Shown one piece after another: positions 1-64,000 of a DNA stretch of 64,000 nt. Position numbers and translations under genes: made by a program. The notes under the pieces were generated by a model. That model made no database searches and was not told the DNA's origin. It saw nothing but the letters and a program-made list of their open reading frames with translations. Source of the stretch: a virus. The stretch covers positions 1 to 64,000 of IMG/VR virus record IMGVR_UViG_3300042904_000073; one strand, given 5' to 3'. Each line of letters begins with the position of its first letter. Positions within the stretch are counted from its first letter, which is position 1.

Positions 1-485
1 AGTTGACGGAAGACGCGGAGAGCGGCAAAGGCCTGTTCAAAGGCGTGCGTGTCCACTCTGTGGTAGCTGGTTCAAAGTCCACGGCCAAGGACAAGTCCGG
101 TGAGCTTGGCTTCATGAACAAGCGGTCAGAACTGTGGTGGACCATGCGCGAGCGCCTGGAGCCCGGCTCTGGCTACAACGTGATGCTGCCGGATGATCCC
201 AAGCTGATCGGCGAGCTTACTACCCCTACCTGGAAGCTGATGGACGGGGCAGGTGAGTTCAAAGGCCGGATTGCCGTTGAGAAGAAAGACGACATTCGGA
301 AGCGGCTCAAGGGCAAGTCCACCGACGCAGCGGACTCGGCCATCATCGTGCTTGGAGACGACACAGTGCCCGCCATCGAAGAGAGCGTGCGCGTGACAGT
401 CTCCGTGGACCCAAGAACCGGAACGAACTTCTATGACGCGCAGTCGCCGAGGCAGTGGCCTGGCTTCCGACCGAGGATTTGGTAA
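1..485 (+). CDS. terL: Terminase large subunit, C-terminal part (partial)
   Basis: The reading frame is open at the left edge, so only about the last 160 residues are present. The visible part matches the end of the RNase H-like nuclease domain of large terminases: FMNKRSELWW, then a P-x-W motif, and KSTDAADSA, whose Asp residues belong to the acidic nuclease centre in this family. The protein cuts concatemeric DNA and its missing N-terminal ATPase pumps the DNA into the prohead. It is followed without a gap (TAATG) by a small gene and then the portal gene, the usual packaging order. Confidence 0.8.
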   Translation, partial: LTEDAESGKGLFKGVRVHSVVAGSKSTAKDKSGELGFMNKRSELWWTMRERLEPGSGYNVMLPDDPKLIGELTTPTWKLMDGAGEFKGRIAVEKKDDIRKRLKGKSTDAADSAIIVLGDDTVPAIEESVRVTVSVDPRTGTNFYDAQSPRQWPGFRPRIW

Positions 486-814
486 TGAAGGAACCGCAAA
501 AGAGCACGCCACCGGAAGGTTGGTTCGTCAGGAACGAGGTAGGCCACAGGGGTGATATTACCTTTACAGTGATGAAGATGGTGCCGCGACAGCACCATCT
601 ACCGGCTGAAGAGACTGATCTGAAGCTTACAGTAAAGCGAGAAGCCGGATGGTTCCACAATCTGGTGTATGGCTCGTTCAACGAGCGAGTTGCCAGTGCC
701 ATGAGTAGGGCTCAAAAGAGGGCTTGGTCTCTGAACCAGGACTACAAGGCTTCCATGCAGCTTGCCTACGACATGATGCACCAGACGAAGAAGGCGAACC
801 CGCATGACGACTAG
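485..814 (+). CDS. Hypothetical protein between terminase and portal
   Basis: This 109-residue protein starts at the ATG that overlaps the terminase stop (TAATG), so it is probably translationally coupled. An upstream in-frame start at 455 exists but would overlap terL by 31 bases. The protein is basic and soluble, with no signal peptide, membrane segment or recognised motif. Its stop overlaps the portal start. Position suggests a packaging or portal-associated role, but no family is recognised. Confidence 0.75.
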   Translation: MKEPQKSTPPEGWFVRNEVGHRGDITFTVMKMVPRQHHLPAEETDLKLTVKREAGWFHNLVYGSFNERVASAMSRAQKRAWSLNQDYKASMQLAYDMMHQTKKANPHDD

Positions 815-2429
815 CGCACCTTGGGCCAGCGTGCCCGTATTCTATGGCGACCTTCACTCGCGGGAAACAGCGGGCGCGACCGACGCAGACCTGTACGCCT
901 TCCGGCGTCTCTCTGGTGACGGTGACCGGCCGGATTCTCTCGACCAGGGCACCTTCGAGCGATTCCAGCGGCTCTCTCTCTGGCTCTACTACCAGAACCC
1001 GCTCGCTCGCCGACTTAACGACGTGCCGACCGACATGGTTCTCGGCGCGGGCGTCAACATCGACGTGGAGAAGGTACGAGGCAAGGCCAAGAAGAACGGC
1101 GACCGGGTGAAGGAGCTAATCACTCGCTTCCTGGAACACCCGGCAAACGAGTTCGAGATTCGGCTGCCGAGCCTGTTCACGATGCTGAACACCACGGTTG
1201 GAGAGCTATTCCTGCCCGTGTTTGCCTCCCCGGAGAATGGGGACGTGGCAATCGGGTTCCTGGAGCATCACCTGGTCCAAGACGTGATCTGGAACCCGAA
1301 GAACCGGATGGAAGCTATCGCGGTGATCCAGCGTCCCCCGGCTCCGGGAGAGAAGCCGCTGTGGTGGAACGTAATCCGTGCCGAGCAAGGAGTGGACAAG
1401 CCCGAGTTTCCAGCGCACCCGTCGATCAAAGACCGGAAGAAGGCAGCAACCGACCGAGAGATTGTTCACACGGACGAGAACGCCGAGAACACGTCTGTCT
1501 CCAGGGCTCCACAGGACTATACCTACGCCGGGGAGATTTTCTACTTCAAGGCCAACGTGCTTGGCACCGGCCGGGGTAGATCAGCAATCGAGCCGACGCT
1601 CGACTGGCTGCACGCCTACGACAACTTCCTCTTCGGCGACCTGCGCAACGCGAACATGCAAGCAGCGTTCGTGTGGGACGTAACGATTGAAGATGCGGAC
1701 GTAGTAACGCTGAAGCAGCGTGCCGATGAAATCAGGCAGAATCCGCCACGACCGGGCGAGGTGAACTTCCACAACCAGAAGGAGAAGTGGGAGGCATTGT
1801 CTCCTAACCTGAATGCCGCAAGTCACACCGACCTCGGTATCCAGGTCAAGAAGATCATCGGCCTGGCGCTTGGGCTGCCGCCACACCTGATCGGCGCGGA
1901 GAACAACACCAATCGGACAAGTTCTATCTCCAGTGACATTCCGTTCCTGCGCCGGATGGAGCAGAAGCAGAAGGTGTTGCACTTCTTCGTCAAGACCATT
2001 CTGGACTACCAGCTTGACCAGAAGCGGCACGCAGGCATCCTGAAAGGGGCAGAGCGTCCGTATCCTTACCGGATCGTTCTTCCGTCCTTGACAGCCGGTG
2101 AAATGGTCGCTGTCGCTGAAGCTCTGGCGAACGTCACCACGGCCATCATCGCGGCGATGGAGAGTGGCGTCACTTCTCTGGCTGACGCCCGGCGCATCTG
2201 GTACGCTTACGGGCTCCAGGAAGCGGACATTCCCGAAGGCCTGGAAGATCAGGTCAAGCAGGAGCGGAAAGATGGATTGCTGCCTGATCCGGTCCAGCTA
2301 AAGAAGGACGAAATGGAGCTAAAGGCAAAACAGCCTGCCGCTCCGGGAGCAGCGTCAGCATCCGGTAGAACCGTGGTCCGAGCCAAAACCGGGCAAGGCG
2401 CACCTAGAGCCGCACAGCGCGGAAAGTAG
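804..2429 (+). CDS. Portal protein
   Basis: The 541-residue length and sequence features fit siphophage portal proteins, the dodecameric ring at the unique capsid vertex through which DNA enters and leaves. Visible features are an N-terminal FERFQRLSLW/YYQNPLARR segment, GRGRSAIEPTLDWLHAYDN near residue 255 typical of the portal core, and a C-terminal Ala/Pro-rich basic tail. The ATG start overlaps the preceding stop. A strong terminator follows. The order terL, small gene, portal, protease/capsid supports the call. Confidence 0.88.
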   Translation: MTTSAPWASVPVFYGDLHSRETAGATDADLYAFRRLSGDGDRPDSLDQGTFERFQRLSLWLYYQNPLARRLNDVPTDMVLGAGVNIDVEKVRGKAKKNGDRVKELITRFLEHPANEFEIRLPSLFTMLNTTVGELFLPVFASPENGDVAIGFLEHHLVQDVIWNPKNRMEAIAVIQRPPAPGEKPLWWNVIRAEQGVDKPEFPAHPSIKDRKKAATDREIVHTDENAENTSVSRAPQDYTYAGEIFYFKANVLGTGRGRSAIEPTLDWLHAYDNFLFGDLRNANMQAAFVWDVTIEDADVVTLKQRADEIRQNPPRPGEVNFHNQKEKWEALSPNLNAASHTDLGIQVKKIIGLALGLPPHLIGAENNTNRTSSISSDIPFLRRMEQKQKVLHFFVKTILDYQLDQKRHAGILKGAERPYPYRIVLPSLTAGEMVAVAEALANVTTAIIAAMESGVTSLADARRIWYAYGLQEADIPEGLEDQVKQERKDGLLPDPVQLKKDEMELKAKQPAAPGAASASGRTVVRAKTGQGAPRAAQRGK

Positions 2430-2443
2430 TCACGGAAAATAAA

Positions 2444-2487
2444 GGAGCCAGTTTTTCGGGAAACCGCTAAAACTGGCTCCTTCTTCA
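2444..2487 (+). terminator. Rho-independent terminator after portal
   Basis: A perfect 12-bp stem (2444-2455 with 2469-2480, GGAGCCAGTTTT) with a 13-base loop is followed by TTCTT. It separates the packaging genes from the capsid gene, probably modulating the ratio of portal to capsid transcripts. Confidence 0.85.
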
Positions 2488-2533
2488 CTCCGATAAGTCA
2501 CGTTGTAGGGCAACGACTTTTTGGAGTGTCCCC

Positions 2534-5134
2534 GTGGACCTAGAACGCATTCGAGAATCTATCGCCGCAGAGTTGCTGCCGGAATTCGACGCTATGTTGG
2601 CGTCGGTTCAGGAAGCCTCTTTCGGCGAACTGGATCAGAACGATCTGGACACCAAGCTCCGGTCTGCGCTACGCGAGAAGCTGAAGGCCGAGAACCCGAC
2701 TTCCAGCGGTTACAACTACGCCTACGTGCGTGCCGTCTTCCAGACGTTCTTCGTCGCTCGGGAAGAGTGGTACGACGGAACCGAGTTCAAGTCCGGCTAT
2801 TACAAGCGGCCTTACTCGGTGAGCGGCACCACCGTAACGGTTGGTGATCGTGGAATTTCCGTCGAGTTGGCCTGGGTAGCCGCTCTGGAAAGTGCGCTGG
2901 AAAGCGTGCTGTCCGACGAGCAGAAGGAGCAGCGGGCCGAGGTAGTGCAGCGTGCCGCAGAAGCGGACGATCTGCTGCGCACCGTAGCTCGCGTTGAGCC
3001 GACGCAGGAAGCACTAGCGGTTGACGCCCCGCTGATCGACGCCATTGAGAATTCCGGTTCTCTCGCTGACGCGAGTTTCAATACCGGAGTGATCGAAGGA
3101 ATCATCCCGATCAAGCCGGGTGTGAGCAAGAACCGCAAGCATTACCCGGCCGAAGTGCTGAAGCGCGACGTGCGCGTGTTCGAGGGACTGCCGGTCTTTT
3201 ATGACCATCAGGACCCGACGCAGCCGAAGCCGCTAAAGAACGTGATCGGCGTTCTCGAAAATGCACGATGGGACGAGACTGCTGGTGTCCCGCGAGCCGA
3301 TCTTCGCTACCCGAATTCGATGGAAGCCGTGGTGGGCGAAATCCGAGAGAAGCACAAGCTACTCGGCGGCGACCGGGTAGGCTTCTCCATCGACATGAAA
3401 GTCAAAGCCAAGGTCGGGCGGCACCAGGGAATGGTTGTCCACTCGGTCGAGGCAATGATCGGTGGCCCCGGAGCGTCTACGGACGTTGTTTTCAACCCCG
3501 CCGCTGGCGGCACTTTCGACAAAGCTCTGGAAGCAGAGCAGGAAACCAAGGAGACGGGCATGACCCCCGAAGAACTGGCTGCACTACAGAAGGCGACCGA
3601 AGCCGACATTCGGGCGGCACGGCCCGACCTGTTCCCCGCCGTTCAGGCGGCGACGACCACTCCTCCGGCTACCCAGGCGGCTCCGGCCGTTGAGACGGTG
3701 AGCATGGAGACCATCGACCAGCGCATCGAGGCTCGCGTGGCTCGGATGGTCAACGAGCAGACCTTCCGCACCCGCGTGACCGAGAGCGGCCTGCCGCAGC
3801 GCGTCCAGGAAGCGATGCTCCGCGATGCCGAGACCAAGGACTTCAATCCGCAGTTCACCGAGAGCATCTACTCCGACTGGAGCAACATCGCTGCGGCTGG
3901 TGCCGGTGGCGTGCAGGTGAACGTTCCGGGTGCCAACGGCAGCATGGGTCGCCTCTCGGTGACCGAGAACGCCGACATTCGCTATGCCCGGCTGCTCGGC
4001 GCGGGTCTCCAGCAGGATCAGGAAGTCAACGGTCGCCGCGTGAAGCGGTTCACCAGCTTCCGCGAGGCGGTTCTGGCCTTCCGGCCCGACCTGGCTCCGA
4101 TGATCTGGAGCAACCCGAACCAGTTCGCCCTCGAATCCCTGGACCTGCTCCATTGGGGCGGCGGCGAGTTGGGCCACAAGATGGACCACACGGCGACCGA
4201 GGCCATCATGTCCACCACGTTCAACCTGGCGTGGGCCGACGTGATGAACAAGGTGCTGGCGCGGGAAATGGCCGACCCGAACCTGTCCACCTGGCGCGAC
4301 CTGGTGTCGGACTTCGTGTCCTTCTCCGACCTGACCAACACGAAGAAGATCATCCGCGTGGGCGACTACCCGGATATTGACGACGTGTCCGAGGGTGCGC
4401 CCTACCAGTTCATCGACACTCCCGGCGAGGAGAAGGTCGAGTTCGGGATCGGCAAGAAGGGTAACCTGGAGAAGTTCACCTGGGAAGCCGCTCTGGCCGA
4501 CGACCTGTCGGTGCTGGCCCGCATCCCTCGGAAGCTCGCTCTGGCGTGGGCCTGGACGGTCTACCGCTTCGTCTACAGCCTGCTCACCGCGAACAGCGGC
4601 GACGGTGCGACGATGGACTACGACTCCAAGGAGTTGTTCCACGCCGACCACAACAACGCCAGCGACACGGCGTTCAGCGTAAGCGCCCTCCTGACGGTCT
4701 GCGGCTACATGACCGAGCAGAAGGACATTACGCAGGACAACCCCAAGCTCTACGAGCCGAAGTACCTCTGCTACTCGAACAACGTGGCGATGAAGGCCGC
4801 AATCTTCGAGGCGCTTCGCTCCGAGTTCAAGGTGGACGGCACGGCCGCGCAGATCAACCTGCCGAACGTGCTGCGCGAGATTTTCAACCTGGAGCCGCGT
4901 CCGGTCTACTACCCGAACGGAAGCGCCACCCGGTGGGAAGTCGTGGCCGATCCGCGAGCAGCGCAGACCCTTGCGGTCGGCTTCCTCCACGGCAACGAGA
5001 ACCCGGAAATCTTCGTGCAGGACATGGAGCGGGTCGGCAGCGTGTTCAACAGCGACCAGATCACCTACAAGATCCGTGGCACCATCGGCGCGGACGTGAT
5101 CGACCACCGCTCCTTCGCTCGCGGCCGGAAGTAA
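2534..5134 (+). CDS. Prohead protease / scaffold / major capsid fusion protein
   Basis: A single 866-residue frame joins functions normally on two or three genes. Residues 1-150 form an N-terminal region of unknown role. Residues about 175-330 resemble a phage prohead protease, with GLPVFYDHQ (candidate catalytic His near 224) and RVGFSIDMK (candidate Ser near 285). Residues about 340-460 are an Ala/Glu-rich linker starting MTPEELAAL, suited to a scaffold. Residues about 470-866 resemble Mu-like or HK97-like major head subunits (ELFHADHNN, NLEPRPVYYP). The GTG start follows TTGGAGTG. Such fusions are known in other phages. An internal in-frame start at 3560 may yield scaffold plus capsid alone. 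Confidence 0.8.
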   Translation: MDLERIRESIAAELLPEFDAMLASVQEASFGELDQNDLDTKLRSALREKLKAENPTSSGYNYAYVRAVFQTFFVAREEWYDGTEFKSGYYKRPYSVSGTTVTVGDRGISVELAWVAALESALESVLSDEQKEQRAEVVQRAAEADDLLRTVARVEPTQEALAVDAPLIDAIENSGSLADASFNTGVIEGIIPIKPGVSKNRKHYPAEVLKRDVRVFEGLPVFYDHQDPTQPKPLKNVIGVLENARWDETAGVPRADLRYPNSMEAVVGEIREKHKLLGGDRVGFSIDMKVKAKVGRHQGMVVHSVEAMIGGPGASTDVVFNPAAGGTFDKALEAEQETKETGMTPEELAALQKATEADIRAARPDLFPAVQAATTTPPATQAAPAVETVSMETIDQRIEARVARMVNEQTFRTRVTESGLPQRVQEAMLRDAETKDFNPQFTESIYSDWSNIAAAGAGGVQVNVPGANGSMGRLSVTENADIRYARLLGAGLQQDQEVNGRRVKRFTSFREAVLAFRPDLAPMIWSNPNQFALESLDLLHWGGGELGHKMDHTATEAIMSTTFNLAWADVMNKVLAREMADPNLSTWRDLVSDFVSFSDLTNTKKIIRVGDYPDIDDVSEGAPYQFIDTPGEEKVEFGIGKKGNLEKFTWEAALADDLSVLARIPRKLALAWAWTVYRFVYSLLTANSGDGATMDYDSKELFHADHNNASDTAFSVSALLTVCGYMTEQKDITQDNPKLYEPKYLCYSNNVAMKAAIFEALRSEFKVDGTAAQINLPNVLREIFNLEPRPVYYPNGSATRWEVVADPRAAQTLAVGFLHGNENPEIFVQDMERVGSVFNSDQITYKIRGTIGADVIDHRSFARGRK
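3548..3562 (+). promoter_or_regulatory. Internal ribosome binding site and ATG inside the capsid fusion
   Basis: AAGGAG (3548-3553) lies 6 bases before an in-frame ATG (3560-3562). Initiation here would give a 524-residue scaffold plus capsid protein without the protease, analogous to the nested C/Nu3 arrangement of lambda. The sequence signals are clear; use of the site is inferred. Confidence 0.5.
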
Positions 5135-5152
5135 GCCCGGCACCGGAAACCA

Positions 5153-5180
5153 GGGGCTCCTTCGGGAGCCCCGCCTTTCC
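5153..5180 (+). terminator. Terminator with UUCG loop after capsid
   Basis: GGGGCTCC (5153-5160), a TTCG tetraloop and GGAGCCCC (5165-5172) form a very stable hairpin followed by GCCTTTCC. It lies between the capsid fusion and the next small head gene. Confidence 0.8.
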
Positions 5181-5220
5181 CAAGTCAGCAATCAACTAAA
5201 GGCCAGATCAGGAGAACGAC

Positions 5221-5634
5221 ATGCTCGGACAGCTTCCCGGTATCTTCTACACCACGCATACCCTTCCCGCGTCCGCGAGCGGCGAGAATACGGCTTACAA
5301 GGTCGTGGCCCCGAATCCGTTCCAGAGCGAGTATGCGAAGGTCGCCAGCATCGAACACGTCCCCATCGAGACCGTGACCGGGGACAACACGAACACGACC
5401 AACTTCAACGCCGACCTCGTGAACGGCACCGAAATCGCCAACAAGGACTACCCGACCGGCGAGAGTGCGGCTCGCGGCGTGGCCGAGGCGTTCACCTTCA
5501 CGGGCACGGCCGCGCAGCGCCGGATCGCGCCGGGTGGTGCCATCCTGATCGAGACCGAAGAGGTGGGCACGCAGCCCGCACGCGCCCACGGGCACGTCAT
5601 TCGGATCGGCTGGAAGGCAGACGGCCTGGCGTAA
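5221..5634 (+). CDS. Small head protein, possible capsid decoration protein
   Basis: This 137-residue protein has a clear start (AGGAGAACGAC before ATG) and sits directly after the major capsid gene between two terminators, the usual place of decoration or cement proteins. It contains Thr/Ala-rich beta-type sequence (GENTAYKVVAPN, GGAILIETEEV) and no membrane segment. The isolated transcription unit suggests high expression. Family membership is not recognised; the decoration role rests on position and size. Confidence 0.6.
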   Translation: MLGQLPGIFYTTHTLPASASGENTAYKVVAPNPFQSEYAKVASIEHVPIETVTGDNTNTTNFNADLVNGTEIANKDYPTGESAARGVAEAFTFTGTAAQRRIAPGGAILIETEEVGTQPARAHGHVIRIGWKADGLA

Positions 5635-5663
5635 GCCGGATCGACAACTGAAGACGCAGGGAG

Positions 5664-5695
5664 CCCCGCAGCCTAAAGCTGCGGGGTTTCTTGTT
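5664..5695 (+). terminator. Rho-independent terminator
   Basis: CCCCGCAGC (5664-5672) pairs with GCTGCGGGG (5678-5686) around a CTAAA loop, followed by TTTCTTGTT. This is a canonical intrinsic terminator. Confidence 0.9.
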
Positions 5696-5723
5696 ACGAG
5701 AATGGATACAGGAGGCCAGTGAA

Positions 5724-6056
5724 ATGATTGACGATCCGAAGTCTCGAAGACTGGTGAATGAGCGTGTGCGTCCTCTTTGCGATGCCGCGCAGCAGACGTT
5801 CCGTGGGGCGATGCACCTGATCGCCGAAATGGACAGCCTGGCCGCTACCGGCGTGCCGCTGGAGAGCTACATTCCGAACACGGATGAAGTGATCTTGGAC
5901 GGCTCCGAGGAAGACGGTCGTGTCCCTCTTACCGGCGCAGACGTACATCGAGTGATCGGTTTCTTCCGTGAACTGATCGTGGACTTGAATTCCAGCCAGC
6001 AGCTTCCGCTGGCAACGATCAACAAGGCAGCGGTAAACGGTCAGCCGCGCTTCTAA
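5724..6056 (+). CDS. Hypothetical head-module protein
   Basis: The ATG at 5724 is chosen because GGAGG lies 8 bases upstream; the longer frame from 5691 would start inside the terminator. The 110-residue product is acidic and likely helical (RLVNERVRPLCDAAQQ, VHRVIGFFRELIVDL), with no membrane segment. It lies between the putative decoration gene and a beta-helix protein. No family is recognised. Confidence 0.7.
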   Translation: MIDDPKSRRLVNERVRPLCDAAQQTFRGAMHLIAEMDSLAATGVPLESYIPNTDEVILDGSEEDGRVPLTGADVHRVIGFFRELIVDLNSSQQLPLATINKAAVNGQPRF

Positions 6057-6069
6057 TCCAGGTTGAACT

Positions 6070-7437
6070 GTGGCAGAACCGAAGATCAAGTTCAATTCCA
6101 GCGGAAGCGATACGCAGGCATCCGGGGCAGGACCAGGCGACGGCACTACTTCAGGCACGGCGCTCTTTGGTACTGCTACCGCTCACACGTCTGGTGCTGC
6201 GTCTACCACTATTCAGCTTCCGGCTGGCACTGACCTATCCAATGTTCCCACTGATGGTAGCGCAGCCGTATACCTCGCTACTGCTTCAGGTCGTCGTTTC
6301 TCGAAGATCACCGCGAAAGACGATACTAATGACACGATTACTGTAGCTGACAGTTTTACAATTGCCGCGCCTGGTGTTGATTGGGCTATTGGTGGAAAAC
6401 GAGCCACTCTTGACCACGCTGGCTCTAGGCAGCTAGGAGCAGACATAAAGTCGGGCTGGTGGATTTGCATTGAAACAGCACAATCCATTAACACTACTAC
6501 TTTCACTATCTCTTCAAGCGGTTCCACTTCTTCTCCTGGGTGGATCATAGTGACTGGAAATAGCCGATCTGACCGTGCATTGATTACTGGCACGTTCAAC
6601 GGCAGGTCTATTTCCTGCACTGGCGTTCGCATTGTAGTTCGCTGGCTTTGCTTCGACAACACTCACGCTACCAAGACCGCCTCTGCTGGTCTTTATCAGT
6701 CTAACACGACGAGTGAGTTCAAAGTCTTTGAATGTAAGTTCGGCGATGCTACTAACAAACTCTGGAGAGGAATTGACTGCGCTGCTACCCCTTCGTACGA
6801 AATCAGGGGGTGTGAGTTCTGCTACCTAACCGGCGTTGCGCTCCGCGGTCAGTTTGCCGGTTCTGGAATCACCTGGTCAGACTGCGACTTCCATCACAAC
6901 ACGTTCACCAACGTGACCGATACTGACGGTGGAGGCGCATCTTATACGAGGTGCCGGTTCTGGGCAAACTCTGGCGTGCCGATCCTGGTGAACAGTAGTG
7001 GTGCTGCAAGTATCACTTACTGCATCTTTGATGGAAACGGGAGCCACGCTGTTAGCTGGAATGGCGGATCAAGCACACTTCTGGGTAGGCACATTTACGG
7101 CAACCAGTTTACCAATAACAGTGGATATGGCTTCAGGCTTTCCGCTCTGCCTACGAATTGGGATGCTGGACTAACTGAAATACTGGACTACAACAACTAC
7201 TACAACAACACTTCCGGCGCTCGACTAAATCTGCCAGCGGGCGCTCACGACAAGGCTGTAGACCCGGATTACGTTGACAGGGCTAATGGTGATTTCCGTT
7301 ACCAGAACTCTGCTCTCGACAACTCCGGTTTCTCGGCCAATCTCGCATACGGACCCATCATTGGGATGCTGCCCTACGGTGGCTCTGGCGGCAGCGGTGG
7401 CGGCAGCGACGTATTTTCCAGTCCGGTAATCAGGTAA
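6070..7437 (+). CDS. Right-handed beta-helix-like structural protein (head fibre candidate)
   Basis: The 455-residue product is rich in Ser, Thr, Gly and Asn with short recurring strand-and-turn segments (for example CKFGDATNKLWRGIDC, CDFHHNTFTNVTDTD, CIFDGNGSHAVSW), the pattern of pectate-lyase-type parallel beta-helices used in phage fibres and tailspikes. It ends in a Gly/Ser linker (GGSGGSGGGSD). GTG start at 6070. Codon use is visibly more AT-rich than in neighbouring genes, a sign of recent exchange. Its place among head genes rather than tail genes is odd. A polysaccharide-binding or -degrading role is possible, but no catalytic residues can be assigned. Confidence 0.6.
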   Translation: MAEPKIKFNSSGSDTQASGAGPGDGTTSGTALFGTATAHTSGAASTTIQLPAGTDLSNVPTDGSAAVYLATASGRRFSKITAKDDTNDTITVADSFTIAAPGVDWAIGGKRATLDHAGSRQLGADIKSGWWICIETAQSINTTTFTISSSGSTSSPGWIIVTGNSRSDRALITGTFNGRSISCTGVRIVVRWLCFDNTHATKTASAGLYQSNTTSEFKVFECKFGDATNKLWRGIDCAATPSYEIRGCEFCYLTGVALRGQFAGSGITWSDCDFHHNTFTNVTDTDGGGASYTRCRFWANSGVPILVNSSGAASITYCIFDGNGSHAVSWNGGSSTLLGRHIYGNQFTNNSGYGFRLSALPTNWDAGLTEILDYNNYYNNTSGARLNLPAGAHDKAVDPDYVDRANGDFRYQNSALDNSGFSANLAYGPIIGMLPYGGSGGSGGGSDVFSSPVIR

Positions 7438-7448
7438 GGGAGAATTGA

Positions 7449-9491
7449 ATGTACATCGGAAGCTGGAAAATAGGCGATGCGGTTACGTTCTACGCTAACA
7501 CCCACACGACTGCCGGGGTTGCTACTGACGCCGACAGTCTGCCCACGTACCGCGTCTACGAAGACGAGAGTGGCACGCCTTTGCTCACGGGCAGCATGGC
7601 GCTTCTCGACTCGGCTAACACGAACGGAAACTACTCGGAGCAGATCACGCTCGCTTCCGGCAGCGGCTTCGAGAAGGGGAAAAGCTACACCATTCGGATC
7701 GAAGCGACTGTGGGCGGAATCGGGCCTGGAGTGGTGTACCGTTATTTCCAGGTCGAAGCCGAGGTGGACTCCAACACCGTCTCTCCGAACGTCACCGTGG
7801 GCGGATACGCAGCCGGGCAAGACCCCGCTACCCTGATCGACTCTGGAAGCACCAAGTTGACCACGGTTGTGAACCAAACCGACACACTGGAAAGCTCGGT
7901 AGCGTCTATCGCGTCTGCGCTCCTGGGCCTACAGAGCGACGTTGACGCTATCGAGGCAGTGCTGGCCGCAATCAAGGGTGCGGGTTGGACGGATCAAACC
8001 CTGGTCGCGCTGAAGACAGCCATCGACTTGAAGCTGAATGCTTCCGATTACGTGGCTCCGAACAACGCGGGTATCACCACGATAATCAACGCGACCGACA
8101 CCCTAGAATCTGGCGTGGCAGCCATCGCTTCGGCTTTGCTTGATATGCAGGCTGACGTTGACGCGGTAATCGCAGCCATCGACGCCATCAAGGGGGCAGG
8201 CTGGACGAACCAGACGCTCGTTGCCCTGAAGGCAGCCCTGGACCTGAAGCTCAACGCCTCGGATTACGTGGAGCCCGACAATGACGGCATCGCGGATGCC
8301 GTAGCGCAGACGGATACCGTCGAGAGCGTTCTTACTACATTGGCAGCGGCGGTAAACTCCGTTCAGTCGGACACTGACGCCATCCAGGTAGTGCTGGCTG
8401 CCATCATGGGCGGCGGCTGGAGCAACCAGACCCTAGTTGCCGTTTACGCGCTGCTTCAAACGGTAGCCAGCCAGACTGACACCCTGGAAGCCGGTCTCGC
8501 CTCGGTTCAGGAAGACGTAGCCCTGATCCTGGACACGTTGGCGACCATCCAGGGGGTAGGCTGGTCCGGTCAAACCCTGGTCGCTATCCAGGCCGCGCTC
8601 GCGCTGAAGCTGAACACGTCGGCCTACGTGGCACCGGATAACGCTGGAATCGCAACCATCGAAAGCGCCGTAGCAGCCATCGCGTCCTCTCTGCTGGACG
8701 TGCAAGAAACTGGAGAGGCCACGGAAGCCGCTGTGGCGGCCGTCAGTGCTGTTCTGGAGGCGATTAAGGGTCCTGGGTGGTCCACGCAGACTCTCGTGGC
8801 TCTGAAGGCCGCTGTGGACCTGAAGCTGAACACCGAGGACTATACCGAGGCCCCCACGGTCGATCAGATCATGGACGCCATCGCGGCCCGGTTCGGGGAA
8901 GGCTCTTACGTCTTCGAGCCGTTGGGCGACAACGCCGTCACCATCCGAGTCCGCGACGACCTGACCAACCCGGTTTTCGGGGTCAAGGTCACCCTTCGGG
9001 CAGGCGGGTCCATCAAGGGTCAGAAGATTACGGGCGTAGACGGAACGGTGGTGTTCAATCTGTCGGCCGGTGACTTCACTGTGGACGCCAGTGTCGTCGG
9101 CTACAACGGGGTCGTCGGCCAGGAGTTCACGGTATCAGGCGACCAGACGGAAGACGTGACGCTTACCACGTTGACGATCAGCGAGCCGGTAATGCCCGGC
9201 GCGTGCGTGGTCTACGGCTACGTGTTTGACGGCGCTGGAAACCCCATCGAAGACGCCGAGGTGCGGGTCAAGCTGATCGACCAGCCCGACGTAAACGACG
9301 AGGTGCTGCTCTCACTAAAGGAGCAGACAGTCACGACAAATAGTGATGGACTGTTCGAGGTGAACGTCATTCGCAAGGACCAGTTCCGCAAGGGCTTTGG
9401 TCGCTACGAATACAACATCCCGGCCATCCCCATCGTCAAGCGGGCAAGCACGCCTAACGCTGACAGCTACCTCTTCAACAACCTGGTGTAA
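7449..9491 (+). CDS. Repeat-containing fibre-like protein with Ig/CnaB-like C-terminus
   Basis: The 680-residue protein has three parts. Residues 1-110 form a beta domain (IGSWKIGDAVTFYANTHT). Residues about 139-474 hold five imperfect repeats of about 70 residues, each with a heptad-like TDTLES...VDAI segment and the signature GWxxQTLVALKxAxDLKLN, suggesting a long coiled-coil stalk. The remainder contains two carboxypeptidase-regulatory or CnaB-like beta domains (FGVKVTLRAGG; VVYGYVFDGAGNPIEDAEV). It starts 11 bases after the beta-helix gene and probably forms an appendage with it. The position before the connector genes suggests a head or neck fibre. Confidence 0.6.
   Translation: MYIGSWKIGDAVTFYANTHTTAGVATDADSLPTYRVYEDESGTPLLTGSMALLDSANTNGNYSEQITLASGSGFEKGKSYTIRIEATVGGIGPGVVYRYFQVEAEVDSNTVSPNVTVGGYAAGQDPATLIDSGSTKLTTVVNQTDTLESSVASIASALLGLQSDVDAIEAVLAAIKGAGWTDQTLVALKTAIDLKLNASDYVAPNNAGITTIINATDTLESGVAAIASALLDMQADVDAVIAAIDAIKGAGWTNQTLVALKAALDLKLNASDYVEPDNDGIADAVAQTDTVESVLTTLAAAVNSVQSDTDAIQVVLAAIMGGGWSNQTLVAVYALLQTVASQTDTLEAGLASVQEDVALILDTLATIQGVGWSGQTLVAIQAALALKLNTSAYVAPDNAGIATIESAVAAIASSLLDVQETGEATEAAVAAVSAVLEAIKGPGWSTQTLVALKAAVDLKLNTEDYTEAPTVDQIMDAIAARFGEGSYVFEPLGDNAVTIRVRDDLTNPVFGVKVTLRAGGSIKGQKITGVDGTVVFNLSAGDFTVDASVVGYNGVVGQEFTVSGDQTEDVTLTTLTISEPVMPGACVVYGYVFDGAGNPIEDAEVRVKLIDQPDVNDEVLLSLKEQTVTTNSDGLFEVNVIRKDQFRKGFGRYEYNIPAIPIVKRASTPNADSYLFNNLV
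7863..8870 (+). repeat. Five coding repeats of about 70 codons
   Basis: Five imperfect tandem repeats within the fibre-like protein share TDTLES..VA.IASALL, VDAI..VLAAIKG, GW..QTLVALK and DLKLN..DYV. The third is shortened and lacks the DLKLN end. They look like a modular stalk expanded by duplication. Confidence 0.75.
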
Positions 9492-9495
9492 AGCT

Positions 9496-10452
9496 ATGGC
9501 CGATCCGCGCATTCTAACCTTCCAAGTGCCCAAGAGAACGGGCGTGACCAACTTCCAGATCGGCTTCAGTGACGACGGGGAGAATTGGGATACCGTCAAG
9601 GTCGAAGGAGTAACCGACCTTGACGTAGACCTGCTCGCCAGCGACTACACCTACGAACTGGACGGAGTGAACATCGAAGACGATGCTGACAACAACAGTC
9701 AATCGGCTTCGATTGCTCCGCAGTGGTATCGCGTCCGCGTCAAGATCGGCGGTAAATGGAAGCAGTGGGGCGAGCCCTTCGTTCACCCTTCACCGGAAGA
9801 CTTCGTGTCGGCGATGAAGCGCCAGCTAAAGGACCCTTCCCTGGAAGGCGGCACGGCTCTGCTAATCGACGCTGACTACCGGCTGCACGTCGCCAACGCA
9901 GTAGAGGCGTTCGAGAAGTACCACCCGGCAATCGCCGAGGAAGTGTTCGACATGGAAGCCTCGGTGACGGGCTATTCGCTGCCTTGGGAGTGGACCCAGA
10001 GCTTCAGCCATATCACCCAGGTCGAATATCCCGTAGGGTCTAGCCCTCGCCGGTTCCTTCCCGCTGACTACGTGATCTACGATCAGTCGGTAGGGCAGTG
10101 GCGCTGGCGCAGGATCGACCCTAGCCAGGGTGAGCAGGCACGCCTCTACTTCACAACCCGGCATAACCGCGACGGCAGCACTGTTCCGATGGCGAACTTC
10201 AACTCGGTTCTGATGTGGGCAACCGGGGACGCCGCGTCACAGCTACGCGCCAGCCGCAACCAGTTCGGGGACGTGTTCACCGGAGCCGATTTCGCGCAGA
10301 TCGACCCACGCATCCGGGAATGGGGCAAGATCGCCACCGACTTCAAGAAGCAGGCGGAAGCCATGTGGGGAGCAGGGGTGACCGGCGTACGCTCTAACAT
10401 CGCTCACTATGAAGACCACGGCCGGATTCCTGGCCGTGTCCTGGGGCCGTAA
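9496..10452 (+). CDS. Putative neck or head-tail connector protein
   Basis: The 318-residue protein starts at ATG 9496 just after the previous stop; the earlier in-frame start at 9397 would overlap the upstream gene by 95 bases. The N-terminal 100 residues look like a fibronectin-type beta domain (NFQIGFSDDGENWDTVKV). The C-terminal 200 residues are mixed alpha/beta with YRLHVANAVEAFEKYHP and FNSVLMWATGDAASQLRA, resembling head-tail adaptor proteins. The stop overlaps the next gene (TAATG), a typical connector-operon spacing. The fusion of an Ig-like domain to an adaptor is an inference. Confidence 0.5.
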   Translation: MADPRILTFQVPKRTGVTNFQIGFSDDGENWDTVKVEGVTDLDVDLLASDYTYELDGVNIEDDADNNSQSASIAPQWYRVRVKIGGKWKQWGEPFVHPSPEDFVSAMKRQLKDPSLEGGTALLIDADYRLHVANAVEAFEKYHPAIAEEVFDMEASVTGYSLPWEWTQSFSHITQVEYPVGSSPRRFLPADYVIYDQSVGQWRWRRIDPSQGEQARLYFTTRHNRDGSTVPMANFNSVLMWATGDAASQLRASRNQFGDVFTGADFAQIDPRIREWGKIATDFKKQAEAMWGAGVTGVRSNIAHYEDHGRIPGRVLGP

Positions 10453-10970
10453 TGCGGAATTCTGGCATCGAATCACTTCACGGGCCATACGGGCTGCTTC
10501 GGCGTTTATCTGACGACCAGATGAACGTCAGGCTTCGTGATGCCTGCGACGATACAGCCGCACTAATCCAGTCAAAGATCATCGACCTTGCCCCGGCTTC
10601 ATTCGCGCCAGGCATTGAAGCTCACGTTGAACAAGACGGTGAAGGGCGGTTCAAGATCGTTGCAACGGCAACCCATAGGCGAGCCAGTGGTTGGGACGAA
10701 TCAGGTCCAGTAGTTGACATTGCACCGTTTGTCAATGATGGAACTGGTATGTTCGGACCTAACCGCCGTATGATCCGACCGACGAACCGGAAGTGGATGT
10801 ACTTCTTCTGGGAGCGACCTGGCGGTGCCCGCGACTATCCAGGCTTCAAGTACGGCTTCAAGTTCATGAAAGAGAACCACGGTCAGAAGCCGCAGGGCTT
10901 CATGGAACGTGGCTGGCGGAACGCTATGCGGGTTGCCCGGCGCAGGTTTGGGCAGATGCTCAAGAAGTAG
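10452..10970 (+). CDS. Tail-completion / HK97 gp10-like protein (putative)
   Basis: A 172-residue basic protein whose ATG overlaps the preceding stop. Features are an N-terminal helix with Leu/Arg, a central PTNRKWMYFFWERPGG segment, and a C-terminal RGWRNAMRVARRRFGQML helix, the arrangement seen in HK97 gp10-family neck proteins. Position between a connector and the tail terminator candidate agrees. Base use is somewhat more AT-rich than in the genes around it. Confidence 0.55.
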   Translation: MRNSGIESLHGPYGLLRRLSDDQMNVRLRDACDDTAALIQSKIIDLAPASFAPGIEAHVEQDGEGRFKIVATATHRRASGWDESGPVVDIAPFVNDGTGMFGPNRRMIRPTNRKWMYFFWERPGGARDYPGFKYGFKFMKENHGQKPQGFMERGWRNAMRVARRRFGQMLKK

Positions 10971-10997
10971 GGCTGCGACTCCGACAAGCCCTATTGC

Positions 10998-11492
10998 ATG
11001 GCACGTCCCATTTCATACAACGAACTGATCGCCGCAATCAAGGCCGCAGCCGACGAAGTGTCTGGCCTGGGCTCGTTCGATCTGCTGCCTGGCGGGGCAT
11101 CCCCTTGGTCTCGAAATGGCGGCGTGCCTACATTTCACTGGTGGGCCGAGGTGATCCAGGCCAAGCAGCGGATCACGACCATTCCAGGCTCCGAGCGCAC
11201 TATGAGTGCCAGGAAGGAATACTCGGTCCTGGTCGAAGGCTGGTATCCGGTCGTAACCCCGAAGAACTCGCAGGCTACCTGGGACGCCGGTATTGACGCC
11301 TTGCTTACCAAGCTGGAGCGCAAACGCTTCCCGGCTCGCCCTATCCCGGTAATGTTCGAGCGAGGCCAATTGGTTGAGAACAGCCAGCAGATGAAGGCCA
11401 GCTTGCATCAAGGGGATACGACCATCCTTTGCCACCACTGCCGCTTCTTCCTGACCTACTCCCAGGAGTATGAGTTCACCACTGTTGACTAG
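10998..11492 (+). CDS. Putative tail terminator-like protein (copy 1)
   Basis: The 164-residue protein lies where tail terminators normally lie, between gp10-like and tail tube genes. It has an alpha-beta pattern: EYSVLVEGWYPVV, a helix, then CHHCRFFLTYS near the C-terminus. The same pattern (W-P strand, helix, ICHHARISF) recurs in the gene at 12325-12804, suggesting the two are distant paralogues. Function is inferred from position only. Confidence 0.5.
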   Translation: MARPISYNELIAAIKAAADEVSGLGSFDLLPGGASPWSRNGGVPTFHWWAEVIQAKQRITTIPGSERTMSARKEYSVLVEGWYPVVTPKNSQATWDAGIDALLTKLERKRFPARPIPVMFERGQLVENSQQMKASLHQGDTTILCHHCRFFLTYSQEYEFTTVD

Positions 11493-11500
11493 GAGAGTCA

Positions 11501-12034
11501 ATGACTACAGCAGAGCCTACCGCGTCACTCTCTCTTTCAGTGGCAGCGAACAACGCCTTTTCCGGCGACACAGAAGGCCAGCGGCAGGGTAGCCGCTCTT
11601 ACAGCCGCTCCTTCCAGTGCGACCCCGCCTTGCCCGAAATCATCGGCATGGGTGCATTCCTGTCGGCCGTGGAAGTCACCTGCGAGGCAGGGGAATGGCA
11701 CCTGGCCGACTTGACCGACCCATTCCAGGGAATGGGCGATTCTCTCTGGAATGACGACCAAACTCCGGTCGGCAAGTCCCTGAATATGCTGCTCGTGATT
11801 TCGGCCGACGACAACGAGGATTCGGTCACGATCCGGGTTCCCGCAGCAAATGGTTGCCCGATCCTAAAGGGGACCACGCCAGCATACGAGATTAAACCAG
11901 GAGGCGTCTTTCTCTTCCTGGACCCGACCGGCGAACTCGTGTCGGCCTTGGCGAGAGGGACCAACGACATTATCACCATCGAAATCTCTGGAGGCGCACC
12001 AGTCGTCTCCGTGCTGGCGATTGTAGGACCGTAA
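11501..12034 (+). CDS. Hypothetical structural protein
   Basis: A 177-residue product starting 8 bases after the previous stop, with AGGAGAG upstream of the ATG. It is acidic, beta-rich and soluble (VTIRVPAANGCPILKG, VFLFLDPTGELVSALA). It lies between two tail-terminator-like genes and ahead of the tail tube gene, so a tail or neck role is likely. No family is recognised. Confidence 0.65.
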   Translation: MTTAEPTASLSLSVAANNAFSGDTEGQRQGSRSYSRSFQCDPALPEIIGMGAFLSAVEVTCEAGEWHLADLTDPFQGMGDSLWNDDQTPVGKSLNMLLVISADDNEDSVTIRVPAANGCPILKGTTPAYEIKPGGVFLFLDPTGELVSALARGTNDIITIEISGGAPVVSVLAIVGP

Positions 12035-12036
12035 CT

Positions 12037-12312
12037 ATGGCAGACCAGAAGAAGCCCGACCCTTATGTCGCTGCGCAGGAGAAGCTGGACGCCGAGTCCG
12101 GCGAGCGCACCGTTTTTTACCATCCTGGCCGGAAGTGCAACTGCCTCTGCGCTGGCGATGGCGAAGTCCAGGAGCAGGGTGTCCCGAAAGGCTACGAACT
12201 CGACGTAGAGCGGTGGGAGAAGGACGGCAAGAAGGGCGCGGCGTTCCTGCGCAAGATCAAGCCGGTCGAGCCCACGGTGGAGACCCAGGACGGGACCGCT
12301 CCGAAGAAGTGA
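12037..12312 (+). CDS. Small hypothetical protein with Cys pair
   Basis: A 91-residue charged protein beginning 2 bases after the previous stop. It contains RKCNCLCAGDG near residue 35, a compact three-cysteine cluster that could bind a metal but has no second pair, and an otherwise Lys/Glu-rich sequence. Translational coupling within the connector operon is likely. Function unknown. Confidence 0.65.
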   Translation: MADQKKPDPYVAAQEKLDAESGERTVFYHPGRKCNCLCAGDGEVQEQGVPKGYELDVERWEKDGKKGAAFLRKIKPVEPTVETQDGTAPKK

Positions 12313-12324
12313 CGACGCTGCTAA

Positions 12325-12804
12325 ATGCTTCCGACCATCGAGACCATAATCCAGGGAACGGTAGACACTATTAGTGCGCTATCCGGCATCGGGCAAGTCG
12401 GCAAACAGCAAGGGGCGCAATCCCCTTGGGCCAAAGCTCCGGGTCAGAAGCAGTGCTTCTGGATTGTGACACACGAGCAGTCGCAGGCAAGTAGCGCAGG
12501 TGTCGGTGGCACCGTCAAAAACAAGAACGTTCGCATTCGCCGGATTGTGATTGACGCCTGGATGCCGTGGTCGGTAGGCATCAGAACCGGCGAGACGTTC
12601 CGAGACAAATTAAACGACGTTGAGTGGCAGTTAACGACAAACAAAGGCTTGGGAGTGTGCGCAAAGATGCTGTCTGTTCCTAACCTGGATTACAGCAAAG
12701 TTGAGCCATATTCAAGTCTCAATGTAAACGACGAACCACGCATCTGCCACCACGCACGAATTTCATTTGACGTGATTGCACATCACACCACGGAAGGGAG
12801 TTAG
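12325..12804 (+). CDS. Putative tail terminator-like protein (copy 2)
   Basis: A 159-residue protein immediately upstream of the tail tube gene. Strand-helix order and the C-terminal ICHHARISFDVIAHH resemble the 10998-11492 protein (ILCHHCRFFLTY), as does a central W-x-P strand. One of the two probably caps the tail tube; the other may be a duplicated neck or stopper component. Base use is more AT-rich than in the following tube gene. No clear Shine-Dalgarno is seen. Confidence 0.5.
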   Translation: MLPTIETIIQGTVDTISALSGIGQVGKQQGAQSPWAKAPGQKQCFWIVTHEQSQASSAGVGGTVKNKNVRIRRIVIDAWMPWSVGIRTGETFRDKLNDVEWQLTTNKGLGVCAKMLSVPNLDYSKVEPYSSLNVNDEPRICHHARISFDVIAHHTTEGS

Positions 12805-12806
12805 CC

Positions 12807-13664
12807 ATGCGCTCACTACACGCATCCGAGGGAGTCCTGCTCTACTCCCTTCAGTCGGTTTTCGCAACGGCGGTAGCCCCCGCTGAAACGCTCGGCATCG
12901 CGGAATACAACGCGACCGACGACGGGGACTTCCGGCAGTTCTTCACGGTCGGCAAGAAGAACCTGCACAAGAACAAGGCAGGCAACGCGAAGGTGGACTG
13001 GCAGGTTCGCTTGAACGGCCTCGGGAGCCCCGATCTGCTGGCGCTCGGCGTCCGCACTTCCGGCCAGGTGCCGTGGATTACCTGGGGCTTCGGTTCCGAT
13101 GCCGTGGACGCCTCGCCGGAAGCCTGGCAGGTTCAGGACAGCAAGTGCGACACGCTGGAATGCTCGCTCGACGGTGGCGGCATCCTGACGGCCAGCCTCC
13201 AGGGCATCGGCGGGCAGAAGTCCACGCTGACGACCCTGACGGCCGATCCGGGTGACGACAATCCGTTCTTCAGCTACGAAGCCATCTGCACCCTGGCGGG
13301 CAGCGCGTTCGAGTTGAAGGGCTTCCGGTTCACCGTCAACCACAACCTGACGCCGGAGTACGTGATCCGGGGCACGTCCGTCTCTTCGGCTCGCCGCCGA
13401 CTGTGGGACTACCTGACGGAAGGCAACGAGGAAATCAGCGGCTCGGTGATCCTGGCCCGCAAGTACTCGAAGGACTTCCAGGCGCTCTGCCCGGCCGCTG
13501 ACGGCGACCTGGTGCTGACGCTCACCGAGGCGTGCGATGCCCTGAACACGTTCGCCATCACGCTCGAAGACGTGGAGTTCTTGAGCCAGGCGCGGAACAT
13601 GCCCGCCGATGGCTACGGGACGTTCGAGCTTCCCTTCAACGCCAAGGGATGGTCGGTAGCGTAA
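12807..13664 (+). CDS. Major tail (tube) protein
   Basis: The 285-residue protein is beta-rich, begins MRSLHASEGVLLYSLQSVF and contains NHNLTPEYVIRG and AITLEDVEF, in keeping with siphophage tail tube proteins of similar size. Upstream GAAGGGAG precedes the ATG at 12807. The strong, high-GC codon bias and the terminator directly downstream suit a highly expressed tube subunit. The frameshifted chaperone and tape measure genes follow, the conserved order for tail tube genes. Confidence 0.7.
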   Translation: MRSLHASEGVLLYSLQSVFATAVAPAETLGIAEYNATDDGDFRQFFTVGKKNLHKNKAGNAKVDWQVRLNGLGSPDLLALGVRTSGQVPWITWGFGSDAVDASPEAWQVQDSKCDTLECSLDGGGILTASLQGIGGQKSTLTTLTADPGDDNPFFSYEAICTLAGSAFELKGFRFTVNHNLTPEYVIRGTSVSSARRRLWDYLTEGNEEISGSVILARKYSKDFQALCPAADGDLVLTLTEACDALNTFAITLEDVEFLSQARNMPADGYGTFELPFNAKGWSVA

Positions 13665-13731
13665 GCTACTGAACAAAGTGAAACAAGATACAGTTGGCGC
13701 GGTATAAACTACCGAACCGGCTGAATTGACT

Positions 13732-13766
13732 GGCCGGGGGTCCTAGTGACCCTCGGCCGCTTTTTC
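13732..13766 (+). terminator. Terminator after tail tube gene
   Basis: An 11-bp stem (13732-13742 with 13748-13758, one G-U pair) and a 5-base loop are followed by GCTTTTTCG. It probably lets the tube gene be expressed above the downstream tail genes. Confidence 0.85.
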
Positions 13767-13780
13767 GAGGAGTGAGCCCC

Positions 13781-14278
13781 GTGCCCGAAAAGACCGAAGG
13801 AATGACACAGGAAGAACTGGAAGCGCAGATCGCCGAGGACTTCGATCCCGGCCTCTCCGGTTCCAGCGTTGCCGCGCTGTTCTCCGCGCACCTGGACGCC
13901 GAGGAAATCCCTTTCACCATCGGCGAGTGCAAGCAAGAGTCCTCGGCTACGCTTCGACCGATGGACGCCGACAAGCTGTCCCGCTACCGCGATAGCGTCA
14001 GCCGCTTCTCCACCGTGGAAGGGCAGGAGACGAAGTTCTACTTCGAGCCCGCCACGGCCGAGTCCGAGGTGGCGCTGCTGCTCGGCACCGTCGAAGCCAT
14101 GACCATCTTCTGGGACAAGCCCGTGGTCGGTGGCGGCACGACCGTGGAGCAGATTCCCTTCCCGAAGCCCGGCCCAGGCCGCATCCTGTTCTTCCAGCGG
14201 ATGCACCCTGACCTGCGGAAGAAGCTGGTCCACGAGTGCAAGCGCGTCAACGGGCTGCACCCCGCAGTCCCAAAGTAG
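13781..14278 (+). CDS. Tail assembly chaperone (first frame)
   Basis: A 165-residue acidic protein between the tube and tape measure genes. The GTG at 13781 is chosen because GAGGAG (13767-13772) lies 8 bases before it; a GTG at 13772 would overlap that site. It ends AVPK at a slippery heptamer C-CCA-AAG directly before the TAG. Such proteins bind the tape measure protein and are not kept in the virion. The frameshift product is described in the next entries. Confidence 0.75.
   Translation: MPEKTEGMTQEELEAQIAEDFDPGLSGSSVAALFSAHLDAEEIPFTIGECKQESSATLRPMDADKLSRYRDSVSRFSTVEGQETKFYFEPATAESEVALLLGTVEAMTIFWDKPVVGGGTTVEQIPFPKPGPGRILFFQRMHPDLRKKLVHECKRVNGLHPAVPK
14269..14278 (+). promoter_or_regulatory. 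Programmed -1 ribosomal frameshift site
   Basis: The heptamer CCCAAAG (14269-14275) is in the exact X-XXY-YYZ zero-frame register (gtC-CCA-AAG) and is followed at once by the zero-frame stop TAG. A -1 slip continues through GTA GGG CCT into a frame open to 14541. This matches the conserved tail-chaperone frameshift mechanism. Confidence 0.8.
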
Positions 14279-14541
14279 GGCCTCGATGGTGTAAGCGGGT
14301 AGAAAACTTCCTCGACGCTCTTGCCGATAGTTACTATAGAGCCCGGCTTGGCGCGAGGAAGGAACCGCTCGGTTTTCTCCAGCTTTACATCATCGAGCTT
14401 TACAACGCTTACGAGCATCACAACATTCTGCCTACCAACCAGAATGCCGGATACGGCGGGCAGAATCCACGGTTGATGGAAGCGTTTGGAAGGCTACGCG
14501 CCAAAGACGCTGAAATCAGGAAGCAATCAGAAGGCGGATAA
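14275..14541 (+). CDS. Tail assembly chaperone, -1 frameshift extension
   Basis: After a -1 slip the chaperone gains about 88 residues (VGPRWCKRVENFLDAL onward), giving a product of about 253 residues. The extension is basic and helical, as expected for the tape-measure-binding part of such proteins. A GTG at 14236 could start an independent protein, but no ribosome binding site precedes it, so frameshifting is the better reading. The tape measure gene starts 3 bases after its stop. Confidence 0.75.
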   Translation, partial: VGPRWCKRVENFLDALADSYYRARLGARKEPLGFLQLYIIELYNAYEHHNILPTNQNAGYGGQNPRLMEAFGRLRAKDAEIRKQSEGG

Positions 14542-14544
14542 ACC

Positions 14545-17500
14545 GTGGATCAGGAAACGCTAAAGCTCGTTCTGGAAGCTCACAACGCAGCCTCTCCGAT
14601 TATCAAGCAGGTCAGGAATGATCTACTTGCTGCGGAGAAGGCTGCGACGAGTTTGAACAAGTCGCTCAAGATCAAAGCGTCCGGTGCATCAGAAGTGCAG
14701 CGGACTATGCAGGGCATTAAGCGCCAGATCACCGAAGTGATCCAGGCTGCTGATCGACTGCATAAAGCTCTACGTGTTAAAGCCACACGAGACGCTTCTA
14801 TCGGCTCTGTGTTCAACGGTATTCGCTCCGAAATCAAGAAGACGATCCAGGAAGCAGACCGGCTGCATAAAGCTCTTAACACCAAATCGAGCGCAAAGGC
14901 TTTCTCCAATACCGACCTGGCGAAGTTCGTAAAGGACCTTGCTGCGGCTGCAAAGAATGTGCGCGACTTGAAGGCATCGCTGCGCAGCAACAACCTGAAG
15001 CTGACTTTCACTTTCAGCTATCGCGGCTCGAAGTCGATGGACAAGTTGATCGCCGACTTGCGAGCCGTAAACAAGCTGCTGGCGGTCACGGCCAGCCGTT
15101 CCGCTGCGGCTGCCAGTGGACTCAACGGCCTGCGCGGGCCTCGGGTCAATACCGGAGGTGGCGGCGGCGGCGGCGGGAACGGCAACCGAGCAAACAAGCT
15201 GTTCTCTGCTGTCGGCGATGTTTTCGGCGGTGCCGGTGAAGCGATAGGCGGGGTTGGCCGGGTTACCGGAGCCATCATGGGCTTCGGCGGTACGCTCATG
15301 CGTGTCGGCGACTTCGCGCTCGGGTTCGGCAAGGCCGTTATCAGCGGAGTCGTGGGCACCCTTCAGGAAGTGGAGAAGGCTGCGGCGGTCACTACCGGGG
15401 TACTAACCGGGCTCGGCGTAGTTACCGCGAAGCTCGGCACCGACTTCAACCAGTTCAAAGAGAACACCCTTCAGACCTTGGCCGCGCTTACCAAGAGCGG
15501 AGAGAAGGCGCAGAAGATTTTCGACTTCTCGTTCCAGCTTGCCATTCCGGCCAAGTTCACGTTCGAGGAAGTCCTGGAAGGCGCACGCACGCTCGAAGCA
15601 TTCGGCATTAGCCTTGACCGTCACGGCCAAGCCACGGGTCGCTACCTGACCAACGCAGTAGCACTGGCACAGGGTATGGAGAAGCCGCTGGCGCAGGTGA
15701 CCCGGTTCCTCGGCAACCTGTCCCAAGGCCGTTTGCTGCTACAGCAGGCAGCGCCTCTCGGCATGGGCCGTCAGACGCTCCAGCAGTACGGCGTCGAGTT
15801 CGATAGCCACGGTTCGGCGACCGACCGGACCAAGCTGCTTGAAGCGGCGATGAAGGCAATCGAAGATCGGTGGGGCAGCCTGCTTGATAAGATGGCGAAC
15901 ACCTACGAGTCCAAGCTCGACTCTATGGTGTCCATGACGCGCATGTTCTCTGGCAAGATCACCGAGGGGTTGTTCGGCCATCTGACCAAGGCCTACGGCA
16001 ACGTCGCTGACCTGTTCCAGAACCTTATCGACCCGAAAGCTATTGTCAACGGCGTAGAAATCTCCGTCAAGCAGGCCGAGGCTCGTGTCAAGACCCTGAA
16101 GGAAGAACTCGCGGGTCAGAAGTCGATGCAGCAGGAGTACTCTGGCGGCAGCTACTCCCCGCAGCTTCGGACAGAGACGGCAGAGGGCATCAAGTCCACG
16201 GAGCAGGAGCTTGCCAACGCGACCAAGACCCTATCGGCTGTTAAGGCTGAACTCGGGCCGGTCTACTCACTGGTTGAAGCTCTGAAGACGCCGTTCGACT
16301 TGCTCGGGTCGGCCATTGAAAAGGCGACCGAGGCGTTGCCGGGGTTCGTCAACTGGCTTTCCCAGGTGCTCACCAAGGACCGCATCATCGACTTCCTGTC
16401 GGAAATCATTGCGGTCGCTCGGGTCATGTGGGAGGACTTCCAGGAGTTCTTCAATCAAGCCAGTGGCGGCAAAGGCCTGGTCGGTATCTGGGAGAACTTC
16501 CGCAACTTTGCTCTGGATGCCATCGACGCTGTGATGGAAGCGTGGACCGAGTTCCGCGCCAACGTCGAGTATGCGATGAAAACGGCACCGGAGCTATTCG
16601 CCATGCTGATCGAGGCGGCGGGCCAGTTGAAGGCGGCTCTGGAAGCTATCGTCGGCTTGATGGTGCTGAACTTCGGGGCGCAGGTAGCGTCGGGCATCTT
16701 CCAGATCGTGGGCGGCATCGGGCAGATGGTCGTGGGAGTAGTTCGCCTGGTCGGGCTGATGCGCGGCGGCGGCGGCTTCCTGGGTGCCCTGAAGCAGATG
16801 CTAGGGCTCGGAGGTGCCGCAGGGGGCCAGACGGCCGCTGGCGGGGCTTCTGGGGCCGCTGGCGCGGCTGCCAGTAATGGCGGGCGGATGGCGGCGGCAA
16901 TGGCGAAGATGCCGAAAGGCTTGGGGCCTGCTGGCATCGTAGGTGCGCTCGCCGATTGGGGGACCAACCTGCTGCCTGACAACGAAGGCGGATGGGGCAA
17001 GCATGGCGCGGCTGGTGCCATCGGGAAGATCGGTGGCCGGGCTGCAAGCATGGCCGCTACCGGCGCTATGGTGGGCTCGTTCTTCCCTGGACCCGGTACG
17101 GTGATCGGCGGGGTTGTTGGCGGGGTTGGCGGTGCAATCTGGGGTGGCATCGACTTCGCTAACGGTCGCAAGGACTACGAGGAGCGCAAGCGTGCTGCAA
17201 CTCACAAGCGTGGTCTGACTATCAACGACATTAAGTCGGCCAAGCAGAAGTGGGAAGAGTCCTCGAATGTGCAGCTTCAGGGGATGGCCGGAACCGCGCA
17301 GGGTGTTGGCAAGTGGGCTATCGGTCAGGCTACCGGGATGGCTGGAGACGCTATTCCTGAACGGTTCAAGCAGTGGAACGCCGAGCGCGAGAAGTACGTA
17401 GCGGGCCAGATGGACGGTGCTAAAGGCCGTGCTGCCCGCCGACGCGAGCGCCTGGGATACCGGGACAAAGCCAAGGAGTTCCTGAACGGTCTCACGGGCG

Positions 17501-18720
17501 GCGAAATGGAAATGCCCAAGGACAAGAAGGGAGACGACATTTCGCCTTCCACGATCATCGGCGGCGGCAGTCAACCCGGCCACGGTGGCTTTACCTACGT
17601 CGGCGATATGCCGAAGCCGCAGGATCAGTTCCGTGACCCGGATGTAGTGTCGGCACAGATCGAAAGCTACGAGAGCCGCTTCAGGGGAATGACCAGTAAC
17701 GAGCAGGCCATCGCTCGACAGAAGCTACTCCCGCTCTACCAAGAGAAGATGAAAGGCGACCGGGAAGCTGTTACTGCTGCGCAAGAGGAAATGGCAAACA
17801 CCATTAACTCGTCTGGTCAGCAGAAATCGGAAGACGAAACGAACAAGGACAAGATCAACTACTGGAAGGCAATCGAGAAATTCTGGAAGTCTGAAGCAGA
17901 AGTCCAGGAGATTCAGCGCGAGGCGCAAGACGCTATTCACAATCGTCTCAAAGAGGCGAATGAAGCACGAATGGCGGCGGTGCAAGCGCAGATCGAACTC
18001 TTGCCAGATAGTCAGCAGGCGGCGGCTCGCCAGGCGCAGTTGGTCCCATACCTGGCGCAGCAGCATCGGCTAGTCCTGAACAAGCTGAAGACGGTCCAGA
18101 AGGGCTCTCTTGAAGAGTCTCGACTTCTCGAAGAAGAAGCGAAGATAAGGAAGCAGATCACCGAGACCAAGAACGAGGCTGTAGACGAAGCGGCGAAGCA
18201 GGCGTTCGAGGGTCCCAGGCGTCAGTTCGGCACGTTGAAGAAGCTGATCGGAATGATGCCGAAGGGCTCGCAGAAGGGTGCGATGCAGGCGCTCTTGATG
18301 CCCCGGATCAAGGCGGCTATGGCCGGTGCGCAGCAAGAGCGAGACCCGGTGAAGCGCCAGGAGAAGCTGCTTGAAGTCGCCGACATGTTCAGCGAACTGA
18401 AGGAAGCCAAGAAGTCTGGCGACCCGTTCAGCGGTATGTTCGACAAGGCAATGGCAGGCGAGCGCCAGGGTGCCATTGGGCGCTACCAGCAGATGTTGAT
18501 GGGGCGCAAGAATGGCCGTGGTCAGCGGATCGGCAAGCAGAAGGACATTTTCGCTGCTATGTCGCCGTTCGCTCCGGGAGCCGGTGTTGGCGGCGGAACA
18601 GCGTTTTCGCAGGACAAGTTCACGCAGCTAATTTTCCAGCTTCCGGTCAACGCAAGCGAACAACAGATCGCTGATTTGATTATGAAGGTAATGCAGGACC
18701 AGATGGGTCCTGGGAGGTAA
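14545..18720 (+). CDS. Tail tape measure protein
   Basis: The longest gene of the window (1391 residues) directly follows the chaperones. It starts with GTG. The N-terminus is helical with repeated ADRLHKAL segments. Residues about 195-300 include a Gly-rich stretch and hydrophobic helices (FALGFGKAVISGVVG). Residues about 690-880 form a second hydrophobic, Ala/Gly-rich region thought to insert in the host membrane. The last 350 residues are charged coiled coil with Gln/Lys-rich helices. At about 0.15 nm per residue it predicts a tail of roughly 200 nm. No lysozyme or peptidase motif is seen in it. Confidence 0.9.
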   Translation: MDQETLKLVLEAHNAASPIIKQVRNDLLAAEKAATSLNKSLKIKASGASEVQRTMQGIKRQITEVIQAADRLHKALRVKATRDASIGSVFNGIRSEIKKTIQEADRLHKALNTKSSAKAFSNTDLAKFVKDLAAAAKNVRDLKASLRSNNLKLTFTFSYRGSKSMDKLIADLRAVNKLLAVTASRSAAAASGLNGLRGPRVNTGGGGGGGGNGNRANKLFSAVGDVFGGAGEAIGGVGRVTGAIMGFGGTLMRVGDFALGFGKAVISGVVGTLQEVEKAAAVTTGVLTGLGVVTAKLGTDFNQFKENTLQTLAALTKSGEKAQKIFDFSFQLAIPAKFTFEEVLEGARTLEAFGISLDRHGQATGRYLTNAVALAQGMEKPLAQVTRFLGNLSQGRLLLQQAAPLGMGRQTLQQYGVEFDSHGSATDRTKLLEAAMKAIEDRWGSLLDKMANTYESKLDSMVSMTRMFSGKITEGLFGHLTKAYGNVADLFQNLIDPKAIVNGVEISVKQAEARVKTLKEELAGQKSMQQEYSGGSYSPQLRTETAEGIKSTEQELANATKTLSAVKAELGPVYSLVEALKTPFDLLGSAIEKATEALPGFVNWLSQVLTKDRIIDFLSEIIAVARVMWEDFQEFFNQASGGKGLVGIWENFRNFALDAIDAVMEAWTEFRANVEYAMKTAPELFAMLIEAAGQLKAALEAIVGLMVLNFGAQVASGIFQIVGGIGQMVVGVVRLVGLMRGGGGFLGALKQMLGLGGAAGGQTAAGGASGAAGAAASNGGRMAAAMAKMPKGLGPAGIVGALADWGTNLLPDNEGGWGKHGAAGAIGKIGGRAASMAATGAMVGSFFPGPGTVIGGVVGGVGGAIWGGIDFANGRKDYEERKRAATHKRGLTINDIKSAKQKWEESSNVQLQGMAGTAQGVGKWAIGQATGMAGDAIPERFKQWNAEREKYVAGQMDGAKGRAARRRERLGYRDKAKEFLNGLTGGEMEMPKDKKGDDISPSTIIGGGSQPGHGGFTYVGDMPKPQDQFRDPDVVSAQIESYESRFRGMTSNEQAIARQKLLPLYQEKMKGDREAVTAAQEEMANTINSSGQQKSEDETNKDKINYWKAIEKFWKSEAEVQEIQREAQDAIHNRLKEANEARMAAVQAQIELLPDSQQAAARQAQLVPYLAQQHRLVLNKLKTVQKGSLEESRLLEEEAKIRKQITETKNEAVDEAAKQAFEGPRRQFGTLKKLIGMMPKGSQKGAMQALLMPRIKAAMAGAQQERDPVKRQEKLLEVADMFSELKEAKKSGDPFSGMFDKAMAGERQGAIGRYQQMLMGRKNGRGQRIGKQKDIFAAMSPFAPGAGVGGGTAFSQDKFTQLIFQLPVNASEQQIADLIMKVMQDQMGPGR

Positions 18721-18725
18721 CCTTC

Positions 18726-19154
18726 ATGATCCGAGAAACGAAGATCACCGGCCAGGAGGCATTCATCCGAATGGCCGGTGATCCCGACGTTGTAAAGCGA
18801 ACAATCAAGCAGTCGCAGGCTGCGTTCCCGCAAGATCGCTGGCAGCAGTCCTGCCACTTCGCCTGGAAGCTACTCTACCTGTCAGGCATCGAAACTGCGC
18901 TCGGCAGCCATCGCGGCGGCTTCGCGCAGAACCTTGGACAGCGCGGATGGAAGGCTGTCAACGTCAAGTCGCCCGGCTGCCTGAAGGCTGGCGACATAGC
19001 CATGACCGAGGAAGGCTACGTCAGCGTGGTCGCCAAGGTGGACACGGCCGGTAATTTCTGGCACGCCGTTGACGTTGGCTGTGAAGAAGGCAAAGCCGTG
19101 CGCCATGAAGGTGTCGGTAGATACCTCTTCCTGCGTCCTGGCGGCGGCGGGTGA
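18726..19154 (+). CDS. Putative tail-associated cysteine peptidase (NlpC/P60- or CHAP-like)
   Basis: A 142-residue protein directly after the tape measure gene. SCHFAWKLLYLSG gives a candidate nucleophile Cys43 at the start of a helix, KAGDIAM is a typical beta-turn of these folds, and FWHAVDVG gives candidate His113. Cell-wall peptidases commonly occupy this site in tail tips. The frame ends RPGGGG then TGA at 19152, and the same frame stays open to 19430, so a stop-codon readthrough form is possible. Confidence 0.5.
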   Translation: MIRETKITGQEAFIRMAGDPDVVKRTIKQSQAAFPQDRWQQSCHFAWKLLYLSGIETALGSHRGGFAQNLGQRGWKAVNVKSPGCLKAGDIAMTEEGYVSVVAKVDTAGNFWHAVDVGCEEGKAVRHEGVGRYLFLRPGGGG

Positions 19155-19430
19155 GGGGATAAGAAAGCTCCGGTCGGAGCATCCCCCAATCCTACAGTGC
19201 CGCCTGAAGTAGCCGCCAGAATGGCTATGTACCCGTTGCACCCGAATCCTCCAGCTAACACCTGGCCGATGCCACAGGAGAAGGTGATCGTCGCCGAGGG
19301 CAACACGATCATCGTCCAGCCGGGAGCCACGGTCTATATCGTGAACGGCGGGCCTCCCACAATCTATGGACCGGACGGCCAGCCTGTGCCGCCTGGAACG
19401 CCTGTTCCGAGACCTGGCAAGAGAGCCTGA
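19155..19430 (+). CDS. Proline-rich small frame, in phase with the upstream peptidase
   Basis: After the TGA at 19152-19154 the same frame runs open for 91 codons. The product is Pro-rich (HPNPPANTWPMP, PPGTPVPRPGKRA). Candidate independent starts are GTG 19197, ATG 19221 and ATG 19227, none with a well-placed Shine-Dalgarno. It could be an independent small tail gene, a readthrough extension of the peptidase, or the remnant of a once longer gene. The next gene starts 2 bases after its stop, so the frame is probably translated. Confidence 0.5.
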   Translation, partial: GDKKAPVGASPNPTVPPEVAARMAMYPLHPNPPANTWPMPQEKVIVAEGNTIIVQPGATVYIVNGGPPTIYGPDGQPVPPGTPVPRPGKRA

Positions 19431-19432
19431 CG

Positions 19433-21970
19433 ATGCCTATACCTGCTGGCTACTGTGATACCGGCGAACGCTTCACCATCCAAGCGAGCGGCACCATCAC
19501 GATCAACTATGGTCCTTGTGGGCCTGACGCTGACGTGACGAGCCAGCAGGTATTCGCGTCTGCCTGGGTGACCCCGGCTCCACAGATCGAGATTAAGCAC
19601 CGGATCAACGGAACTACGGGCTTGGTCGAAGTCTTCGCTGACAAGCCGTGGGCTCCGCTAGACCCAAGCAAGGTAATCATCGACACGGTGTCGCAGTCGT
19701 ACCGTGGCGTCGTGAACGCCGATTACTCGGTGACCGCTGGACCGTTCTACCTGCTTGCGAACTCCTGTGGCACGCTTCATTGGTGGGCAAGCCCTGACAC
19801 CCTCGTTTGCTACTACATCGAAGGCCAGGGTGCTTGCCGGGCGATGTATAGCGGCTGGACACAGATGGTCAACGGCATCGGCGCTACGTCCTTCCAGGGT
19901 AGCCGAGCCAATATGCCAGGTGGCTGTGACGAGAGCAAGCCGTTCCTGCGAATCAGTCACACGGACAACCTCGGCAAGCTGGCTGCACAGGCCGACGCAA
20001 CCAGTTGCGGCAGCCACGTCTGCGTGCGCAAGGATGGCACGAACCTGAAGTGGTGGGTGCAAAGCCCAACCAGCGGGCCGGAAGTGCGAAGCTGGCAGGC
20101 TGGCAACATGACCGCTGAAGCCGCCGCTTGGTGTCAGGCTCGCATCTGCGTACTCGACTCTTGCGACAACACGCCGATCCCTGGTGCCACGGTCGAGATT
20201 TACGATCAGTGTAATCCCCTTACTGGAAATATGGGCGGCGGTGCCTACTTGCTCTCTTCCGGTGTTACCGGGAGCGACGGTTGTGTTACCTTGCCCTACA
20301 AGGGCATGTATGCCGTATTCAGCGTTTACAAGCAGTGTTATCAGAGTGTAGGAGGCAGCGGTTTCGGCTCCGTGGGTGCCTGTAGCTGTGCTGGTAATGA
20401 CGGTAGCAGTAGGCCAGGACTCACTGCATTCCTGCATCCGATGCTGCGCGTCGGCTCTGGCTGTTCAGGGCTGAAGCCGTGCGTCTGCCCTGACGGTACT
20501 ACCTGGAACGAGCAGTGCCAAATCTGTCAACCTGAATGCGGCCCCTGCCAGACCTGGGTTCAGTCTCACTGCCGGTGTGAGACTATGGACACCTCGTGTG
20601 ACGGTGGCCGCATCTTCTCTTGGGACGACTGCGAATGCCACTGCCCTGAAGGGTCGATCCTTTGCAACGACTACTGCATTTACGAGCCTAGTAAACCTCC
20701 GTGTTACGAGGAGCTTAACGGGCGCTGGAACGGCACGACCTGCAATTGGGAAGTAGATGATCCGGTCTTGCCGCTATGCGGCGAGGAGCGGGCTTGCACC
20801 TGGCGCGAGAACCTGTGTCAGTGGTGCTGCATCTTCCACGACGGCAACCCGCAGAATACCGGGTGCCCTTCCGGCTACACCTGGGATGCCGAGAAGAAGG
20901 ACTGCGTAATCCCCGAGCCGGGAAAGGGCTGCCCGCCTGGCTACACCTGGAGTGAAGACGCCGACGACTGTATCAGCGTGACAACCGCTGAAAAGCTATG
21001 TCCTGTCGGCTTCTGGGATAGCAACCGTGGTCAGTGCGTTACTTCGGGCTCGCCCGGTTCAAAGCTCTGCGGCAGCACCGGCTCTTGGGATAACACCTGC
21101 GGGCAATGCACGTATCCGATGCCGTGTCCAGAGGATCACGTCTACGACATTTCTACGTGCGAATGCGTTCTTGATTGTCCTGACGGTGAAGAGGTTTGCA
21201 ACGGCGTTTGCATTCAACGTCCAGAACAGCCTCCCTGTTTCTCGGAGCGTAATTGTCACTGGTCAACTACTGAATGCAAATGGGTGTGTGACGACGCTAC
21301 TTGCGAGCCTAATCATTACTATGATTGGGACGAATGCGAATGCTCGCCTGTTGATAAGAAGTCGAAGTATTCAGGAAACATAGACACCTGCTTTAGCTTC
21401 GATATGACGAAGCTGCACTGGTTCCGTAGTGGCGTATCTCCTGACACGAAGCTCTACGTTGACACTTTCCATCTTGATGTAAGCCAACCCGGAAATTGGG
21501 TTCTGGAAAGCACCGCTGAAATTATAGATAAGGGCGCGTCACCGTCGATCATCAAATGGGGGAGAGACGGGTTCATGTCGTTGGCCTACCTCGACCTGGA
21601 CAGCGGGAACGCAATGTCCCAACTGTGGGACCCGCTCAACGGGGCAAGGAACATGGTAACGGTAGCCGGTGGCGCAAAGTGGGTTGACCACAAGATGGAC
21701 AAGTGGGGCAGGACCGTGTTCGCGGTCTATACCGGCGACTGGTCCGTCTGCATCGGCAAGCTCGGCGGCGACGGCAAGCTGGTCATTTCGGCCGGGCCGG
21801 TGCTGATGCAGGACAAAGACGGGAACGGCATGAACGGTGCCGAATCTCAAGGTTCACTCCTACCTCTCCCCGATGGTGGAATGCTATTCACGTTCACTGA
21901 CAAGAGCGGGAATTCAAAGCAAGTCCACTGCCGAATGCTGAATGACGATGGGAGCGGGGAGTGGAACTAG
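19433..21970 (+). CDS. Cysteine-rich tail protein with EGF/TIL-like repeats
   Basis: This 845-residue protein has three zones. Residues 1-335 are a beta-rich region with scattered Cys and a carboxypeptidase-regulatory-like segment (DNTPIPGATVEIYD). Residues about 336-650 contain about 45 cysteines in short modules of the type CPDGxxxCNxxC, CPxGYTWxxxxxxC and WDxCECxC, including a near duplicate pair (PPCYEELNG... and PPCFSERNC...). The rest is a Cys-poor beta domain, perhaps a propeller. No signal peptide is present. Such density is typical of secreted, disulphide-knotted eukaryotic modules and is very unusual in a phage tail. Position between peptidase and tail-tip genes suggests a receptor-contacting tip protein. 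Confidence 0.6.
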   Translation: MPIPAGYCDTGERFTIQASGTITINYGPCGPDADVTSQQVFASAWVTPAPQIEIKHRINGTTGLVEVFADKPWAPLDPSKVIIDTVSQSYRGVVNADYSVTAGPFYLLANSCGTLHWWASPDTLVCYYIEGQGACRAMYSGWTQMVNGIGATSFQGSRANMPGGCDESKPFLRISHTDNLGKLAAQADATSCGSHVCVRKDGTNLKWWVQSPTSGPEVRSWQAGNMTAEAAAWCQARICVLDSCDNTPIPGATVEIYDQCNPLTGNMGGGAYLLSSGVTGSDGCVTLPYKGMYAVFSVYKQCYQSVGGSGFGSVGACSCAGNDGSSRPGLTAFLHPMLRVGSGCSGLKPCVCPDGTTWNEQCQICQPECGPCQTWVQSHCRCETMDTSCDGGRIFSWDDCECHCPEGSILCNDYCIYEPSKPPCYEELNGRWNGTTCNWEVDDPVLPLCGEERACTWRENLCQWCCIFHDGNPQNTGCPSGYTWDAEKKDCVIPEPGKGCPPGYTWSEDADDCISVTTAEKLCPVGFWDSNRGQCVTSGSPGSKLCGSTGSWDNTCGQCTYPMPCPEDHVYDISTCECVLDCPDGEEVCNGVCIQRPEQPPCFSERNCHWSTTECKWVCDDATCEPNHYYDWDECECSPVDKKSKYSGNIDTCFSFDMTKLHWFRSGVSPDTKLYVDTFHLDVSQPGNWVLESTAEIIDKGASPSIIKWGRDGFMSLAYLDLDSGNAMSQLWDPLNGARNMVTVAGGAKWVDHKMDKWGRTVFAVYTGDWSVCIGKLGGDGKLVISAGPVLMQDKDGNGMNGAESQGSLLPLPDGGMLFTFTDKSGNSKQVHCRMLNDDGSGEWN
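20440..21390 (+). repeat. Cysteine-module coding repeats
   Basis: Three module types recur: CPxGxxxCNxxCIxxPxxPPC (20641 and 21177 regions), CPxGYTWxxxxxDC (20860 and 20930 regions) and WDxCECxC (20620 and 21330 regions). Repetition is at the protein level; the DNA copies are diverged. The second half is more AT-rich than the flanks. Confidence 0.65.
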
Positions 21971-24184
21971 ATGGCTGAAAGGGTAGTCCCGATCCTTCAG
22001 ATTCGCCGTTTCAGGAACGGGTCCGAGCCTTACTTCGGACCCGGTTCTGACTTCGGCTATTCCTGGTACTCTTCGCTTAACAATGAGTTCAAGTTCGGTA
22101 GCGTAAGTTACCTGTCCGTGGACTCTGTTCTAGGCGCACCGATCTACGCTCCGATGGTGGAATACATCGGCACGGAACGGATGCGTACCGCCAACCGGGA
22201 TAACGGGCACGACGTGCCGATTGGCCTCGTGATGAAGCCGTTCGTCATTCCCAAAGACGTTGGGGAATGGGAAACGCTGCCTGGCGACCTGGGTGTCTGG
22301 GAGACTCGCACGTCTTTCATGAACCCTCCCGTGGAGCTTCTGACGCAGAACTTCCAGGGTGTTGACAGCGCGGGAGACACGGTAATCGCTCCGTGGGGCT
22401 CGCAGTCCACCTACTCCCATCCTGGCCTGCCGAGCTTCGCGTTCACGATCCTGCCTGCGGCGGTCTCGCCGGATTACAACCCGTTCGTCGGTGGCGTCCC
22501 CTACAGCCAGGTTGCCTGGTCTGGCGGCAAGTGGGCTATCCGGTTCTTCAATCACGGCAACCCGGTACTGATGAAGTCCTTCGGCGGCATCATGGTCCCG
22601 CTGATGGAGCTTGGCTCACCGGCCCGAATGAACAACGGAGACAACCCCGATTTGATCGAAGGCATCGTGCGGCACCAGCGGGGAGCCCTGATGATTTCGA
22701 TGGACCACGGGGCAACCTACGACGTGTGGTGGGAGCCGACCAACACTCCGGTCTCTTGCCCGTCTGGCAAGTACCAGTTCACCGGCTTGGGGATGGCGGC
22801 GGCTCTAGGCATTCACCAGGTGGCCTACGGCGACGATCAGAACCACGGACACTACGACAGCCCGAAGCTGCCAATGGAGCGACTTCGCGCCGGGTCGCCA
22901 ACGCTTGTCAACTTCAGATACGCGAACGCGACGAACACGGCGGTCACCGTCCAGAACATCGCGCCGACCACGACCACGACCTACATGCAATACCGGATCA
23001 ACATGACGGCCGGTGTTGTGAACACGTCGCACTTTGCGTATTACTACTCCCCCGAATCGTATGCCGTGGAGTTGGCGTATCCGACCACGCCAAGCCTCTA
23101 CTTCCCGATGCACGACAACGGGGCGACGTTCGAGGGGCGTATTCAACAGCTTACCATTGACAAGCCCTTTGAACTCGATGAAGCGACCTGCTCTTTCACC
23201 TGCCGCTACACCGTAGACGAAGGCGGGCCGCAAGGTAGCTTCGGGCTCAATCTGATTCAGGTCTGGGGTGGTTGGCAGTATGACGACGGGTCGAACGACG
23301 TTGATCTGCTGTTCACCGGCTACCTGGTTGATCCGAAGGTTACCCAGGTCAACAGCAACTACATCACCGTCAGCTTCACGGCTCACTCTACAGCCTTGCG
23401 CCCGAAGCGGATGCAGTGGCGAGACAGTAACGCCTCGCCATACGATGGCTTGACGCCCAACCAGGCACTCTTGAAGTGGGCCGTCTCGATGGGTCTCAAC
23501 GCCAGCTTCCTCGCCTTCGACAGCACCGGCCGGGGAGACAACGTGCTGCTGCCCGCCGAGTCGCCGGAAGAACCTGCTTACGTGCCCGTGGTCGGCGAGG
23601 CTCGATGGGACATTATGGCGAAGATCGCCGAGTATGCCCGTCTGGAGCTTGGCGTAATGAACAACGGCTCGTATGCTCTCTTCCCGAGCGACACGTTCGT
23701 GTTGACGCCTTACACCTGGGACGCCGCGCCGGTCAACAACAACACCTCGCACATTGAGAGCATCAGCCTGGAACAGCGCGTGCTAGACACCTTCACCGGA
23801 GTTTTAGTGCGCGGGCGAACAATGTGGAATGCTCAAATAGCCGCTTGGATATACGACAGTGACGCCGAGACCAATATCTTCAGTAGTAGGTTCCGACCCT
23901 GGCCGGAATGGACTGTGGAGACTATCGACCATCCGGTAACTCCGCAGTGGCTTGGGCAGGTAGCTCTTGGCCTGGCCTGGAACAAGATCGTCCCCAACTT
24001 CGAGCTTACCTGGAAGGGCGAGCTTGCCACCTTCGTTTCCAGGCGTCACGCCGTCTGGGTGCGAGGCACGACGGTAGGGGCGGGCAACTTGGTCAAGGTC
24101 GGCGTGCTATCGCTACGGCACACCTTTGACCGGAACGACCCGATGATGGCGTGGACCGAGGTGCGCGGAAGGAAGCTCTCCTAA
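21971..24184 (+). CDS. Large tail tip or baseplate protein
   Basis: The 737-residue protein starts on the base after the previous stop. It is beta-rich and aromatic-rich (DFGYSWYSSLNNEFKFG, QVWGGWQYDD) and in the second half resembles tail hub proteins (LLFTGYLVDPKV, followed by a segment with TPNQALLKWAVSMG and RWDIMAKIAEYARLELG). Such proteins link the tail tube to fibres. Its stop overlaps the next small gene (TAATG). No enzymatic motif is seen. Confidence 0.55.
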   Translation: MAERVVPILQIRRFRNGSEPYFGPGSDFGYSWYSSLNNEFKFGSVSYLSVDSVLGAPIYAPMVEYIGTERMRTANRDNGHDVPIGLVMKPFVIPKDVGEWETLPGDLGVWETRTSFMNPPVELLTQNFQGVDSAGDTVIAPWGSQSTYSHPGLPSFAFTILPAAVSPDYNPFVGGVPYSQVAWSGGKWAIRFFNHGNPVLMKSFGGIMVPLMELGSPARMNNGDNPDLIEGIVRHQRGALMISMDHGATYDVWWEPTNTPVSCPSGKYQFTGLGMAAALGIHQVAYGDDQNHGHYDSPKLPMERLRAGSPTLVNFRYANATNTAVTVQNIAPTTTTTYMQYRINMTAGVVNTSHFAYYYSPESYAVELAYPTTPSLYFPMHDNGATFEGRIQQLTIDKPFELDEATCSFTCRYTVDEGGPQGSFGLNLIQVWGGWQYDDGSNDVDLLFTGYLVDPKVTQVNSNYITVSFTAHSTALRPKRMQWRDSNASPYDGLTPNQALLKWAVSMGLNASFLAFDSTGRGDNVLLPAESPEEPAYVPVVGEARWDIMAKIAEYARLELGVMNNGSYALFPSDTFVLTPYTWDAAPVNNNTSHIESISLEQRVLDTFTGVLVRGRTMWNAQIAAWIYDSDAETNIFSSRFRPWPEWTVETIDHPVTPQWLGQVALGLAWNKIVPNFELTWKGELATFVSRRHAVWVRGTTVGAGNLVKVGVLSLRHTFDRNDPMMAWTEVRGRKLS

Positions 24185-24393
24185 TGAAGTCACCACGCAA
24201 CCCGGTCCAGGCGCTACGCAAAGACCTTCGCCGGTCCCAGGTCGAGACAACTGTGGGCATGACCATCTTTGTCCTCGGTCCTTCCGGCGAGGGTGACCAG
24301 TTCTCGGCAGCAGAGATTGACAAGCAAGGAAACATCGTAGAGTGCGCACAGTTCGACGTAAACAAGTTCGATGAAAGCACCTTCTGCGACTAG
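24184..24393 (+). CDS. Small hypothetical tail-module protein
   Basis: A 69-residue protein whose ATG overlaps the preceding stop. It has a basic N-terminus (SPRNPVQALRKDLRRSQ), a strand TTVGMTIFVLGPSG, and an acidic C-terminus. It lies between the tip protein and the tail fibre, so it may be an attachment or assembly factor. No family is recognised. Confidence 0.65.
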   Translation: MKSPRNPVQALRKDLRRSQVETTVGMTIFVLGPSGEGDQFSAAEIDKQGNIVECAQFDVNKFDESTFCD

Positions 24394-24408
24394 GCTGATA
24401 ACACGCTC

Positions 24409-26718
24409 ATGGCAACAACTGTCTATAACCTTCAGAACGATGCGGCGAAGTGCAAGAAGATCAGCAGCGCCCAATGGAACAAGCTCGCCAACACGCTTGA
24501 ACTCGTGGCGGTCAGCTTGGCCGAGTTCGGCGGCTCTGGCTTCCTGACGGCAGGAGACTTCAATGCGTCGGCTGTGGTCGGGCAGAAGAAGGCCTCGGTC
24601 TCTTCCGGCCGGGTGATCGTCGGAGAGACCGGGGAGCGCAAGCTGGTCCACGAAGACGACCTCCAGGAAGTGGACCTGGTAGGCACCACAGTCTCGCCGC
24701 AGGTCAACTACGGCTACGTGACCCAGGAAGGCACCGTCACCGTAGTTCAGAACCCCATGAACGCGCCTGCAAACTCGATGCTGGCGTGGACCTGTGACTG
24801 CGACGACGATGGGGGCTCGAACTTCGACAACTTCCCGGATGGCCGGGTAAACCTGCTCTCCTTCCTGGCGCTCAAGGTCACGGGCGACGACCGGCAGGGT
24901 GGCTACCTGAATGACAAGCTGGACGCCGGTACGGGTGTCACGCTCACTGTCACTGGAACGGGAGCCGACGAGAAGCTGGTCATTGCCGTGGACCCGGCCG
25001 CTATTCTGGACTACAAGGTCAAGGCGGATGGCACGGACACGCAACCCGACTACCTGGGAGACGCGCTGCTCGCGGGCACGGGCATCACCGTAGCTGTAGA
25101 GACCGTCAGCGGCACGCAGCGCAAGGTGCGTATCACCAACTCGGCACCGGACGATAAGAAGCTCCTGACGAGCGGTGCCGACACCGTAGCCGCTTACCTG
25201 GGTGCCAAGCTGTCTGCGGGTGCCGGTATCACCATCGAAGAAATCGACGGGGCTCCAGGCGCGGGCAAGATCATCCGTATCACGGCCGACGCAGCCGAGG
25301 AGGGCGGCACGGACATTAAGGTCAAGTCTAGCGCGGCCGATGCCGTGGCGGGCTACCTGTCCGACAAGCTCCAGGAAGGCGACGGCATCACGATTGAAGT
25401 CGTGGACGGTGCAGAAGGCGAGAAGCTGGTTCGCATCACGTCGGCCACGGCATCGCTGGTCAAGGTAGACGAAGACGACACGACTTCAGGTTACCTGGCT
25501 GACAAGCTGTCAGCCGGAACCAATATCAGCTTGACAGTCGTTGAAGACGAGGAAACGGGCGAGAAGACTCTGGTGATCGCCGCCGATGCGTTCGAGTCCA
25601 GCGATGAACTGGTGAAGACCTCGGCGGGCGATACGGTAGCCGAATACCTGGCAGCCAAGCTGACGGCTGGCACTGGAATTGCGGTCGAGGAACTTACGGA
25701 AGCCGTCACTGGCCGCAAGTACATTCGGATCAGCAACTCGGCCACGACTGCTGACGAGAAGGTGAAGGTCAACGGCTCCGACACGCAGGCTGATTACCTG
25801 GGCAACAAGCTGATTGCCGGTTCCGGTATCGCCATCGACACCGTAGTAGCGGGAACCGTTCGCACCCTGCGAATCAGGAACACCGGCAGCGGCATCACGA
25901 AGGTGGACTTGCCCGAGTTCACGGTGACCCTCGAAGACAGCGACCAGCTTGTGCTGAAGCTGGACTTCGAGGAAGTGGGCGAGTTCCCGGATGGCCGCTA
26001 CTTCGTCTGGGTGAACCTGACGCGAGAAGACGAGAGCGAGGTGCCCAACGGCAAGATCGTGGTCACCGAAGGCATCATGGAGAAGACCGGCTCCGTGTGC
26101 TACCTGTTCGTCCAGGTCGCCTGTGACGCCGGGCTCGGCGCTGACAGCCTGGACACCGAGGACATTACGTTCAACGTCTCGGTGGCTGGCACGGGTTACG
26201 CTACGGCAGGCGGCACCACTATGACGGTAACTCCGGTGGAGTACTGCAACACGGCTGATGATGTAGCCGCGCAGAAGTATGACGCCCCCGTGGGCGCGTT
26301 CTTCATGGACGACATTGGGACCAATATCACCGGGTCCGAAGGGTCGTTGAAGAATGCCTGGATGGGTGGTGCAGTCTGCAAGCAAGGGCTCCTCGGAAAC
26401 ATAAGCGGTAAAATCACGGGCGCGGTCCTTACGTTCAGCAACGTGGATTGGGGTAGCTCGGACGCAGAACTGGAAATCAAGTTCAAGACAGATGGCTCCG
26501 GTGGCGTTGAAACGGTGACCGTTAGCCCGAACCCGGAAGAAGCGATTTCCGGTTCCTACGGAACTATCGCTATCGACCTGCAAAGCCTGGACTTCCCGTT
26601 GGATATAGCTAATTACCACGTATGTTGGGTAACCGCTCGCCTGGCGGCGGGCAGCCTGAACAGCGGGGTCACGCTCGGAGTAGTTCTTTACGGTTGGACA
26701 GGGAATAGCCAGTCATAA
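24409..26718 (+). CDS. Tail fibre protein with seven beta repeats
   Basis: A 769-residue protein with a helical N-terminus (QWNKLANTLELVAVSLAEF), then seven repeats of about 45-50 residues (residues about 154-495) with the signature YLxxKLxAGTGITIxxx followed by a K-x-xRI strand, and a C-terminal receptor-type beta domain. Similar repeats are common in phage fibre shafts. The stop overlaps the ATG of the glycosyltransferase gene, tying the two products together in expression. Confidence 0.75.
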   Translation: MATTVYNLQNDAAKCKKISSAQWNKLANTLELVAVSLAEFGGSGFLTAGDFNASAVVGQKKASVSSGRVIVGETGERKLVHEDDLQEVDLVGTTVSPQVNYGYVTQEGTVTVVQNPMNAPANSMLAWTCDCDDDGGSNFDNFPDGRVNLLSFLALKVTGDDRQGGYLNDKLDAGTGVTLTVTGTGADEKLVIAVDPAAILDYKVKADGTDTQPDYLGDALLAGTGITVAVETVSGTQRKVRITNSAPDDKKLLTSGADTVAAYLGAKLSAGAGITIEEIDGAPGAGKIIRITADAAEEGGTDIKVKSSAADAVAGYLSDKLQEGDGITIEVVDGAEGEKLVRITSATASLVKVDEDDTTSGYLADKLSAGTNISLTVVEDEETGEKTLVIAADAFESSDELVKTSAGDTVAEYLAAKLTAGTGIAVEELTEAVTGRKYIRISNSATTADEKVKVNGSDTQADYLGNKLIAGSGIAIDTVVAGTVRTLRIRNTGSGITKVDLPEFTVTLEDSDQLVLKLDFEEVGEFPDGRYFVWVNLTREDESEVPNGKIVVTEGIMEKTGSVCYLFVQVACDAGLGADSLDTEDITFNVSVAGTGYATAGGTTMTVTPVEYCNTADDVAAQKYDAPVGAFFMDDIGTNITGSEGSLKNAWMGGAVCKQGLLGNISGKITGAVLTFSNVDWGSSDAELEIKFKTDGSGGVETVTVSPNPEEAISGSYGTIAIDLQSLDFPLDIANYHVCWVTARLAAGSLNSGVTLGVVLYGWTGNSQS
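24868..25893 (+). repeat. Seven fibre-shaft repeats
   Basis: Seven imperfect tandem units of about 135-150 bases encode YLGDKL.AGTGI.. units followed by a strand ending RIT or similar. Unit sequences differ enough that the array should be stable. Confidence 0.75.
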
Positions 26719-28286
26719 TGCACGTTTATAGAGGCATGGGGACACAGGAAGTAGGGCAAGGTGCCCACAGACCAATCGAGGCGCTGTGGCGGGCATGGGG
26801 ACCCGCCCGGCGCCCTCTTCGTGACTTGAACGCGCCACTCGGTATCGGGGTGATTACCTACAACCGGCGCGAGCATGTAGTCAAGCTCGTGGAAGCCATC
26901 GAGCGCCACACCAAGACTCCGTTCTACCTGGTGATCGCTGACGACGGCTCCACGGACGGAACTTCGGCCTGGGCGCGGGACTGCAACATCCCCGTGGTTA
27001 CCGGCCGCAACCTGGGGGTGGACTGGAACAAGAACCGGGCTACGCACTACCTGGCGCACAATACGAAGGCCGAGACCTTCATCCTTCTGGAAGACGACGC
27101 GCTTCCTTGCGAGGATGGATGGGATCGACTGTGGATAGATGCGGCCCGGCGCTGGCAGCACGTCACCTACGCCAACGATTGGGTCTTCAAGCACAATCCC
27201 ACCGGCAGTGGAGTACCTGGCAATCCTTACGTCACGCAGAATTGGGTCACGGGCCAAGTAGACGCTACTTCGCGGCACGGGCTGGAGAAGGTCGGCTACT
27301 TCGACACCCGCTACTACGGCTACGGGTGGGGTCACGTCGAGCGCGACTGGCGGTTCCGCTGGCAGTTCAACCAACCTGGCTTCCTGTCGATGGATCGCGG
27401 GATCAAGTCCGTAGATGCAGGCACCTTCCGCAACGAAGACGAGGTAGCAGGCAACCGCAGCATCTTCGAGCAGATCAAAAACGAGGCCATCTACCGCCAT
27501 CCTTACCGGGGCGAGGTAGAGAGCGACCGCCTGGTTCACGAGCAAGTCCGGTCTACGTGGCCGCTGGCTCCTGACGCCTGGGATACGAGCAAGCTGTCGG
27601 TGATCTGTCCGACCCGCAGGCCGGAACTGGCTCACCGGATGTATGCCTCGCTGATTGCCAGCAATCCCGGCTTCCCCTTCCAGATGGTGTGGGCCTGGAA
27701 CGGCGAAGGCTCCTGCGACCTACCGGGAACGGTCGTGCCCTACTTGGAGCAGGACTTCCGTTACGAGGAAGCAATCAACCGGGCTGTTATTCAGTCTACT
27801 GGCGGCGTGCTAATGATCGTCAATGACGACATTGTGCTGCGCACTGAAGGCCTCTTTCAGAGGATTGTCAACGCCTACAAGCACGATCCTCGACTCGGCG
27901 TTCTCCACGGCCAGCAACCGGGCTCCTGGTCCGTTATGTCTGACCCGAACGCGCCCGGCTGGAACGGTGCCTGCTGGACGATCCGGCGCGAGGCGTTCTG
28001 CGAAATGGGCGGGCTCGAAGAGACTCTGCTCTCGTACGGCGGCGACGAATTCGTTACCAGGGTGCGCATGAAGCGGCTCGGCTGGAACGGCGGGCGTTGC
28101 ACCGGGTGGGAGTATCACCACGACAGGCATTCCAGCTACGGTGAAAACCCGAATACTCACCAGTCAACCTACGAAGCTGCGATGGCTTTGGGCTGGCACG
28201 GGGTGTCGAAGCATCTGAACCAGGCCGTGGCCGGTCAAGCGCAATCCATCATTCTGCGGGCCGAGGGTCTTGCACGCAAGCTCTGA
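26718..28286 (+). CDS. Two-domain glycosyltransferase (tandem GT-A, GT2-like)
   Basis: The 522-residue protein contains two GT-A domains in tandem. Domain 1 (about 38-260) has GVITYNRREHVVKLVE, VIADDGSTDGT and ILLEDDALP, the last being the metal-binding acidic motif. Domain 2 (about 290-480) has SVICPTRRPELAHRM, MIVNDDIVL and GGDEFVTRVRMKRLGW. It presumably transfers sugar from a nucleotide-sugar donor. The start ATG overlaps the tail fibre stop, which points to modification of fibre or other virion proteins, or of a host surface glycan. Confidence 0.75.
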   Translation: MHVYRGMGTQEVGQGAHRPIEALWRAWGPARRPLRDLNAPLGIGVITYNRREHVVKLVEAIERHTKTPFYLVIADDGSTDGTSAWARDCNIPVVTGRNLGVDWNKNRATHYLAHNTKAETFILLEDDALPCEDGWDRLWIDAARRWQHVTYANDWVFKHNPTGSGVPGNPYVTQNWVTGQVDATSRHGLEKVGYFDTRYYGYGWGHVERDWRFRWQFNQPGFLSMDRGIKSVDAGTFRNEDEVAGNRSIFEQIKNEAIYRHPYRGEVESDRLVHEQVRSTWPLAPDAWDTSKLSVICPTRRPELAHRMYASLIASNPGFPFQMVWAWNGEGSCDLPGTVVPYLEQDFRYEEAINRAVIQSTGGVLMIVNDDIVLRTEGLFQRIVNAYKHDPRLGVLHGQQPGSWSVMSDPNAPGWNGACWTIRREAFCEMGGLEETLLSYGGDEFVTRVRMKRLGWNGGRCTGWEYHHDRHSSYGENPNTHQSTYEAAMALGWHGVSKHLNQAVAGQAQSIILRAEGLARKL

Positions 28287-28313
28287 TCCCAATAATCCCG
28301 CTGGAGGTATCCC

Positions 28314-28625
28314 ATGCAACTCACCATCGCCAACACTGAAACCGAAAGCTCGTCCATCAAGCCGCTTGGTCGCCCGCCGATGGGACTGATCGTCCCGGCC
28401 TCGTTCGAGGGGACCACGCTCACCTTCGAGGTGTCGCAAGACGACGTGTCGTTCATCCCGTTCACGAAGGAAGACGGCTCGGACTACGCCGTCACCGTGG
28501 CAGCGTCCACGGCCGTCATGCTGCTGCCCGACTTCGCCCGCACCCTCGGCAAGTTCTATGCGTTCCGGGTCGTATCGAACAACGCCGTAGCCGCCGAGCG
28601 GGTGATCGAAGCGATTATGAGCTAG
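28314..28625 (+). CDS. Small hypothetical structural-type protein
   Basis: A 103-residue, Thr/Ser-rich beta protein with a very good start (GGAGGTATCCC before ATG, a variant of the leader motif shared by several early genes). It contains PLGRPPMGLIVPASFEGTTL and YAFRVVSNN. It lies between the glycosyltransferase and the lysis genes. It could be a small virion protein; no family is recognised. Confidence 0.65.
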   Translation: MQLTIANTETESSSIKPLGRPPMGLIVPASFEGTTLTFEVSQDDVSFIPFTKEDGSDYAVTVAASTAVMLLPDFARTLGKFYAFRVVSNNAVAAERVIEAIMS

Positions 28626-28635
28626 ATCACAATGT

Positions 28636-28685
28636 GGTGCCTGCCTATCATTCTTTTTGTAGAGCAGTAGATGGAGGCAGGCACC
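28636..28685 (+). promoter_or_regulatory. Hairpin that can mask a ribosome binding site
   Basis: GGTGCCTGCCT (28636-28646) is the perfect complement of AGGCAGGCACC (28675-28685), an 11-bp stem. Its right arm covers part of the Shine-Dalgarno (GGAGG, 28673-28677) and ends against the ATG at 28686. This would limit translation of the first lysis-region membrane protein. No U-tract follows, so it is not a typical terminator. Confidence 0.6.
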
Positions 28686-29021
28686 ATGACGGTTAAACAG
28701 GCAGCGATGGCACTTACCGGGCAACCCGCCGAAATAGGCGAGGAATCCAAGATCAGCGTCAAGCTAATCCTGGCCTGCCTGGCACTCTTCTTGAGCGGCT
28801 TTGGCCTGTTCCTTACGGTGGTTTCTTTCTACCACTCGTCGGCAGTCAACACGATCAAGGAGAACCAGAAGGAGAGCATCGCCGCACTGCGCGGAGAGCG
28901 CGACCGGGTGCTGGAGAACTATCCCACCTGGAGAGACATTAACCGAATGCGAGACGAGGATCGCAAGTACCTGGACAGTCAGTTCGGGGCCATTCGTGAC
29001 GAAATCAGAAGGAGTAGGTAA
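28686..29021 (+). CDS. Membrane protein with coiled coil (lysis region)
   Basis: A 111-residue protein started at ATG 28686, 8 bases after GGAGG. It has one clear membrane helix (LILACLALFLSGFGLFLTVVSFY, residues about 27-49) and then a charged helical tail (IKENQKESIAALRGERDRV). That topology is seen in holin-like and inner-spanin-like lysis proteins. It is followed by another single-helix protein with a TAATG overlap. Confidence 0.6.
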   Translation: MTVKQAAMALTGQPAEIGEESKISVKLILACLALFLSGFGLFLTVVSFYHSSAVNTIKENQKESIAALRGERDRVLENYPTWRDINRMRDEDRKYLDSQFGAIRDEIRRSR

Positions 29022-29221
29022 TGCCCGTTCACAAGCTGCGGATCGTCGTAACGCTCACCTGCATTCTGGTCACCCTGATTACGGGAGCCGTGGTGAGCTA
29101 CAGCCTGGGACCCGACGCACGCGACCGGCGTGCCCTGCATCGGGAAGAGGCTGGCGGGATGATCGTCGTGGACGGAACGCTCCTGGAATTCGGGCACGAC
29201 CCCCTAGAAATCAGCACGTAA
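29021..29221 (+). CDS. Small membrane-anchored protein (lysis region)
   Basis: A 66-residue protein with an N-terminal membrane helix (IVVTLTCILVTLITGAVVSY, residues 8-27) and a short charged outer part. The start overlaps the previous stop. The pair may act as holin or antiholin, or as spanin-like components; no lipobox is seen. Assignment is from topology and position only. Confidence 0.55.
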   Translation: MPVHKLRIVVTLTCILVTLITGAVVSYSLGPDARDRRALHREEAGGMIVVDGTLLEFGHDPLEIST

Positions 29222-29238
29222 GGCCCGAGAATTCGCCG

Positions 29239-29288
29239 GAAGCCCCGTATGGACCCATTGGACCTGCGGGGCTTCTCTTGGCCTCTGG
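29239..29288 (+). terminator. Possible weak terminator
   Basis: GAAGCCCCG (29239-29247) pairs with CGGGGCTTC (29277-29285), followed by TCTTGG. The loop is long (29 bases), so this may be an attenuator or a structured leader rather than an efficient terminator. Confidence 0.45.
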
Positions 29289-29332
29289 TGAAGCTCCTGG
29301 ACGCCTTAAACGTGATCCTGAAGGAGAGAACC

Positions 29333-29758
29333 ATGAAGAAAGCGTTATCCCAACTGATCGTATGGGTCTTTGCACCCGTCTTGAACAGCCGCCGCGATGC
29401 CCTGTCTCTGGGCCGGGTCCTGCTGTTCCTCTACACCCTGGCGCTCGTCTGGTCGCTGGTGCTGAACCTGCCGCGCCTGGTAGCTGTGCAGGCGAACCCG
29501 GTAGTGGTCACTGCCCTGGTGTTCCTGCTGGTCGTGGTCTTCCTGGTCCTGGCCGTCTACTGCTTCGGCGACAAACCGTGGGTCCGAGAGACGGTGCTGC
29601 TGCTTGCCAACAAGGCGAGCTTGAGTAGTCCTGGAGACTATGCGGGCGTGACCCGCTACGTCCAGGATCACGCCAAGCCAGCAGGCCCTAACCCCTACGG
29701 CGGGCCGGAAAATGTCAGCCCACAGGCTGAAACGTCAGAGTCCGAGCCTGGTATATGA
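29333..29758 (+). CDS. Holin-like membrane protein
   Basis: The start at ATG 29333 follows AAGGAGAG; a longer frame from 29249 would begin inside the hairpin at 29239-29285. The 141-residue product has two strong membrane helices (residues about 26-44 and 52-72) and a hydrophilic Pro/Ser/Glu-rich C-terminus. Two helices plus a charged tail just upstream of the amidase fit a class II-type holin, though sequence alone cannot prove it. Confidence 0.6.
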   Translation: MKKALSQLIVWVFAPVLNSRRDALSLGRVLLFLYTLALVWSLVLNLPRLVAVQANPVVVTALVFLLVVVFLVLAVYCFGDKPWVRETVLLLANKASLSSPGDYAGVTRYVQDHAKPAGPNPYGGPENVSPQAETSESEPGI

Positions 29759-29780
29759 CGGTGACGCGATTTGTAGTAGA

Positions 29781-29819
29781 GGGGACGCCGACACCTGCCC
29801 GTGCGGCGTCCCCGTTTCG
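29781..29819 (+). terminator. Intrinsic terminator
   Basis: A perfect 10-bp stem (GGGGACGCCG, 29781-29790, with 29804-29813) and a 13-base loop are followed by GTTTCG. The U-tract is short, so termination may be partial. Confidence 0.65.
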
Positions 29820-29831
29820 CAGGAGTAAGCT

Positions 29832-30131
29832 GTGCCACCTACCCCATACGCAACAATCTACGTTGTAGCCGGTGAATCGGTTGAAGGGCTCAACCTCTTC
29901 GTGGCCGCAGACCCGGATGTACCGGCCGTCTTGTTCGACTTGACCGGACTGACTGCACTGTCCGAGTTAGATATAGCGGAGTTGCTACGAGTTGTCAAGC
30001 GCGGACAGCGCGTCTATCTGCGACTGGTTCACGAATCACAGCCGTGGCGGACTCTTTCCCAGAAGCAGTGTCTAGTAAACGGGCTGGAGCCAAATGTGTT
30101 CCAGTTCATGAAAAACTCAACAAAGGAGTAG
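29832..30131 (+). CDS. Hypothetical protein upstream of endolysin
   Basis: A 99-residue protein with a GTG start 5 bases after AGGAG. Alternating hydrophobic and polar segments (AVLFDLTGLTALSELDIAELLRVV) resemble a small alpha/beta domain of the STAS type, but the match is only by eye. It shares the transcript with the amidase. Function unknown. Confidence 0.6.
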   Translation: MPPTPYATIYVVAGESVEGLNLFVAADPDVPAVLFDLTGLTALSELDIAELLRVVKRGQRVYLRLVHESQPWRTLSQKQCLVNGLEPNVFQFMKNSTKE

Positions 30132-30134
30132 CCA

Positions 30135-30989
30135 ATGTCTCGTGTTATCCCCGCTTCCTGGATGCCCGACGCTCGCATGGTCGGCATCGTCAATCACTGG
30201 ACGGCCGGTCCCTACCAGGCTACGTCGCTCGATAAGCGCGACTACCACATCATCATCGAGGGTGACGGTCGCCTGGTGCGCGGCAACCATGCCATCCCCG
30301 ACAACATGAGCGTCCACGATGGCGACTACGCTCCGCACTGTGGACGCCACAATACGGGCTACATCGGCGTCTCCGTGGCGTGCATGGCCGGTGCCATCGA
30401 AGTCCCGTTCTACGCGGGCAAGTCCCCCATGACGAAGAAGCAGTGGGACGTGATGATGGCTGTGAACGCCGACCTGTGCGAGCGGTACGGCATTCCGGTC
30501 ACCCCCAAGACCCTCTGCGGCCACGGTGCCATCTATGGGCACTTCGGCGAGGCGAACCTGAAGGGCAAGTGGGACCCGCTGCGGCTCCCGTGGGACAAGG
30601 GCTTGAGCAAGACGGACGCCGACCGGCTGATCCGAGTAGAGACCAGCAGGCTCATGGACGGGTCGAAGAGTCCGGTCCTGCCCGCCGAAGACCTGAAGCC
30701 GATCCTCGTCAACATGAACGGGGTCACGATCAGCGACGACGCCTTCAACGAGAAGAACAAGGTCTGGGTGCCGCTCCGGGTGCTTGCCGAACCGATGGGT
30801 TGTCGGATCGTGGACACGGATGGCAGGACGGTCCTGGTCACGGACAAGACGGGCAAGCCCCATCACCTGGACTTCCAGATCAAGGGCGGGGTCGGCTTCG
30901 TGAAGGTCGGCGACCTCCGCGAGCAGGTAGGCGGCATCGCCACGGAGTGGAACGGAATCCACCGGATTCTCAAGGTAACCCTGGTTTAG
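30135..30989 (+). CDS. Endolysin: N-acetylmuramoyl-L-alanine amidase
   Basis: The 284-residue enzyme starts at ATG after AAAGGAG. Residues 1-160 form an amidase_2/PGRP-type domain: IVNHWTAGPY (zinc ligand His21), RDYHIIIEGDG, HNTGYIGVSVAC and CGHGAIYGH (second ligand His near 131). It cleaves the bond between MurNAc and the stem peptide. Residues about 195-284 (ILVNMNGVTISDDAF, VWVPLRVLAEPMGC) match the copper-amine-oxidase N-like domain often found in secreted wall-associated proteins and probably aid wall binding. No signal peptide is present, so a holin is needed. Confidence 0.85.
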   Translation: MSRVIPASWMPDARMVGIVNHWTAGPYQATSLDKRDYHIIIEGDGRLVRGNHAIPDNMSVHDGDYAPHCGRHNTGYIGVSVACMAGAIEVPFYAGKSPMTKKQWDVMMAVNADLCERYGIPVTPKTLCGHGAIYGHFGEANLKGKWDPLRLPWDKGLSKTDADRLIRVETSRLMDGSKSPVLPAEDLKPILVNMNGVTISDDAFNEKNKVWVPLRVLAEPMGCRIVDTDGRTVLVTDKTGKPHHLDFQIKGGVGFVKVGDLREQVGGIATEWNGIHRILKVTLV

Positions 30990-31003
30990 CAAACGAACGA
31001 GGT

Positions 31004-31028
31004 GTGGTATCCTGGTGTGGGATAACAC
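31004..31028 (+). promoter_or_regulatory. Imperfect dyad with GTTATCCC core
   Basis: GTGGTATCC (31004-31012) faces GGGATAACAC (31019-31028). The half-site GTGTTATCCC contains the same GTTATCCC core that precedes the start codons of several early genes. It sits just upstream of the late-region terminator. Confidence 0.35.
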
Positions 31029-31040
31029 AAAACCTCTTAA

Positions 31041-31092
31041 CAGGCACGGCAAGCTCCAGCGCATCGGGGCTCGCCGTGCCTGTCTTTTTTTT
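31041..31092 (+). terminator. Strong terminator at end of late region
   Basis: CAGGCACGGC (31041-31050) pairs with GCCGTGCCTG (31073-31082), extended by AAGC/GCTC, and is followed by C and eight T residues (31085-31092). It ends the head, tail and lysis block. Confidence 0.92.
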
Positions 31093-31264
31093 GCAATATC
31101 TAAAGACTAACGGAACTCTGAAATGATCCGAAATAAGTTACTACTGGCCTGGTATATGACCAGTAGCTAGTAGAGTTGGCGTCCGCTGCCCTGGTCTTCA
31201 ACTCTTCTGGCAAGTAGCACTACTACCTACCTGCTTCCGCTGCCCCGGAAGCCTGGAGTAATGA
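31093..31264. other. Non-coding gap before the sigma-like gene
   Basis: This 172-base stretch is more AT-rich than its neighbours. It holds an inverted repeat CTACTGG (31141-31147) / CCAGTAG (31160-31166) flanking GGTATATG, and a weaker GAGTTG/CAACTC pair near 31173-31204. These may be operators for the sigma-like gene. No convincing -35/-10 pair was found. Confidence 0.4.
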
Positions 31265-31909
31265 ATGACCGCAGCTACCTGCGGCAGGAGTGTGCCCTCC
31301 TCGCCGCTTTCTCTTGCGCACACAAGCAACCAGGCCGTATCAGTAAAACCGGCCGAGCCCGACCTTGATACGGCTGTCAACTATGCCATCCAGGAAGCTC
31401 GCCGGTACTGTCGCAAGAACCCCGGCGTAGACGAAGGCGCTGCGGAAAGCGGGGCCATTCAGGGAGCCTGGGACGCCGTAAAGGACTACGACCCCAAGCG
31501 GCCGGGCTTCGAGGGTAAGGTCGCATCCTGGGAGACCTACCTGTTCAACATGGTCCGGTGGGGCATCCTGAAAGCCCTGCGGCCGACCCAGGCCAAGAGC
31601 AGAGCGGCCTTTGACGAGGAGTTCACCATCGTCCCGCTCGACAGTCCCACCACTCGGGTAGACAACGGCCTGGTTCACGAACTGGTCGCCGACCCCGCCT
31701 CCAATCAGGGCTTCGCCACCATCGACATGGCGAACCTGCTGTCCCTGATCCCCAAGATGGAACACACCATCCTCTTCCGGCGCTACGGCCTGGAGCAATC
31801 CTGCAACGAGGTAGCCCGCAGCCTCGGCGGCGACTGGACCCACATGAAGGTCTGGCGCATGGAGCAGAAGGGTCTACGGCGTCTCCGTATCCTGCTCGGT
31901 CTCGCGTAG
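31265..31909 (+). CDS. Sigma-70-family-like transcription factor
   Basis: The 214-residue protein resembles small sigma factors. Residues about 36-110 fit region 2 (ARRYCRKNPGVDEG, VKDYDPKRPGFEG, WETYLFNMVRWGILKALR). Residues about 155-214 fit region 4: LLSLIPKMEHTILFRRYG, then CNEVARSLGGDWTHMKVWR as helix-turn-helix, then QKGLRRLR. ATG 31265 follows GGAG. As the gene between early and late blocks, it may redirect host RNA polymerase to late promoters. It could also be a sigma-like regulator without core binding. Confidence 0.65.
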   Translation: MTAATCGRSVPSSPLSLAHTSNQAVSVKPAEPDLDTAVNYAIQEARRYCRKNPGVDEGAAESGAIQGAWDAVKDYDPKRPGFEGKVASWETYLFNMVRWGILKALRPTQAKSRAAFDEEFTIVPLDSPTTRVDNGLVHELVADPASNQGFATIDMANLLSLIPKMEHTILFRRYGLEQSCNEVARSLGGDWTHMKVWRMEQKGLRRLRILLGLA

Positions 31910-31932
31910 CGCCCTGACTACCCTGAATCGGT

Positions 31933-31968
31933 GAAGCCCTGGTCCTAGCGGCCAGGGCTTCTTCTTAT
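31933..31968. terminator. Bidirectional terminator between convergent genes
   Basis: GAAGCCCTGG (31933-31942) pairs with CCAGGGCTTC (31952-31961), followed by TTCTTAT on the plus side. The stem lies between the stop of the sigma-like gene and the stop of the minus-strand mini-gene, so it can serve both transcripts. Confidence 0.8.
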
Positions 31969-32084
31969 CGTGAGCAGCGTCCGCAGTAGAACGGCGTTCC
32001 GTGAACACACTTCGGCGCTTTCTCGGCCATACACTGGCCGCACGCTCCTTGGATTACTCCGTGGTGGCATTGAGCCGTGTTCAT
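31965..32084 (-). CDS. 39-residue double zinc-knuckle mini-protein
   Basis: A short minus-strand frame with ATG (32082-32084) and a strong ribosome site (GGAGG, 6-base spacing). The product has two tandem motifs: CHHGVIQGACGQC and CVHGTPFYCGRC, that is C-x-H-G-x(4-5)-C-G-x-C twice, well suited to bind two zinc ions or one shared cluster. It begins 3 bases after the preceding gene and ends next to the terminator. Possible nucleic-acid or protein-binding regulator. Confidence 0.7.
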   Translation of the reverse strand: MNTAQCHHGVIQGACGQCMAEKAPKCVHGTPFYCGRCSR

Positions 32085-32087
32085 AGG

Positions 32088-32459
32088 CTACCTCCCGAAC
32101 AGTTGATAAAGGCGGGCAAGGTCGGTTTGCAGGGCTCCGGTTCGACTGCGCGTCCCGCCAGGACCGGCAGCCACGTCGATCAGGAGCCCCTTCTTGAAGT
32201 CAGCAGGCACTTCCACGGTCAACACGGGGCGACCTGCTTCGTCCGTCCACAGCACGAACGGCTCTGTGGGCGGGTTCCAGTCTTTGACCCAGGCTAACAG
32301 GCGCTCGGTATCCGAGTCCCACTTATACCTCGTTTGACCTTCCTTGTCCTTGTCAACGATGGCATAGTTAGACGTAGAAGAGACCTGGGTGTTGCTTCCC
32401 AGGTCCCCCGTGGCTACCTGCTGCTTGAGCCTGGCTACCAGGGCTAGGGCTTTGCTCAT
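32088..32459 (-). CDS. Hypothetical protein, probably from a leaderless mRNA
   Basis: A 123-residue, mixed alpha/beta protein (KALALVARLKQQVATG; EPFVLWTDEAGRPVLTVEV). No Shine-Dalgarno precedes the ATG, and the predicted transcription start of a consensus promoter (-10 at 32466-32471) falls exactly on the A of the ATG. No family is recognised. It shares the transcript with the zinc mini-protein. Confidence 0.7.
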   Translation of the reverse strand: MSKALALVARLKQQVATGDLGSNTQVSSTSNYAIVDKDKEGQTRYKWDSDTERLLAWVKDWNPPTEPFVLWTDEAGRPVLTVEVPADFKKGLLIDVAAGPGGTRSRTGALQTDLARLYQLFGR

Positions 32460-32465
32460 ACAGGT

Positions 32466-32494
32466 ATCTTATCAGTGTTTACTTCGGTTGTCAA
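32466..32494 (-). promoter_or_regulatory. Sigma-70-type promoter
   Basis: Reading minus strand: TTGACA (32494-32489), 17-bp spacer beginning ACCGAAGTAAA, TAAGAT (32471-32466). Predicted +1 is 32459, the first base of the start codon. The -35 overlaps the stop of the preceding gene. Confidence 0.7.
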
Positions 32495-32928
32495 GACTGT
32501 CTTGCTGCCTTGGCCTCCGAGAGCATCTGCTGGAAGGTGTCGTCGTTCTCGAAGAACTCCAGTAGCTCCGTCAGTAGCGCCTGCTCCTCCGGGAGAAGCG
32601 GCTGCCCGTCGCTCTGGTCGAGGCCGTCCTGGTTGATGTTCCAGAGGGTCACGGCCGACCGGCGCAGGAGTTGACGCTGCTTGCGCTTCACCTCGTCTTC
32701 CGACTGTGACAGCCGGTGAACGTGGAGCTTCAGTTCGCGGTACTGACGCTGCTTGATCGTGAGTGCCCATTTGGCGCGAGTGCGCCAGTCGTCAACATCA
32801 GGGCTGCGCTCGAATTTGCGCTCGGAAAGCTGCGCCTGAATGTCCTGGATTTCGCCGAGGATCAGGTCACGCAGGTTCTCGGCTTCGGGCAGGGATAACT
32901 TGCTTACTTCGACTTCGTTTACAATCAC
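32491..32928 (-). CDS. Hypothetical coiled-coil protein
   Basis: A 145-residue, highly charged helical protein (EAENLRDLILGEIQDIQAQL; KRKQRQLLRRSAVTLW; EEQALLTELLEFFEN) with likely coiled coils. GTG start at 32928 after GGAG. A strong hairpin lies between it and the ThyX gene upstream. No known family; could be a structural or host-takeover protein. Confidence 0.65.
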   Translation of the reverse strand: MIVNEVEVSKLSLPEAENLRDLILGEIQDIQAQLSERKFERSPDVDDWRTRAKWALTIKQRQYRELKLHVHRLSQSEDEVKRKQRQLLRRSAVTLWNINQDGLDQSDGQPLLPEEQALLTELLEFFENDDTFQQMLSEAKAARQS

Positions 32929-32948
32929 GGTTAACTCCGTTTTGGTTA

Positions 32949-32995
32949 AGTGGAAGCGGCGTAGCCCGTAGACTACGCCGCTCGATCAGCCACTT
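32949..32995. other. Stable intergenic hairpin
   Basis: A perfect 9-bp stem GCGGCGTAG (32956-32964) / CTACGCCGC (32973-32981), with an outer AAGTGG/CCACTT pair (32949-32954 / 32990-32995). It follows the ThyX stop in the direction of transcription but has no U-tract. It may stabilise mRNA or act as a weak terminator. Confidence 0.5.
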
Positions 32996-33023
32996 ACTTG
33001 ATACCGGAGTAACGGGCCGCTTG

Positions 33024-33965
33024 TTACACGAAGGTGGGCATTTCGATCCGGCCTTGGGTCAGGCGCTCGGGCATCTTCGTGATGGTCTCGCCCGTGATTT
33101 CCTTACGGTGCTGAATCCAGCCGAGGAACGGGCCGCTGCGCACTCGCTGGTCATACGAGGGCTTGGCTACGTGTTCAAACGGGCTGGTGTGGCGCGGATC
33201 GTTCGGCGTCCACGTCTCTGACTTACCGTACGGAGGGTAGAGCAGCTTGGCGTAGGTATCAAGGTCCTTGGCCTGGATGCGCAGTCCATCGTGGTTCAGG
33301 GTAGACACCCGGCAGCAGCGAGCCGTGGAACACTTCTTGAGCAGTTCCCACCATTGCGGCGAGCCCTGCGCGAACCGCTCCGACGCCTCGTAGTAGTCCT
33401 GCTCGACCACGTAGGGCAGGTGCCACTCGTGGTACTTCAGGCGCTTGGGGCGACTCTCCACGTAGGCCAGGTAGAGCATCCAGGCGATCTTCTGGAACTC
33501 GGGCTGCGCGTCAGGGTGAGCCCGCAGGCCGAAGAAGTTGGGCAGCGCATCGCCGGTCATGGTCAGCACTACGGTGATCCACGACCACGGCTCCAGGATG
33601 CGGTTCACGACCTGCTTGTGGGCACCGAGCTTCCACAGGATGAACGCGACGAGCAGCGCCGGGAACCGGGCTCCATACCATAGTTGCGCGAACAGCCAGC
33701 GCAGGATCGGGTGAACCTCGTTCCGCGCCTGCATACCCCCCTGGTTCTGCCCCCAATGGACGAACCCGGCCGGATGCTTCAGGACGGCTTCCAGGACCTT
33801 CCTGGTCGGCGTAGCGCGGCTGCTCTGCGCGTTGCGGGCCGAGGCCCGGTGCGTCATGATTTCGGCGTGGATGAAGCGCGGGTAGGTCGCTTCCATCGTC
33901 ACGATTTCGGTGTTGTCCGGTGACTTGCTGTGCGCCACGATACGAGCGCGGTATCCGGTGTGCAT
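33024..33965 (-). CDS. thyX: Flavin-dependent thymidylate synthase
   Basis: The 313-residue enzyme makes dTMP from dUMP with methylene-tetrahydrofolate and FAD. The ThyX signature lies at residues 38-50 (THRASARNAQSSR: R40, N45, S48, R50), preceded by YPRFIHAEIM, and LEPWSWITVVLT plus HPDAQPEFQ are characteristic of the larger alternative thymidylate synthases of phages. ATG 33965 is chosen over a longer frame because it follows the shared GAGAGGAAGTTATCCC leader. It works with NrdJ, Dcd and MazG in dNTP supply. Confidence 0.9.
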   Translation of the reverse strand: MHTGYRARIVAHSKSPDNTEIVTMEATYPRFIHAEIMTHRASARNAQSSRATPTRKVLEAVLKHPAGFVHWGQNQGGMQARNEVHPILRWLFAQLWYGARFPALLVAFILWKLGAHKQVVNRILEPWSWITVVLTMTGDALPNFFGLRAHPDAQPEFQKIAWMLYLAYVESRPKRLKYHEWHLPYVVEQDYYEASERFAQGSPQWWELLKKCSTARCCRVSTLNHDGLRIQAKDLDTYAKLLYPPYGKSETWTPNDPRHTSPFEHVAKPSYDQRVRSGPFLGWIQHRKEITGETITKMPERLTQGRIEMPTFV

Positions 33966-33987
33966 GGGATAACTTCCTCTCTCTCGG

Positions 33988-34347
33988 TTAGTGCCCGAGC
34001 TTTCGTAGATACTCGACAGCGGCGTCCAATTCCTTGCGCATCTTCTCGGCTTCGCTGCGCCGGATGCCGCCGCCCACGGTGCTGTCTTCGTCCAGGAACC
34101 ATTCCTCTTCGTCGTCCTCGGACTGGCGAAGCTCACGGAAGCTGATGTAGGGTTCACCCTTGGCGACCGGCACCTGCGCCGTGTAAGTGATGCCGCCTTG
34201 CGTGATGGTCTTCTTCTCGCGCCGAGCATTCCAGCAGACGCAGACGTAGCTGCCGAACGACTTTGCCAGGCAGCTACTTCCGGTAGCGTACTTGATCGTG
34301 TCGTCTTCAGGTATCACGGCATCGGGCGGATTGAACGGGTCACTCAT
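33988..34347 (-). CDS. Hypothetical protein
   Basis: A 119-residue acidic protein (EDDEEEWFLDEDSTVGGG) with a C-V-C-W motif near residue 36 and a helical C-terminus (SEAEKMRKELDAAVEYLRKL). The start overlaps the preceding stop by 4 bases (ATGA). It lies just upstream of thyX in the same operon. Not recognised. Confidence 0.65.
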   Translation of the reverse strand: MSDPFNPPDAVIPEDDTIKYATGSSCLAKSFGSYVCVCWNARREKKTITQGGITYTAQVPVAKGEPYISFRELRQSEDDEEEWFLDEDSTVGGGIRRSEAEKMRKELDAAVEYLRKLGH

Positions 34348-35147
34348 TGCTTGTTCTTCTCCAGGAAGTCAGCGATCTGACGATGAACGTAGTCGTGTTC
34401 AGCCGGAACCGCGTTGCGAATCTTGGTCAGGTTCTCCTCGATCCGGCGCAGGTTCACCAGCGCATTGTCGGACGTGAATACTTCCTGGCCGCGCTCGTCC
34501 ATCAGTGACGCACCGCGCAGGTAGGTGCCAAGCCACGGCAGAACCTCGCGGGCGTCGGCTACGCAGTCAATGACGAGCTTCGATAGCGTGGTAATCGGGC
34601 TTTCCAAACCCTCGCTGGCTTCTACGGCGAGCCAGAAATCGCTGGACCGTGCCCGTTCCCAGATCGTGCCGTCGAACTCCTTCTCCTGCTCCACCGTCTC
34701 GTGCGGGCAAGACCAGTAGACCCAGAAGGTGTCGCCGATCTTGTCAAAGCCGGGCCGTGCCATCTTCCCTTCTACGCGCAGGTAAATGTCGCCCGGCATC
34801 CCCGGAGTAGGAGGCCATTTCAGGAAGATGGCTTGCAGGCGCTCGGCGAGCTTCCGGCCTTCTTTCGTCTTACGGGCTGGCGTGTAGAACCAGTCGTTCT
34901 CACCGAGCTTCCAGAGTTCGCTCGGTATGCTTTGCCGCATCTGGTTCCGCGTCTTGGACTCTACCGGATGGATACCGATAGCTCGTTTGAACCCGTGGCC
35001 GGAACTGACGACCAGTTCGTGGCCGGGGTATTCCGCCTTCAGTGCGTCAGCCTGCTCGTTGAACAGGTCGTTCCGACGCTGAAGCTCCTCGTACATTTCC
35101 AGCACTGATTCATGCTGCGTGCGGTAATGGTAGTTCCTGTCTCTCAC
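34344..35147 (-). CDS. Hypothetical protein
   Basis: A 267-residue protein with a GTG start (TAGTG overlap with the previous stop) after AAGGAGG. The N-terminus is a coiled coil (SVLEMYEELQRRNDLFNEQA); the centre is globular with WVYWSCPHETVEQEKEF; the C-terminus is helical. No catalytic or metal-binding motif is clear. It sits in an operon of nucleotide metabolism genes but its role is unknown. Confidence 0.65.
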   Translation of the reverse strand: MRDRNYHYRTQHESVLEMYEELQRRNDLFNEQADALKAEYPGHELVVSSGHGFKRAIGIHPVESKTRNQMRQSIPSELWKLGENDWFYTPARKTKEGRKLAERLQAIFLKWPPTPGMPGDIYLRVEGKMARPGFDKIGDTFWVYWSCPHETVEQEKEFDGTIWERARSSDFWLAVEASEGLESPITTLSKLVIDCVADAREVLPWLGTYLRGASLMDERGQEVFTSDNALVNLRRIEENLTKIRNAVPAEHDYVHRQIADFLEKNKQ

Positions 35148-35575
35148 TACCAGCCTCCTTGCTTGATTGCGTCGATGCGTGCCTTCACGTCGTCGGGCGT
35201 AGCTCCGAACCCGGAGCCGCCAGAGGCACGCTTGCGAGCTTCGTCTATCACCTCTTGACAGGCCTTGAGACGGCCATAGTCTTCCTGGGTCTGCGGCGGC
35301 TGAAGCTCCTGGAGCTTTTCAAAAGCGGCCGTGACCCTCTGCTCGTATTCAGCCGGGAACTCGGCGATCTGATCCCCGTAGCCGTCGCGGAAGGCCTCGG
35401 ACGCCGGGTCCATCACCTCGGGCACGAACTCCGGGGTCCCCTGGTCAGCCTGCGGCACTGCGTCCATGAACGGCACGCCTTGCAGATTCCGCACGATCAT
35501 ACTGCCGTGGTGTGCGGCCTGTTCCGGCGAGTCGGCGTTGATGTAGAAGGTGATCGGGACAGCGTATTTAGCCAT
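35147..35575 (-). CDS. Hypothetical protein
   Basis: A 142-residue soluble protein, first gene after a consensus promoter. It begins KYAVPITFYINADSPEQAA, resembling a small alpha/beta ligand-binding fold, and has a Gly-rich C-terminus. The start codon lies inside the sequence ATGGTTAAACCGTTAAATGG, which shares 18 bases with the iteron region at 62.6 kb. Shine-Dalgarno is poorly placed. Function unknown. Confidence 0.65.
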   Translation of the reverse strand: MAKYAVPITFYINADSPEQAAHHGSMIVRNLQGVPFMDAVPQADQGTPEFVPEVMDPASEAFRDGYGDQIAEFPAEYEQRVTAAFEKLQELQPPQTQEDYGRLKACQEVIDEARKRASGGSGFGATPDDVKARIDAIKQGGW

Positions 35576-35591
35576 TTAACGGTTTAACCAT
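35574..35591. promoter_or_regulatory. Remote copy of the 62.6-kb iteron sequence
   Basis: The 18-base ATTTAACGGTTTAACCAT here is identical to the one at 62636-62653. It overlaps the start codon of the 142-residue protein, so a protein binding the iterons could also control this gene. Confidence 0.55.
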
Positions 35592-35630
35592 CCTTTCCGC
35601 TGGTAAGGGTGCCCGTCTCCAGGCACCCTT

Positions 35631-35659
35631 ACTTTAGCAGACTTTACAACGGCTGTCAA
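35631..35659 (-). promoter_or_regulatory. Sigma-70-type promoter overlapping a hairpin
   Basis: Minus strand: TTGACA (35659-35654), 17-bp spacer GCCGTTGTAAAGTCTGC, TAAAGT (35636-35631). An 11-bp stem (35603-35613 / 35622-35632) overlaps the -10 and transcription start and may terminate transcription arriving from nrdJ. Confidence 0.65.
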
Positions 35660-35662
35660 GAA

Positions 35663-38578
35663 CTACGAACAGCCGGTGCTGGTGCCGCAGTCGGGGCAGA
35701 TGTAGCACTTCCCTGCGGGCTGCGTGATCGAATGGCACTCGGGACACTGCGGGCCGGTCAGGCAGGCAAAGGCGCTAGGCCTCGCCATTTCCCGCTCCAT
35801 CATGTCCGTCACGATGGACGCTGCTCGGTGAAGGGCTGCTTCCCGATCCATGCCTTCGGGCAGGTTGATCGTGATTACCGGAGCAGTCCTGCCGCTACTC
35901 TGCTCCGGGGTCCCGAAACGCAGGTTGAGCCACCGGAAGATGTAGTCGAGGATCGACTTGGCCTGCGGAATGTCCTGGTTGCCGGTCCAGCCGCTCGGCT
36001 CGAAGCGCATGTGGCTGTACTTGTCGATCATCTTGGAGAGCGGCACGCCGTATTGCAGGCCGAGGCTCACAGCCGTGGCGAACCCGTCTGCGAATCCGGC
36101 CACGGTCGAACCTTCCTTGCTCATGGTGATGAACAGTTCGCCCGGCGTGCCGTCTTCGTAGAGCCCCACGGTCACGTAGCCTTCCACCCCGCCAATGTCG
36201 AACTTGTGGGTGATGGCGTGGCGCTCGCGGGGCAGCTTCCGGCGTACCGGCGCTCCGATCCCCGAGAGACGGGCTTCCAGTTCCTTGATGCGGTCCCGAA
36301 GCTCCTGGGTCTCCCCGTCGTCGGTGATCCCTACCAGGGTCTCGGCGTCCTGCTTCTTGACTTCGAGAGGCTGGCTCCGCTTGCAGCCGTCGCGGTAGAT
36401 GGCTACGCACTTGACACCGAGCTTCCAGGCCTGATAGTAGGCCTGCTCAATGTCCTCCACCGTGGCCGTGTTCGGCATGTTCACGGTCTTGGAGATTGAC
36501 ATTGACAGGAAAGGCTGGATGGCTCCGAGCATCTTCATGTGCCCCTGCCACGAGATAGTGCGGAAAGCATCACTCGGAGCGAAGGCACAGTCGAACACCG
36601 GCAGGTGTTGCGGCTTCAGGTAGACGCAGTTGTCCATCGCCCCCGTGTCGGCGACCCATCCCAGGATGGCTACTTGCTCGCCTTCCGAGTAACCGAGAGC
36701 CTTCAGCGCGTCGGCCACGGCCTGGTTCGCCATCTTCTCCACGCCACCGCCGACGAGGTTCTTGTAGGCGACGAGGCTAATACACGGCTCGATGCCCGTG
36801 GTGTCGCAGTCCATGATGAACGAGATCGTGCCGGTGGGAGCCTCCAGAGTCACGTTCGCGTTGCGGAAGCCGAACTGACGGCCGAGATCGAGAGCAGCAT
36901 CCCAGAGTACGTCGCCGTCCGCGTGAAGCTGACGAGCGATGGGATGATCCAGGCTGACCCCGGCGTTCATTGCCTGTGCCCCGGTATGGGCTCTAGCGTG
37001 GCGACCGAGCACGCCAAGCATCGCATACCAGTTGCGATCCCACTCCGCGAACGGCCCGCCGCATGCGCCTGCGATGGTAGCACTGCCCGCGTAAGCCCGC
37101 GCCGTCAGCGTGGAGCAGAGCATGGCGGCGATACCGCGCCCCTGGTCGCTGTCGTAAGCAAGCCCGAGCTTCATCAACATCGCACCCAGGTCGCAGTGCC
37201 CGAGCCCCAGGTTACGGAAAACCTTCGTCCAGTAAGCGATGTCTCCCGTGGGGAAGTCGCCGCCGGCCACGATGATTTCCATCGCCAGGATCGCGATGTC
37301 TACGGTGTGCAGGTAGCCTGTCGTGTCGAAGCCGTAGTTGCCCGGCTCGCCGGTCAGGTACTTCGTCAGCCGGATGCTTGCCAGGTTGCAGGACGTGTTG
37401 TCCCGCGAGATGTACTCGCTGCACGGATTCGACGCCCAGATCCAGAACGAGTTCGGGCAGGTGTTCCCGGAGTTGATATGGTCATCGAACTGGACACCGG
37501 GGTCGCCGCAGAACCAGGTCGCCTCGGCGATTTCGCGTAGCACCTGGCGGGCCGAATACTCGGCGCACTGGTGGCCCGTCTTGACATACTTCGTCCAGTA
37601 GGTGACGCCGCGCTCATAGGCTTCCATGAACTCCTCGGTGATCCGCACCGAGTGATTGGCATTCTGGAAGTCCACGAGCGAGTAGGCGTTGCCCGGCGCG
37701 TTGAACATCACCGGGTAGCCTGCGTCGATCAGCGTGTGCGCTACCTTCTCGGCGGCTGACTTGGCGCGGATGAAGCCCGGCGTGCCGTCGTTGTTCTCCA
37801 GAATATCCGGGTGGTCGCAGCGCATAACGACCATCTTGGCCGCTCGCCGGGTCGTGCCCCCGCTCTTGATCTGACCGGCGTTGCAGTCGGCGACCTTCAT
37901 GAACGACAGCGGCCCGCTGGCTCGCCCGCCGAGGGACAGGCTCTCGCGGCTGGACCGGATGCGGCTCACGTCGGCACCGGACCCGGAACCCCGCTTGAAG
38001 ATGCGCGTCTCAACCGTGTACCAGTTGGACAGGTCGTCCAGGGTATCCTCGACCGGGACGATGAAGCAGGCGCTCCCCTGCTGCGCGATTCCGTCGATGC
38101 CGAAGTTGAACCAGACGGGCGAGTTGAACGCGAAGTGCTGGTTCAGCAGCATGAAGGACAGTTCGTCGTAGTGCGCATCCCGGTCGGCGCTGCTGGCGTA
38201 GTAGCCGTAGTCGTCGCCCCATCCGGTGATCCGCTGCACGATCCGGCGCACCAGCACCTCGAAGTCCTGGACGCCGTTGCCATTGTCGCAGACCTTCAGA
38301 TACTTCGCGGCCACGATCTTACGGGCACGCTCCGAGAAGAACGCCGGGAACCGGCACTTTACCACCTTGGCCTCGTCGCCGGGCAGGGTTACGTCCGTGG
38401 TCTCCCATTGGATTGCACTGTAAGGGTCGGTATGCGCGGACGTGTAATGCCGCTTGACCGTGACGCCGGGCCAGGTCTTGCCGCCTGGGAAATGATCCTT
38501 GCACATGCCCGGCTGGTACTTCAGCCACTCCGGGATAACAACGTCTTCTCTGCCGATGTTCGGCTTGGTTGATTGCAT
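35663..38578 (-). CDS. nrdJ: Class II (adenosylcobalamin-dependent) ribonucleotide reductase
   Basis: This 971-residue enzyme reduces ribonucleotides to deoxyribonucleotides using vitamin B12. Motifs include FNSPVWFN, GSGSGADVSRIRSS, NPCSEY near residue 385 (active-site Cys region), EAPTGTISF near 580, and a C-terminal TSCPD-like domain ending in two Cys pairs (CPEC, CYICPDCG) that deliver electrons or bind zinc. The ATG follows AAGAGGTAG. It is co-transcribed with dnaE 14 bases upstream. B12 dependence means the host must have or import cobalamin. Confidence 0.93.
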   Translation of the reverse strand: MQSTKPNIGREDVVIPEWLKYQPGMCKDHFPGGKTWPGVTVKRHYTSAHTDPYSAIQWETTDVTLPGDEAKVVKCRFPAFFSERARKIVAAKYLKVCDNGNGVQDFEVLVRRIVQRITGWGDDYGYYASSADRDAHYDELSFMLLNQHFAFNSPVWFNFGIDGIAQQGSACFIVPVEDTLDDLSNWYTVETRIFKRGSGSGADVSRIRSSRESLSLGGRASGPLSFMKVADCNAGQIKSGGTTRRAAKMVVMRCDHPDILENNDGTPGFIRAKSAAEKVAHTLIDAGYPVMFNAPGNAYSLVDFQNANHSVRITEEFMEAYERGVTYWTKYVKTGHQCAEYSARQVLREIAEATWFCGDPGVQFDDHINSGNTCPNSFWIWASNPCSEYISRDNTSCNLASIRLTKYLTGEPGNYGFDTTGYLHTVDIAILAMEIIVAGGDFPTGDIAYWTKVFRNLGLGHCDLGAMLMKLGLAYDSDQGRGIAAMLCSTLTARAYAGSATIAGACGGPFAEWDRNWYAMLGVLGRHARAHTGAQAMNAGVSLDHPIARQLHADGDVLWDAALDLGRQFGFRNANVTLEAPTGTISFIMDCDTTGIEPCISLVAYKNLVGGGVEKMANQAVADALKALGYSEGEQVAILGWVADTGAMDNCVYLKPQHLPVFDCAFAPSDAFRTISWQGHMKMLGAIQPFLSMSISKTVNMPNTATVEDIEQAYYQAWKLGVKCVAIYRDGCKRSQPLEVKKQDAETLVGITDDGETQELRDRIKELEARLSGIGAPVRRKLPRERHAITHKFDIGGVEGYVTVGLYEDGTPGELFITMSKEGSTVAGFADGFATAVSLGLQYGVPLSKMIDKYSHMRFEPSGWTGNQDIPQAKSILDYIFRWLNLRFGTPEQSSGRTAPVITINLPEGMDREAALHRAASIVTDMMEREMARPSAFACLTGPQCPECHSITQPAGKCYICPDCGTSTGCS

Positions 38579-38591
38579 GTCTACCTCTTGT

Positions 38592-41500
38592 TTACTCGAC
38601 CCATACGGTGCCGCCGTAACGCTTCACGGCAGCTAGGGCATCCTTGATGATCTGCGGGGAGAGAGCGGTGTTTAGGCCTTCCTCTTCCGGCTTACCGGCG
38701 ACCCTGAACCGGGTTTCTACCGGGCCGGGCTTGCCCGCGAACACGAGCAGGGCTCGCTCGGCTACGGCTTCGTCTGGAGCGCACACTACAATTACGGGGG
38801 CATGGCCCTCTGTGTTCACCTCTAGCGGCTGCAAGTCTTGCACCGCCATTTCGATCTGCGGGGCTCCGTCTTCGTCGCTCTGGTTCTCCTTCACCGAGAG
38901 CCGTCCCCGCACCACGACTATCCTATCACGCATCAACTGCGATTTGCAAGCGTTGTAAACCCTCGGGAACAACGTGATCGTCACCTGGCCCGACAGGTCT
39001 TCCAGCGTGGCAGTCGCCATCTGCTGCTTGCTCTTGGTCTCTCGCAGCTTCACCTCGGTGATGATCCCGGTCACCGTGGCGTCGTCGGTGTCGCGCAGGT
39101 TGTCCAGGTCAGCAATCTGGTGAGTAGCCCGCTCGCGCATCCGATCTACCAGGTCGGCAAGAGGGTGTCCAGACACGTATACACCGAGTAGGTCCTTCTC
39201 CATCGCAAGTTGTTCGCGGTGCGTTAATTCCGGCACCGGATTAACCTTCACCTCGGCAAGCTCGGGAACAGCGCGACCCCTGGCCTTCGTCACTTCGTCC
39301 ATAGAGCCGTCTAGCGCGGCCAAGAACTGGCCTCTGGCCCCCGGAAGGCAATCCAGTGCCCCGCAGCGGATCAGAGCCTCTACGTGGCCTCTGGAGACGA
39401 CTGTGCCAGCGTTCTTCAAGCAGACCCGGCGCAGGAAGTCTGTGAACGTGGTGAAGGGTCCATTCTCGCTGCGTTCCTTGAACACGGCAGCCACGCAATC
39501 GTCTCCTACCCCCTTGACCGAGTTCAGACCCATCCGAATGACGTGTCCTTGCTCGTCAGTGTGGAGAGCGAACTCACCCTCGCTCTCGTTGACGCTCGGC
39601 GGCAGGATGCGCATTCCCATTCGCCGCACGTCGTTGACATAGAGTGCCAACTTCTCCTTCTTGTCCACGATGGAGTTCAGGTTCGCCGTCATGAATTCGT
39701 AGGGGAAGTTCGCCTTCAGGTAGGCCGTATGGTAAGCGAGCATACCGTAGGCCCCGGAGTGCGCCATGTTGAAGCCGTAGCTGGCGAAGTTGACCATCAC
39801 CTCGTAAAGCTGCGTGGCGATACCTTCATCGACACCACGCTCTTTACAACCACCGAGAAAGTCGATCTTCAGTTTCTCAATGACTTCCTTCTTCTTCTTC
39901 GCCATGCCCTTCATGGCGTTCTCCGCTGGCCCCGGCCCGAACCCAGCCAAGGCCATCGTGATCTTCATGATCTGCTCTTGGTAGAGGATGATCCCGTAGC
40001 TGTTGGAAAGGATTGGGGCAAGCTCGGGTAGTAGGTACTCCACTGGCTCGCGTCCATGCTTCCGATCCACGTAGGTCTTGACCATCCCGGATTGCAGTGG
40101 CCCAGGACGATAGAGCGCAACCAGCGCAATAAGGTCCTCCAGCCGGTCGGGTCGCAGGTCTCGCAGGAGCCTTTGCATCCCAGAAGACTCGAACTGGAAC
40201 ACGCCGATGGACTCTCCTCGCTGGAGGATTCGGAAGGCAGCTTCATCGTCATGGGGAATGTCTCCGAGCTTCAGGGACAGGCCTCGCCGCCACCGAAGCA
40301 GGTTCAGGGTGCGGAACACCACGGACAGGTTGCGCAGGCCCAGGAAGTCCATCTTGACCAGGCCGACCTTCTCCGCGTCTTCCATGTCGTATTGAATGGC
40401 GACGTTCCCTTCCCTGGTCGCCATAAGCGGGGCGTATTCGATCACCGGATCGGTGGTAATGACCACCCCGGCCGCGTGAACCGAGGCGTGCCGAGACAGG
40501 CCTTCCACGCAACGTGCTGTGTCGATCAGGTGCTTGGTCGCTGGCTCGTTGTCGTAAGCCGCCTTCAGGTCGGGCACCTTCTCCAGTGCTTCTTCCAGCT
40601 TGATCCCTACCGGCTTGACCGGGATCATCTTGGCGATGCGCTCCACGGCAGGCAACGGCATGTCCAGCGCCCGGCCCGCGTCTTTAACCGAGCCCTTGGC
40701 TGCCATCGTGCCGAATGCCACGATCTGCGCTACATGGTCCTCGCCATACTTGTCTTTACAATACTGGAGAACCTCTTCTCGCCGGTCGTCCGCGAAGTCC
40801 AGATCAATGTCGGGCATCGACTTCCGATCCGGGTTCAAGAACCGCTCGAACATCAGCGAGTAACGCAGTGGGTCGATAGTGGTGAGACCAAGCAGGTAGC
40901 TCACGATAGACCCGGCCGCAGACCCTCTGGCCTGGCTCACGATCTGCTGGCCGCGAGCGAAGCGCACGAAGTCGTGGACGATCAGGAAGTAGGACGAGAA
41001 GCCCTTGCTGGCGATGATGCCAAGCTCATACTTGATCCGGTCCTCGATCTGCTGCGTGTGCGCCGGGTAGCGCGTGCTGATCTGCTCGCGGACCAGCTTC
41101 TCCAGCCAGGTATCCGCAGTGTGACCTTCCGGCACGTCAAACCGGGGTAGGTGGTGCTTGCCGAACTCGAACTCGAAGTTGCACCGCTCGGCGATCCACA
41201 GCGTGTTCTCGCAGGCGTCGGGATACTCGGCGAAGATGCGCTGCATGTCCTCTGTGGGACGCAGGAAGAAGTTGGGCGGGCCGTACTTCAGCCGGTTGGC
41301 GTCCCGCATCGTGCGGCCGGTCTGGATGCACAGCAACACCTCGTGCGGGTCCGCGTCCTGTTGACGCAGGTAGTGAACGTCGTTCGATGCGACCAGCGGC
41401 AGATTGAGATTGTTGGCGATCCGGCGCAGCCACGGGTTGCACGCTTCCTGCTCACGGAGTCCGTGGTTCTGCACTTCGATGAAGAAGTTGTCAGGCCCGA

Positions 41501-41987
41501 ACAGTTCGGCCCAAGCGGCTGCCCGGTCCTCGGCTCGCTTATACTCCTGCTTTAGCAGCGTAGAGCAAATCTCACCTCCCAGGCAGGAACTTGTTGCAAT
41601 CAGGCCGCTGCGGTACTGGCTGATAAGCTCCATGTCAACACGGGGCTTGTAGTAGAGCCCTTCCGTGAAGCCACGACTCACCAGCTTGACCAGGTTCTTG
41701 TAGCCCTCGACGTTCTTTGCCAAGAGCAGCATGTGATGGTAGCGGTTGTTGGTGCCCTTCTCGAACCGCGAGCCCGGCGCGACGTACACCTCGCAGCCGA
41801 TGATGGGCTTGACCCCATTAGTCACGCAGTCTTCGTAGAACTGGACCGCGTTGTACATCACTCCGTGGTCCGTGACCGCGAGCGCCGGTTGTCCGAACTC
41901 GGCAGCCTGCTTCGCCATGTCCTTCGACTTGCACATGCCGTCAAGCAGGCTGCCCTCGGTGTGGCAGTGTAGGTGAACGAAGCTCAT
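38592..41987 (-). CDS. dnaE: DNA polymerase III alpha subunit
   Basis: A full-length, 1131-residue C-family polymerase. Order: PHP domain at the N-terminus (HLHCHTEGSLLDG), catalytic palm with PDIDLDF near residue 395 and KMDFLGL near 546 supplying the three Asp residues, helix-hairpin-helix region (MGLNSVKGVG), and a C-terminal OB-fold (ATVTGIITEVKLRETK). ATG 41987 is preferred because GAGGAT precedes it; a longer frame overlaps the upstream gene. Together with PrimPol and helicases it indicates a largely self-sufficient replisome. Confidence 0.95.
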   Translation of the reverse strand: MSFVHLHCHTEGSLLDGMCKSKDMAKQAAEFGQPALAVTDHGVMYNAVQFYEDCVTNGVKPIIGCEVYVAPGSRFEKGTNNRYHHMLLLAKNVEGYKNLVKLVSRGFTEGLYYKPRVDMELISQYRSGLIATSSCLGGEICSTLLKQEYKRAEDRAAAWAELFGPDNFFIEVQNHGLREQEACNPWLRRIANNLNLPLVASNDVHYLRQQDADPHEVLLCIQTGRTMRDANRLKYGPPNFFLRPTEDMQRIFAEYPDACENTLWIAERCNFEFEFGKHHLPRFDVPEGHTADTWLEKLVREQISTRYPAHTQQIEDRIKYELGIIASKGFSSYFLIVHDFVRFARGQQIVSQARGSAAGSIVSYLLGLTTIDPLRYSLMFERFLNPDRKSMPDIDLDFADDRREEVLQYCKDKYGEDHVAQIVAFGTMAAKGSVKDAGRALDMPLPAVERIAKMIPVKPVGIKLEEALEKVPDLKAAYDNEPATKHLIDTARCVEGLSRHASVHAAGVVITTDPVIEYAPLMATREGNVAIQYDMEDAEKVGLVKMDFLGLRNLSVVFRTLNLLRWRRGLSLKLGDIPHDDEAAFRILQRGESIGVFQFESSGMQRLLRDLRPDRLEDLIALVALYRPGPLQSGMVKTYVDRKHGREPVEYLLPELAPILSNSYGIILYQEQIMKITMALAGFGPGPAENAMKGMAKKKKEVIEKLKIDFLGGCKERGVDEGIATQLYEVMVNFASYGFNMAHSGAYGMLAYHTAYLKANFPYEFMTANLNSIVDKKEKLALYVNDVRRMGMRILPPSVNESEGEFALHTDEQGHVIRMGLNSVKGVGDDCVAAVFKERSENGPFTTFTDFLRRVCLKNAGTVVSRGHVEALIRCGALDCLPGARGQFLAALDGSMDEVTKARGRAVPELAEVKVNPVPELTHREQLAMEKDLLGVYVSGHPLADLVDRMRERATHQIADLDNLRDTDDATVTGIITEVKLRETKSKQQMATATLEDLSGQVTITLFPRVYNACKSQLMRDRIVVVRGRLSVKENQSDEDGAPQIEMAVQDLQPLEVNTEGHAPVIVVCAPDEAVAERALLVFAGKPGPVETRFRVAGKPEEEGLNTALSPQIIKDALAAVKRYGGTVWVE

Positions 41988-42250
41988 GGAATGATCCTCT
42001 TTCCGGGTTCGCACCGATGCTGAAAAGCCCAATACCTCGTGTTGTGCGGCCGTTTATACGTCTTACTGAAATGCAGGCATCCGTCACACCAGGCGACGTA
42101 TCCACCGTCTCGCTCTTTCAGGTAAACAGGCCCAGATAGCGCGACTGGCTCTGCATCAGAAAGAACTTCGCTCTGGATTACAACTGTGCCTCCAGAGCCA
42201 GCGCGTATTTGGTCTATCTTGTAACGACGACCGCAGAGGAGTTTGTTCAT
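41984..42250 (-). CDS. Small hypothetical protein with CxxC
   Basis: An 88-residue protein overlapping the dnaE start by 4 bases (ATGA). WCDGCLHFS and a later QHRCEPG provide three Cys and His residues that may bind zinc. Base use is more AT-rich than in dnaE. Possible DNA-binding accessory of replication, but unproven. Confidence 0.65.
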   Translation of the reverse strand: MNKLLCGRRYKIDQIRAGSGGTVVIQSEVLSDAEPVALSGPVYLKERDGGYVAWCDGCLHFSKTYKRPHNTRYWAFQHRCEPGKRIIP

Positions 42251-42657
42251 CGCCGCCTCCGTTTCAGGTTCTCGTAACGTGTCGATACTTGCGCCGGTAT
42301 GATCCCGGCATCTTCAATTAAGCTGCGAATTCCACTGCGACCGTGACCAGGTATAAACCACTCCAGGTCTTCGAGAGACGGGTCATTGGTCAGGATAAGC
42401 CAGCAGATTTCTTCTAATTGATACTGACTGAATGAATTACGGTTAAATTCGCGGTAGGAGACGAACCTACGAACCGGCCATCCCTTGTGGTTAAGCTGAT
42501 CGTCGTAATAGACGACTTTCTGCTTGGAGCTACAGGCTAGAACGTCGTAAAGAGCGTAAAGCGCCTCTGCCTTACGGACGAGAACAGACTCTAGTTTCAT
42601 CTGATCCTCTTCCCATTCGCTCCATTCTCTCTCGCCCCATTGCTCAACCACGGACAT
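42247..42657 (-). CDS. Hypothetical protein
   Basis: A 136-residue, Trp/Glu-rich helical protein (EREWSEWEEDQMKLESVLVR) with a basic C-terminus (RYENLKRRRR). It overlaps the next gene by 4 bases. Base use is clearly AT-richer than in the neighbouring dnaE, suggesting recent acquisition. Not recognised. Confidence 0.65.
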   Translation of the reverse strand: MSVVEQWGEREWSEWEEDQMKLESVLVRKAEALYALYDVLACSSKQKVVYYDDQLNHKGWPVRRFVSYREFNRNSFSQYQLEEICWLILTNDPSLEDLEWFIPGHGRSGIRSLIEDAGIIPAQVSTRYENLKRRRR

Positions 42658-42660
42658 TAG

Positions 42661-42888
42661 TTAATCGCCTCCGGTTTCCACGTCTCTTAATGTTCTCGCG
42701 CACTGGAAGCAGCAAGATCGGCGCGGGTTATTGCGGCATCCGCACTTCGGGCACTTCTTGGTCGTCTGCTTATTCCAGGCCTCGTGTCCGTCAGGATTGC
42801 AGGTCTGGCAGCGCAGGTTGACCAAGACGGCTGCCTTGCCGCACTGAAGGCAGCCGCCGTTGGTGAGTGTGAGTCGGGAAGGCATCAT
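42661..42888 (-). CDS. Zinc-ribbon mini-protein
   Basis: A 75-residue protein with four Cys pairs: CLQC, CQTC, CPKCGC and CCFQC, the pattern of double zinc ribbons. ATG 42888 follows GGAGG by 6 bases; the longer frame has no ribosome site. It overlaps the stop of the next upstream gene. Likely nucleic-acid or RNA-polymerase binding. Confidence 0.7.
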   Translation of the reverse strand: MMPSRLTLTNGGCLQCGKAAVLVNLRCQTCNPDGHEAWNKQTTKKCPKCGCRNNPRRSCCFQCARTLRDVETGGD

Positions 42889-43238
42889 GGTCCACCTCCG
42901 AGGAACTTGTCCATAGAGGCAGCTTCGTGATCCGCTTCGTCCAGATCGGACGGCTGGAGAGGCCTCCATTCGTAGTTCCCGAGGTAGACTATCACGGTTC
43001 CACAGCCACCGCACTTGGCCCGGCTCTCATAGCCCGTGCCGACTGGCGGGGCTTTCGGTGCCCCGGTCACTCGGCAACGAGGCTGCAACGGCTTGTTGCA
43101 CACCGGGCAGCGGCCGAAGGAAGGGGGAGCATCGCCCGGTGTCTCTTCCCGGCCAGTGTCATGGCCGATCCCGCCGAAGTCCTGGTCAGGACTGATCGTC
43201 GTATCGTATAACGGGCGCTCGATTACTTCTAATGGCAT
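42885..43238 (-). CDS. Zinc-ribbon protein
   Basis: A 117-residue protein with CPVCNKPLQPRC and KCGGCGTVIV, a classic zinc ribbon. ATG 43238 follows GGGAGGTGAGAAG. It is the first gene of the transcript from the promoter at 43267-43295, ahead of dnaE. Role unknown; could be a transcription or replication accessory. Confidence 0.7.
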   Translation of the reverse strand: MPLEVIERPLYDTTISPDQDFGGIGHDTGREETPGDAPPSFGRCPVCNKPLQPRCRVTGAPKAPPVGTGYESRAKCGGCGTVIVYLGNYEWRPLQPSDLDEADHEAASMDKFLGGGP

Positions 43239-43266
43239 CTTCTCACCTCCCTTCTCTGATGGTGTA

Positions 43267-43301
43267 AGTATAACGGCCTTGAACACTAATGTCAAGGCCG
43301 T
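43267..43301 (-). promoter_or_regulatory. Strong promoter overlapped by a palindrome
   Basis: Minus strand: TTGACA (43295-43290), 17-bp spacer, TATACT (43272-43267). A perfect 10-bp inverted repeat ACGGCCTTGA / TCAAGGCCGT (43273-43282 / 43292-43301) spans the spacer and the -35. It may be an operator, a terminator for the upstream mazG-like gene, or both. Confidence 0.75.
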
Positions 43302-43333
43302 GTTTGTCCTTATTCAGTTGTCGCGGCTGCGGT

Positions 43334-43645
43334 TTAGCAACCGACTGCGCGGCCGTGCTGGAAGGGGCGGTTCCGGTTCTTCTCCATCTTCTTCTCGATC
43401 ACGGCATCCATGTCGATTCCGCAGGCTCCGGCGATATGGAGAACACGGATCACTACGTCGGCCAACTCCTCGCCGAAGTTCTCCATGTCTCCGTCGCGCA
43501 CGGCCTCGGCGGCTTCCGCTACCTCGGTCGTGACCAGCATGAGCTTTGCCAGTTGAGCCTCGGCGTCCGCTCCGTGGATCGTCGCCGGGCTGTTGAAGCC
43601 CTTCGACTGCATCACTTCTAGGATTTCATTTGCAAGCTCGTTCAA
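43334..43645 (-). CDS. MazG-like NTP pyrophosphohydrolase
   Basis: The 103-residue all-helical protein carries the MazG-type motif EVAEA (Glu41, Glu44) followed by EELAD (Glu59, Glu60, Asp63), which binds magnesium. Such enzymes hydrolyse NTPs, dNTPs or ppGpp. TTG start at 43645 after AGGAG. It fits the dNTP-supply operon (Dcd, NrdJ, ThyX). Confidence 0.85.
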   Translation of the reverse strand: MNELANEILEVMQSKGFNSPATIHGADAEAQLAKLMLVTTEVAEAAEAVRDGDMENFGEELADVVIRVLHIAGACGIDMDAVIEKKMEKNRNRPFQHGRAVGC

Positions 43646-43655
43646 CGTCTTACTC

Positions 43656-44282
43656 CTATGCCGCAGGTTGCGGCTTCCTCGGGATGATCGGGTGTGGCCC
43701 GAGCAACTGCACGATGTAACGCGACGGCTGCGGACCTACCTGCTTGGTGTAGTGGCTACCCCGTGCCGCACCGTAGGGCACCTCGCACGGCTCACTCATT
43801 TCCTCGAAGGAGAACTGTGCGATGCACATGCCCGGCCAGATCGGCACCCCACACGGGAACACGCAGGCCACCTCCAGCGTCACCTCGCACGGGTCGGCCT
43901 CTTCGGACGTGGCCCGGCCGAAGCCTGGGTCAAGGTAGCCCGCCGTAATGTGGACCAACAAACCCGTACGACCAAGCGTGCTTTTGCCTTCTACCCGGCC
44001 AACCATATCGTAGGGGATGGAGACCGTCTCCTTCGTGGTAGCCAGGATGAACTGCCCCGGATGGATCAAGAAAGGCTGCCCGTCCTCGACCCAGGAGCGA
44101 CCGACTTCCACAGGATCGTCCTCTTCGTCCCTGGTGTAGACGATGAACTCATTGCCGAGCCGCACGTCCACAGAGGCGGGCTGTATCTGCTTGGCCGGGT
44201 CAGCCAGGTTGCCGATGTAGAGACGCCTGGAGAGGTCTCCGTCAGCCAGGCGTCTCTTGATCTGTCCGTCAGTGAGAGGCAT
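43656..44282 (-). CDS. dcd: dCTP deaminase / dUTPase-family protein
   Basis: A 208-residue enzyme of the trimeric dUTPase superfamily. IQPASVDVRLGN, GRVEGKSTLGRTGLLVH (residues 95-111) and TAGYLDPGF match dCTP deaminases, including the bifunctional dCTP deaminase/dUTPase type with H-x-T-A-G. It provides dUMP for ThyX. It begins immediately after the preceding gene with no clear Shine-Dalgarno, so it is probably translationally coupled. Confidence 0.9.
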   Translation of the reverse strand: MPLTDGQIKRRLADGDLSRRLYIGNLADPAKQIQPASVDVRLGNEFIVYTRDEEDDPVEVGRSWVEDGQPFLIHPGQFILATTKETVSIPYDMVGRVEGKSTLGRTGLLVHITAGYLDPGFGRATSEEADPCEVTLEVACVFPCGVPIWPGMCIAQFSFEEMSEPCEVPYGAARGSHYTKQVGPQPSRYIVQLLGPHPIIPRKPQPAA

Positions 44283-44283
44283 T

Positions 44284-45465
44284 CTACTTCGTCCGCAGGT
44301 GGTAACCGAGCTTCACCTCGACCTTCGGAACCACGACCCCATCGGGGTTCTCTTCGGTGATGGCCCACTCGTCCTTCACCGGCTCACCTTCCCAGACGAC
44401 GAGGGTTTCAGGTGCCCCCATTTCCTTCCACACCTGGCGTACAGCCTTGGTGTCGAGTGCAGGCGGGGGAGGCGGCGGCTGGACTGCGAGCCCGAGCGCG
44501 ATCAGCGGCACCAGGTTGTCAGTGTGATGTACCACGCAGGTGGGCTGGCTGTTTCGCTGAATTCGCACGGACCATTCCGGCGTGTCCAGCTTGGTCAGTC
44601 CTTCACCGCGCAGAAGCTCCATGATCCGCTTCTTGCCCGTGGTGATGGCGGATTCGTGGTAGTCGGCGATCCGCCTGATCCGATCCGCTTCCTGCTTGGC
44701 TGCGTCCGCGATGATCTGCCGCTCGCGCATGTCGTAGATCAACCGGCCAATCTCACCGCCGAGCGGCCTGCCTTCCGGTCCCCAGATGCCGCCGTTGTCG
44801 GACTCCGCTGCCTGCTGGTCGAAGAGGACGAAGGGTCGCCCGTCTTCGTCGTGGTCCAGGTCCACCGTGACCGTAGGCGTCTCGATGGCGTCCTTGCCCA
44901 TCGCGTTCATGGTGGTTGCCAGGTAGTCTTCCAACTGGTTCGCGGCCCGCTCCAAGCGGCGACCGTAGGCGACCTGGTTCTCGCCGAACGCAACACGGGC
45001 ACGACCCCGTTGCCGAAGCTCGAAGATGGCGTGCGCGGTATGCTGGACCTTGACAACGAGGTCCATCTTCAGGCTGTCCAGAAGCTCGCGGATGGGCTCC
45101 GTCACCTCGCCTTCGGTCTCTTCCAGCATTTCGCCCAGAGCCTCGAACTCGGCCGGGAACTGGTAGAGCTTCAGGTCTATCTGCCGGGCGGCGGGCATCC
45201 CCGGCGCGAAGTGGTCCAACGCCGACAAGCTGGAACCGTCCAGGTCGCCGGGCTGCACCCAGGCTGCAACGGGGTTCTGGACGCCCTCACCGACCAGCAT
45301 CGTCATGCGCTCCGTGCCAGCCTGGCGCTCCACGTAGGCCGTGCCGGGGGTCTCGCGCACTCGCCGGATGGCGTCTTCCTCGTTGCCGTAGGTGGTCAGG
45401 ACCTTCCCGGCGTCAGGGCTTGATCCGTCGCAGTTGTAAACGTCGTATACAAGCGGTTCACTCAT
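44284..45465 (-). CDS. Siphovirus Gp157-like protein
   Basis: The 393-residue protein contains LYQFPAEFEALGEMLEE, a long charged helical core and a C-terminal beta segment (LDTPEWSVRIQRNSQP) characteristic of the Gp157 family, which lies in phage recombination or replication modules. It also has a poly-Pro run (QPPPPPPAL) and a longer N-terminus than usual. ATG 45465 follows AGGAGAGTGTTACCC, a variant of the shared leader. Confidence 0.7.
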   Translation of the reverse strand: MSEPLVYDVYNCDGSSPDAGKVLTTYGNEEDAIRRVRETPGTAYVERQAGTERMTMLVGEGVQNPVAAWVQPGDLDGSSLSALDHFAPGMPAARQIDLKLYQFPAEFEALGEMLEETEGEVTEPIRELLDSLKMDLVVKVQHTAHAIFELRQRGRARVAFGENQVAYGRRLERAANQLEDYLATTMNAMGKDAIETPTVTVDLDHDEDGRPFVLFDQQAAESDNGGIWGPEGRPLGGEIGRLIYDMRERQIIADAAKQEADRIRRIADYHESAITTGKKRIMELLRGEGLTKLDTPEWSVRIQRNSQPTCVVHHTDNLVPLIALGLAVQPPPPPPALDTKAVRQVWKEMGAPETLVVWEGEPVKDEWAITEENPDGVVVPKVEVKLGYHLRTK

Positions 45466-45709
45466 GGGTAACACTCTCCTCTCGGGCGGGACGCTTACTT
45501 CGCCTCGCCTTCTGAATACTACCGCCGTTGTCGCCCTTTGTCAAGAGCTTTCTCAAGCGGTCGATTTCCGCGAAGGCCGAGTTCAAGTCACCCTTCGCGT
45601 GGTTCTGGAAGTTGATGCGGTGCCCGTAGTTCGTCGGGCACCGCTCCAGGTCTACCAGGCGCTTCCGCGCAGCTTCCTCTCCGGGGTATACCCGAACCTT
45701 AACTGCCAT
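45458..45709 (-). CDS. Small hypothetical basic protein
   Basis: An 83-residue Lys/Arg-rich protein beginning VKVRVYPGEEAARKRLVD, with ATG 45709 after GAGGG. It overlaps the methyltransferase gene by 11 bases upstream and the Gp157-like gene by 8 downstream. The promoter for the latter lies inside it. Unknown function. Confidence 0.65.
   Translation of the reverse strand: MAVKVRVYPGEEAARKRLVDLERCPTNYGHRINFQNHAKGDLNSAFAEIDRLRKLLTKGDNGGSIQKARRSKRPAREESVTHE
45516..45544 (-). promoter_or_regulatory. Sigma-70-type promoter inside a small gene
   Basis: Minus strand: TTGACA (45544-45539), 17-bp spacer AAGGGCGACAACGGCGG, TAGTAT (45521-45516). It would serve the Gp157-like, dcd and mazG-like genes. 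Its spacing and partial dyad match the other promoters. Confidence 0.65.
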
Positions 45710-47045
45710 TGGCAACCCTCTTGAAAAACAGCACGTCTTCCCACTTCGCCGGGGCGATCCGACCCTGGAGCATGTGGTTGACGTTGAAGAACGAGATTTC
45801 GCCGTAGGGCCGTTCGTCCCACTTGTCCCAGAACATGTGGTCGAGCTTCGCCTTGGGCTTGTCCGGTTTGGGAATGGTGACGCCGCGAGCCGCGAGTTCG
45901 GCCACCGTCTGCCACAGGTAGGCACGCCGGGCAGCAACCAGGGAGTAGCCCGCGTCCTGCATCAACTGGACGGTCAGCAGGTCCAGCCGCTTCAACTGCT
46001 GCTTCTTCACCGGGTTCTTGGTCACTAGCACCACGGTAGGGATCGAAGCACGCCACAGCGCCCGGTACACATCTCGGCACATTGCCGAGTAACGCTCACC
46101 CTTTGCGTTGCCGATCTGCCCTTCCGTCGCCTCGCTGTAGCCGCCGTTCTTGCCGATACGGCTGGCAGCGTGCCGGTCGTGGAGCCGCTTGTCAGCCAGA
46201 GGCCCGGTCTTCACTTCGGGGTTCCCACCGGACTGTGCTTCGTAGGGCTGCGAGCCCACGGCAGCTACAGTATGACTGCCGTTGTATGTCCCTGTCAAGG
46301 CAGGATCACCGGCCCGCTTCGGGTCCCGGAAGAGACCGCCTTTCTTGGCCGGGTCGCCGCTTGCCAGGGTGTTCCAGTAGGGCGGCGAGCCGACCGCAGC
46401 GGCTTCCAGTTCGGCAAAGTCCTTGTCGATGTTGGCGAGGTCGATGTTGCCCGGCGACCACTGGTAGCCCTGCACCATCGCCTTGAACCAGTCGCCTTCC
46501 GGGTCACGCCCGTAAAGGCTGGAAGTCGGGTCCTGGGTCAGCTTACGCAGCCGCTCCTCGTTGGACTTGCCGATCACCCCTTTGCCGTAGGGCGGGCTGG
46601 TGACGGCCGCGAGCGCCTGCTCCAAGAACTGGTCGAAGACGCGGCTGTCACCCCGGTAAAGGTCCCACCGCAGAGGACGACCAAGCACGCGCTCGGCGTG
46701 CTGCTTGTTGGCGAACGCCATATCGTAGAAGGGCTGCTCCAGGTCGCAGGTCACGGCCCGGTTCCACTCGTGGAGCTTCAGCCACTCGATGGCCGTGGTG
46801 CCTCGCCCGCCGAACGGGTCGGCCAATACCCCGCCGATGGTCAGCAGGCGAGCGTCCAGAAGCTCCTTGATGATCCGCTGGCAGAGCAGTGGACTCATCT
46901 TGGCCGGGTGCTGCGTGCTTTCCGGCGTGTAGCATTCGCCCTTGGCGCGGTTCTTCGGGTACAGATCGAACCAGTCACCGATAGGAGCAAGAGACGTGTC
47001 GAAGGGTTGCCGCTCCGCGATGGGCGGCATTGCAAGTGTTGTCAT
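45699..47045 (-). CDS. DNA methyltransferase with three SPPY-like motifs
   Basis: A 448-residue amino-methyltransferase. Motif I (SAM binding) is DPFGGRGTT at 76-84. Motif IV TSPPYG is at 149-154 (N4-cytosine or N6-adenine type). Two further degenerate copies, GSPPYW (219) and GSQPYE (264), sit between. It transfers methyl from S-adenosylmethionine to DNA, perhaps protecting the phage from host restriction. The ATG follows GAGGTAGTTATCCC. No partner endonuclease gene is adjacent. Confidence 0.8.
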   Translation of the reverse strand: MTTLAMPPIAERQPFDTSLAPIGDWFDLYPKNRAKGECYTPESTQHPAKMSPLLCQRIIKELLDARLLTIGGVLADPFGGRGTTAIEWLKLHEWNRAVTCDLEQPFYDMAFANKQHAERVLGRPLRWDLYRGDSRVFDQFLEQALAAVTSPPYGKGVIGKSNEERLRKLTQDPTSSLYGRDPEGDWFKAMVQGYQWSPGNIDLANIDKDFAELEAAAVGSPPYWNTLASGDPAKKGGLFRDPKRAGDPALTGTYNGSHTVAAVGSQPYEAQSGGNPEVKTGPLADKRLHDRHAASRIGKNGGYSEATEGQIGNAKGERYSAMCRDVYRALWRASIPTVVLVTKNPVKKQQLKRLDLLTVQLMQDAGYSLVAARRAYLWQTVAELAARGVTIPKPDKPKAKLDHMFWDKWDERPYGEISFFNVNHMLQGRIAPAKWEDVLFFKRVANGS

Positions 47046-47052
47046 GGGATAA

Positions 47053-47685
47053 CTACCTCGCGTGCCGGGATAGCTCCCAGGCTCGCCGTTCGATTAGGTG
47101 CAGCGCCTCGTTGACACGGGCGGCACGCTCGTTGCTTTGCAGGTGGACGACGTTGCGCCTGCCGTCCAGCATTCCCCGAACCAGCAGGTCGATCTGCTCT
47201 CGGAAGTAAGGCTTATCTTCCCGGCAGCCGTCAAGGTCGTTCGGGATATTCGGGGGCACGACCACGTAAATGCAGTCGATGCGGCCAAGCTGGCGCTGCA
47301 CTACGTGGCGGCAGTGATCCAGGGTATCCCGTACCAGCGGATGGTCGCTGCGTCCCAGGTGCGCCACGGTGTAGGCGTAGACCGAAACCGGGCTCCGGTC
47401 GGCGACTGCTGCGCCCACGGGCTCGTGCCGCTGGTGAGCCAGGTCCATGATCTGGCGCTGAACCTGCGCTATCTCCTGCGGGTCAAAGTCGCGGTAGCTG
47501 GCGTCAGCTTCCCACTCGTTGAACACCTCGCGCACCGGCTCTGCGATGGTGGGCAGGCCGAGGATGCGAGCCAGGGACTTCAGCAACGTGGACTTGCCCG
47601 TGCTGTGGGTCCCTTCCAGGATGATCTTGACCTGCTCACGCTTCAGGTGCCCGGCGAGCGCGGAGAAGTCATTGCCGCCTACCAT
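47053..47685 (-). CDS. P-loop nucleotide kinase-like ATPase
   Basis: The 210-residue protein has a Walker A motif GTHSTGKST (25-33) and a NadR/AAA_28-like layout with DRSPVSVYAYT and CIYVVVPPN. It could phosphorylate a nucleotide, nicotinamide riboside or another small molecule. ATG 47685 overlaps the upstream gene by 7 bases. Position beside the methyltransferase may hint at modified-base metabolism, but the substrate is not known. Confidence 0.75.
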   Translation of the reverse strand: MVGGNDFSALAGHLKREQVKIILEGTHSTGKSTLLKSLARILGLPTIAEPVREVFNEWEADASYRDFDPQEIAQVQRQIMDLAHQRHEPVGAAVADRSPVSVYAYTVAHLGRSDHPLVRDTLDHCRHVVQRQLGRIDCIYVVVPPNIPNDLDGCREDKPYFREQIDLLVRGMLDGRRNVVHLQSNERAARVNEALHLIERRAWELSRHAR

Positions 47686-48074
47686 TGAGCCCACCTGCCA
47701 ATCTCGCGGGTGGTGTCGGTGCCGGGGCGAACGACTTCGCGGGTGCCGGTGCCTTCGGGACGCTTCCGGTCCCGCGTCTCGCCTTCGCGGACTTCTTCGA
47801 CCACGACTTCGCGGGTCTCGCGGGCATCCAGCGTCTCTTCGTCGGCGAGCGGCTGCATCCGCACATTGGAGGCCGGGTAGGCATAGCAGAACCGGCGAGC
47901 ATCGGGAGTGCCGGTCGCCAGGGCATCGGGCACCGCGTTCGGGTCCATCGGAGCCACGTAGACCATCCCGTGGACCGGACTGAAGATGGCGGACTTGTCG
48001 CGGTACTGCGAGGTTTCCACGCCGACGATGCCGAGAACTTGGATACGTGTTACTTGATTGATCGGCCGTTGCAT
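47679..48074 (-). CDS. Hypothetical protein
   Basis: A 131-residue protein with a beta-rich N-terminus and an Arg/Glu-rich repeated C-terminus (TREVVVEEVREGETRDR, GTREVVRPGTDTTRE). ATG 48074 follows TAGGAGCGTTATCCCAG, the shared leader. Not recognised. Confidence 0.65.
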   Translation of the reverse strand: MQRPINQVTRIQVLGIVGVETSQYRDKSAIFSPVHGMVYVAPMDPNAVPDALATGTPDARRFCYAYPASNVRMQPLADEETLDARETREVVVEEVREGETRDRKRPEGTGTREVVRPGTDTTREIGRWAQW

Positions 48075-48088
48075 CTGGGATAACGCTC

Positions 48089-48349
48089 CTACGTTTGGAA
48101 TGCGTCCGTCACTGCGGACTTGATCTTTCCGCTGGCCGTGTTCCGGTCAGCCTTACCTCTGATCGGTTCTGTCGTGAGCAGGCTTGCCAGGTAACCATTT
48201 TTGAATTCGGTCTCCCTGGTCGGAGGTTCCTCGGCGGGATCGAAATAGACCGTCGCCGTAGTCTCGTCCAAGTAGCCGGTCTTACCCTGACACCAGGCAG
48301 GCCCGCTCACGACTAGCACCAGCTTATACCAGGCCTTGGGGTCGGTCAT
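48089..48349 (-). CDS. Small hypothetical protein
   Basis: An 86-residue protein (WYKLVLVVSGPAWCQG, TTATVYFDPAEE) with a basic C-terminus. ATG 48349 is chosen by AGGGG upstream and because it overlaps the preceding stop by 4 bases. Function unknown. Confidence 0.6.
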   Translation of the reverse strand: MTDPKAWYKLVLVVSGPAWCQGKTGYLDETTATVYFDPAEEPPTRETEFKNGYLASLLTTEPIRGKADRNTASGKIKSAVTDAFQT

Positions 48350-48588
48350 TTCGGCCAACCCCTGGAAATTGCGGCGATACCCCGCTTGGTGGCTGCCGTG
48401 TCGATGCACAGGATCAGGTCTTGCCCGCTGGTCCATAGGTCATAGAACGGCTTGCTGCTTTCACCGCTGAACTCGTTAGCGAGCGAGCGTTCCGCTACTC
48501 GCTGTGCCTGCTTGGCTTCAAGCGACGACGGGTATTTGACCCGCTGCTGGTCACGGACAGGCTGTGCCCTCGGAGCTTGTTTACGCAT
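48346..48588 (-). CDS. Small hypothetical basic protein
   Basis: An 80-residue protein, rich in Arg, Gln and Ala in the N-terminal half (QAPRAQPVRDQQRVK) and more hydrophobic later. The start follows GGAG with 8-base spacing. Not recognised. Confidence 0.6.
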   Translation of the reverse strand: MRKQAPRAQPVRDQQRVKYPSSLEAKQAQRVAERSLANEFSGESSKPFYDLWTSGQDLILCIDTAATKRGIAAISRGWPK

Positions 48589-48603
48589 CTTGTCAACTCC
48601 GTA

Positions 48604-48628
48604 GGAGCCGGGTGGTTAGCCCGGCTCC
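48604..48628. terminator. Intergenic hairpin downstream of the TOPRIM gene
   Basis: GGAGCCGGG (48604-48612) and CCCGGCTCC (48620-48628) form a 9-bp stem 14 bases after the stop at 48642. There is no U-tract on the minus strand, so termination is uncertain. Confidence 0.45.
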
Positions 48629-48641
48629 CAGGTCAGTGACC

Positions 48642-49634
48642 TTACAGGTCGTCTTCGTCGTAGTTCTCGTCGGCGTCCGTGTCCAGGTCGTCGCCTTCGC
48701 TGCCGCCATCCTGCTCGGCGAGCGCAGCTTCGGCCTGCTCCTTGATGGTCTGCCAGTTGTCGGACACCCACCGCAACTTACGCTGCTCGGCATCCTGGTC
48801 AGCCTTGGCGGCATCCCAGGCGTCCCGGTCGATCAGGCGCTTAACCGCATCCTGCATCAGCGAGTCCAGCACGTTCGGCGGCAGCGCGTCCAACTCCCAG
48901 GACTCGTCGCCATACTCCTCGATGTAAGCCCTGGCGCGGCTGTCAGTGAGCTTGGCCGGGTTCGGCGGCGGGTTGTACTCCTCGATCTGGTCCATGTTCA
49001 GCGCCAGCCGCTTGAACTCGATGGTGTTGACCCCGTGCGCGTGCATGAACTCGCGGATGCGGTCTTCAATGTCCGTGGACATGTGAACCCCGCTCGGGTC
49101 GTGGTCACCGATATGGAAGATCACCGGAATCTGGTCGTTCTTCCGATAGCGGATGAACCGCTGCGCGGCTTCCCACATTTCGGACGCCGACATATAGCCG
49201 CGACAGGCCATCCAGCTAACTTCAACGGCGTGCGCAGATTGCGAGACGATACCCGCGAGGGCTTCTTTCTCGACCCAGAGTTCGGGCCGGTACTTCTGCC
49301 CCTTCCACTTGTCCTCAACGTAGCCGAGAGCGGAGCTACGGATGATCTGCGCCGGGCTGTCCCAGAAGTAGGTGCCCTTCAGGTTTCGGGTCCGGTCTTC
49401 GATAGCCCGCCAGGAAATGAGACCGGCGTAGCGAGCATTGGCGATGATTTCGCCGAGCCGCTTGTACTCCTTGTCATCGTTCTTGATTAGGTTCTTGCTG
49501 ACGAACTGGTAGTAAAGCTGGCGCAGGGTCAGCGAGTAACCCTGCCTCTGGTAGTCGGCGATGATGTTGTTCGCGGCCTCCACCATCGTCAGGCTTGCAC
49601 CTCGGAACTTGTAGTCTCGGTAAGCGAGCTTCAT
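48642..49634 (-). CDS. Topoisomerase VI-A / Spo11-like TOPRIM protein
   Basis: A 330-residue protein with the domain order of the DNA-cleaving A subunit of type IIB topoisomerases: an N-terminal winged-helix-like part with LTLRQLYYQFV (candidate nucleophile Tyr41 or Tyr42), a linker, and a TOPRIM-like part with ELWVEKEALAG (Glu near 122-124) and HIGDHDPSGVH (Asp177, Asp179). The tail is acidic. No GHKL ATPase B subunit is encoded nearby. Stand-alone A-like proteins (mini-A type) are known from mobile elements. ATG follows AAAGGTAGGTTATCCC. Expected role is DNA double-strand cleavage or relaxation in replication or recombination. Confidence 0.7.
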   Translation of the reverse strand: MKLAYRDYKFRGASLTMVEAANNIIADYQRQGYSLTLRQLYYQFVSKNLIKNDDKEYKRLGEIIANARYAGLISWRAIEDRTRNLKGTYFWDSPAQIIRSSALGYVEDKWKGQKYRPELWVEKEALAGIVSQSAHAVEVSWMACRGYMSASEMWEAAQRFIRYRKNDQIPVIFHIGDHDPSGVHMSTDIEDRIREFMHAHGVNTIEFKRLALNMDQIEEYNPPPNPAKLTDSRARAYIEEYGDESWELDALPPNVLDSLMQDAVKRLIDRDAWDAAKADQDAEQRKLRWVSDNWQTIKEQAEAALAEQDGGSEGDDLDTDADENYDEDDL

Positions 49635-49670
49635 GGGATAACCTACCTTTCTCTTCGTTGTCGATGTTGG

Positions 49671-50030
49671 TTAGGCGCGGTAAGCGCCGGGTCCCTGGTC
49701 CTCGGAGCCGTCGTATTCCGGGGCGCTGGTGTGGTGGCCGGTCTCGAACTCGCACGCCTGGCATCCGTGGCACTGCTGCTCGGCTTCCGACTGAATGGCG
49801 TTGAGCCACTGGTAGGCCGACCTGAAGCCGAGCAGCAGAACGATAGGCAGCCAGAGCAGGGTGATGATGGCGCTCGCCAGGGTGACCTGGATGATCGGGT
49901 GGAGCAGAGCCGTGCTGACCCCGAAAAGGCGCTGCGAAAAGTGGTTCATCACGGCCAGGGTGGCGTTGAGCCACTTCAGTCCGCAGATCACGGAGATAAC
50001 CAGAGTGAGCAGTAGATACGGTAGCAGCAT
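49671..50030 (-). CDS. Membrane protein with Cys cluster
   Basis: The 119-residue protein has two predicted membrane helices (residues about 3-22 and 50-70) and a C-terminal soluble segment with CHGCQAC, followed by acidic residues. ATG 50030 follows AAGGAG. First gene of the transcript leading to the TOPRIM gene. Possibly a membrane-tethered host-takeover or superinfection-exclusion protein; unknown. Confidence 0.6.
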   Translation of the reverse strand: MLLPYLLLTLVISVICGLKWLNATLAVMNHFSQRLFGVSTALLHPIIQVTLASAIITLLWLPIVLLLGFRSAYQWLNAIQSEAEQQCHGCQACEFETGHHTSAPEYDGSEDQGPGAYRA

Positions 50031-50073
50031 AAGCGGTCTCCTTACTCGTGGATCACGATTGCCCGTCAACCTT

Positions 50074-50102
50074 ATGGTAGCAGGCTTCACAACGGTTGTC
50101 AA
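50074..50102 (-). promoter_or_regulatory. Sigma-70-type promoter
   Basis: Minus strand: TTGACA (50102-50097), 17-bp spacer ACCGTTGTGAAGCCTGC, TACCAT (50079-50074). The spacer closely resembles that at 35637-35653. Confidence 0.7.
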
Positions 50103-50111
50103 CAGGGAATT

Positions 50112-50453
50112 TTAGCGTCGGCGCTTGGCGTCGTTGAGAGCCTGAACGGCGCTCATGTGAGCCTGGGAGTCGCGGGGGTCCCAACACTTCCGGCAAGTAA
50201 GCGACCGTGTGTCAGGGAACATTTCCCGGCTGCACTTCTTACAGTAGACGACGTAGCGCCAGCGCCCCTTATCCGAGAGTTCTGGCTTGTAGAGGCGCTT
50301 CCCGAACCCGTTAGTGCCGGTCAGGAAGACTGGCTTGCCTTTCTTGGCCGCTCGGGCTGCTTCTCTCGCAGCCACGACGAGTGATGGACCCCGGTAAATG
50401 GGGGCACGACCACCTTTCTCCACGACCTTATACTCGGCAGAGCCAGCTTCCAT
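50112..50453 (-). CDS. Zinc-ribbon protein
   Basis: A 113-residue basic protein with YCKKCSREMF and TCRKCWD, one zinc-ribbon site. The N-terminus has GKPVFLTGTNGFGKR. It starts after GAGG. Likely nucleic-acid binding; no family assigned. Confidence 0.65.
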   Translation of the reverse strand: MEAGSAEYKVVEKGGRAPIYRGPSLVVAAREAARAAKKGKPVFLTGTNGFGKRLYKPELSDKGRWRYVVYCKKCSREMFPDTRSLTCRKCWDPRDSQAHMSAVQALNDAKRRR

Positions 50454-50464
50454 AACGGCCTCTT

Positions 50465-51091
50465 TCAGTGCAGTGTTGGGCGGTCACCTAGTGGACCGCT
50501 CCATACGTCGTCAACGCCTGGAAGCTGTTCGACGCTGACTTCTACTCGGCGATCAGGCTGCTCAACGCTCGCGGCAACCAGTCGCGCACCTTGGGTGTGC
50601 ATCCACCGGACCAGCTTCGTAACTTCCTTCTCCAGTGTCGGAGGGTCAAGCAGGTCAGGTATAGCCCAGAAGAACTGCGCGACTTTGTAGGACAAGCCAG
50701 GATCAGCCGCCACGGCTCGTTTGTAAGCGTGAACGGCCGCGCCTTGCGTAAAGAACACGCCGGTCTTGATGAACGTGGTCGAGTTCCGCTCCTGGGACAG
50801 CAGGTAAAACCTGGCCGTTTCCGTGGCTTCCAATTGACCAGCGATCAAGTCCCTGAAAATGTCCAGGGTAACCGGGCGAGTGAAGAACCTGACTGCCTCC
50901 GTGGTGACCGGAAACAGGCAAGCCTCGCCGCCGTAGGTCCCGGCGTTGAAGTGCCTCGTCGTCAGAGCGATGCAGGCAGCCAGCTTGTTATCCGAGTTCT
51001 CCCGCATCACAAGCTGGCTGTGGACGAACGACCAGAAGGCCGGGTCGCCCTCCAGAATGTCCGGTGCTACCGGCTGCTCCTGGTCGCTCAC
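50465..51091 (-). CDS. Hypothetical protein
   Basis: A 208-residue helical protein (ARFYLLSQERNSTTFIKTG, SYKVAQFFWAIPDLL). GTG 51091 overlaps the stop of the helix-turn-helix gene (GTGA), implying coupling; a longer frame would run far into that gene. Function unknown. Confidence 0.6.
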   Translation of the reverse strand: MSDQEQPVAPDILEGDPAFWSFVHSQLVMRENSDNKLAACIALTTRHFNAGTYGGEACLFPVTTEAVRFFTRPVTLDIFRDLIAGQLEATETARFYLLSQERNSTTFIKTGVFFTQGAAVHAYKRAVAADPGLSYKVAQFFWAIPDLLDPPTLEKEVTKLVRWMHTQGARLVAASVEQPDRRVEVSVEQLPGVDDVWSGPLGDRPTLH

Positions 51092-51750
51092 GCCGCTACC
51101 TTGTCCTTCTTGTTGGCCTGCTGCGCGGCTGCCCGATCCCGCAGGGTGTAGCCCATCCCCTGGAGCGCCCGGCGCACCTTGCCATGCTGGCCGCGCCCCC
51201 ATCCCAGGTTGTCGGCGATCTTGGACGGGCCGTGCCCGGCTTCATAATCGCTCTTGATGCGCTCGCGGGTAGCTTCCGGCAAGCTCGCGGCGTACTTGCG
51301 CCGGTCTTCCTGGTATCGGTCGCCCGGCTTCTTGATCGTGACGCCCATGCTGCGCAGGAGCCCGGCGATTGTGGCAGCACTGCTCCGGTAGTCGCGGGCG
51401 ATCAGTTCGCAGCCTTCGCCGCCTTCGTACCGCTCCTTGATCTTGGTCTTCTCCTCGGCGCTGAACTCGATGGGCTTCACCTTCGTGGCCTCGCCGCGAG
51501 CCTTGTTCATGATGCCGGTGCGGGTGCCGTTGTACTGCGGAGCGTGGCGCACGTACTCCAGGAAGCTCTCCAGGGTAATGAGCTTCACGGGGCGGAAACC
51601 ACGGCCAGGGATGATCTTCTCCTCGGCCTTCAGACGCGGTTCATCGCCTTCGGTCAGGCTGTAAATCCACTCGCGGGACTTGCCAAGCAAGGCGCTTGCC
51701 GTGGCTACGGTGATGAACCCGGTCGGGCTGTTATGGGGCTTTTCAGGCAT
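51088..51750 (-). CDS. DNA-binding protein with multiple helix-turn-helix motifs
   Basis: A 220-residue basic protein with three likely helix-turn-helix units: VATASALLGKSREWIYSL near residue 15 (excisionase-like), CELIARDYRSSAATIAGLLR near 112 and PSKIADNLGWGRGQHGKVRR near 174 (resolvase-like). The last two look like a duplicated module. A 12-bp inverted repeat flanks its likely promoter, suggesting autoregulation. ATG follows GAAGGAGTAGGTA. It may be a transcription regulator or an origin or partition binding protein. Confidence 0.7.
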   Translation of the reverse strand: MPEKPHNSPTGFITVATASALLGKSREWIYSLTEGDEPRLKAEEKIIPGRGFRPVKLITLESFLEYVRHAPQYNGTRTGIMNKARGEATKVKPIEFSAEEKTKIKERYEGGEGCELIARDYRSSAATIAGLLRSMGVTIKKPGDRYQEDRRKYAASLPEATRERIKSDYEAGHGPSKIADNLGWGRGQHGKVRRALQGMGYTLRDRAAAQQANKKDKVAA

Positions 51751-51784
51751 TACCTACTCCTTCTTTGAACTCACTGTCAACTCT

Positions 51785-51825
51785 AGTATGGACACGACGT
51801 GCCGCGAGTGTAACATGTCGTGTCC
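51785..51825 (-). promoter_or_regulatory. Promoter with flanking 12-bp operator half-sites
   Basis: Minus strand: TTACAC (51813-51808), 17-bp spacer, CATACT (51790-51785). GGACACGACGTG (51790-51801) and CATGTCGTGTCC (51814-51825) form an inverted repeat with one mismatch, one half in the spacer and one just upstream of the -35. Confidence 0.6.
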
Positions 51826-51832
51826 GAAATCG

Positions 51833-52468
51833 CTAGGAAACCGCGCCCATCGGCGCGTCGTCGCTGGTGCCCTCGTCGTACTCGGCTTCATGCCGCATCG
51901 GGGGCTTGTCGGTGATCGTGCCGTCAGCGGCAACGCCGGTCTGCATATCCTCGTTCCTGGCCTGCTCCAGCAGGTCGGAAGGCGGGTGGTCCATATCGCC
52001 GTACTTGGCCCACCAATCTGCTTCCTTGGGGCCGCACCCTTCAGGCACGCCGGGACGCCGGATGCGACCTTCAGACTGCGCGTAAGACACCGCTGCGTTC
52101 TGATGCGGGAACAGGCCGGAATCCTGGTTGTCCCGTGGCCGAGCCGCGTAGGATGCACGGGCTGCATTCACCAGGCGGCAGCACGTCTCGGCCGTCTTGT
52201 CGGCGAAGAAGGCCTCGCCCGCTTCACGAAGCTCCTGGTCTTCCGGGGACAGCGGGTCCCTGGCGCGGAGAGCTTCAGAGCAGACGTTGCGCAGTTCACG
52301 AAGCTGACTCTTGTTCACGTAGAGGGTGGCCTCGGCGGCAAGCCGGGTGTCGTCTCCGTGCCGCACTTCGATGTTGACCGTAAGCCGATCATCGCCTTTG
52401 GGAAGCCAGTCGGTAACGCTGAAGGTTGCGTTTCCATGTCGGCAGTGAAGATTGAACGTTCCACTCAT
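51833..52468 (-). CDS. Hypothetical protein
   Basis: A 211-residue protein beginning GTFNLHCRHGNATFSVTDW with beta-type sequence, a helical centre and a Pro/Asp-rich acidic end (TSDDAPMGAVS). It starts after GCGAGGTGCCTA. It follows the promoter at 52499-52527. Not recognised. Confidence 0.65.
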   Translation of the reverse strand: MSGTFNLHCRHGNATFSVTDWLPKGDDRLTVNIEVRHGDDTRLAAEATLYVNKSQLRELRNVCSEALRARDPLSPEDQELREAGEAFFADKTAETCCRLVNAARASYAARPRDNQDSGLFPHQNAAVSYAQSEGRIRRPGVPEGCGPKEADWWAKYGDMDHPPSDLLEQARNEDMQTGVAADGTITDKPPMRHEAEYDEGTSDDAPMGAVS

Positions 52469-52498
52469 TAGGCACCTCGCTTTCGTCGTCGTGTGAAC

Positions 52499-52527
52499 AC
52501 CTTACCAGTATTGACTAGCGTTGTCAA
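52499..52527 (-). promoter_or_regulatory. Sigma-70-type promoter with perfect dyad
   Basis: Minus strand: TTGACA (52527-52522), 17-bp spacer ACGCTAGTCAATACTGG, TAAGGT (52504-52499). TTGAC-AACGCTA-GTCAA is a perfect inverted repeat over the -35 and the first half of the spacer. Confidence 0.7.
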
Positions 52528-52530
52528 CTA

Positions 52531-52806
52531 CTACTTCGAGAAGAGGTCCTCGGGGGTCACGGAGTAGCCGAACCGAGCGAACACCTGGTGGGTCCGGTGG
52601 TGCATTTCCCGCTGGTAACGGTTCAGTGCCGCAGGCTCGTTGACCAGCGTGAGCGACCGATCCGTGTGCGAAATCGTGTAGACCAGGTTAGCCTGCGGAA
52701 AGGCCCACTTTCCACCGTCGTTGATGATAGCCAGCACGCCTTGTGCCCAGACCAGATCGGCGCTGGTTGGCTCGTATGGTCCTACCTTACCCTCTTCATT
52801 GCTCAT
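52531..52806 (-). CDS. Small hypothetical protein at the operon boundary
   Basis: A 91-residue soluble protein (DLVWAQGVLAIINDGGKWAF; REMHHRTHQVFARFG). ATG 52806 follows GAGGAAG. It is the first gene transcribed leftward from the divergent promoter region, so it should be expressed early. Function unknown. Confidence 0.65.
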   Translation of the reverse strand: MSNEEGKVGPYEPTSADLVWAQGVLAIINDGGKWAFPQANLVYTISHTDRSLTLVNEPAALNRYQREMHHRTHQVFARFGYSVTPEDLFSK

Positions 52807-52829
52807 TCTTCCTCGCTTCCTGCAACCCG

Positions 52830-52859
52830 TTGACTTCGGCTGCCAACGTATGGTATCTT
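52830..52859 (+). promoter_or_regulatory. Rightward early promoter, interlocked with a leftward one
   Basis: TTGACT (52830-52835), 18-bp spacer, TATCTT (52854-52859). Its -10 overlaps the -10 of the leftward promoter (52850-52855), so RNA polymerase should not occupy both at once. It reads toward the SNF2 helicase. Confidence 0.6.
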
Positions 52860-52878
52860 CCTTGTGCGGCGTTGTCAA
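52850..52878 (-). promoter_or_regulatory. Leftward early promoter
   Basis: Minus strand: TTGACA (52878-52873), 17-bp spacer ACGCCGCACAAGGAAGA, TACCAT (52855-52850). It reads toward the small gene at 52806 and the leftward operon. Confidence 0.65.
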
Positions 52879-52941
52879 CGTCGAAATTTGAAAAGGAAGG
52901 GCTCCGGCCGGAGTATACCGACTGGAGAGGAGGTTGAGTGA

Positions 52942-54669
52942 ATGAGTGATCCCAACCCAACAATCGTGACCCTGGAGAAAGGTCGCGTATACGTGCGCTC
53001 GCACTTCAACTACAAGGAGCGATGCACGCAGATACCGGGTGGCCGGTGGGACAAGTCTGCCACGGCTTGGAACTACCCTATCTCGCCCGCTACCGCACAA
53101 GCGATCCTGGATGCGTTTAGAGGAACGCCCGTGCGTGCGGACGCGGAATTCCGCAAGCTCGTGCAGAAGGCGAAGGAGCAGCGAGAACTGGCAGCGGTCA
53201 AGACGGCTACGGACTTGCCCGACATTCCCTACACCAGAACGAAGCCGTGGCTGCACCAGCTACGCGCGTACCATTTTGCGTATCCCATGCAGGCGTGCAT
53301 GTTGGCGCTCGACATGGGCTGCGGCAAGTCGAAGATCACCGTGGACCTGATCGTCAACCGGGGCCACAAGCGAACCCTACTCTGCGCCCCGCTTTCGGTA
53401 ATCCAGGAATGGCCGCACCAGTTCAAGGCCCACGCCGGTAAGCCGGTGATCGTCTGCCCGCTGGACAATAAGGCAGGCTCGGTGAAGGACAAGGTGACAG
53501 CCGCGAAGATGGCGCTGTTCCAAGCCGAACAGGAAGACAAGCAGGTCGTGATCGTCACCAACTACGAGACGGTCTGGCGTGAACCCTTCGGCCCGGTCTA
53601 TGAGAAAGTCGAGGACCCGGAGACCGGCAAGATGGTTCAGGGTGACCGGATCATCGACAAGGGCTTCGCTATGCAGGCAGGCTTCGACCTGGTAGCCCTG
53701 GACGAAATCCACCGCATCCAGGCCGCAAACGGGAAGGCCAGCAAGTTCCTCGGTCGCCTGGGAGATAAGGTGCCCTACAAGCTCGGGCTCACTGGCACTC
53801 CCTTCTCTTCAGGGCCGTTGTCAATCTACGCCCAATACCGCTTCCTGGACAAAGGCATCTTCGGCTCCAGCAATAAGGAGTTCAAGAGCCGGTATGCCGT
53901 GCAAGGCGGCTTCGGCGGCAACCAGGTAGTCGGCTTCCAGAACGAGGAAGAACTCCAGCGGAAGTTCTACTCCATCGCCTTCCGGGTCGAGAGCCGCGAC
54001 GTGCTGGACCTGCCCGAAGAACAGCATATCGTGCGCACCGTCACTCTGTCGGCGGCTGCCATGAAGGCTTACAAGGAACTTGAGAAGCAGTTCATCGCCA
54101 AGTTCCAGGAAGGCGAGGTAACCGTCACCAATGCGCTCACGAAGCTCCTGCGCCTCCAGCAGCTAACTAGCGGCTATGCCCGGCTGGACGAGACCTTCGA
54201 GGAAGAGGGCAAGACCATCCGGGTCGATCACGAGAAGCAGAAGGTACTCGAAGACATTTTCGAGGACCTGGATAAGCGCGAGCCGATCATCGTGTTTGCC
54301 CGCTTCACCCACGACCTGGAAGCCGTCGCCGAAGTGTGCAAGAAGCAGGGTCGGCGCTGTGGGTTCCTGGACGGCAGCCGTAAAGACCTGGAAGCCTGGC
54401 GCAACGGCGAATACGACGTGCTGGCCGTTCAGATCAAGGCCGGTGGCACCGGGGTCAACGCGACCCGCGCCAAGTACTGCGTCTACTACTCGATGGGCTA
54501 CTCTCTGGCCGACTACCGGCAGTCGCTCGCTCGTGTGATGCGACCCGGCCAGAAGCACAATGTAACTTATTACCACCTTGTCGCCGAAAAGACAGTGGAT
54601 CAGAAGGTCTATAAGGCCTTGGATACCAAGCAGGAGGTCGTCCAGAGCATCCTATCTGACCTCCGCTAG
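52942..54669 (+). CDS. SNF2-family DNA helicase/translocase
   Basis: The 575-residue protein has an N-terminal domain of about 60 residues (HFNYKERCTQIPGGRWD) like the HARP/RepA-type modules of some SNF2 proteins, then two RecA-like lobes: Walker A DMGCGKSK near 124-131, DEIH box at about 254, TGTPFSSGP, and motifs V-VI with IKAGGTGVNAT and SLARVMRPGQK. It moves on double-stranded DNA using ATP. ATG follows GAGGAGG. It is first in the rightward replication operon. Confidence 0.88.
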   Translation: MSDPNPTIVTLEKGRVYVRSHFNYKERCTQIPGGRWDKSATAWNYPISPATAQAILDAFRGTPVRADAEFRKLVQKAKEQRELAAVKTATDLPDIPYTRTKPWLHQLRAYHFAYPMQACMLALDMGCGKSKITVDLIVNRGHKRTLLCAPLSVIQEWPHQFKAHAGKPVIVCPLDNKAGSVKDKVTAAKMALFQAEQEDKQVVIVTNYETVWREPFGPVYEKVEDPETGKMVQGDRIIDKGFAMQAGFDLVALDEIHRIQAANGKASKFLGRLGDKVPYKLGLTGTPFSSGPLSIYAQYRFLDKGIFGSSNKEFKSRYAVQGGFGGNQVVGFQNEEELQRKFYSIAFRVESRDVLDLPEEQHIVRTVTLSAAAMKAYKELEKQFIAKFQEGEVTVTNALTKLLRLQQLTSGYARLDETFEEEGKTIRVDHEKQKVLEDIFEDLDKREPIIVFARFTHDLEAVAEVCKKQGRRCGFLDGSRKDLEAWRNGEYDVLAVQIKAGGTGVNATRAKYCVYYSMGYSLADYRQSLARVMRPGQKHNVTYYHLVAEKTVDQKVYKALDTKQEVVQSILSDLR

Positions 54670-54682
54670 TCTGGAGGTTAAG

Positions 54683-54964
54683 GTGAGCGTCCGTTCATTC
54701 CGCCGAGCTAGTTGCTCGGGCAAGAAAGCGTTCGGTAGTCCCGGTGAAGCCCGTCAATCGGCAGGCTGTATCAGGCGCAAGACGGGTGAGCGGATGCACC
54801 CTTACTTCTGCGAGTTCTGCACGTATTACCACATTGGGCACAAGTCCACACGACGCAAGAGGAGAATGGTCCCCCATGCTACTGAACAACGAGAACGCCG
54901 ACGATCAAAGCGGCAAGAAGACCGGGATGATCTACGCGCAGGCGGCCTACACGGCGACGGCTGA
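54683..54964 (+). CDS. Small zinc-type protein
   Basis: A 93-residue, very basic protein with GTG start 6 bases after GGAGG. CIRRKTGERMHPYFCEFCTYYHIGH supplies Cys and His residues of a likely zinc site, and the C-terminus is Arg-rich. It overlaps the next gene by about 90 bases. The end of the frame may be under weak constraint. Possible nucleic-acid-binding protein. Confidence 0.55.
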   Translation: MSVRSFRRASCSGKKAFGSPGEARQSAGCIRRKTGERMHPYFCEFCTYYHIGHKSTRRKRRMVPHATEQRERRRSKRQEDRDDLRAGGLHGDG

Positions 54965-55328
54965 CGTGATGGAAGCCCTCTTCCGGTCGGAGAAGGCTAA
55001 AGTCGATGTTGACAAAGCCCTTCAAGGACTGATATGGTCTTCACTGTCGGATGGTAGGCACTACCTGGTCAAGCTCGGTGAAATGCGGCGGCAGAACCCG
55101 GAGTTCCCGAACGATCAGGTGGTGTTCGCCAGGACCGGCGTAATCCTGCTCACCAACCCGTACGAGGTGGAGCCCGGCGAATGCCTGACGTGGGAGTCGC
55201 TGCACGGCAACAACGCGACCCAGGTACGGCCCAACCTGTTCCGGCTCAAGCCGAACCACGACATGCCGATCCTGGACTTCCAGCCCACGATGTTCGAGAA
55301 CCAGGTTCGCTGTTGGGAGCGAGTGTAA
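54876..55328 (+). CDS. Hypothetical protein
   Basis: A 150-residue protein beginning at ATG 54876 (AGGAG 11 bases upstream). A helical N-terminus (TADVMEALFRSEKAKVDVDK) is followed by a beta domain (VVFARTGVILLTNPYEVEPG). No motif recognised. It ends 9 bases before the 3D-domain gene. Confidence 0.6.
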   Translation: MLLNNENADDQSGKKTGMIYAQAAYTATADVMEALFRSEKAKVDVDKALQGLIWSSLSDGRHYLVKLGEMRRQNPEFPNDQVVFARTGVILLTNPYEVEPGECLTWESLHGNNATQVRPNLFRLKPNHDMPILDFQPTMFENQVRCWERV

Positions 55329-55337
55329 AGGAAGCGC

Positions 55338-55712
55338 GTGCGAAGACTACTGCTAGTGTTACTGCTTGCCGTCCCGGTCGGAGCTAAACCGACCGGGCGG
55401 AAGGTCCGATTAGTTACTACTGCCTACTGCCTCGGTCCCTGTCGCCGTTGCGGCACCAGCGGGATCACCAGACTCGGCTCCCGGTCGATGCGCGGTGTAG
55501 CCGTGGGCTCGAAGCGCCGGGCCATCGCTCTTGGTTCCACGGTTACCATCCCCGGATACGGCCGTGGCCGGGTAGACGACGTAGGCGGCGGGGTGCGAGG
55601 AAACCAGCTTGACCTGCGGTTTCGATCCCACGAGCGAGCCGAGAAGTGGGGCCGGAAGGTGATCGAGGTGACGATCCAAAATCGGCCAAAGAAAAATCGA
55701 AAAAGCCCTTGA
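55338..55712 (+). CDS. Secreted 3D-domain protein (MltA/resuscitation-factor-like)
   Basis: The 124-residue protein has an N-terminal signal peptide (RRLLLVLLLAVPVGA, residues 2-16) and a 3D domain: TTAYCLGPCRRCG, IALGSTVTIPGYG, VDDVGGG and LDLRF, whose Asp residues (80, 81, 92) form the catalytic-type triad of lytic transglycosylase-like folds. It may act on peptidoglycan outside the membrane. It lies in the replication operon, far from the lysis genes. Confidence 0.75.
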   Translation: MRRLLLVLLLAVPVGAKPTGRKVRLVTTAYCLGPCRRCGTSGITRLGSRSMRGVAVGSKRRAIALGSTVTIPGYGRGRVDDVGGGVRGNQLDLRFRSHERAEKWGRKVIEVTIQNRPKKNRKSP

Positions 55713-55737
55713 CTTCGGTTGAGAACGGTGGTAACTT
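55709..55737 (+). promoter_or_regulatory. Sigma-70-type promoter
   Basis: TTGACT (55709-55714), 17-bp spacer TCGGTTGAGAACGGTGG, TAACTT (55732-55737). It overlaps the end of the 3D-domain gene and drives the XRE-like regulator. Confidence 0.65.
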
Positions 55738-55786
55738 ATGAACGTCGCTGATAACAACAACAACAGCGACGGAGAGGAGAGGCCTG

Positions 55787-56056
55787 ATGCCAACGCAGAC
55801 GGCTGAAGTCGGCGACCGAAGGAAGCGCCTGAACGAGTGGGCTGACACCAACCCGTTCCGAGTGTGGCGCAAGACCAGCGGACAGAACGCCTCCGACTTC
55901 GGACACATCGGAACACCGAACAGCTTTAAGAATTGGGAGCGGGGCCACGTCCGACCGAGCGCCGAGAAGATGGCCGATCTAGCCTCTGAAATGGGGATCA
56001 GCCAGGTCAAGCTGGAAGCGCAGTGGACGGATTGGGAAGTAGCCCGCCCCCGGTAA
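55787..56056 (+). CDS. XRE/Cro-like DNA-binding protein
   Basis: An 89-residue protein with a helix-turn-helix core at about residues 24-72: FRVWRKTSGQNASDFG, then NSFKNWERGHVRPSAEKM, as in Cro/C1-type regulators. The ATG is preceded by GGAGAGGAGAGG. It is first after its own promoter. It may repress early promoters or switch the operon. No integrase is present in the window to prove lysogeny. Confidence 0.7.
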   Translation: MPTQTAEVGDRRKRLNEWADTNPFRVWRKTSGQNASDFGHIGTPNSFKNWERGHVRPSAEKMADLASEMGISQVKLEAQWTDWEVARPR

Positions 56057-56068
56057 CAGGGGGTCTGA

Positions 56069-56467
56069 ATGAGCGCAGAGAGACAACCTAGCAACCTGAT
56101 CGAAGAGTATGCGCAGCGTGCGGTGAAGATCAGGGAGCTTGAAGAGGAAGCCGCCGCTCTCAAGACGAAGAACGAGGAAGCGAGGGAGACCTTGCTCCGG
56201 GTATTCGAGGAGACCGGCGAGAACAGCATCAAGACCGTGTTCGGGACGGTGTATCTGCACCGCACCGTGGTACTGAAGCTGGAGCGAGGCGTCGAACACG
56301 TTTGCAAGGCCTTGAAGATGATGGGGCTGGAGAAGTTCGTCACCGAAAGAATTGCGAACGAAAAGGAATTGGCGCGGCATATAGACGAGCAGAACCTCGC
56401 TGACGCGCTTGCAGATGAAGTCAAGATCGTAGAGCTTTACCACCCGAGGGTAAGGAGGCCCAGGTAA
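56069..56467 (+). CDS. Hypothetical coiled-coil protein before SSB-like gene
   Basis: A 132-residue protein with a long coiled coil at 14-48 (IRELEEEAAALKTKNEEA) and then an alpha/beta part (IKTVFGTVYLHRTVVLKL). Its layout is like the C-terminal part of Gp157 proteins, but the match is weak. It is 2 bases upstream of the SSB-like gene, suggesting replication or recombination. Confidence 0.6.
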   Translation: MSAERQPSNLIEEYAQRAVKIRELEEEAAALKTKNEEARETLLRVFEETGENSIKTVFGTVYLHRTVVLKLERGVEHVCKALKMMGLEKFVTERIANEKELARHIDEQNLADALADEVKIVELYHPRVRRPR

Positions 56468-56469
56468 CC

Positions 56470-57303
56470 ATGTCAAATCAGAATGCAATCGTCCCTGTAA
56501 GCCAGTTCGCTATCGCGCAGATGGGTGCGGCGGAAGTCGCCGAAATCATGGAAGCGAACCTCGGCGGAACCCAGATCAGCGTCGGCGACTTCGACCGGGT
56601 GAAGGTGCCGAGCGGCGGCGGAACCATCTGGGAGGTGCCCACCCTCGAAGGCCCCCGGCCGGAACGCTTCATCACTGGCGTGATCGTCTACTGGCGCGAC
56701 AACCGGGCCATGTGGAAGAAGACCGTCGAGGAAGGCGGCAGCGGCCAGGCCCCCGACTGCACCGGCCGTCTGATCCCTCTGGAAGTCGGCAGCGCGTCGA
56801 AGGTGTGGACCGGCAAGGGTGTCCGGTGGGAAGGCGACGACAGCGGCCCGCACGACTGCTCGGCGTGTCCGTACAACGACTTCGGCTCCGCTGACAAGGG
56901 CGAGGGTAAGAAGTGCAAGGAAACGCGGATGCTCGCCATCCTGACGCCGGAAGGCTTCATGCCGCTGCTCCTGAACATCCCGCCCACGTCGCTCAAGCTG
57001 ATCCGGCAGTTCTGCCTGCGCCTGGCGGGCCGGGGTATCCCGCTGCACGGGGTGCAGGTGAAGATCGGGCTGAACAAGGCCAAGAACAAGGGCGGCACGG
57101 ACTACTGCGAGGTGGTGCCCGAACTGGTCGAGACGCTGGACGCCGCGAACCGGGCGCTGATGAAGGCCTACGTGGACCAGATCAAGCCGGTCCTGGAGAC
57201 CGTCGAAGCCGAGGAGTCCGCAGCGGCGGCGGGCGGCACCGGCTCCAGCTTCGCAGAGGGCGAGGGCGGCGACCTGGAAGACCTGGACACGGACGCCGAG
57301 TAA
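56470..57303 (+). CDS. Putative single-stranded DNA-binding protein
   Basis: A 277-residue protein with a central beta-rich domain, a zinc-type site (CSACPYNDFGSADKGEGKKC), conserved-looking NIPPTSLKLIRQFCLRLA, and a strongly acidic C-terminus (GGDLEDLDTDAE) of the kind that recruits partner proteins in SSBs. High codon bias suggests abundant expression. Position next to primase and helicase genes agrees. The family is not certain; the role is inferred from architecture. Confidence 0.5.
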   Translation: MSNQNAIVPVSQFAIAQMGAAEVAEIMEANLGGTQISVGDFDRVKVPSGGGTIWEVPTLEGPRPERFITGVIVYWRDNRAMWKKTVEEGGSGQAPDCTGRLIPLEVGSASKVWTGKGVRWEGDDSGPHDCSACPYNDFGSADKGEGKKCKETRMLAILTPEGFMPLLLNIPPTSLKLIRQFCLRLAGRGIPLHGVQVKIGLNKAKNKGGTDYCEVVPELVETLDAANRALMKAYVDQIKPVLETVEAEESAAAAGGTGSSFAEGEGGDLEDLDTDAE

Positions 57304-57418
57304 GTTCAACCTGGCCCGGCCGTAAGCCGATAGTCAAAAGGATGGTGAAGGGCTTGTCTAAACGGCAAGCCCTTCACTGTCTCAAACAAGAATTAGCCAG
57401 GCAGGAGGTTATCCCACA
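57304..57418 (+). terminator. Hairpin and possible mini-ORF between SSB-like and primase genes
   Basis: GTGAAGGGCTTG (57345-57356) and CAAGCCCTTCAC (57366-57377) form a perfect 12-bp stem with a 9-base loop, followed by TGTCTC. It may reduce transcription into the primase gene. A 26-residue frame (57342-57422) overlaps it and ends on the primase ATG; its ribosome site is badly spaced, so I treat it as unlikely. Confidence 0.5.
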
Positions 57419-59224
57419 ATGAACGAAACCCGCGCCTTTCTCGAAGCTCTCTTTTCCAGGATGCCTGAAGGCGCTCGACTGCTGATTTGGACCTTGCCCG
57501 AGAAGCGGAGCTTCTGGTGCCAGTCCGTCGAAGAGGCGGTCACGCAGGTAGAGAGAGTTCGTCAGACCAGTAACGTTTACTTCGGCATCGGCCTACTCGG
57601 TAAGGACTTCGGGCCGACCAAGCGAGGCAACGCCGAAGACCGCATCGCTATCCCCGCGCTGTGGGCTGACTTCGATATTGCGAACGCAGCCGCCCACAAG
57701 AAGGGCAACCTGCCTCCGAACCGGCAGGCGATTCTGGACCTGCTCAAAGAGGCAGGCCTGCCGCCCACTATCTCCATCAACAGCGGCCACGGGCTCCAGT
57801 CGTACTGGCTGTTCAACGACCTGTGGCAGTTCACCAGCGAAGAGGACCGGGGCAAGGCCGAAGACCTGATCCGGCGCTGGAACTACACGCTGCGAGACCT
57901 GGCCCGAAAGAAGGGTTGGGACGTGGACTCCACGTTCGACCTTGCCCGTGTGTACCGGGTGCCGGGCACGATGAACCGGAAGGTGCCGACGAGCCCCGTG
58001 CCGGTCGAAATCGTCCATGCGGACGGCCCGCGCTACAACCCGGCTGACTTCGAGCCCTACCTGATCGCCGAGGACCCGAGCCTGCGTGCTTCCAAGGCGA
58101 AGGACTACAACGGTGTCCAGGTATCCGAAGACCTGACGCTGGACCCTACGGCCAGCGTAGACCTGGAGAAGTTCGAGCTACTGTGCGAGGCCGACCCGAA
58201 GTTCGCGCTCTCGTGGGACCGAAAGCGGAAGGACTTCTCGGATACGTCGGGCTCCAGCTATGACATGAGCCTGGCGACCATTGCGGCGAACGCCGGATGG
58301 ACTGACCAGGAAATCGTCAACCTACTGATCCACCATCGCCGGAAGCACAAAGACGACCTGAAGCTGCGGATCAACTACTACCGGCTCACCCTGTTCAACG
58401 CTCGTAAAGGCATTGCTGCACAGCAAGCTATCGAGCGTCTGAACGAAATGCTTCATGAGACCCCGGAAGCCGTCGAATACGACGACCTGGGGCCGGTCAT
58501 GGATGAAGACGACGACGACCAGCCGGAAGACCTTTCGGAGCCGGGCGAGCCCGGTAGTCCCGGCAAGCCGGTCGAGAAGAAGGCCGAGCCGAAGAAGCAG
58601 ACCAGTGAGCAAGAGAGCAAGCGGCAAACCATCCTGCGCCACGTCTCGGACCTGCTTGGGTTCGAGATTGTAAACATCATCAAGTACGTGTCGAGCGAGC
58701 CGACCTTCCGCCTGGAGACTGCCAGGGGCGGCATCATGCTCGGAAACGTCAACGGGCTGATTAAGCAGGAAGCACTCCGCAGCCAGGTTGCTGCGCTTAC
58801 CGGCTTCTACCTGCCGAAGTTCAAGAACAACCTGTGGGACACTATCGCCCAGAGCTTGCTCAACGCGGTAGAGGAGCAGAGCGCAGGCGAAGAGGCCACG
58901 GACGAAGGGGCTATCCGCACCTGGCTTCGCATCTACCTGTCCGACAACCAGCCGAGCGATGCGGGGCTCACCGAGGAGAACGTCGCCAACCAGTTCCCCT
59001 ACGTGGACGCCGCATCCGGCCGCGTCTACATCTTCGGGATCGGCTTCCAGGACTGGCTCAAGAAGAAGTACGGCGAGAACCTGGGACCGAAGCGCCTGGG
59101 GGCTCTCCTACGGCTCTATGGGGCCTCGCCCGAAGTGGTAGGCCTCGTCTTCAACGGCAAGAAGACGACCCGTTCCGTGTGGCGGATGCCCTACGACACC
59201 GGAGAGGGCGAGTTCGGCGGATAG
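57419..59224 (+). CDS. PrimPol-like archaeo-eukaryotic-type primase
   Basis: The 601-residue protein has an AEP/PrimPol catalytic part at residues about 50-200: ALWADFDIAN (Asp84 and Asp86, metal binding), NSGHGLQSYW (His124), and ARVYRVPGTMNRK near 176-188. A low-complexity acidic/Pro linker (about 360-400) leads to a C-terminal domain (RVYIFGIGFQDWLKKKYG) that may bind DNA or a helicase. No helicase motifs are present. It probably primes DNA for DnaE. The ATG follows GGAGGTTATCCCACA, the shared leader. Confidence 0.78.
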   Translation: MNETRAFLEALFSRMPEGARLLIWTLPEKRSFWCQSVEEAVTQVERVRQTSNVYFGIGLLGKDFGPTKRGNAEDRIAIPALWADFDIANAAAHKKGNLPPNRQAILDLLKEAGLPPTISINSGHGLQSYWLFNDLWQFTSEEDRGKAEDLIRRWNYTLRDLARKKGWDVDSTFDLARVYRVPGTMNRKVPTSPVPVEIVHADGPRYNPADFEPYLIAEDPSLRASKAKDYNGVQVSEDLTLDPTASVDLEKFELLCEADPKFALSWDRKRKDFSDTSGSSYDMSLATIAANAGWTDQEIVNLLIHHRRKHKDDLKLRINYYRLTLFNARKGIAAQQAIERLNEMLHETPEAVEYDDLGPVMDEDDDDQPEDLSEPGEPGSPGKPVEKKAEPKKQTSEQESKRQTILRHVSDLLGFEIVNIIKYVSSEPTFRLETARGGIMLGNVNGLIKQEALRSQVAALTGFYLPKFKNNLWDTIAQSLLNAVEEQSAGEEATDEGAIRTWLRIYLSDNQPSDAGLTEENVANQFPYVDAASGRVYIFGIGFQDWLKKKYGENLGPKRLGALLRLYGASPEVVGLVFNGKKTTRSVWRMPYDTGEGEFGG

Positions 59225-59240
59225 AAAGCCGTTGACAATG

Positions 59241-59281
59241 AAGGGGAAGCTCTTGCAGCTTCCCCTTTGCCGTGCTATACT
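59241..59281 (+). promoter_or_regulatory. Terminator hairpin overlapping a promoter
   Basis: An 11-bp stem AAGGGGAAGCT / AGCTTCCCCTT (59241-59251 / 59257-59267) follows the primase stop. A promoter is embedded: TTGCAG (59253-59258), 17-bp spacer, TATACT (59276-59281). It ends the primase message and starts that of the helicase. Confidence 0.6.
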
Positions 59282-59301
59282 GCGTGTGGGAGGTATTGAC
59301 A

Positions 59302-61095
59302 ATGAGTGTAGTGGACATACAGCACCAAGAAGAGTTGATGAAGCGCGAGACCCGGATGCGCCGGGTGATCGGGCCTCCCGGCTGTGGCAAGACCACGCGC
59401 CTTGGACGCATCTGCCAGCACGCCGCACGCCACTACGGCAGCGAGAAGGTCATGGTCATGTCTTTGACCAGGGCAGCGGCGGCAGAAGTCACGCGCAAGG
59501 AGATTGACGGGGCACGTATCCCGGTTCCCAAGCAGAACATCGGGACCATGCACGCAATGGCCTACCGGGCGCTCGAACGGCCGGAAATCGCCGACACTCC
59601 CAAGAATATCGGACTCTGGAATGAGTGGATCGTCCAGCAGGGTCACCCTACCTACCGGCTCACCGTGGAAGGCGCGGACATGGACGACTCGGCCACAGAG
59701 TCAGCCGTGGTAATGCAGACCACGGGTGACGAGGCCTACAACGCCTACGGTATCGCCCGCGCCCGGCTCCAGCCAGTGAACAGCCTCTCGGCATCCATCC
59801 AAGGCTTCGTGAAGTGGTGGGAGTTGTTCAAGACGGAACACGACATGATGGACTTCAGCGAAATGCTGGAGCGAGCCTATCACGACGTGGACACCGCGCC
59901 GGGCGACCCTCGCGTGATCCTGCTGGACGAAGGCCAGGATACCCCCAAGCTCGGAATGCGGCTCGCTCGCAAGTGGGGAGAGGAAGCGGACTGGTTCTTC
60001 GTGGTAGGTGACCCGCTCCAGAATCTCTACCAGTGGGCGGGCACGGACCCCGAGAGCTTCACCTTCCCGGTCTTGCCACAGGATCAGCAGGAAGTACTGT
60101 CCCAGAGCTACCGGGTGCCCCGGCGCGTGCGGGACTTCGCCTTCAAGTGGATAGAACCCCACAAGCTGGAAGTCGAGGCGCAGCTTGGCAAGAAGATCGA
60201 GTATAACGCCCGGCTGGACCGGCAGACCGGCGAGCCCGTGGAAGGCGAAGTGCGGACCCTACCTGCGGCAAGTTGGAAGTACCCGGAGCCCGCCATCCGC
60301 GACTGCATGAAGTACCTCGAAGCGGGCAAGACGGTGTTCTTCATTACGGCTTGCTCTTACATGCTCCAGCCGCTCATTGCGTCCCTGCGTCAGAACGGAA
60401 TTCCCTTCTGGAATCCGTGGCGCGAGACGCGGGGTGACTGGAACCCGCTGCACGCTACACGGGGCACCAGCAGCGCCATGCGGCTCCTATCCTTCCTACG
60501 CCTGGACGAACGCGCCTGGGGTGACGACGTACGGCTCTGGAACCCGAAGGAGTTGCACGCCTGGACCGAGATTCTGGAAGCGAAGAACCTGCTGAAGCGG
60601 GGCGCAAAGGAGAAGATCAAGGCTGCGGCCGACAAGCCGATCCGCCATGACGAACTCGGCCATGCCCTTTCCGGCGAGCTTCAACTGGCCGACCTGGACC
60701 TCTGGTTCGAGGACCTGGACGCGCTTGTTGACGTGGCCGGGATGATCGCTGAAGGAAGGGCGCTCGACTGGTTCAAGTCCCGGCTGCTATCCGGCAAGCG
60801 GAAGGCGATGGAGTTCCCTATCGCTATCGCCAAGAAGCACGGGCCGCAGAAGCTCCGGGAGAAGCCGCAGGTGGTCGTCGGCACGATCCACAGCCTGAAG
60901 GGTGCCGAGGCCGAGGCTGTCTATGTGTTCCCCGACCTGTCGGGCGCTGGAATGCAGAACTGGAACCGGCGCGGACCCGAGAAGGAAGGCGTGCGCCGGG
61001 CCTTCTACGTAGCCTTCACCCGCGCCAGCGAGACCCTGATCCTGTGTCAGCGGGCAAGCCCGAGCGCCATTCAGTACCCGTCAACAAGGAGCTAG
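59302..61095 (+). CDS. UvrD/Rep-like superfamily 1 helicase
   Basis: The 597-residue protein has Walker A GPPGCGKTT (24-32), LTRAAAAEV (motif Ia), LLDEGQDTP near 209 (motif II), GDPLQNLYQWAG (motif III), QSYRVPRRVR (motif IV), GTIHSLKGAEAEAVYVF (motif V) and YVAFTRASETL (motif VI). It unwinds DNA with 3'-5' polarity in known relatives. ATG 59302 follows GGGAGG; the longer frame from 59272 lacks a ribosome site. It serves replication or recombination with VRR-NUC. Confidence 0.92.
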   Translation: MSVVDIQHQEELMKRETRMRRVIGPPGCGKTTRLGRICQHAARHYGSEKVMVMSLTRAAAAEVTRKEIDGARIPVPKQNIGTMHAMAYRALERPEIADTPKNIGLWNEWIVQQGHPTYRLTVEGADMDDSATESAVVMQTTGDEAYNAYGIARARLQPVNSLSASIQGFVKWWELFKTEHDMMDFSEMLERAYHDVDTAPGDPRVILLDEGQDTPKLGMRLARKWGEEADWFFVVGDPLQNLYQWAGTDPESFTFPVLPQDQQEVLSQSYRVPRRVRDFAFKWIEPHKLEVEAQLGKKIEYNARLDRQTGEPVEGEVRTLPAASWKYPEPAIRDCMKYLEAGKTVFFITACSYMLQPLIASLRQNGIPFWNPWRETRGDWNPLHATRGTSSAMRLLSFLRLDERAWGDDVRLWNPKELHAWTEILEAKNLLKRGAKEKIKAAADKPIRHDELGHALSGELQLADLDLWFEDLDALVDVAGMIAEGRALDWFKSRLLSGKRKAMEFPIAIAKKHGPQKLREKPQVVVGTIHSLKGAEAEAVYVFPDLSGAGMQNWNRRGPEKEGVRRAFYVAFTRASETLILCQRASPSAIQYPSTRS

Positions 61096-61096
61096 G

Positions 61097-61405
61097 ATGA
61101 AGCCAGAGACACGGCTTGTCAACAAGATCAAGGAGCGGTTCGAGCGGACGCCGGGCATCTGGTTCATGAAGGTCCACGGGTCTCCGTTCCAGATGGCCGG
61201 GGTGCCCGACCTAATAGGCTGCTACAGGGGCCGATTCTTCGGCCTGGAAGCCAAGGTGGGCTCCAACGTCCCAACCCTGCTCCAGCAGCGCACTATGGCC
61301 GCGCTAGAGGCCGCAGGAGCGATTGTAGCAGAGGTGCGCTCCGTCGAAGATGCAGAGCGGGTGCTGGAATTGCCGCCGCCCATCGTCAAGAAGAAAAGGA
61401 CTTGA
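61097..61405 (+). CDS. VRR-NUC domain nuclease
   Basis: The 102-residue protein matches small phage VRR-NUC nucleases: GVPDLIGCYRGRFFGLEAKVG gives the PD-(D/E)xK-type catalytic residues Asp38, Glu51 and Lys53. Members cleave branched or flap DNA, including Holliday junctions. It starts 1 base after the helicase stop and probably works with it. Confidence 0.88.
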   Translation: MKPETRLVNKIKERFERTPGIWFMKVHGSPFQMAGVPDLIGCYRGRFFGLEAKVGSNVPTLLQQRTMAALEAAGAIVAEVRSVEDAERVLELPPPIVKKKRT

Positions 61406-61430
61406 CAACAGAAGTCAAGCCTGTTAACCT
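61402..61430 (+). promoter_or_regulatory. Sigma-70-type promoter with perfect dyad
   Basis: TTGACA (61402-61407), 17-bp spacer ACAGAAGTCAAGCCTGT, TAACCT (61425-61430). TTGAC-AACAGAA-GTCAA is a perfect inverted repeat like that at 52511-52527. The -35 overlaps the VRR-NUC stop. Confidence 0.72.
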
Positions 61431-61462
61431 ACAACTAGACGGGATTTACAAGGAGGTTGAAG

Positions 61463-61792
61463 ATGCAATACACCTGGATCAGCACCACGGTAAGAACTAC
61501 CAAAGACGGCATTGCAGTTGACATGAACACCAGCGAGCAGCCCAACCTGATCGCGCCGGAATGGATCATCAACCTGTGCGGCGGTGCCATCACCTACACG
61601 CGAACCAGCGAAGACGGCTACGAAGAAGTTCCGCTCGACCAGGTGCCCGACGTGATCCGCTGCAAGCTCTACGACGCGCTCGCCAACGCCAGGAGCCTGA
61701 TCCGTAGCACGTTCGACCAGTGTGTCAGCCACTTCACCGCGCCGGGCACCGTCTTCATCGAAGCCAGCAAGATCAAAAACGAGCGACCGTAA
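61463..61792 (+). CDS. Hypothetical protein
   Basis: A 109-residue soluble protein (QYTWISTTVRTTKDG; VPDVIRCKLYDALANARSL). ATG 61463 follows AAGGAGGTTGAAG. First gene of its transcript. Not recognised. Confidence 0.65.
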   Translation: MQYTWISTTVRTTKDGIAVDMNTSEQPNLIAPEWIINLCGGAITYTRTSEDGYEEVPLDQVPDVIRCKLYDALANARSLIRSTFDQCVSHFTAPGTVFIEASKIKNERP

Positions 61793-61807
61793 CCAAGGAG
61801 GTTCAGA

Positions 61808-62104
61808 ATGCCCAAGCCAAAGCAGAAGAGTCGGGGTCAGCGATGGTCGGAAGCCGTCGCGGCGGTCCAGGCGAACGTCGAGGCGGCGAAGGAAGCCCTC
61901 GAAGAACTGAAGTCCGTGCGCGGCGAATACGAGGAATGGAAGGATAACCTGCCGGAGAACCTGCAATCCAGTGCGCTCGGCGAGAAGCTGGAAGCCGTGT
62001 GCGACCTGGACCTGGACGGGGTAGAGAGCAGCCTGGACGACGCGCTCTCAACGCTCGAAGAAGCGGAGAGCATGGACCTGCCTCTCGGCTTCGGGAGGGA
62101 CTAG
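61808..62104 (+). CDS. Small acidic coiled-coil protein
   Basis: A 98-residue protein with a basic start (PKPKQKSRGQRWSEAV) and helical acidic remainder (AKEALEELKSVRGEYEEW; LDDALSTLEEAESMDL). Start follows AAGGAGG. Could be a DNA mimic or adaptor; nothing decisive seen. Confidence 0.65.
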   Translation: MPKPKQKSRGQRWSEAVAAVQANVEAAKEALEELKSVRGEYEEWKDNLPENLQSSALGEKLEAVCDLDLDGVESSLDDALSTLEEAESMDLPLGFGRD

Positions 62105-62107
62105 CCT

Positions 62108-62443
62108 ATGGTCCTCTACACGGCTTCCATCGACCCTGGCGGCACCAGGGTACGGGTCAACGTGATCCCGGTATGGCGCGAGACCGAGACCAACTGGTTC
62201 GTGCCTCGTTCAGACCGGACGTTCGGCCGCTCCAAAGTGACGAAGAAGAGGGCTCGGCGCTACGGGTGGGGCCTGACCCCGGCCGAGGCCATAGACTACC
62301 TGATCGGCGTCTCCGGGTTCACGTTGGAGCGGCTGGCGCAGTTACAGGCACTCGAAGAGAGGCGCATGGAAACCCTGAATGCTGCCAAGAACAAGGCAGT
62401 CGAGGAGCCAGGCTGGTTCGAGCAGCGATTCTGGTATCCGTAG
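62108..62443 (+). CDS. Hypothetical protein
   Basis: A 111-residue basic protein (RSKVTKKRARRYGWGLT, LQALEERRMETLNAAKNK) starting 3 bases after the preceding stop. C-terminus is aromatic (EQRFWYP). It is the last gene before the iteron region. Not recognised. Confidence 0.6.
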   Translation: MVLYTASIDPGGTRVRVNVIPVWRETETNWFVPRSDRTFGRSKVTKKRARRYGWGLTPAEAIDYLIGVSGFTLERLAQLQALEERRMETLNAAKNKAVEEPGWFEQRFWYP

Positions 62444-62448
62444 CGAGG

Positions 62449-62478
62449 AGCCCCGCCGCGAGGTGGGGCTTCGTCGCG
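62449..62478 (+). terminator. Hairpin terminator with GCGA loop
   Basis: AGCCCCGCC (62449-62457) pairs with GGTGGGGCT (62462-62470) around a GNRA-type GCGA loop. The 3' side is TCGTCGCG with no U-tract, so it may be only partial. Confidence 0.55.
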
Positions 62479-62716
62479 TTTAACCATCCACGGTCGGAAT
62501 AACGATCTGGAATAACGATCTGGAATAACCATCGGTATAGCGGATTTAACGATCCTGGAAGATGGTTAAACGCTTTAGCACTCTTGACAACCTAAAAAGC
62601 AGACCGTGAAAGCCCTTTCCGTCCCTATAAGGGAGATTTAACGGTTTAACCATTTAGCGGGCTCGAAATTTCCGCCGTGCGAGAAACGACTCGGAAATGG
62701 CTAAATGGTTAAATCT
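62478..62716. repeat. Iteron-like repeat array (possible origin, partition or operator region)
   Basis: Three perfect-phase tandem 13-mers lie at 62496-62508, 62509-62521 and 62522-62534 (GGAATAACGATCT, GGAATAACGATCT, GGAATAACCATCG). Related units GTTTAACCATC (near 62479), GATTTAACGATC (near 62543), an inverted GATGGTTAAACG (near 62561), ATTTAACGGTTTAACCAT (62636-62653) and an inverted AAATGGTTAAATC (near 62703) surround them. The general core is TTTAACSAT. The region is non-coding and AT-richer than neighbours. Confidence 0.7.
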
Positions 62717-62864
62717 GTGCGTAACTGTTGGGAAGATGGCTATACGACTGCCGGTCAGAATGTGGCGTTGTCGTTTCCAGACGAGACGACTATCCCCTTT
62801 TCGGACTCAGAAGGCGTGTGGAGTCTCGCACGCATGATAGTGACTAAACCGTCATGCCTGCGGA

Positions 62865-63146
62865 CTACCAGTCGCGCTCGTGCTGGCACCGTCTGACGTG
62901 GACCCAGAGTGCTGCCGCGCACCAGGCCAGTACGACCAGCCCTTGCACCCATGGGTTGTGGACTACCAGGCGTGACAGGTGCAGTACCAGCCCGCCGACA
63001 GCGAACACGAGACAGTACCGGGCAGCTACTCGGTGACCGCGACGAACGAACGCTTCTACCTCGGCTTGCTTCAGCACTGCGCCGAGCGCCGGGCTGGTCT
63101 CGACTTCTTCCAGTTCATCCAGGTAACGCTGCATTCGCTCACTCAT
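62865..63146 (-). CDS. Small membrane protein antisense to the rightward operon
   Basis: The 93-residue product starts at ATG 63146 (AAGG 7 bases upstream). It has a charged helical N-terminus (ERMQRYLDELEEVETSP) and two predicted membrane helices (about 45-60 and 68-85) with a short Cys/His/Arg-rich end. It is the only leftward gene in this section and lies next to the iteron array. Possibly a membrane-tethered regulator or exclusion protein. Confidence 0.55.
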   Translation of the reverse strand: MSERMQRYLDELEEVETSPALGAVLKQAEVEAFVRRGHRVAARYCLVFAVGGLVLHLSRLVVHNPWVQGLVVLAWCAAALWVHVRRCQHERDW

Positions 63147-63180
63147 GCTGAACCTTACCCAATCTGTTGAAAACAAGGTG

Positions 63181-63209
63181 TTGACAGCCGTTGTATAGGG
63201 TGGTATAAG
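63181..63209 (+). promoter_or_regulatory. Sigma-70-type promoter
   Basis: TTGACA (63181-63186), 17-bp spacer GCCGTTGTATAGGGTGG, TATAAG (63204-63209). The first part is the same as the promoter at 35631-35659. Confidence 0.78.
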
Positions 63210-63245
63210 TATGCAGGCCGCAGTCAGCGGCCAGGAGGTAGCCAG

Positions 63246-63488
63246 ATGAAGTTGTCCAAGACCCAGGAGAAGCTGTTGGCCCGAGCCAAGGAAAGTCCGC
63301 GACGGCTCGTTACTCCTTCTGGCAATCGAGAGCTTAATGCAGCGGTCGGACTTGTCAATGCTGGCACCCTGAAAGTACACAGTGAACATCGCGGGATGTA
63401 CTACCGCAATCGCGGCACTGGCCGCTGTCGCTACAGTCAGCAGGTCTATTACGTCGAAACTACATACAAATTAGTTGACAACGCCTGA
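63246..63488 (+). CDS. Small hypothetical basic protein
   Basis: An 80-residue protein (KLSKTQEKLLARAKESPRR; YYRNRGTGRCRYSQQVYY) after GGAGG. It resembles short winged-helix-like phage proteins in its TQEKLL...NAAVGLVNAG-like order, but this is only suggestive. Driven by the promoter at 63181. Confidence 0.6.
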   Translation: MKLSKTQEKLLARAKESPRRLVTPSGNRELNAAVGLVNAGTLKVHSEHRGMYYRNRGTGRCRYSQQVYYVETTYKLVDNA

Positions 63489-63503
63489 AAAGGTCGTTAA
63501 ACT
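63475..63503 (+). promoter_or_regulatory. Sigma-70-type promoter
   Basis: TTGACA (63475-63480), 17-bp spacer ACGCCTGAAAAGGTCGT, TAAACT (63498-63503). The -35 overlaps the end of the preceding gene. Confidence 0.72.
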
Positions 63504-63538
63504 GAATTCAGATCGACACACGACCACGGAGGTGACCT

Positions 63539-63928
63539 ATGAGCTACCATCAGATCGGCAACCGTCATTTCAGCTACGATACCTGCATCCGTGAACTGCT
63601 GCCGGATGGCCGCAGCATCGGCAACGTGACCAAGTACAGCGCCACGACCAGCAAGCACCAGCGCCAGGCCTGCGTTCAGTCCTGCGACGTGAAGATCGAC
63701 AACGTGCCGACCGGCACCTCTGACCTGACGGAACTCTACCTTCAGCGCAACCCGGCCGAGGCTCCGAAGAACTACGCGGAAGAGGCGCTGGACGACGTGA
63801 AGAAGCTCCTGATCTTGCTGGACACCGCGCTCTCCTGTATGCCCGCTGGCAGCGACCGCAAGCGGCTGGACGAGCAGTATGTCGCCATCGACCGGAAGTA
63901 CCGGCCGGAAGCATACAAGGGGCGCTAA
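63539..63928 (+). CDS. Hypothetical protein
   Basis: A 129-residue protein with a beta N-terminal half (SYHQIGNRHFSYDTCIREL) and a helical C-terminal half (YAEEALDDVKKLLILLDTAL). Start follows GGAGGTGACCT. Not recognised. Confidence 0.6.
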   Translation: MSYHQIGNRHFSYDTCIRELLPDGRSIGNVTKYSATTSKHQRQACVQSCDVKIDNVPTGTSDLTELYLQRNPAEAPKNYAEEALDDVKKLLILLDTALSCMPAGSDRKRLDEQYVAIDRKYRPEAYKGR

Positions 63929-63930
63929 CC

Positions 63931-64000
63931 ATGCCAAGAACTCGCATAGTGTCTCCCGAGGAGCGACTGAACGGCAAGGCCGGGATACTCACACTGGTCA
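63931..64000 (+). CDS. Partial gene at right edge
   Basis: An ATG at 63931, 2 bases after the preceding stop, opens a frame (PRTRIVSPEERLNGK) that runs off the window. Too short to assign. Confidence 0.5.
   Translation, partial: MPRTRIVSPEERLNGKAGILTLV

Follow-up and report, generated by a model that had tools for sequence, protein, structure and literature searches.

A cysteine-packed repeat domain in a phage tail-region protein: a candidate disulphide-rich module

The gene at positions 19433–21970 (+ strand) of the window, the 64,000-nucleotide stretch of phage DNA analysed here, raises the question of what a dense array of cysteines is doing in a tail gene cluster, and whether these residues are joined by disulphide bonds or occupied by metal. 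The window is a piece of an IMG/VR virus record of 64,082 bases, and the gene is an open frame coding for a protein of 845 amino acids with 63 cysteines.

A cysteine-rich gene in the tail cluster

The protein can be divided into four parts, all encoded on the + strand. The N-terminal part (aa 1–235, 19433–20137) contains 9 cysteines and has no family match. It is followed by a segment with 7 cysteines (aa 236–335, 20138–20437), a possible carboxypeptidase-regulatory-like (Ig-like) domain, whose match to Pfam PF13620 (E 0.047) is under the curated cut-off. The cysteine-rich domain proper (aa 336–652, 20438–21388) holds 44 cysteines in 317 residues (13.9%), an even number, which bears out an earlier estimate from the sequence alone of about 45 in about 300 residues. 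The C-terminal part (aa 653–845, 21389–21967) has 3 cysteines and no family match. The N-terminal 335 residues are also cysteine-enriched (16 in all), a feature absent from the sequence-only reading. By comparison, the remaining called genes of the phage contain 196 cysteines in 17,480 residues (1.1%), and the neighbouring tail genes 0–2%. A search for a hydrophobic signal-like stretch at the N-terminus of the 845-aa protein found none. The presence of a cysteine-packed repeat domain within one open frame is thus confirmed.

The phage is a tailed one, encoding a portal, a protease–capsid fusion, a replicative DNA polymerase, helicases and a ribonucleotide reductase, as well as an ORF whose profile match (phrog_85) is to thymidylate synthase. 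A tail gene lies at 12807–13664 (phrog_290, E 1.3e-8). The probable tape measure protein (14545–18720, + strand; 1391 aa, no cysteine) is assigned by its length and position, with a weak match to phrog_1047 (E 8e-4). Between it and the cysteine-rich gene are a small gene without a family match (18726–19154, + strand) and a 69-aa frame (19221–19430) that directly precedes the start of the cysteine-rich gene. The stop codon of the latter abuts the ATG at 21971 of the next gene, a tail protein (21971–24184, + strand) with a weak match to phrog_1887 (E 6.6e-4). The cysteine-rich gene is therefore located within the tail gene cluster, on one strand with the probable tape measure gene upstream and the phrog_1887 gene downstream, and a tail-tip location is consistent with this gene order. 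The label of tail protein given to it earlier is supported by gene order and by the weak profile matches of its neighbours, but the 845-aa protein itself matches nothing. The neighbouring tail gene is likewise without a relative in our searches, and the portal and capsid of the phage retrieve only the same phage in IMG/VR.

Two further genes of the window deserve mention. A glycosyltransferase gene (26718–28286; phrog_2456, E 8e-25) directly follows the probable fibre gene, and its product could serve to modify either the virion or the surface of the host. An amidase gene (30135–30989) has a weak match to a stalk domain of the copper-amine-oxidase type (Pfam PF07833), which may give a clue to the host group.

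Repeats, families and folds

The domain contains repeats with conserved tryptophan, proline and glycine. Three recurrent motifs had been described from the letters alone, and two of them were found as such: CPxGxxxCNxxC is present twice (CPEGSILCNDYC and CPDGEEVCNGVC), as is CPxGYTWxxxxxDC, at aa 478 and aa 500. The third, WDxCECxC, occurs only once in its full form, with the shorter WDxCEC present twice (WDDCECHC and WDECECSP). There is also one duplication of about 80 amino acids, comprising the large repeats R1 (aa 383–470, 20579–20842, + strand) and R2 (aa 557–640, 21101–21352, + strand). Their alignment scores 152, compared with a maximum of 110 in 5,000 shuffles in which the cysteines were kept fixed.

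Eight small units and three W-hairpins occupy much of aa 336–652, all on the + strand. The small units are CPDGTTWNEQC (20486–20518), CDGGRIFSWDDCEC (20597–20638), CPSGYTWDAEKKDC (20864–20905), CPPGYTWSEDADDC (20930–20971), CPVGFWDSNRGQC (20999–21037), CGSTGSWDNTC (21068–21100), CPEDHVYDISTCEC (21125–21166) and CEPNHYYDWDECEC (21302–21343). The regular expression C..[WYF][DNS]..C, composed after the sequence was seen, matches eight times, against a mean of 1.95 in cysteine-fixed shuffles, and 4 of 20,000 shuffles reach eight. The W-hairpin units follow C-x5-[C]-x-W-x4-C-x-W-x-[C], where the bracketed cysteines form an optional pair. This pair is present in CGEERACTWRENLCQWCC (20777–20830; aa 455/466) and in CFSERNCHWSTTECKWVC (21236–21289; aa 608/619), and both of its members are missing from CYEELNGRWNGTTCNWEV (20702–20755), where G430 and V441 stand instead. 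The three units fitting C-x5-x-x-W-x4-C-x-W were matched by none of 20,000 shuffles. Since the repeats exceed what cysteine-fixed shuffling produces, cysteine density alone does not account for the pattern.

Family searches gave no assignment. Nothing in Pfam, PHROGs, NCBIfam or the PDB sequences matches the cysteine-rich domain; in Pfam, no family was found at E ≤ 10 for the isolated domain, nor EGF, TIL, EB or VWC at E ≤ 1 in the whole protein. No whole-protein homologue was found in IMG/VR, genome_contigs, cultured phages or the PDB, and an alignment-guided scan for a 55-aa repeat gave 38 candidate stretches, none of which was confirmed.

The AlphaFold model of the whole domain was poor (pLDDT 49.5), and a fold search with it gave no match at E 0.001. 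A better model was obtained for 82 residues of R2 (aa 559–640; pLDDT 79.5, pTM 0.52), from an alignment whose second row was R1, the protein's own repeat. In this model, strands 50–53 and 58–61 pair as a hairpin, with Cys608 facing Cys619. Nearly all of its top PDB rows are disulphide-rich extracellular proteins (furin-like, EGF and LRP-type), none of them at E ≤ 0.001, and nothing in the viral library fell below E 0.001. The nearest local geometry is that of the furin-like cysteine-rich repeats of ErbB/IGF1 receptors and of the Pfs25 EGF modules, that is, tandem short disulphide-closed hairpins, with about 35 residues superposed at 1.2–2.4 Å in several rows. The best furin-like row has E 0.47, probability 0.84 and TMq 0.34 over 38 residues; with E 0.47 or worse, TM-scores of 0.34 at most and no sequence match, this likeness does not amount to membership. 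The proposed kinship with EGF, TIL, EB and VWC modules is accordingly not supported, nor is membership of any other Pfam family. By analogy with these neighbours, the domain would nevertheless work like a disulphide-rich extracellular module.

Disulphide, metal and the time of folding

Taken from sequence and model together, disulphide bonding appears better supported than zinc. The optional cysteine pair of the W-hairpin is gained or lost as a pair, an argument drawn from three copies within one protein, and its members Cys608 and Cys619 oppose each other in the predicted hairpin; both features are as expected of a disulphide and count as support rather than proof. A related unit, CPxGYxWD(x5)C, points the same way: its two cysteines are the sole cysteines in frame in seven distinct viral proteins of 405–1188 aa, a situation that fits a self-contained disulphide better than a four-cysteine metal site. 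The disulphide-type modules proposed at the outset thus stand as the better reading, on the paired loss of cysteines, the hairpin model, the fold neighbours and the conserved cysteines of an analogue described below, while the families named with them do not.

The main alternative is that the cysteines are metal ligands (for zinc, iron or Fe–S clusters), giving a metal-stabilised tail-tip domain. Such binding would not conflict with folding in a reducing cytoplasm, and it has a precedent at the same place of the virion: in phage lambda gpL and in the RcGTA hub, four cysteines hold one Fe–S cluster at the tail tip (PMC10721106, PMC7296036). What is shared is a tail-tip cluster of cysteines with a function. 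However, those proteins have four cysteines and a single cluster, without tandem modules, whereas 44 cysteines are present here, and a search of PHROGs gave no tail-tip match to the 845-aa protein at E ≤ 1, including none of the gpL Fe–S type.

Zinc sites use CxxC pairs. In the domain, CxxC accounts for only 4 of the 43 gaps between successive cysteines, and histidines number only 6, so that the CxxC/H knuckle pairs and four-ligand sets of a zinc ribbon or finger are not seen. The same phage does encode a protein of the zinc-ribbon-like type (42661–43014, − strand; 117 aa, 11 cysteines in CxxC pairs), with the CxxC...CxxC pattern that the domain mostly lacks. The variation of cysteines in pairs also speaks against metal, as does the absence of any zinc or iron fold from the highest-ranked PDB rows of the 82-residue model. 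A zinc-binding fold or a known unrelated tail domain would have told against the disulphide-type modules, and neither appeared among the profile matches or the highest-ranked rows of the fold search. We therefore regard metal binding as unlikely.

A tail protein closed by disulphides had been called unusual in view of the reducing cytoplasm, a statement that proves too strong. In phage Milano, disulphides are numerous in the tail and baseplate of the mature virion, whose structural proteins contain about 2.1% cysteine and form an extensive inter-subunit network (PMC10811340). In the siphophage T1, the tail tube protein forms inter-ring disulphides along the tail tube (PMC11945409). Since these tails contain such bonds, a reducing cytoplasm is no barrier to them. 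The parallel lies in the presence of disulphides in a siphophage tail (T1) and in their formation despite cytoplasmic assembly of the tail (Milano). The differences are that the T1 bonds join rings of the tube, without a cysteine-rich domain, and that the Milano cysteines are spread across structural proteins with inter-subunit bonds, compared with 13.9% in one repeat domain here. No description of cysteine-packed tail modules was found in the open-access library consulted.

The reading that we favour, at roughly 55%, is that of a disulphide-hardened tail-tip stalk or adhesin of a siphovirus-like phage, oxidised after lysis. The gene product would be a tail-tip (baseplate or adsorption) protein, in whose middle third small hairpins closed by disulphides make up a rod or a surface. 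The 845-aa chain would be synthesised, and built into the tail, in the cytoplasm while its cysteines are still reduced, as is presumed from the absence of a signal-like hydrophobic stretch. After lysis, oxygen or environmental oxidants would close about 22 disulphides. The closed modules would then be rigid and resistant to proteases and would serve as a stalk or adhesive surface that faces the host, with the N-terminal attachment part on one side and the C-terminal domain on the other. Counting against this reading, no thiol oxidase, disulphide isomerase or other thiol redox gene was found among the phage genes scanned.

Alternatively, the disulphide network could act as a redox gate, in which the bonds lock a ready tail tip and their reduction at the host surface triggers ejection. 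This has been proposed for Milano, where the sheath and baseplate disulphides must break for contraction, which is triggered by DTT plus guanidine (PMC10811340). The Milano bonds, however, include many between subunits, at about 2% cysteine over many structural proteins (PMC10811340). Here, 44 cysteines lie in small units of one domain, next to tail genes with 0–2% cysteine, an arrangement that would yield intra-domain bonds and makes a gate improbable.

Some thermophiles keep an oxidising cytoplasm or have their own oxidase, and in a host of this kind the domain would fold before lysis and be ordinary for that host. Such hosts do exist, but the DNA polymerase, the probable tape measure protein and other cytoplasmic phage proteins are not enriched in cysteine, and unrelated phages also carry cysteine-packed proteins adjoining tail genes; we hold this explanation to be slightly more improbable than the gate.

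Finally, it is very improbable that the frame is an assembly chimera or a non-coding artefact: although no relative of the gene was found in any collection searched and the sole other contig of the same phage (L002) carries other genes, spanning window positions 1–5477 only, the frame is long, single and free of frameshifts, its start and stop abut the adjoining genes, its repeats are evident at the protein level, and its synonymous codon use (−1.03 for the domain, −0.99 to −1.14 for neighbouring genes) and third-position GC are continuous with the surroundings.

Cysteine-rich genes in other phages

Cysteine-packed frames also recur beside baseplate genes in other phages. These analogues were retrieved through cysteine-containing patterns and represent a selected set, not a frequency in phages. 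A 990-aa protein with 167 cysteines (16.9%) and a collagen-like stretch (L091:10333–13302, IMGVR_UViG_3300005613_000098) is encoded within a T4-like baseplate cluster with a hub (phrog_430, E 4e-100), gp25 and gp6. It resembles the 845-aa protein as an extremely cysteine-rich gene product of a baseplate cluster, but its cysteine pattern is different, with many CC pairs, and there is no evidence of homology between them. A relative in a second contig (L003, compared with L004) keeps all 90 aligned cysteines, against 314 of 366 other residues (86% identical), and the sole internal indel (12 aa) removes four cysteines. A frame of 2894 aa with 242 cysteines lies near gp6- and gp25-like baseplate genes (L093:1–8682, IMGVR_UViG_3300032073_000011), and six consecutive cysteine-rich frames (3.6–7.7% cysteine) are found downstream of a major head gene (L094:12474–19001, IMGVR_UViG_3300034418_007243), the two of these scanned having no family match. 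No known family matched the cysteine-rich parts of the scanned analogues, and none of the analogues has detectable homology to the larger repeats of the 845-aa protein.

The CPxGYxWD(x5)C pattern was found in 75 stretches of the collection, a pattern-selected count that stands without a shuffled expectation. Among the proteins with this unit are a head maturation protease (L036) and a tape measure protein, so that the unit, alone, is no marker of the tail or of the outer surface. In L036, L038, L039, L061 and related loci, two tandem units of this type follow a protease part; L036, the one of these loci scanned, matches head maturation protease profiles. As the matches were selected by pattern and include head and tape measure proteins, shared ancestry of these loci is not claimed. 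The CECxCPxGxxxCN pattern gave three viral hits and one bacterial hit. One viral hit (L005) lies opposite an ordinary gene, and the bacterial one (Polyangium, L088), overlapped on the other strand by a ferredoxin-like frame, was set aside as a chance match. The S-SM2 and P-TIM68 relatives of L051 were also set aside, as they lack the cysteine units.

A modular architecture rich in disulphides is considered typical of proteins secreted by animals and parasites. We tentatively suggest, at less than even odds, that dense domains rich in disulphides have been incorporated repeatedly into the tail tips and baseplates of environmental phages that are not related to one another. Such domains would be synthesised in reduced form in the cytoplasm, would oxidise once the cell has lysed, and would be a counterpart of the EGF- and furin-like extracellular modules of animals that is undescribed by the family libraries tested. 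If phage tails do carry such modules, at 8–17% cysteine, virion maturation must include a step of oxidative folding after lysis. Tail adhesins would then gain an unrecognised route to stability and diversification in harsh environments, and genes that go unrecognised by these libraries could be named.
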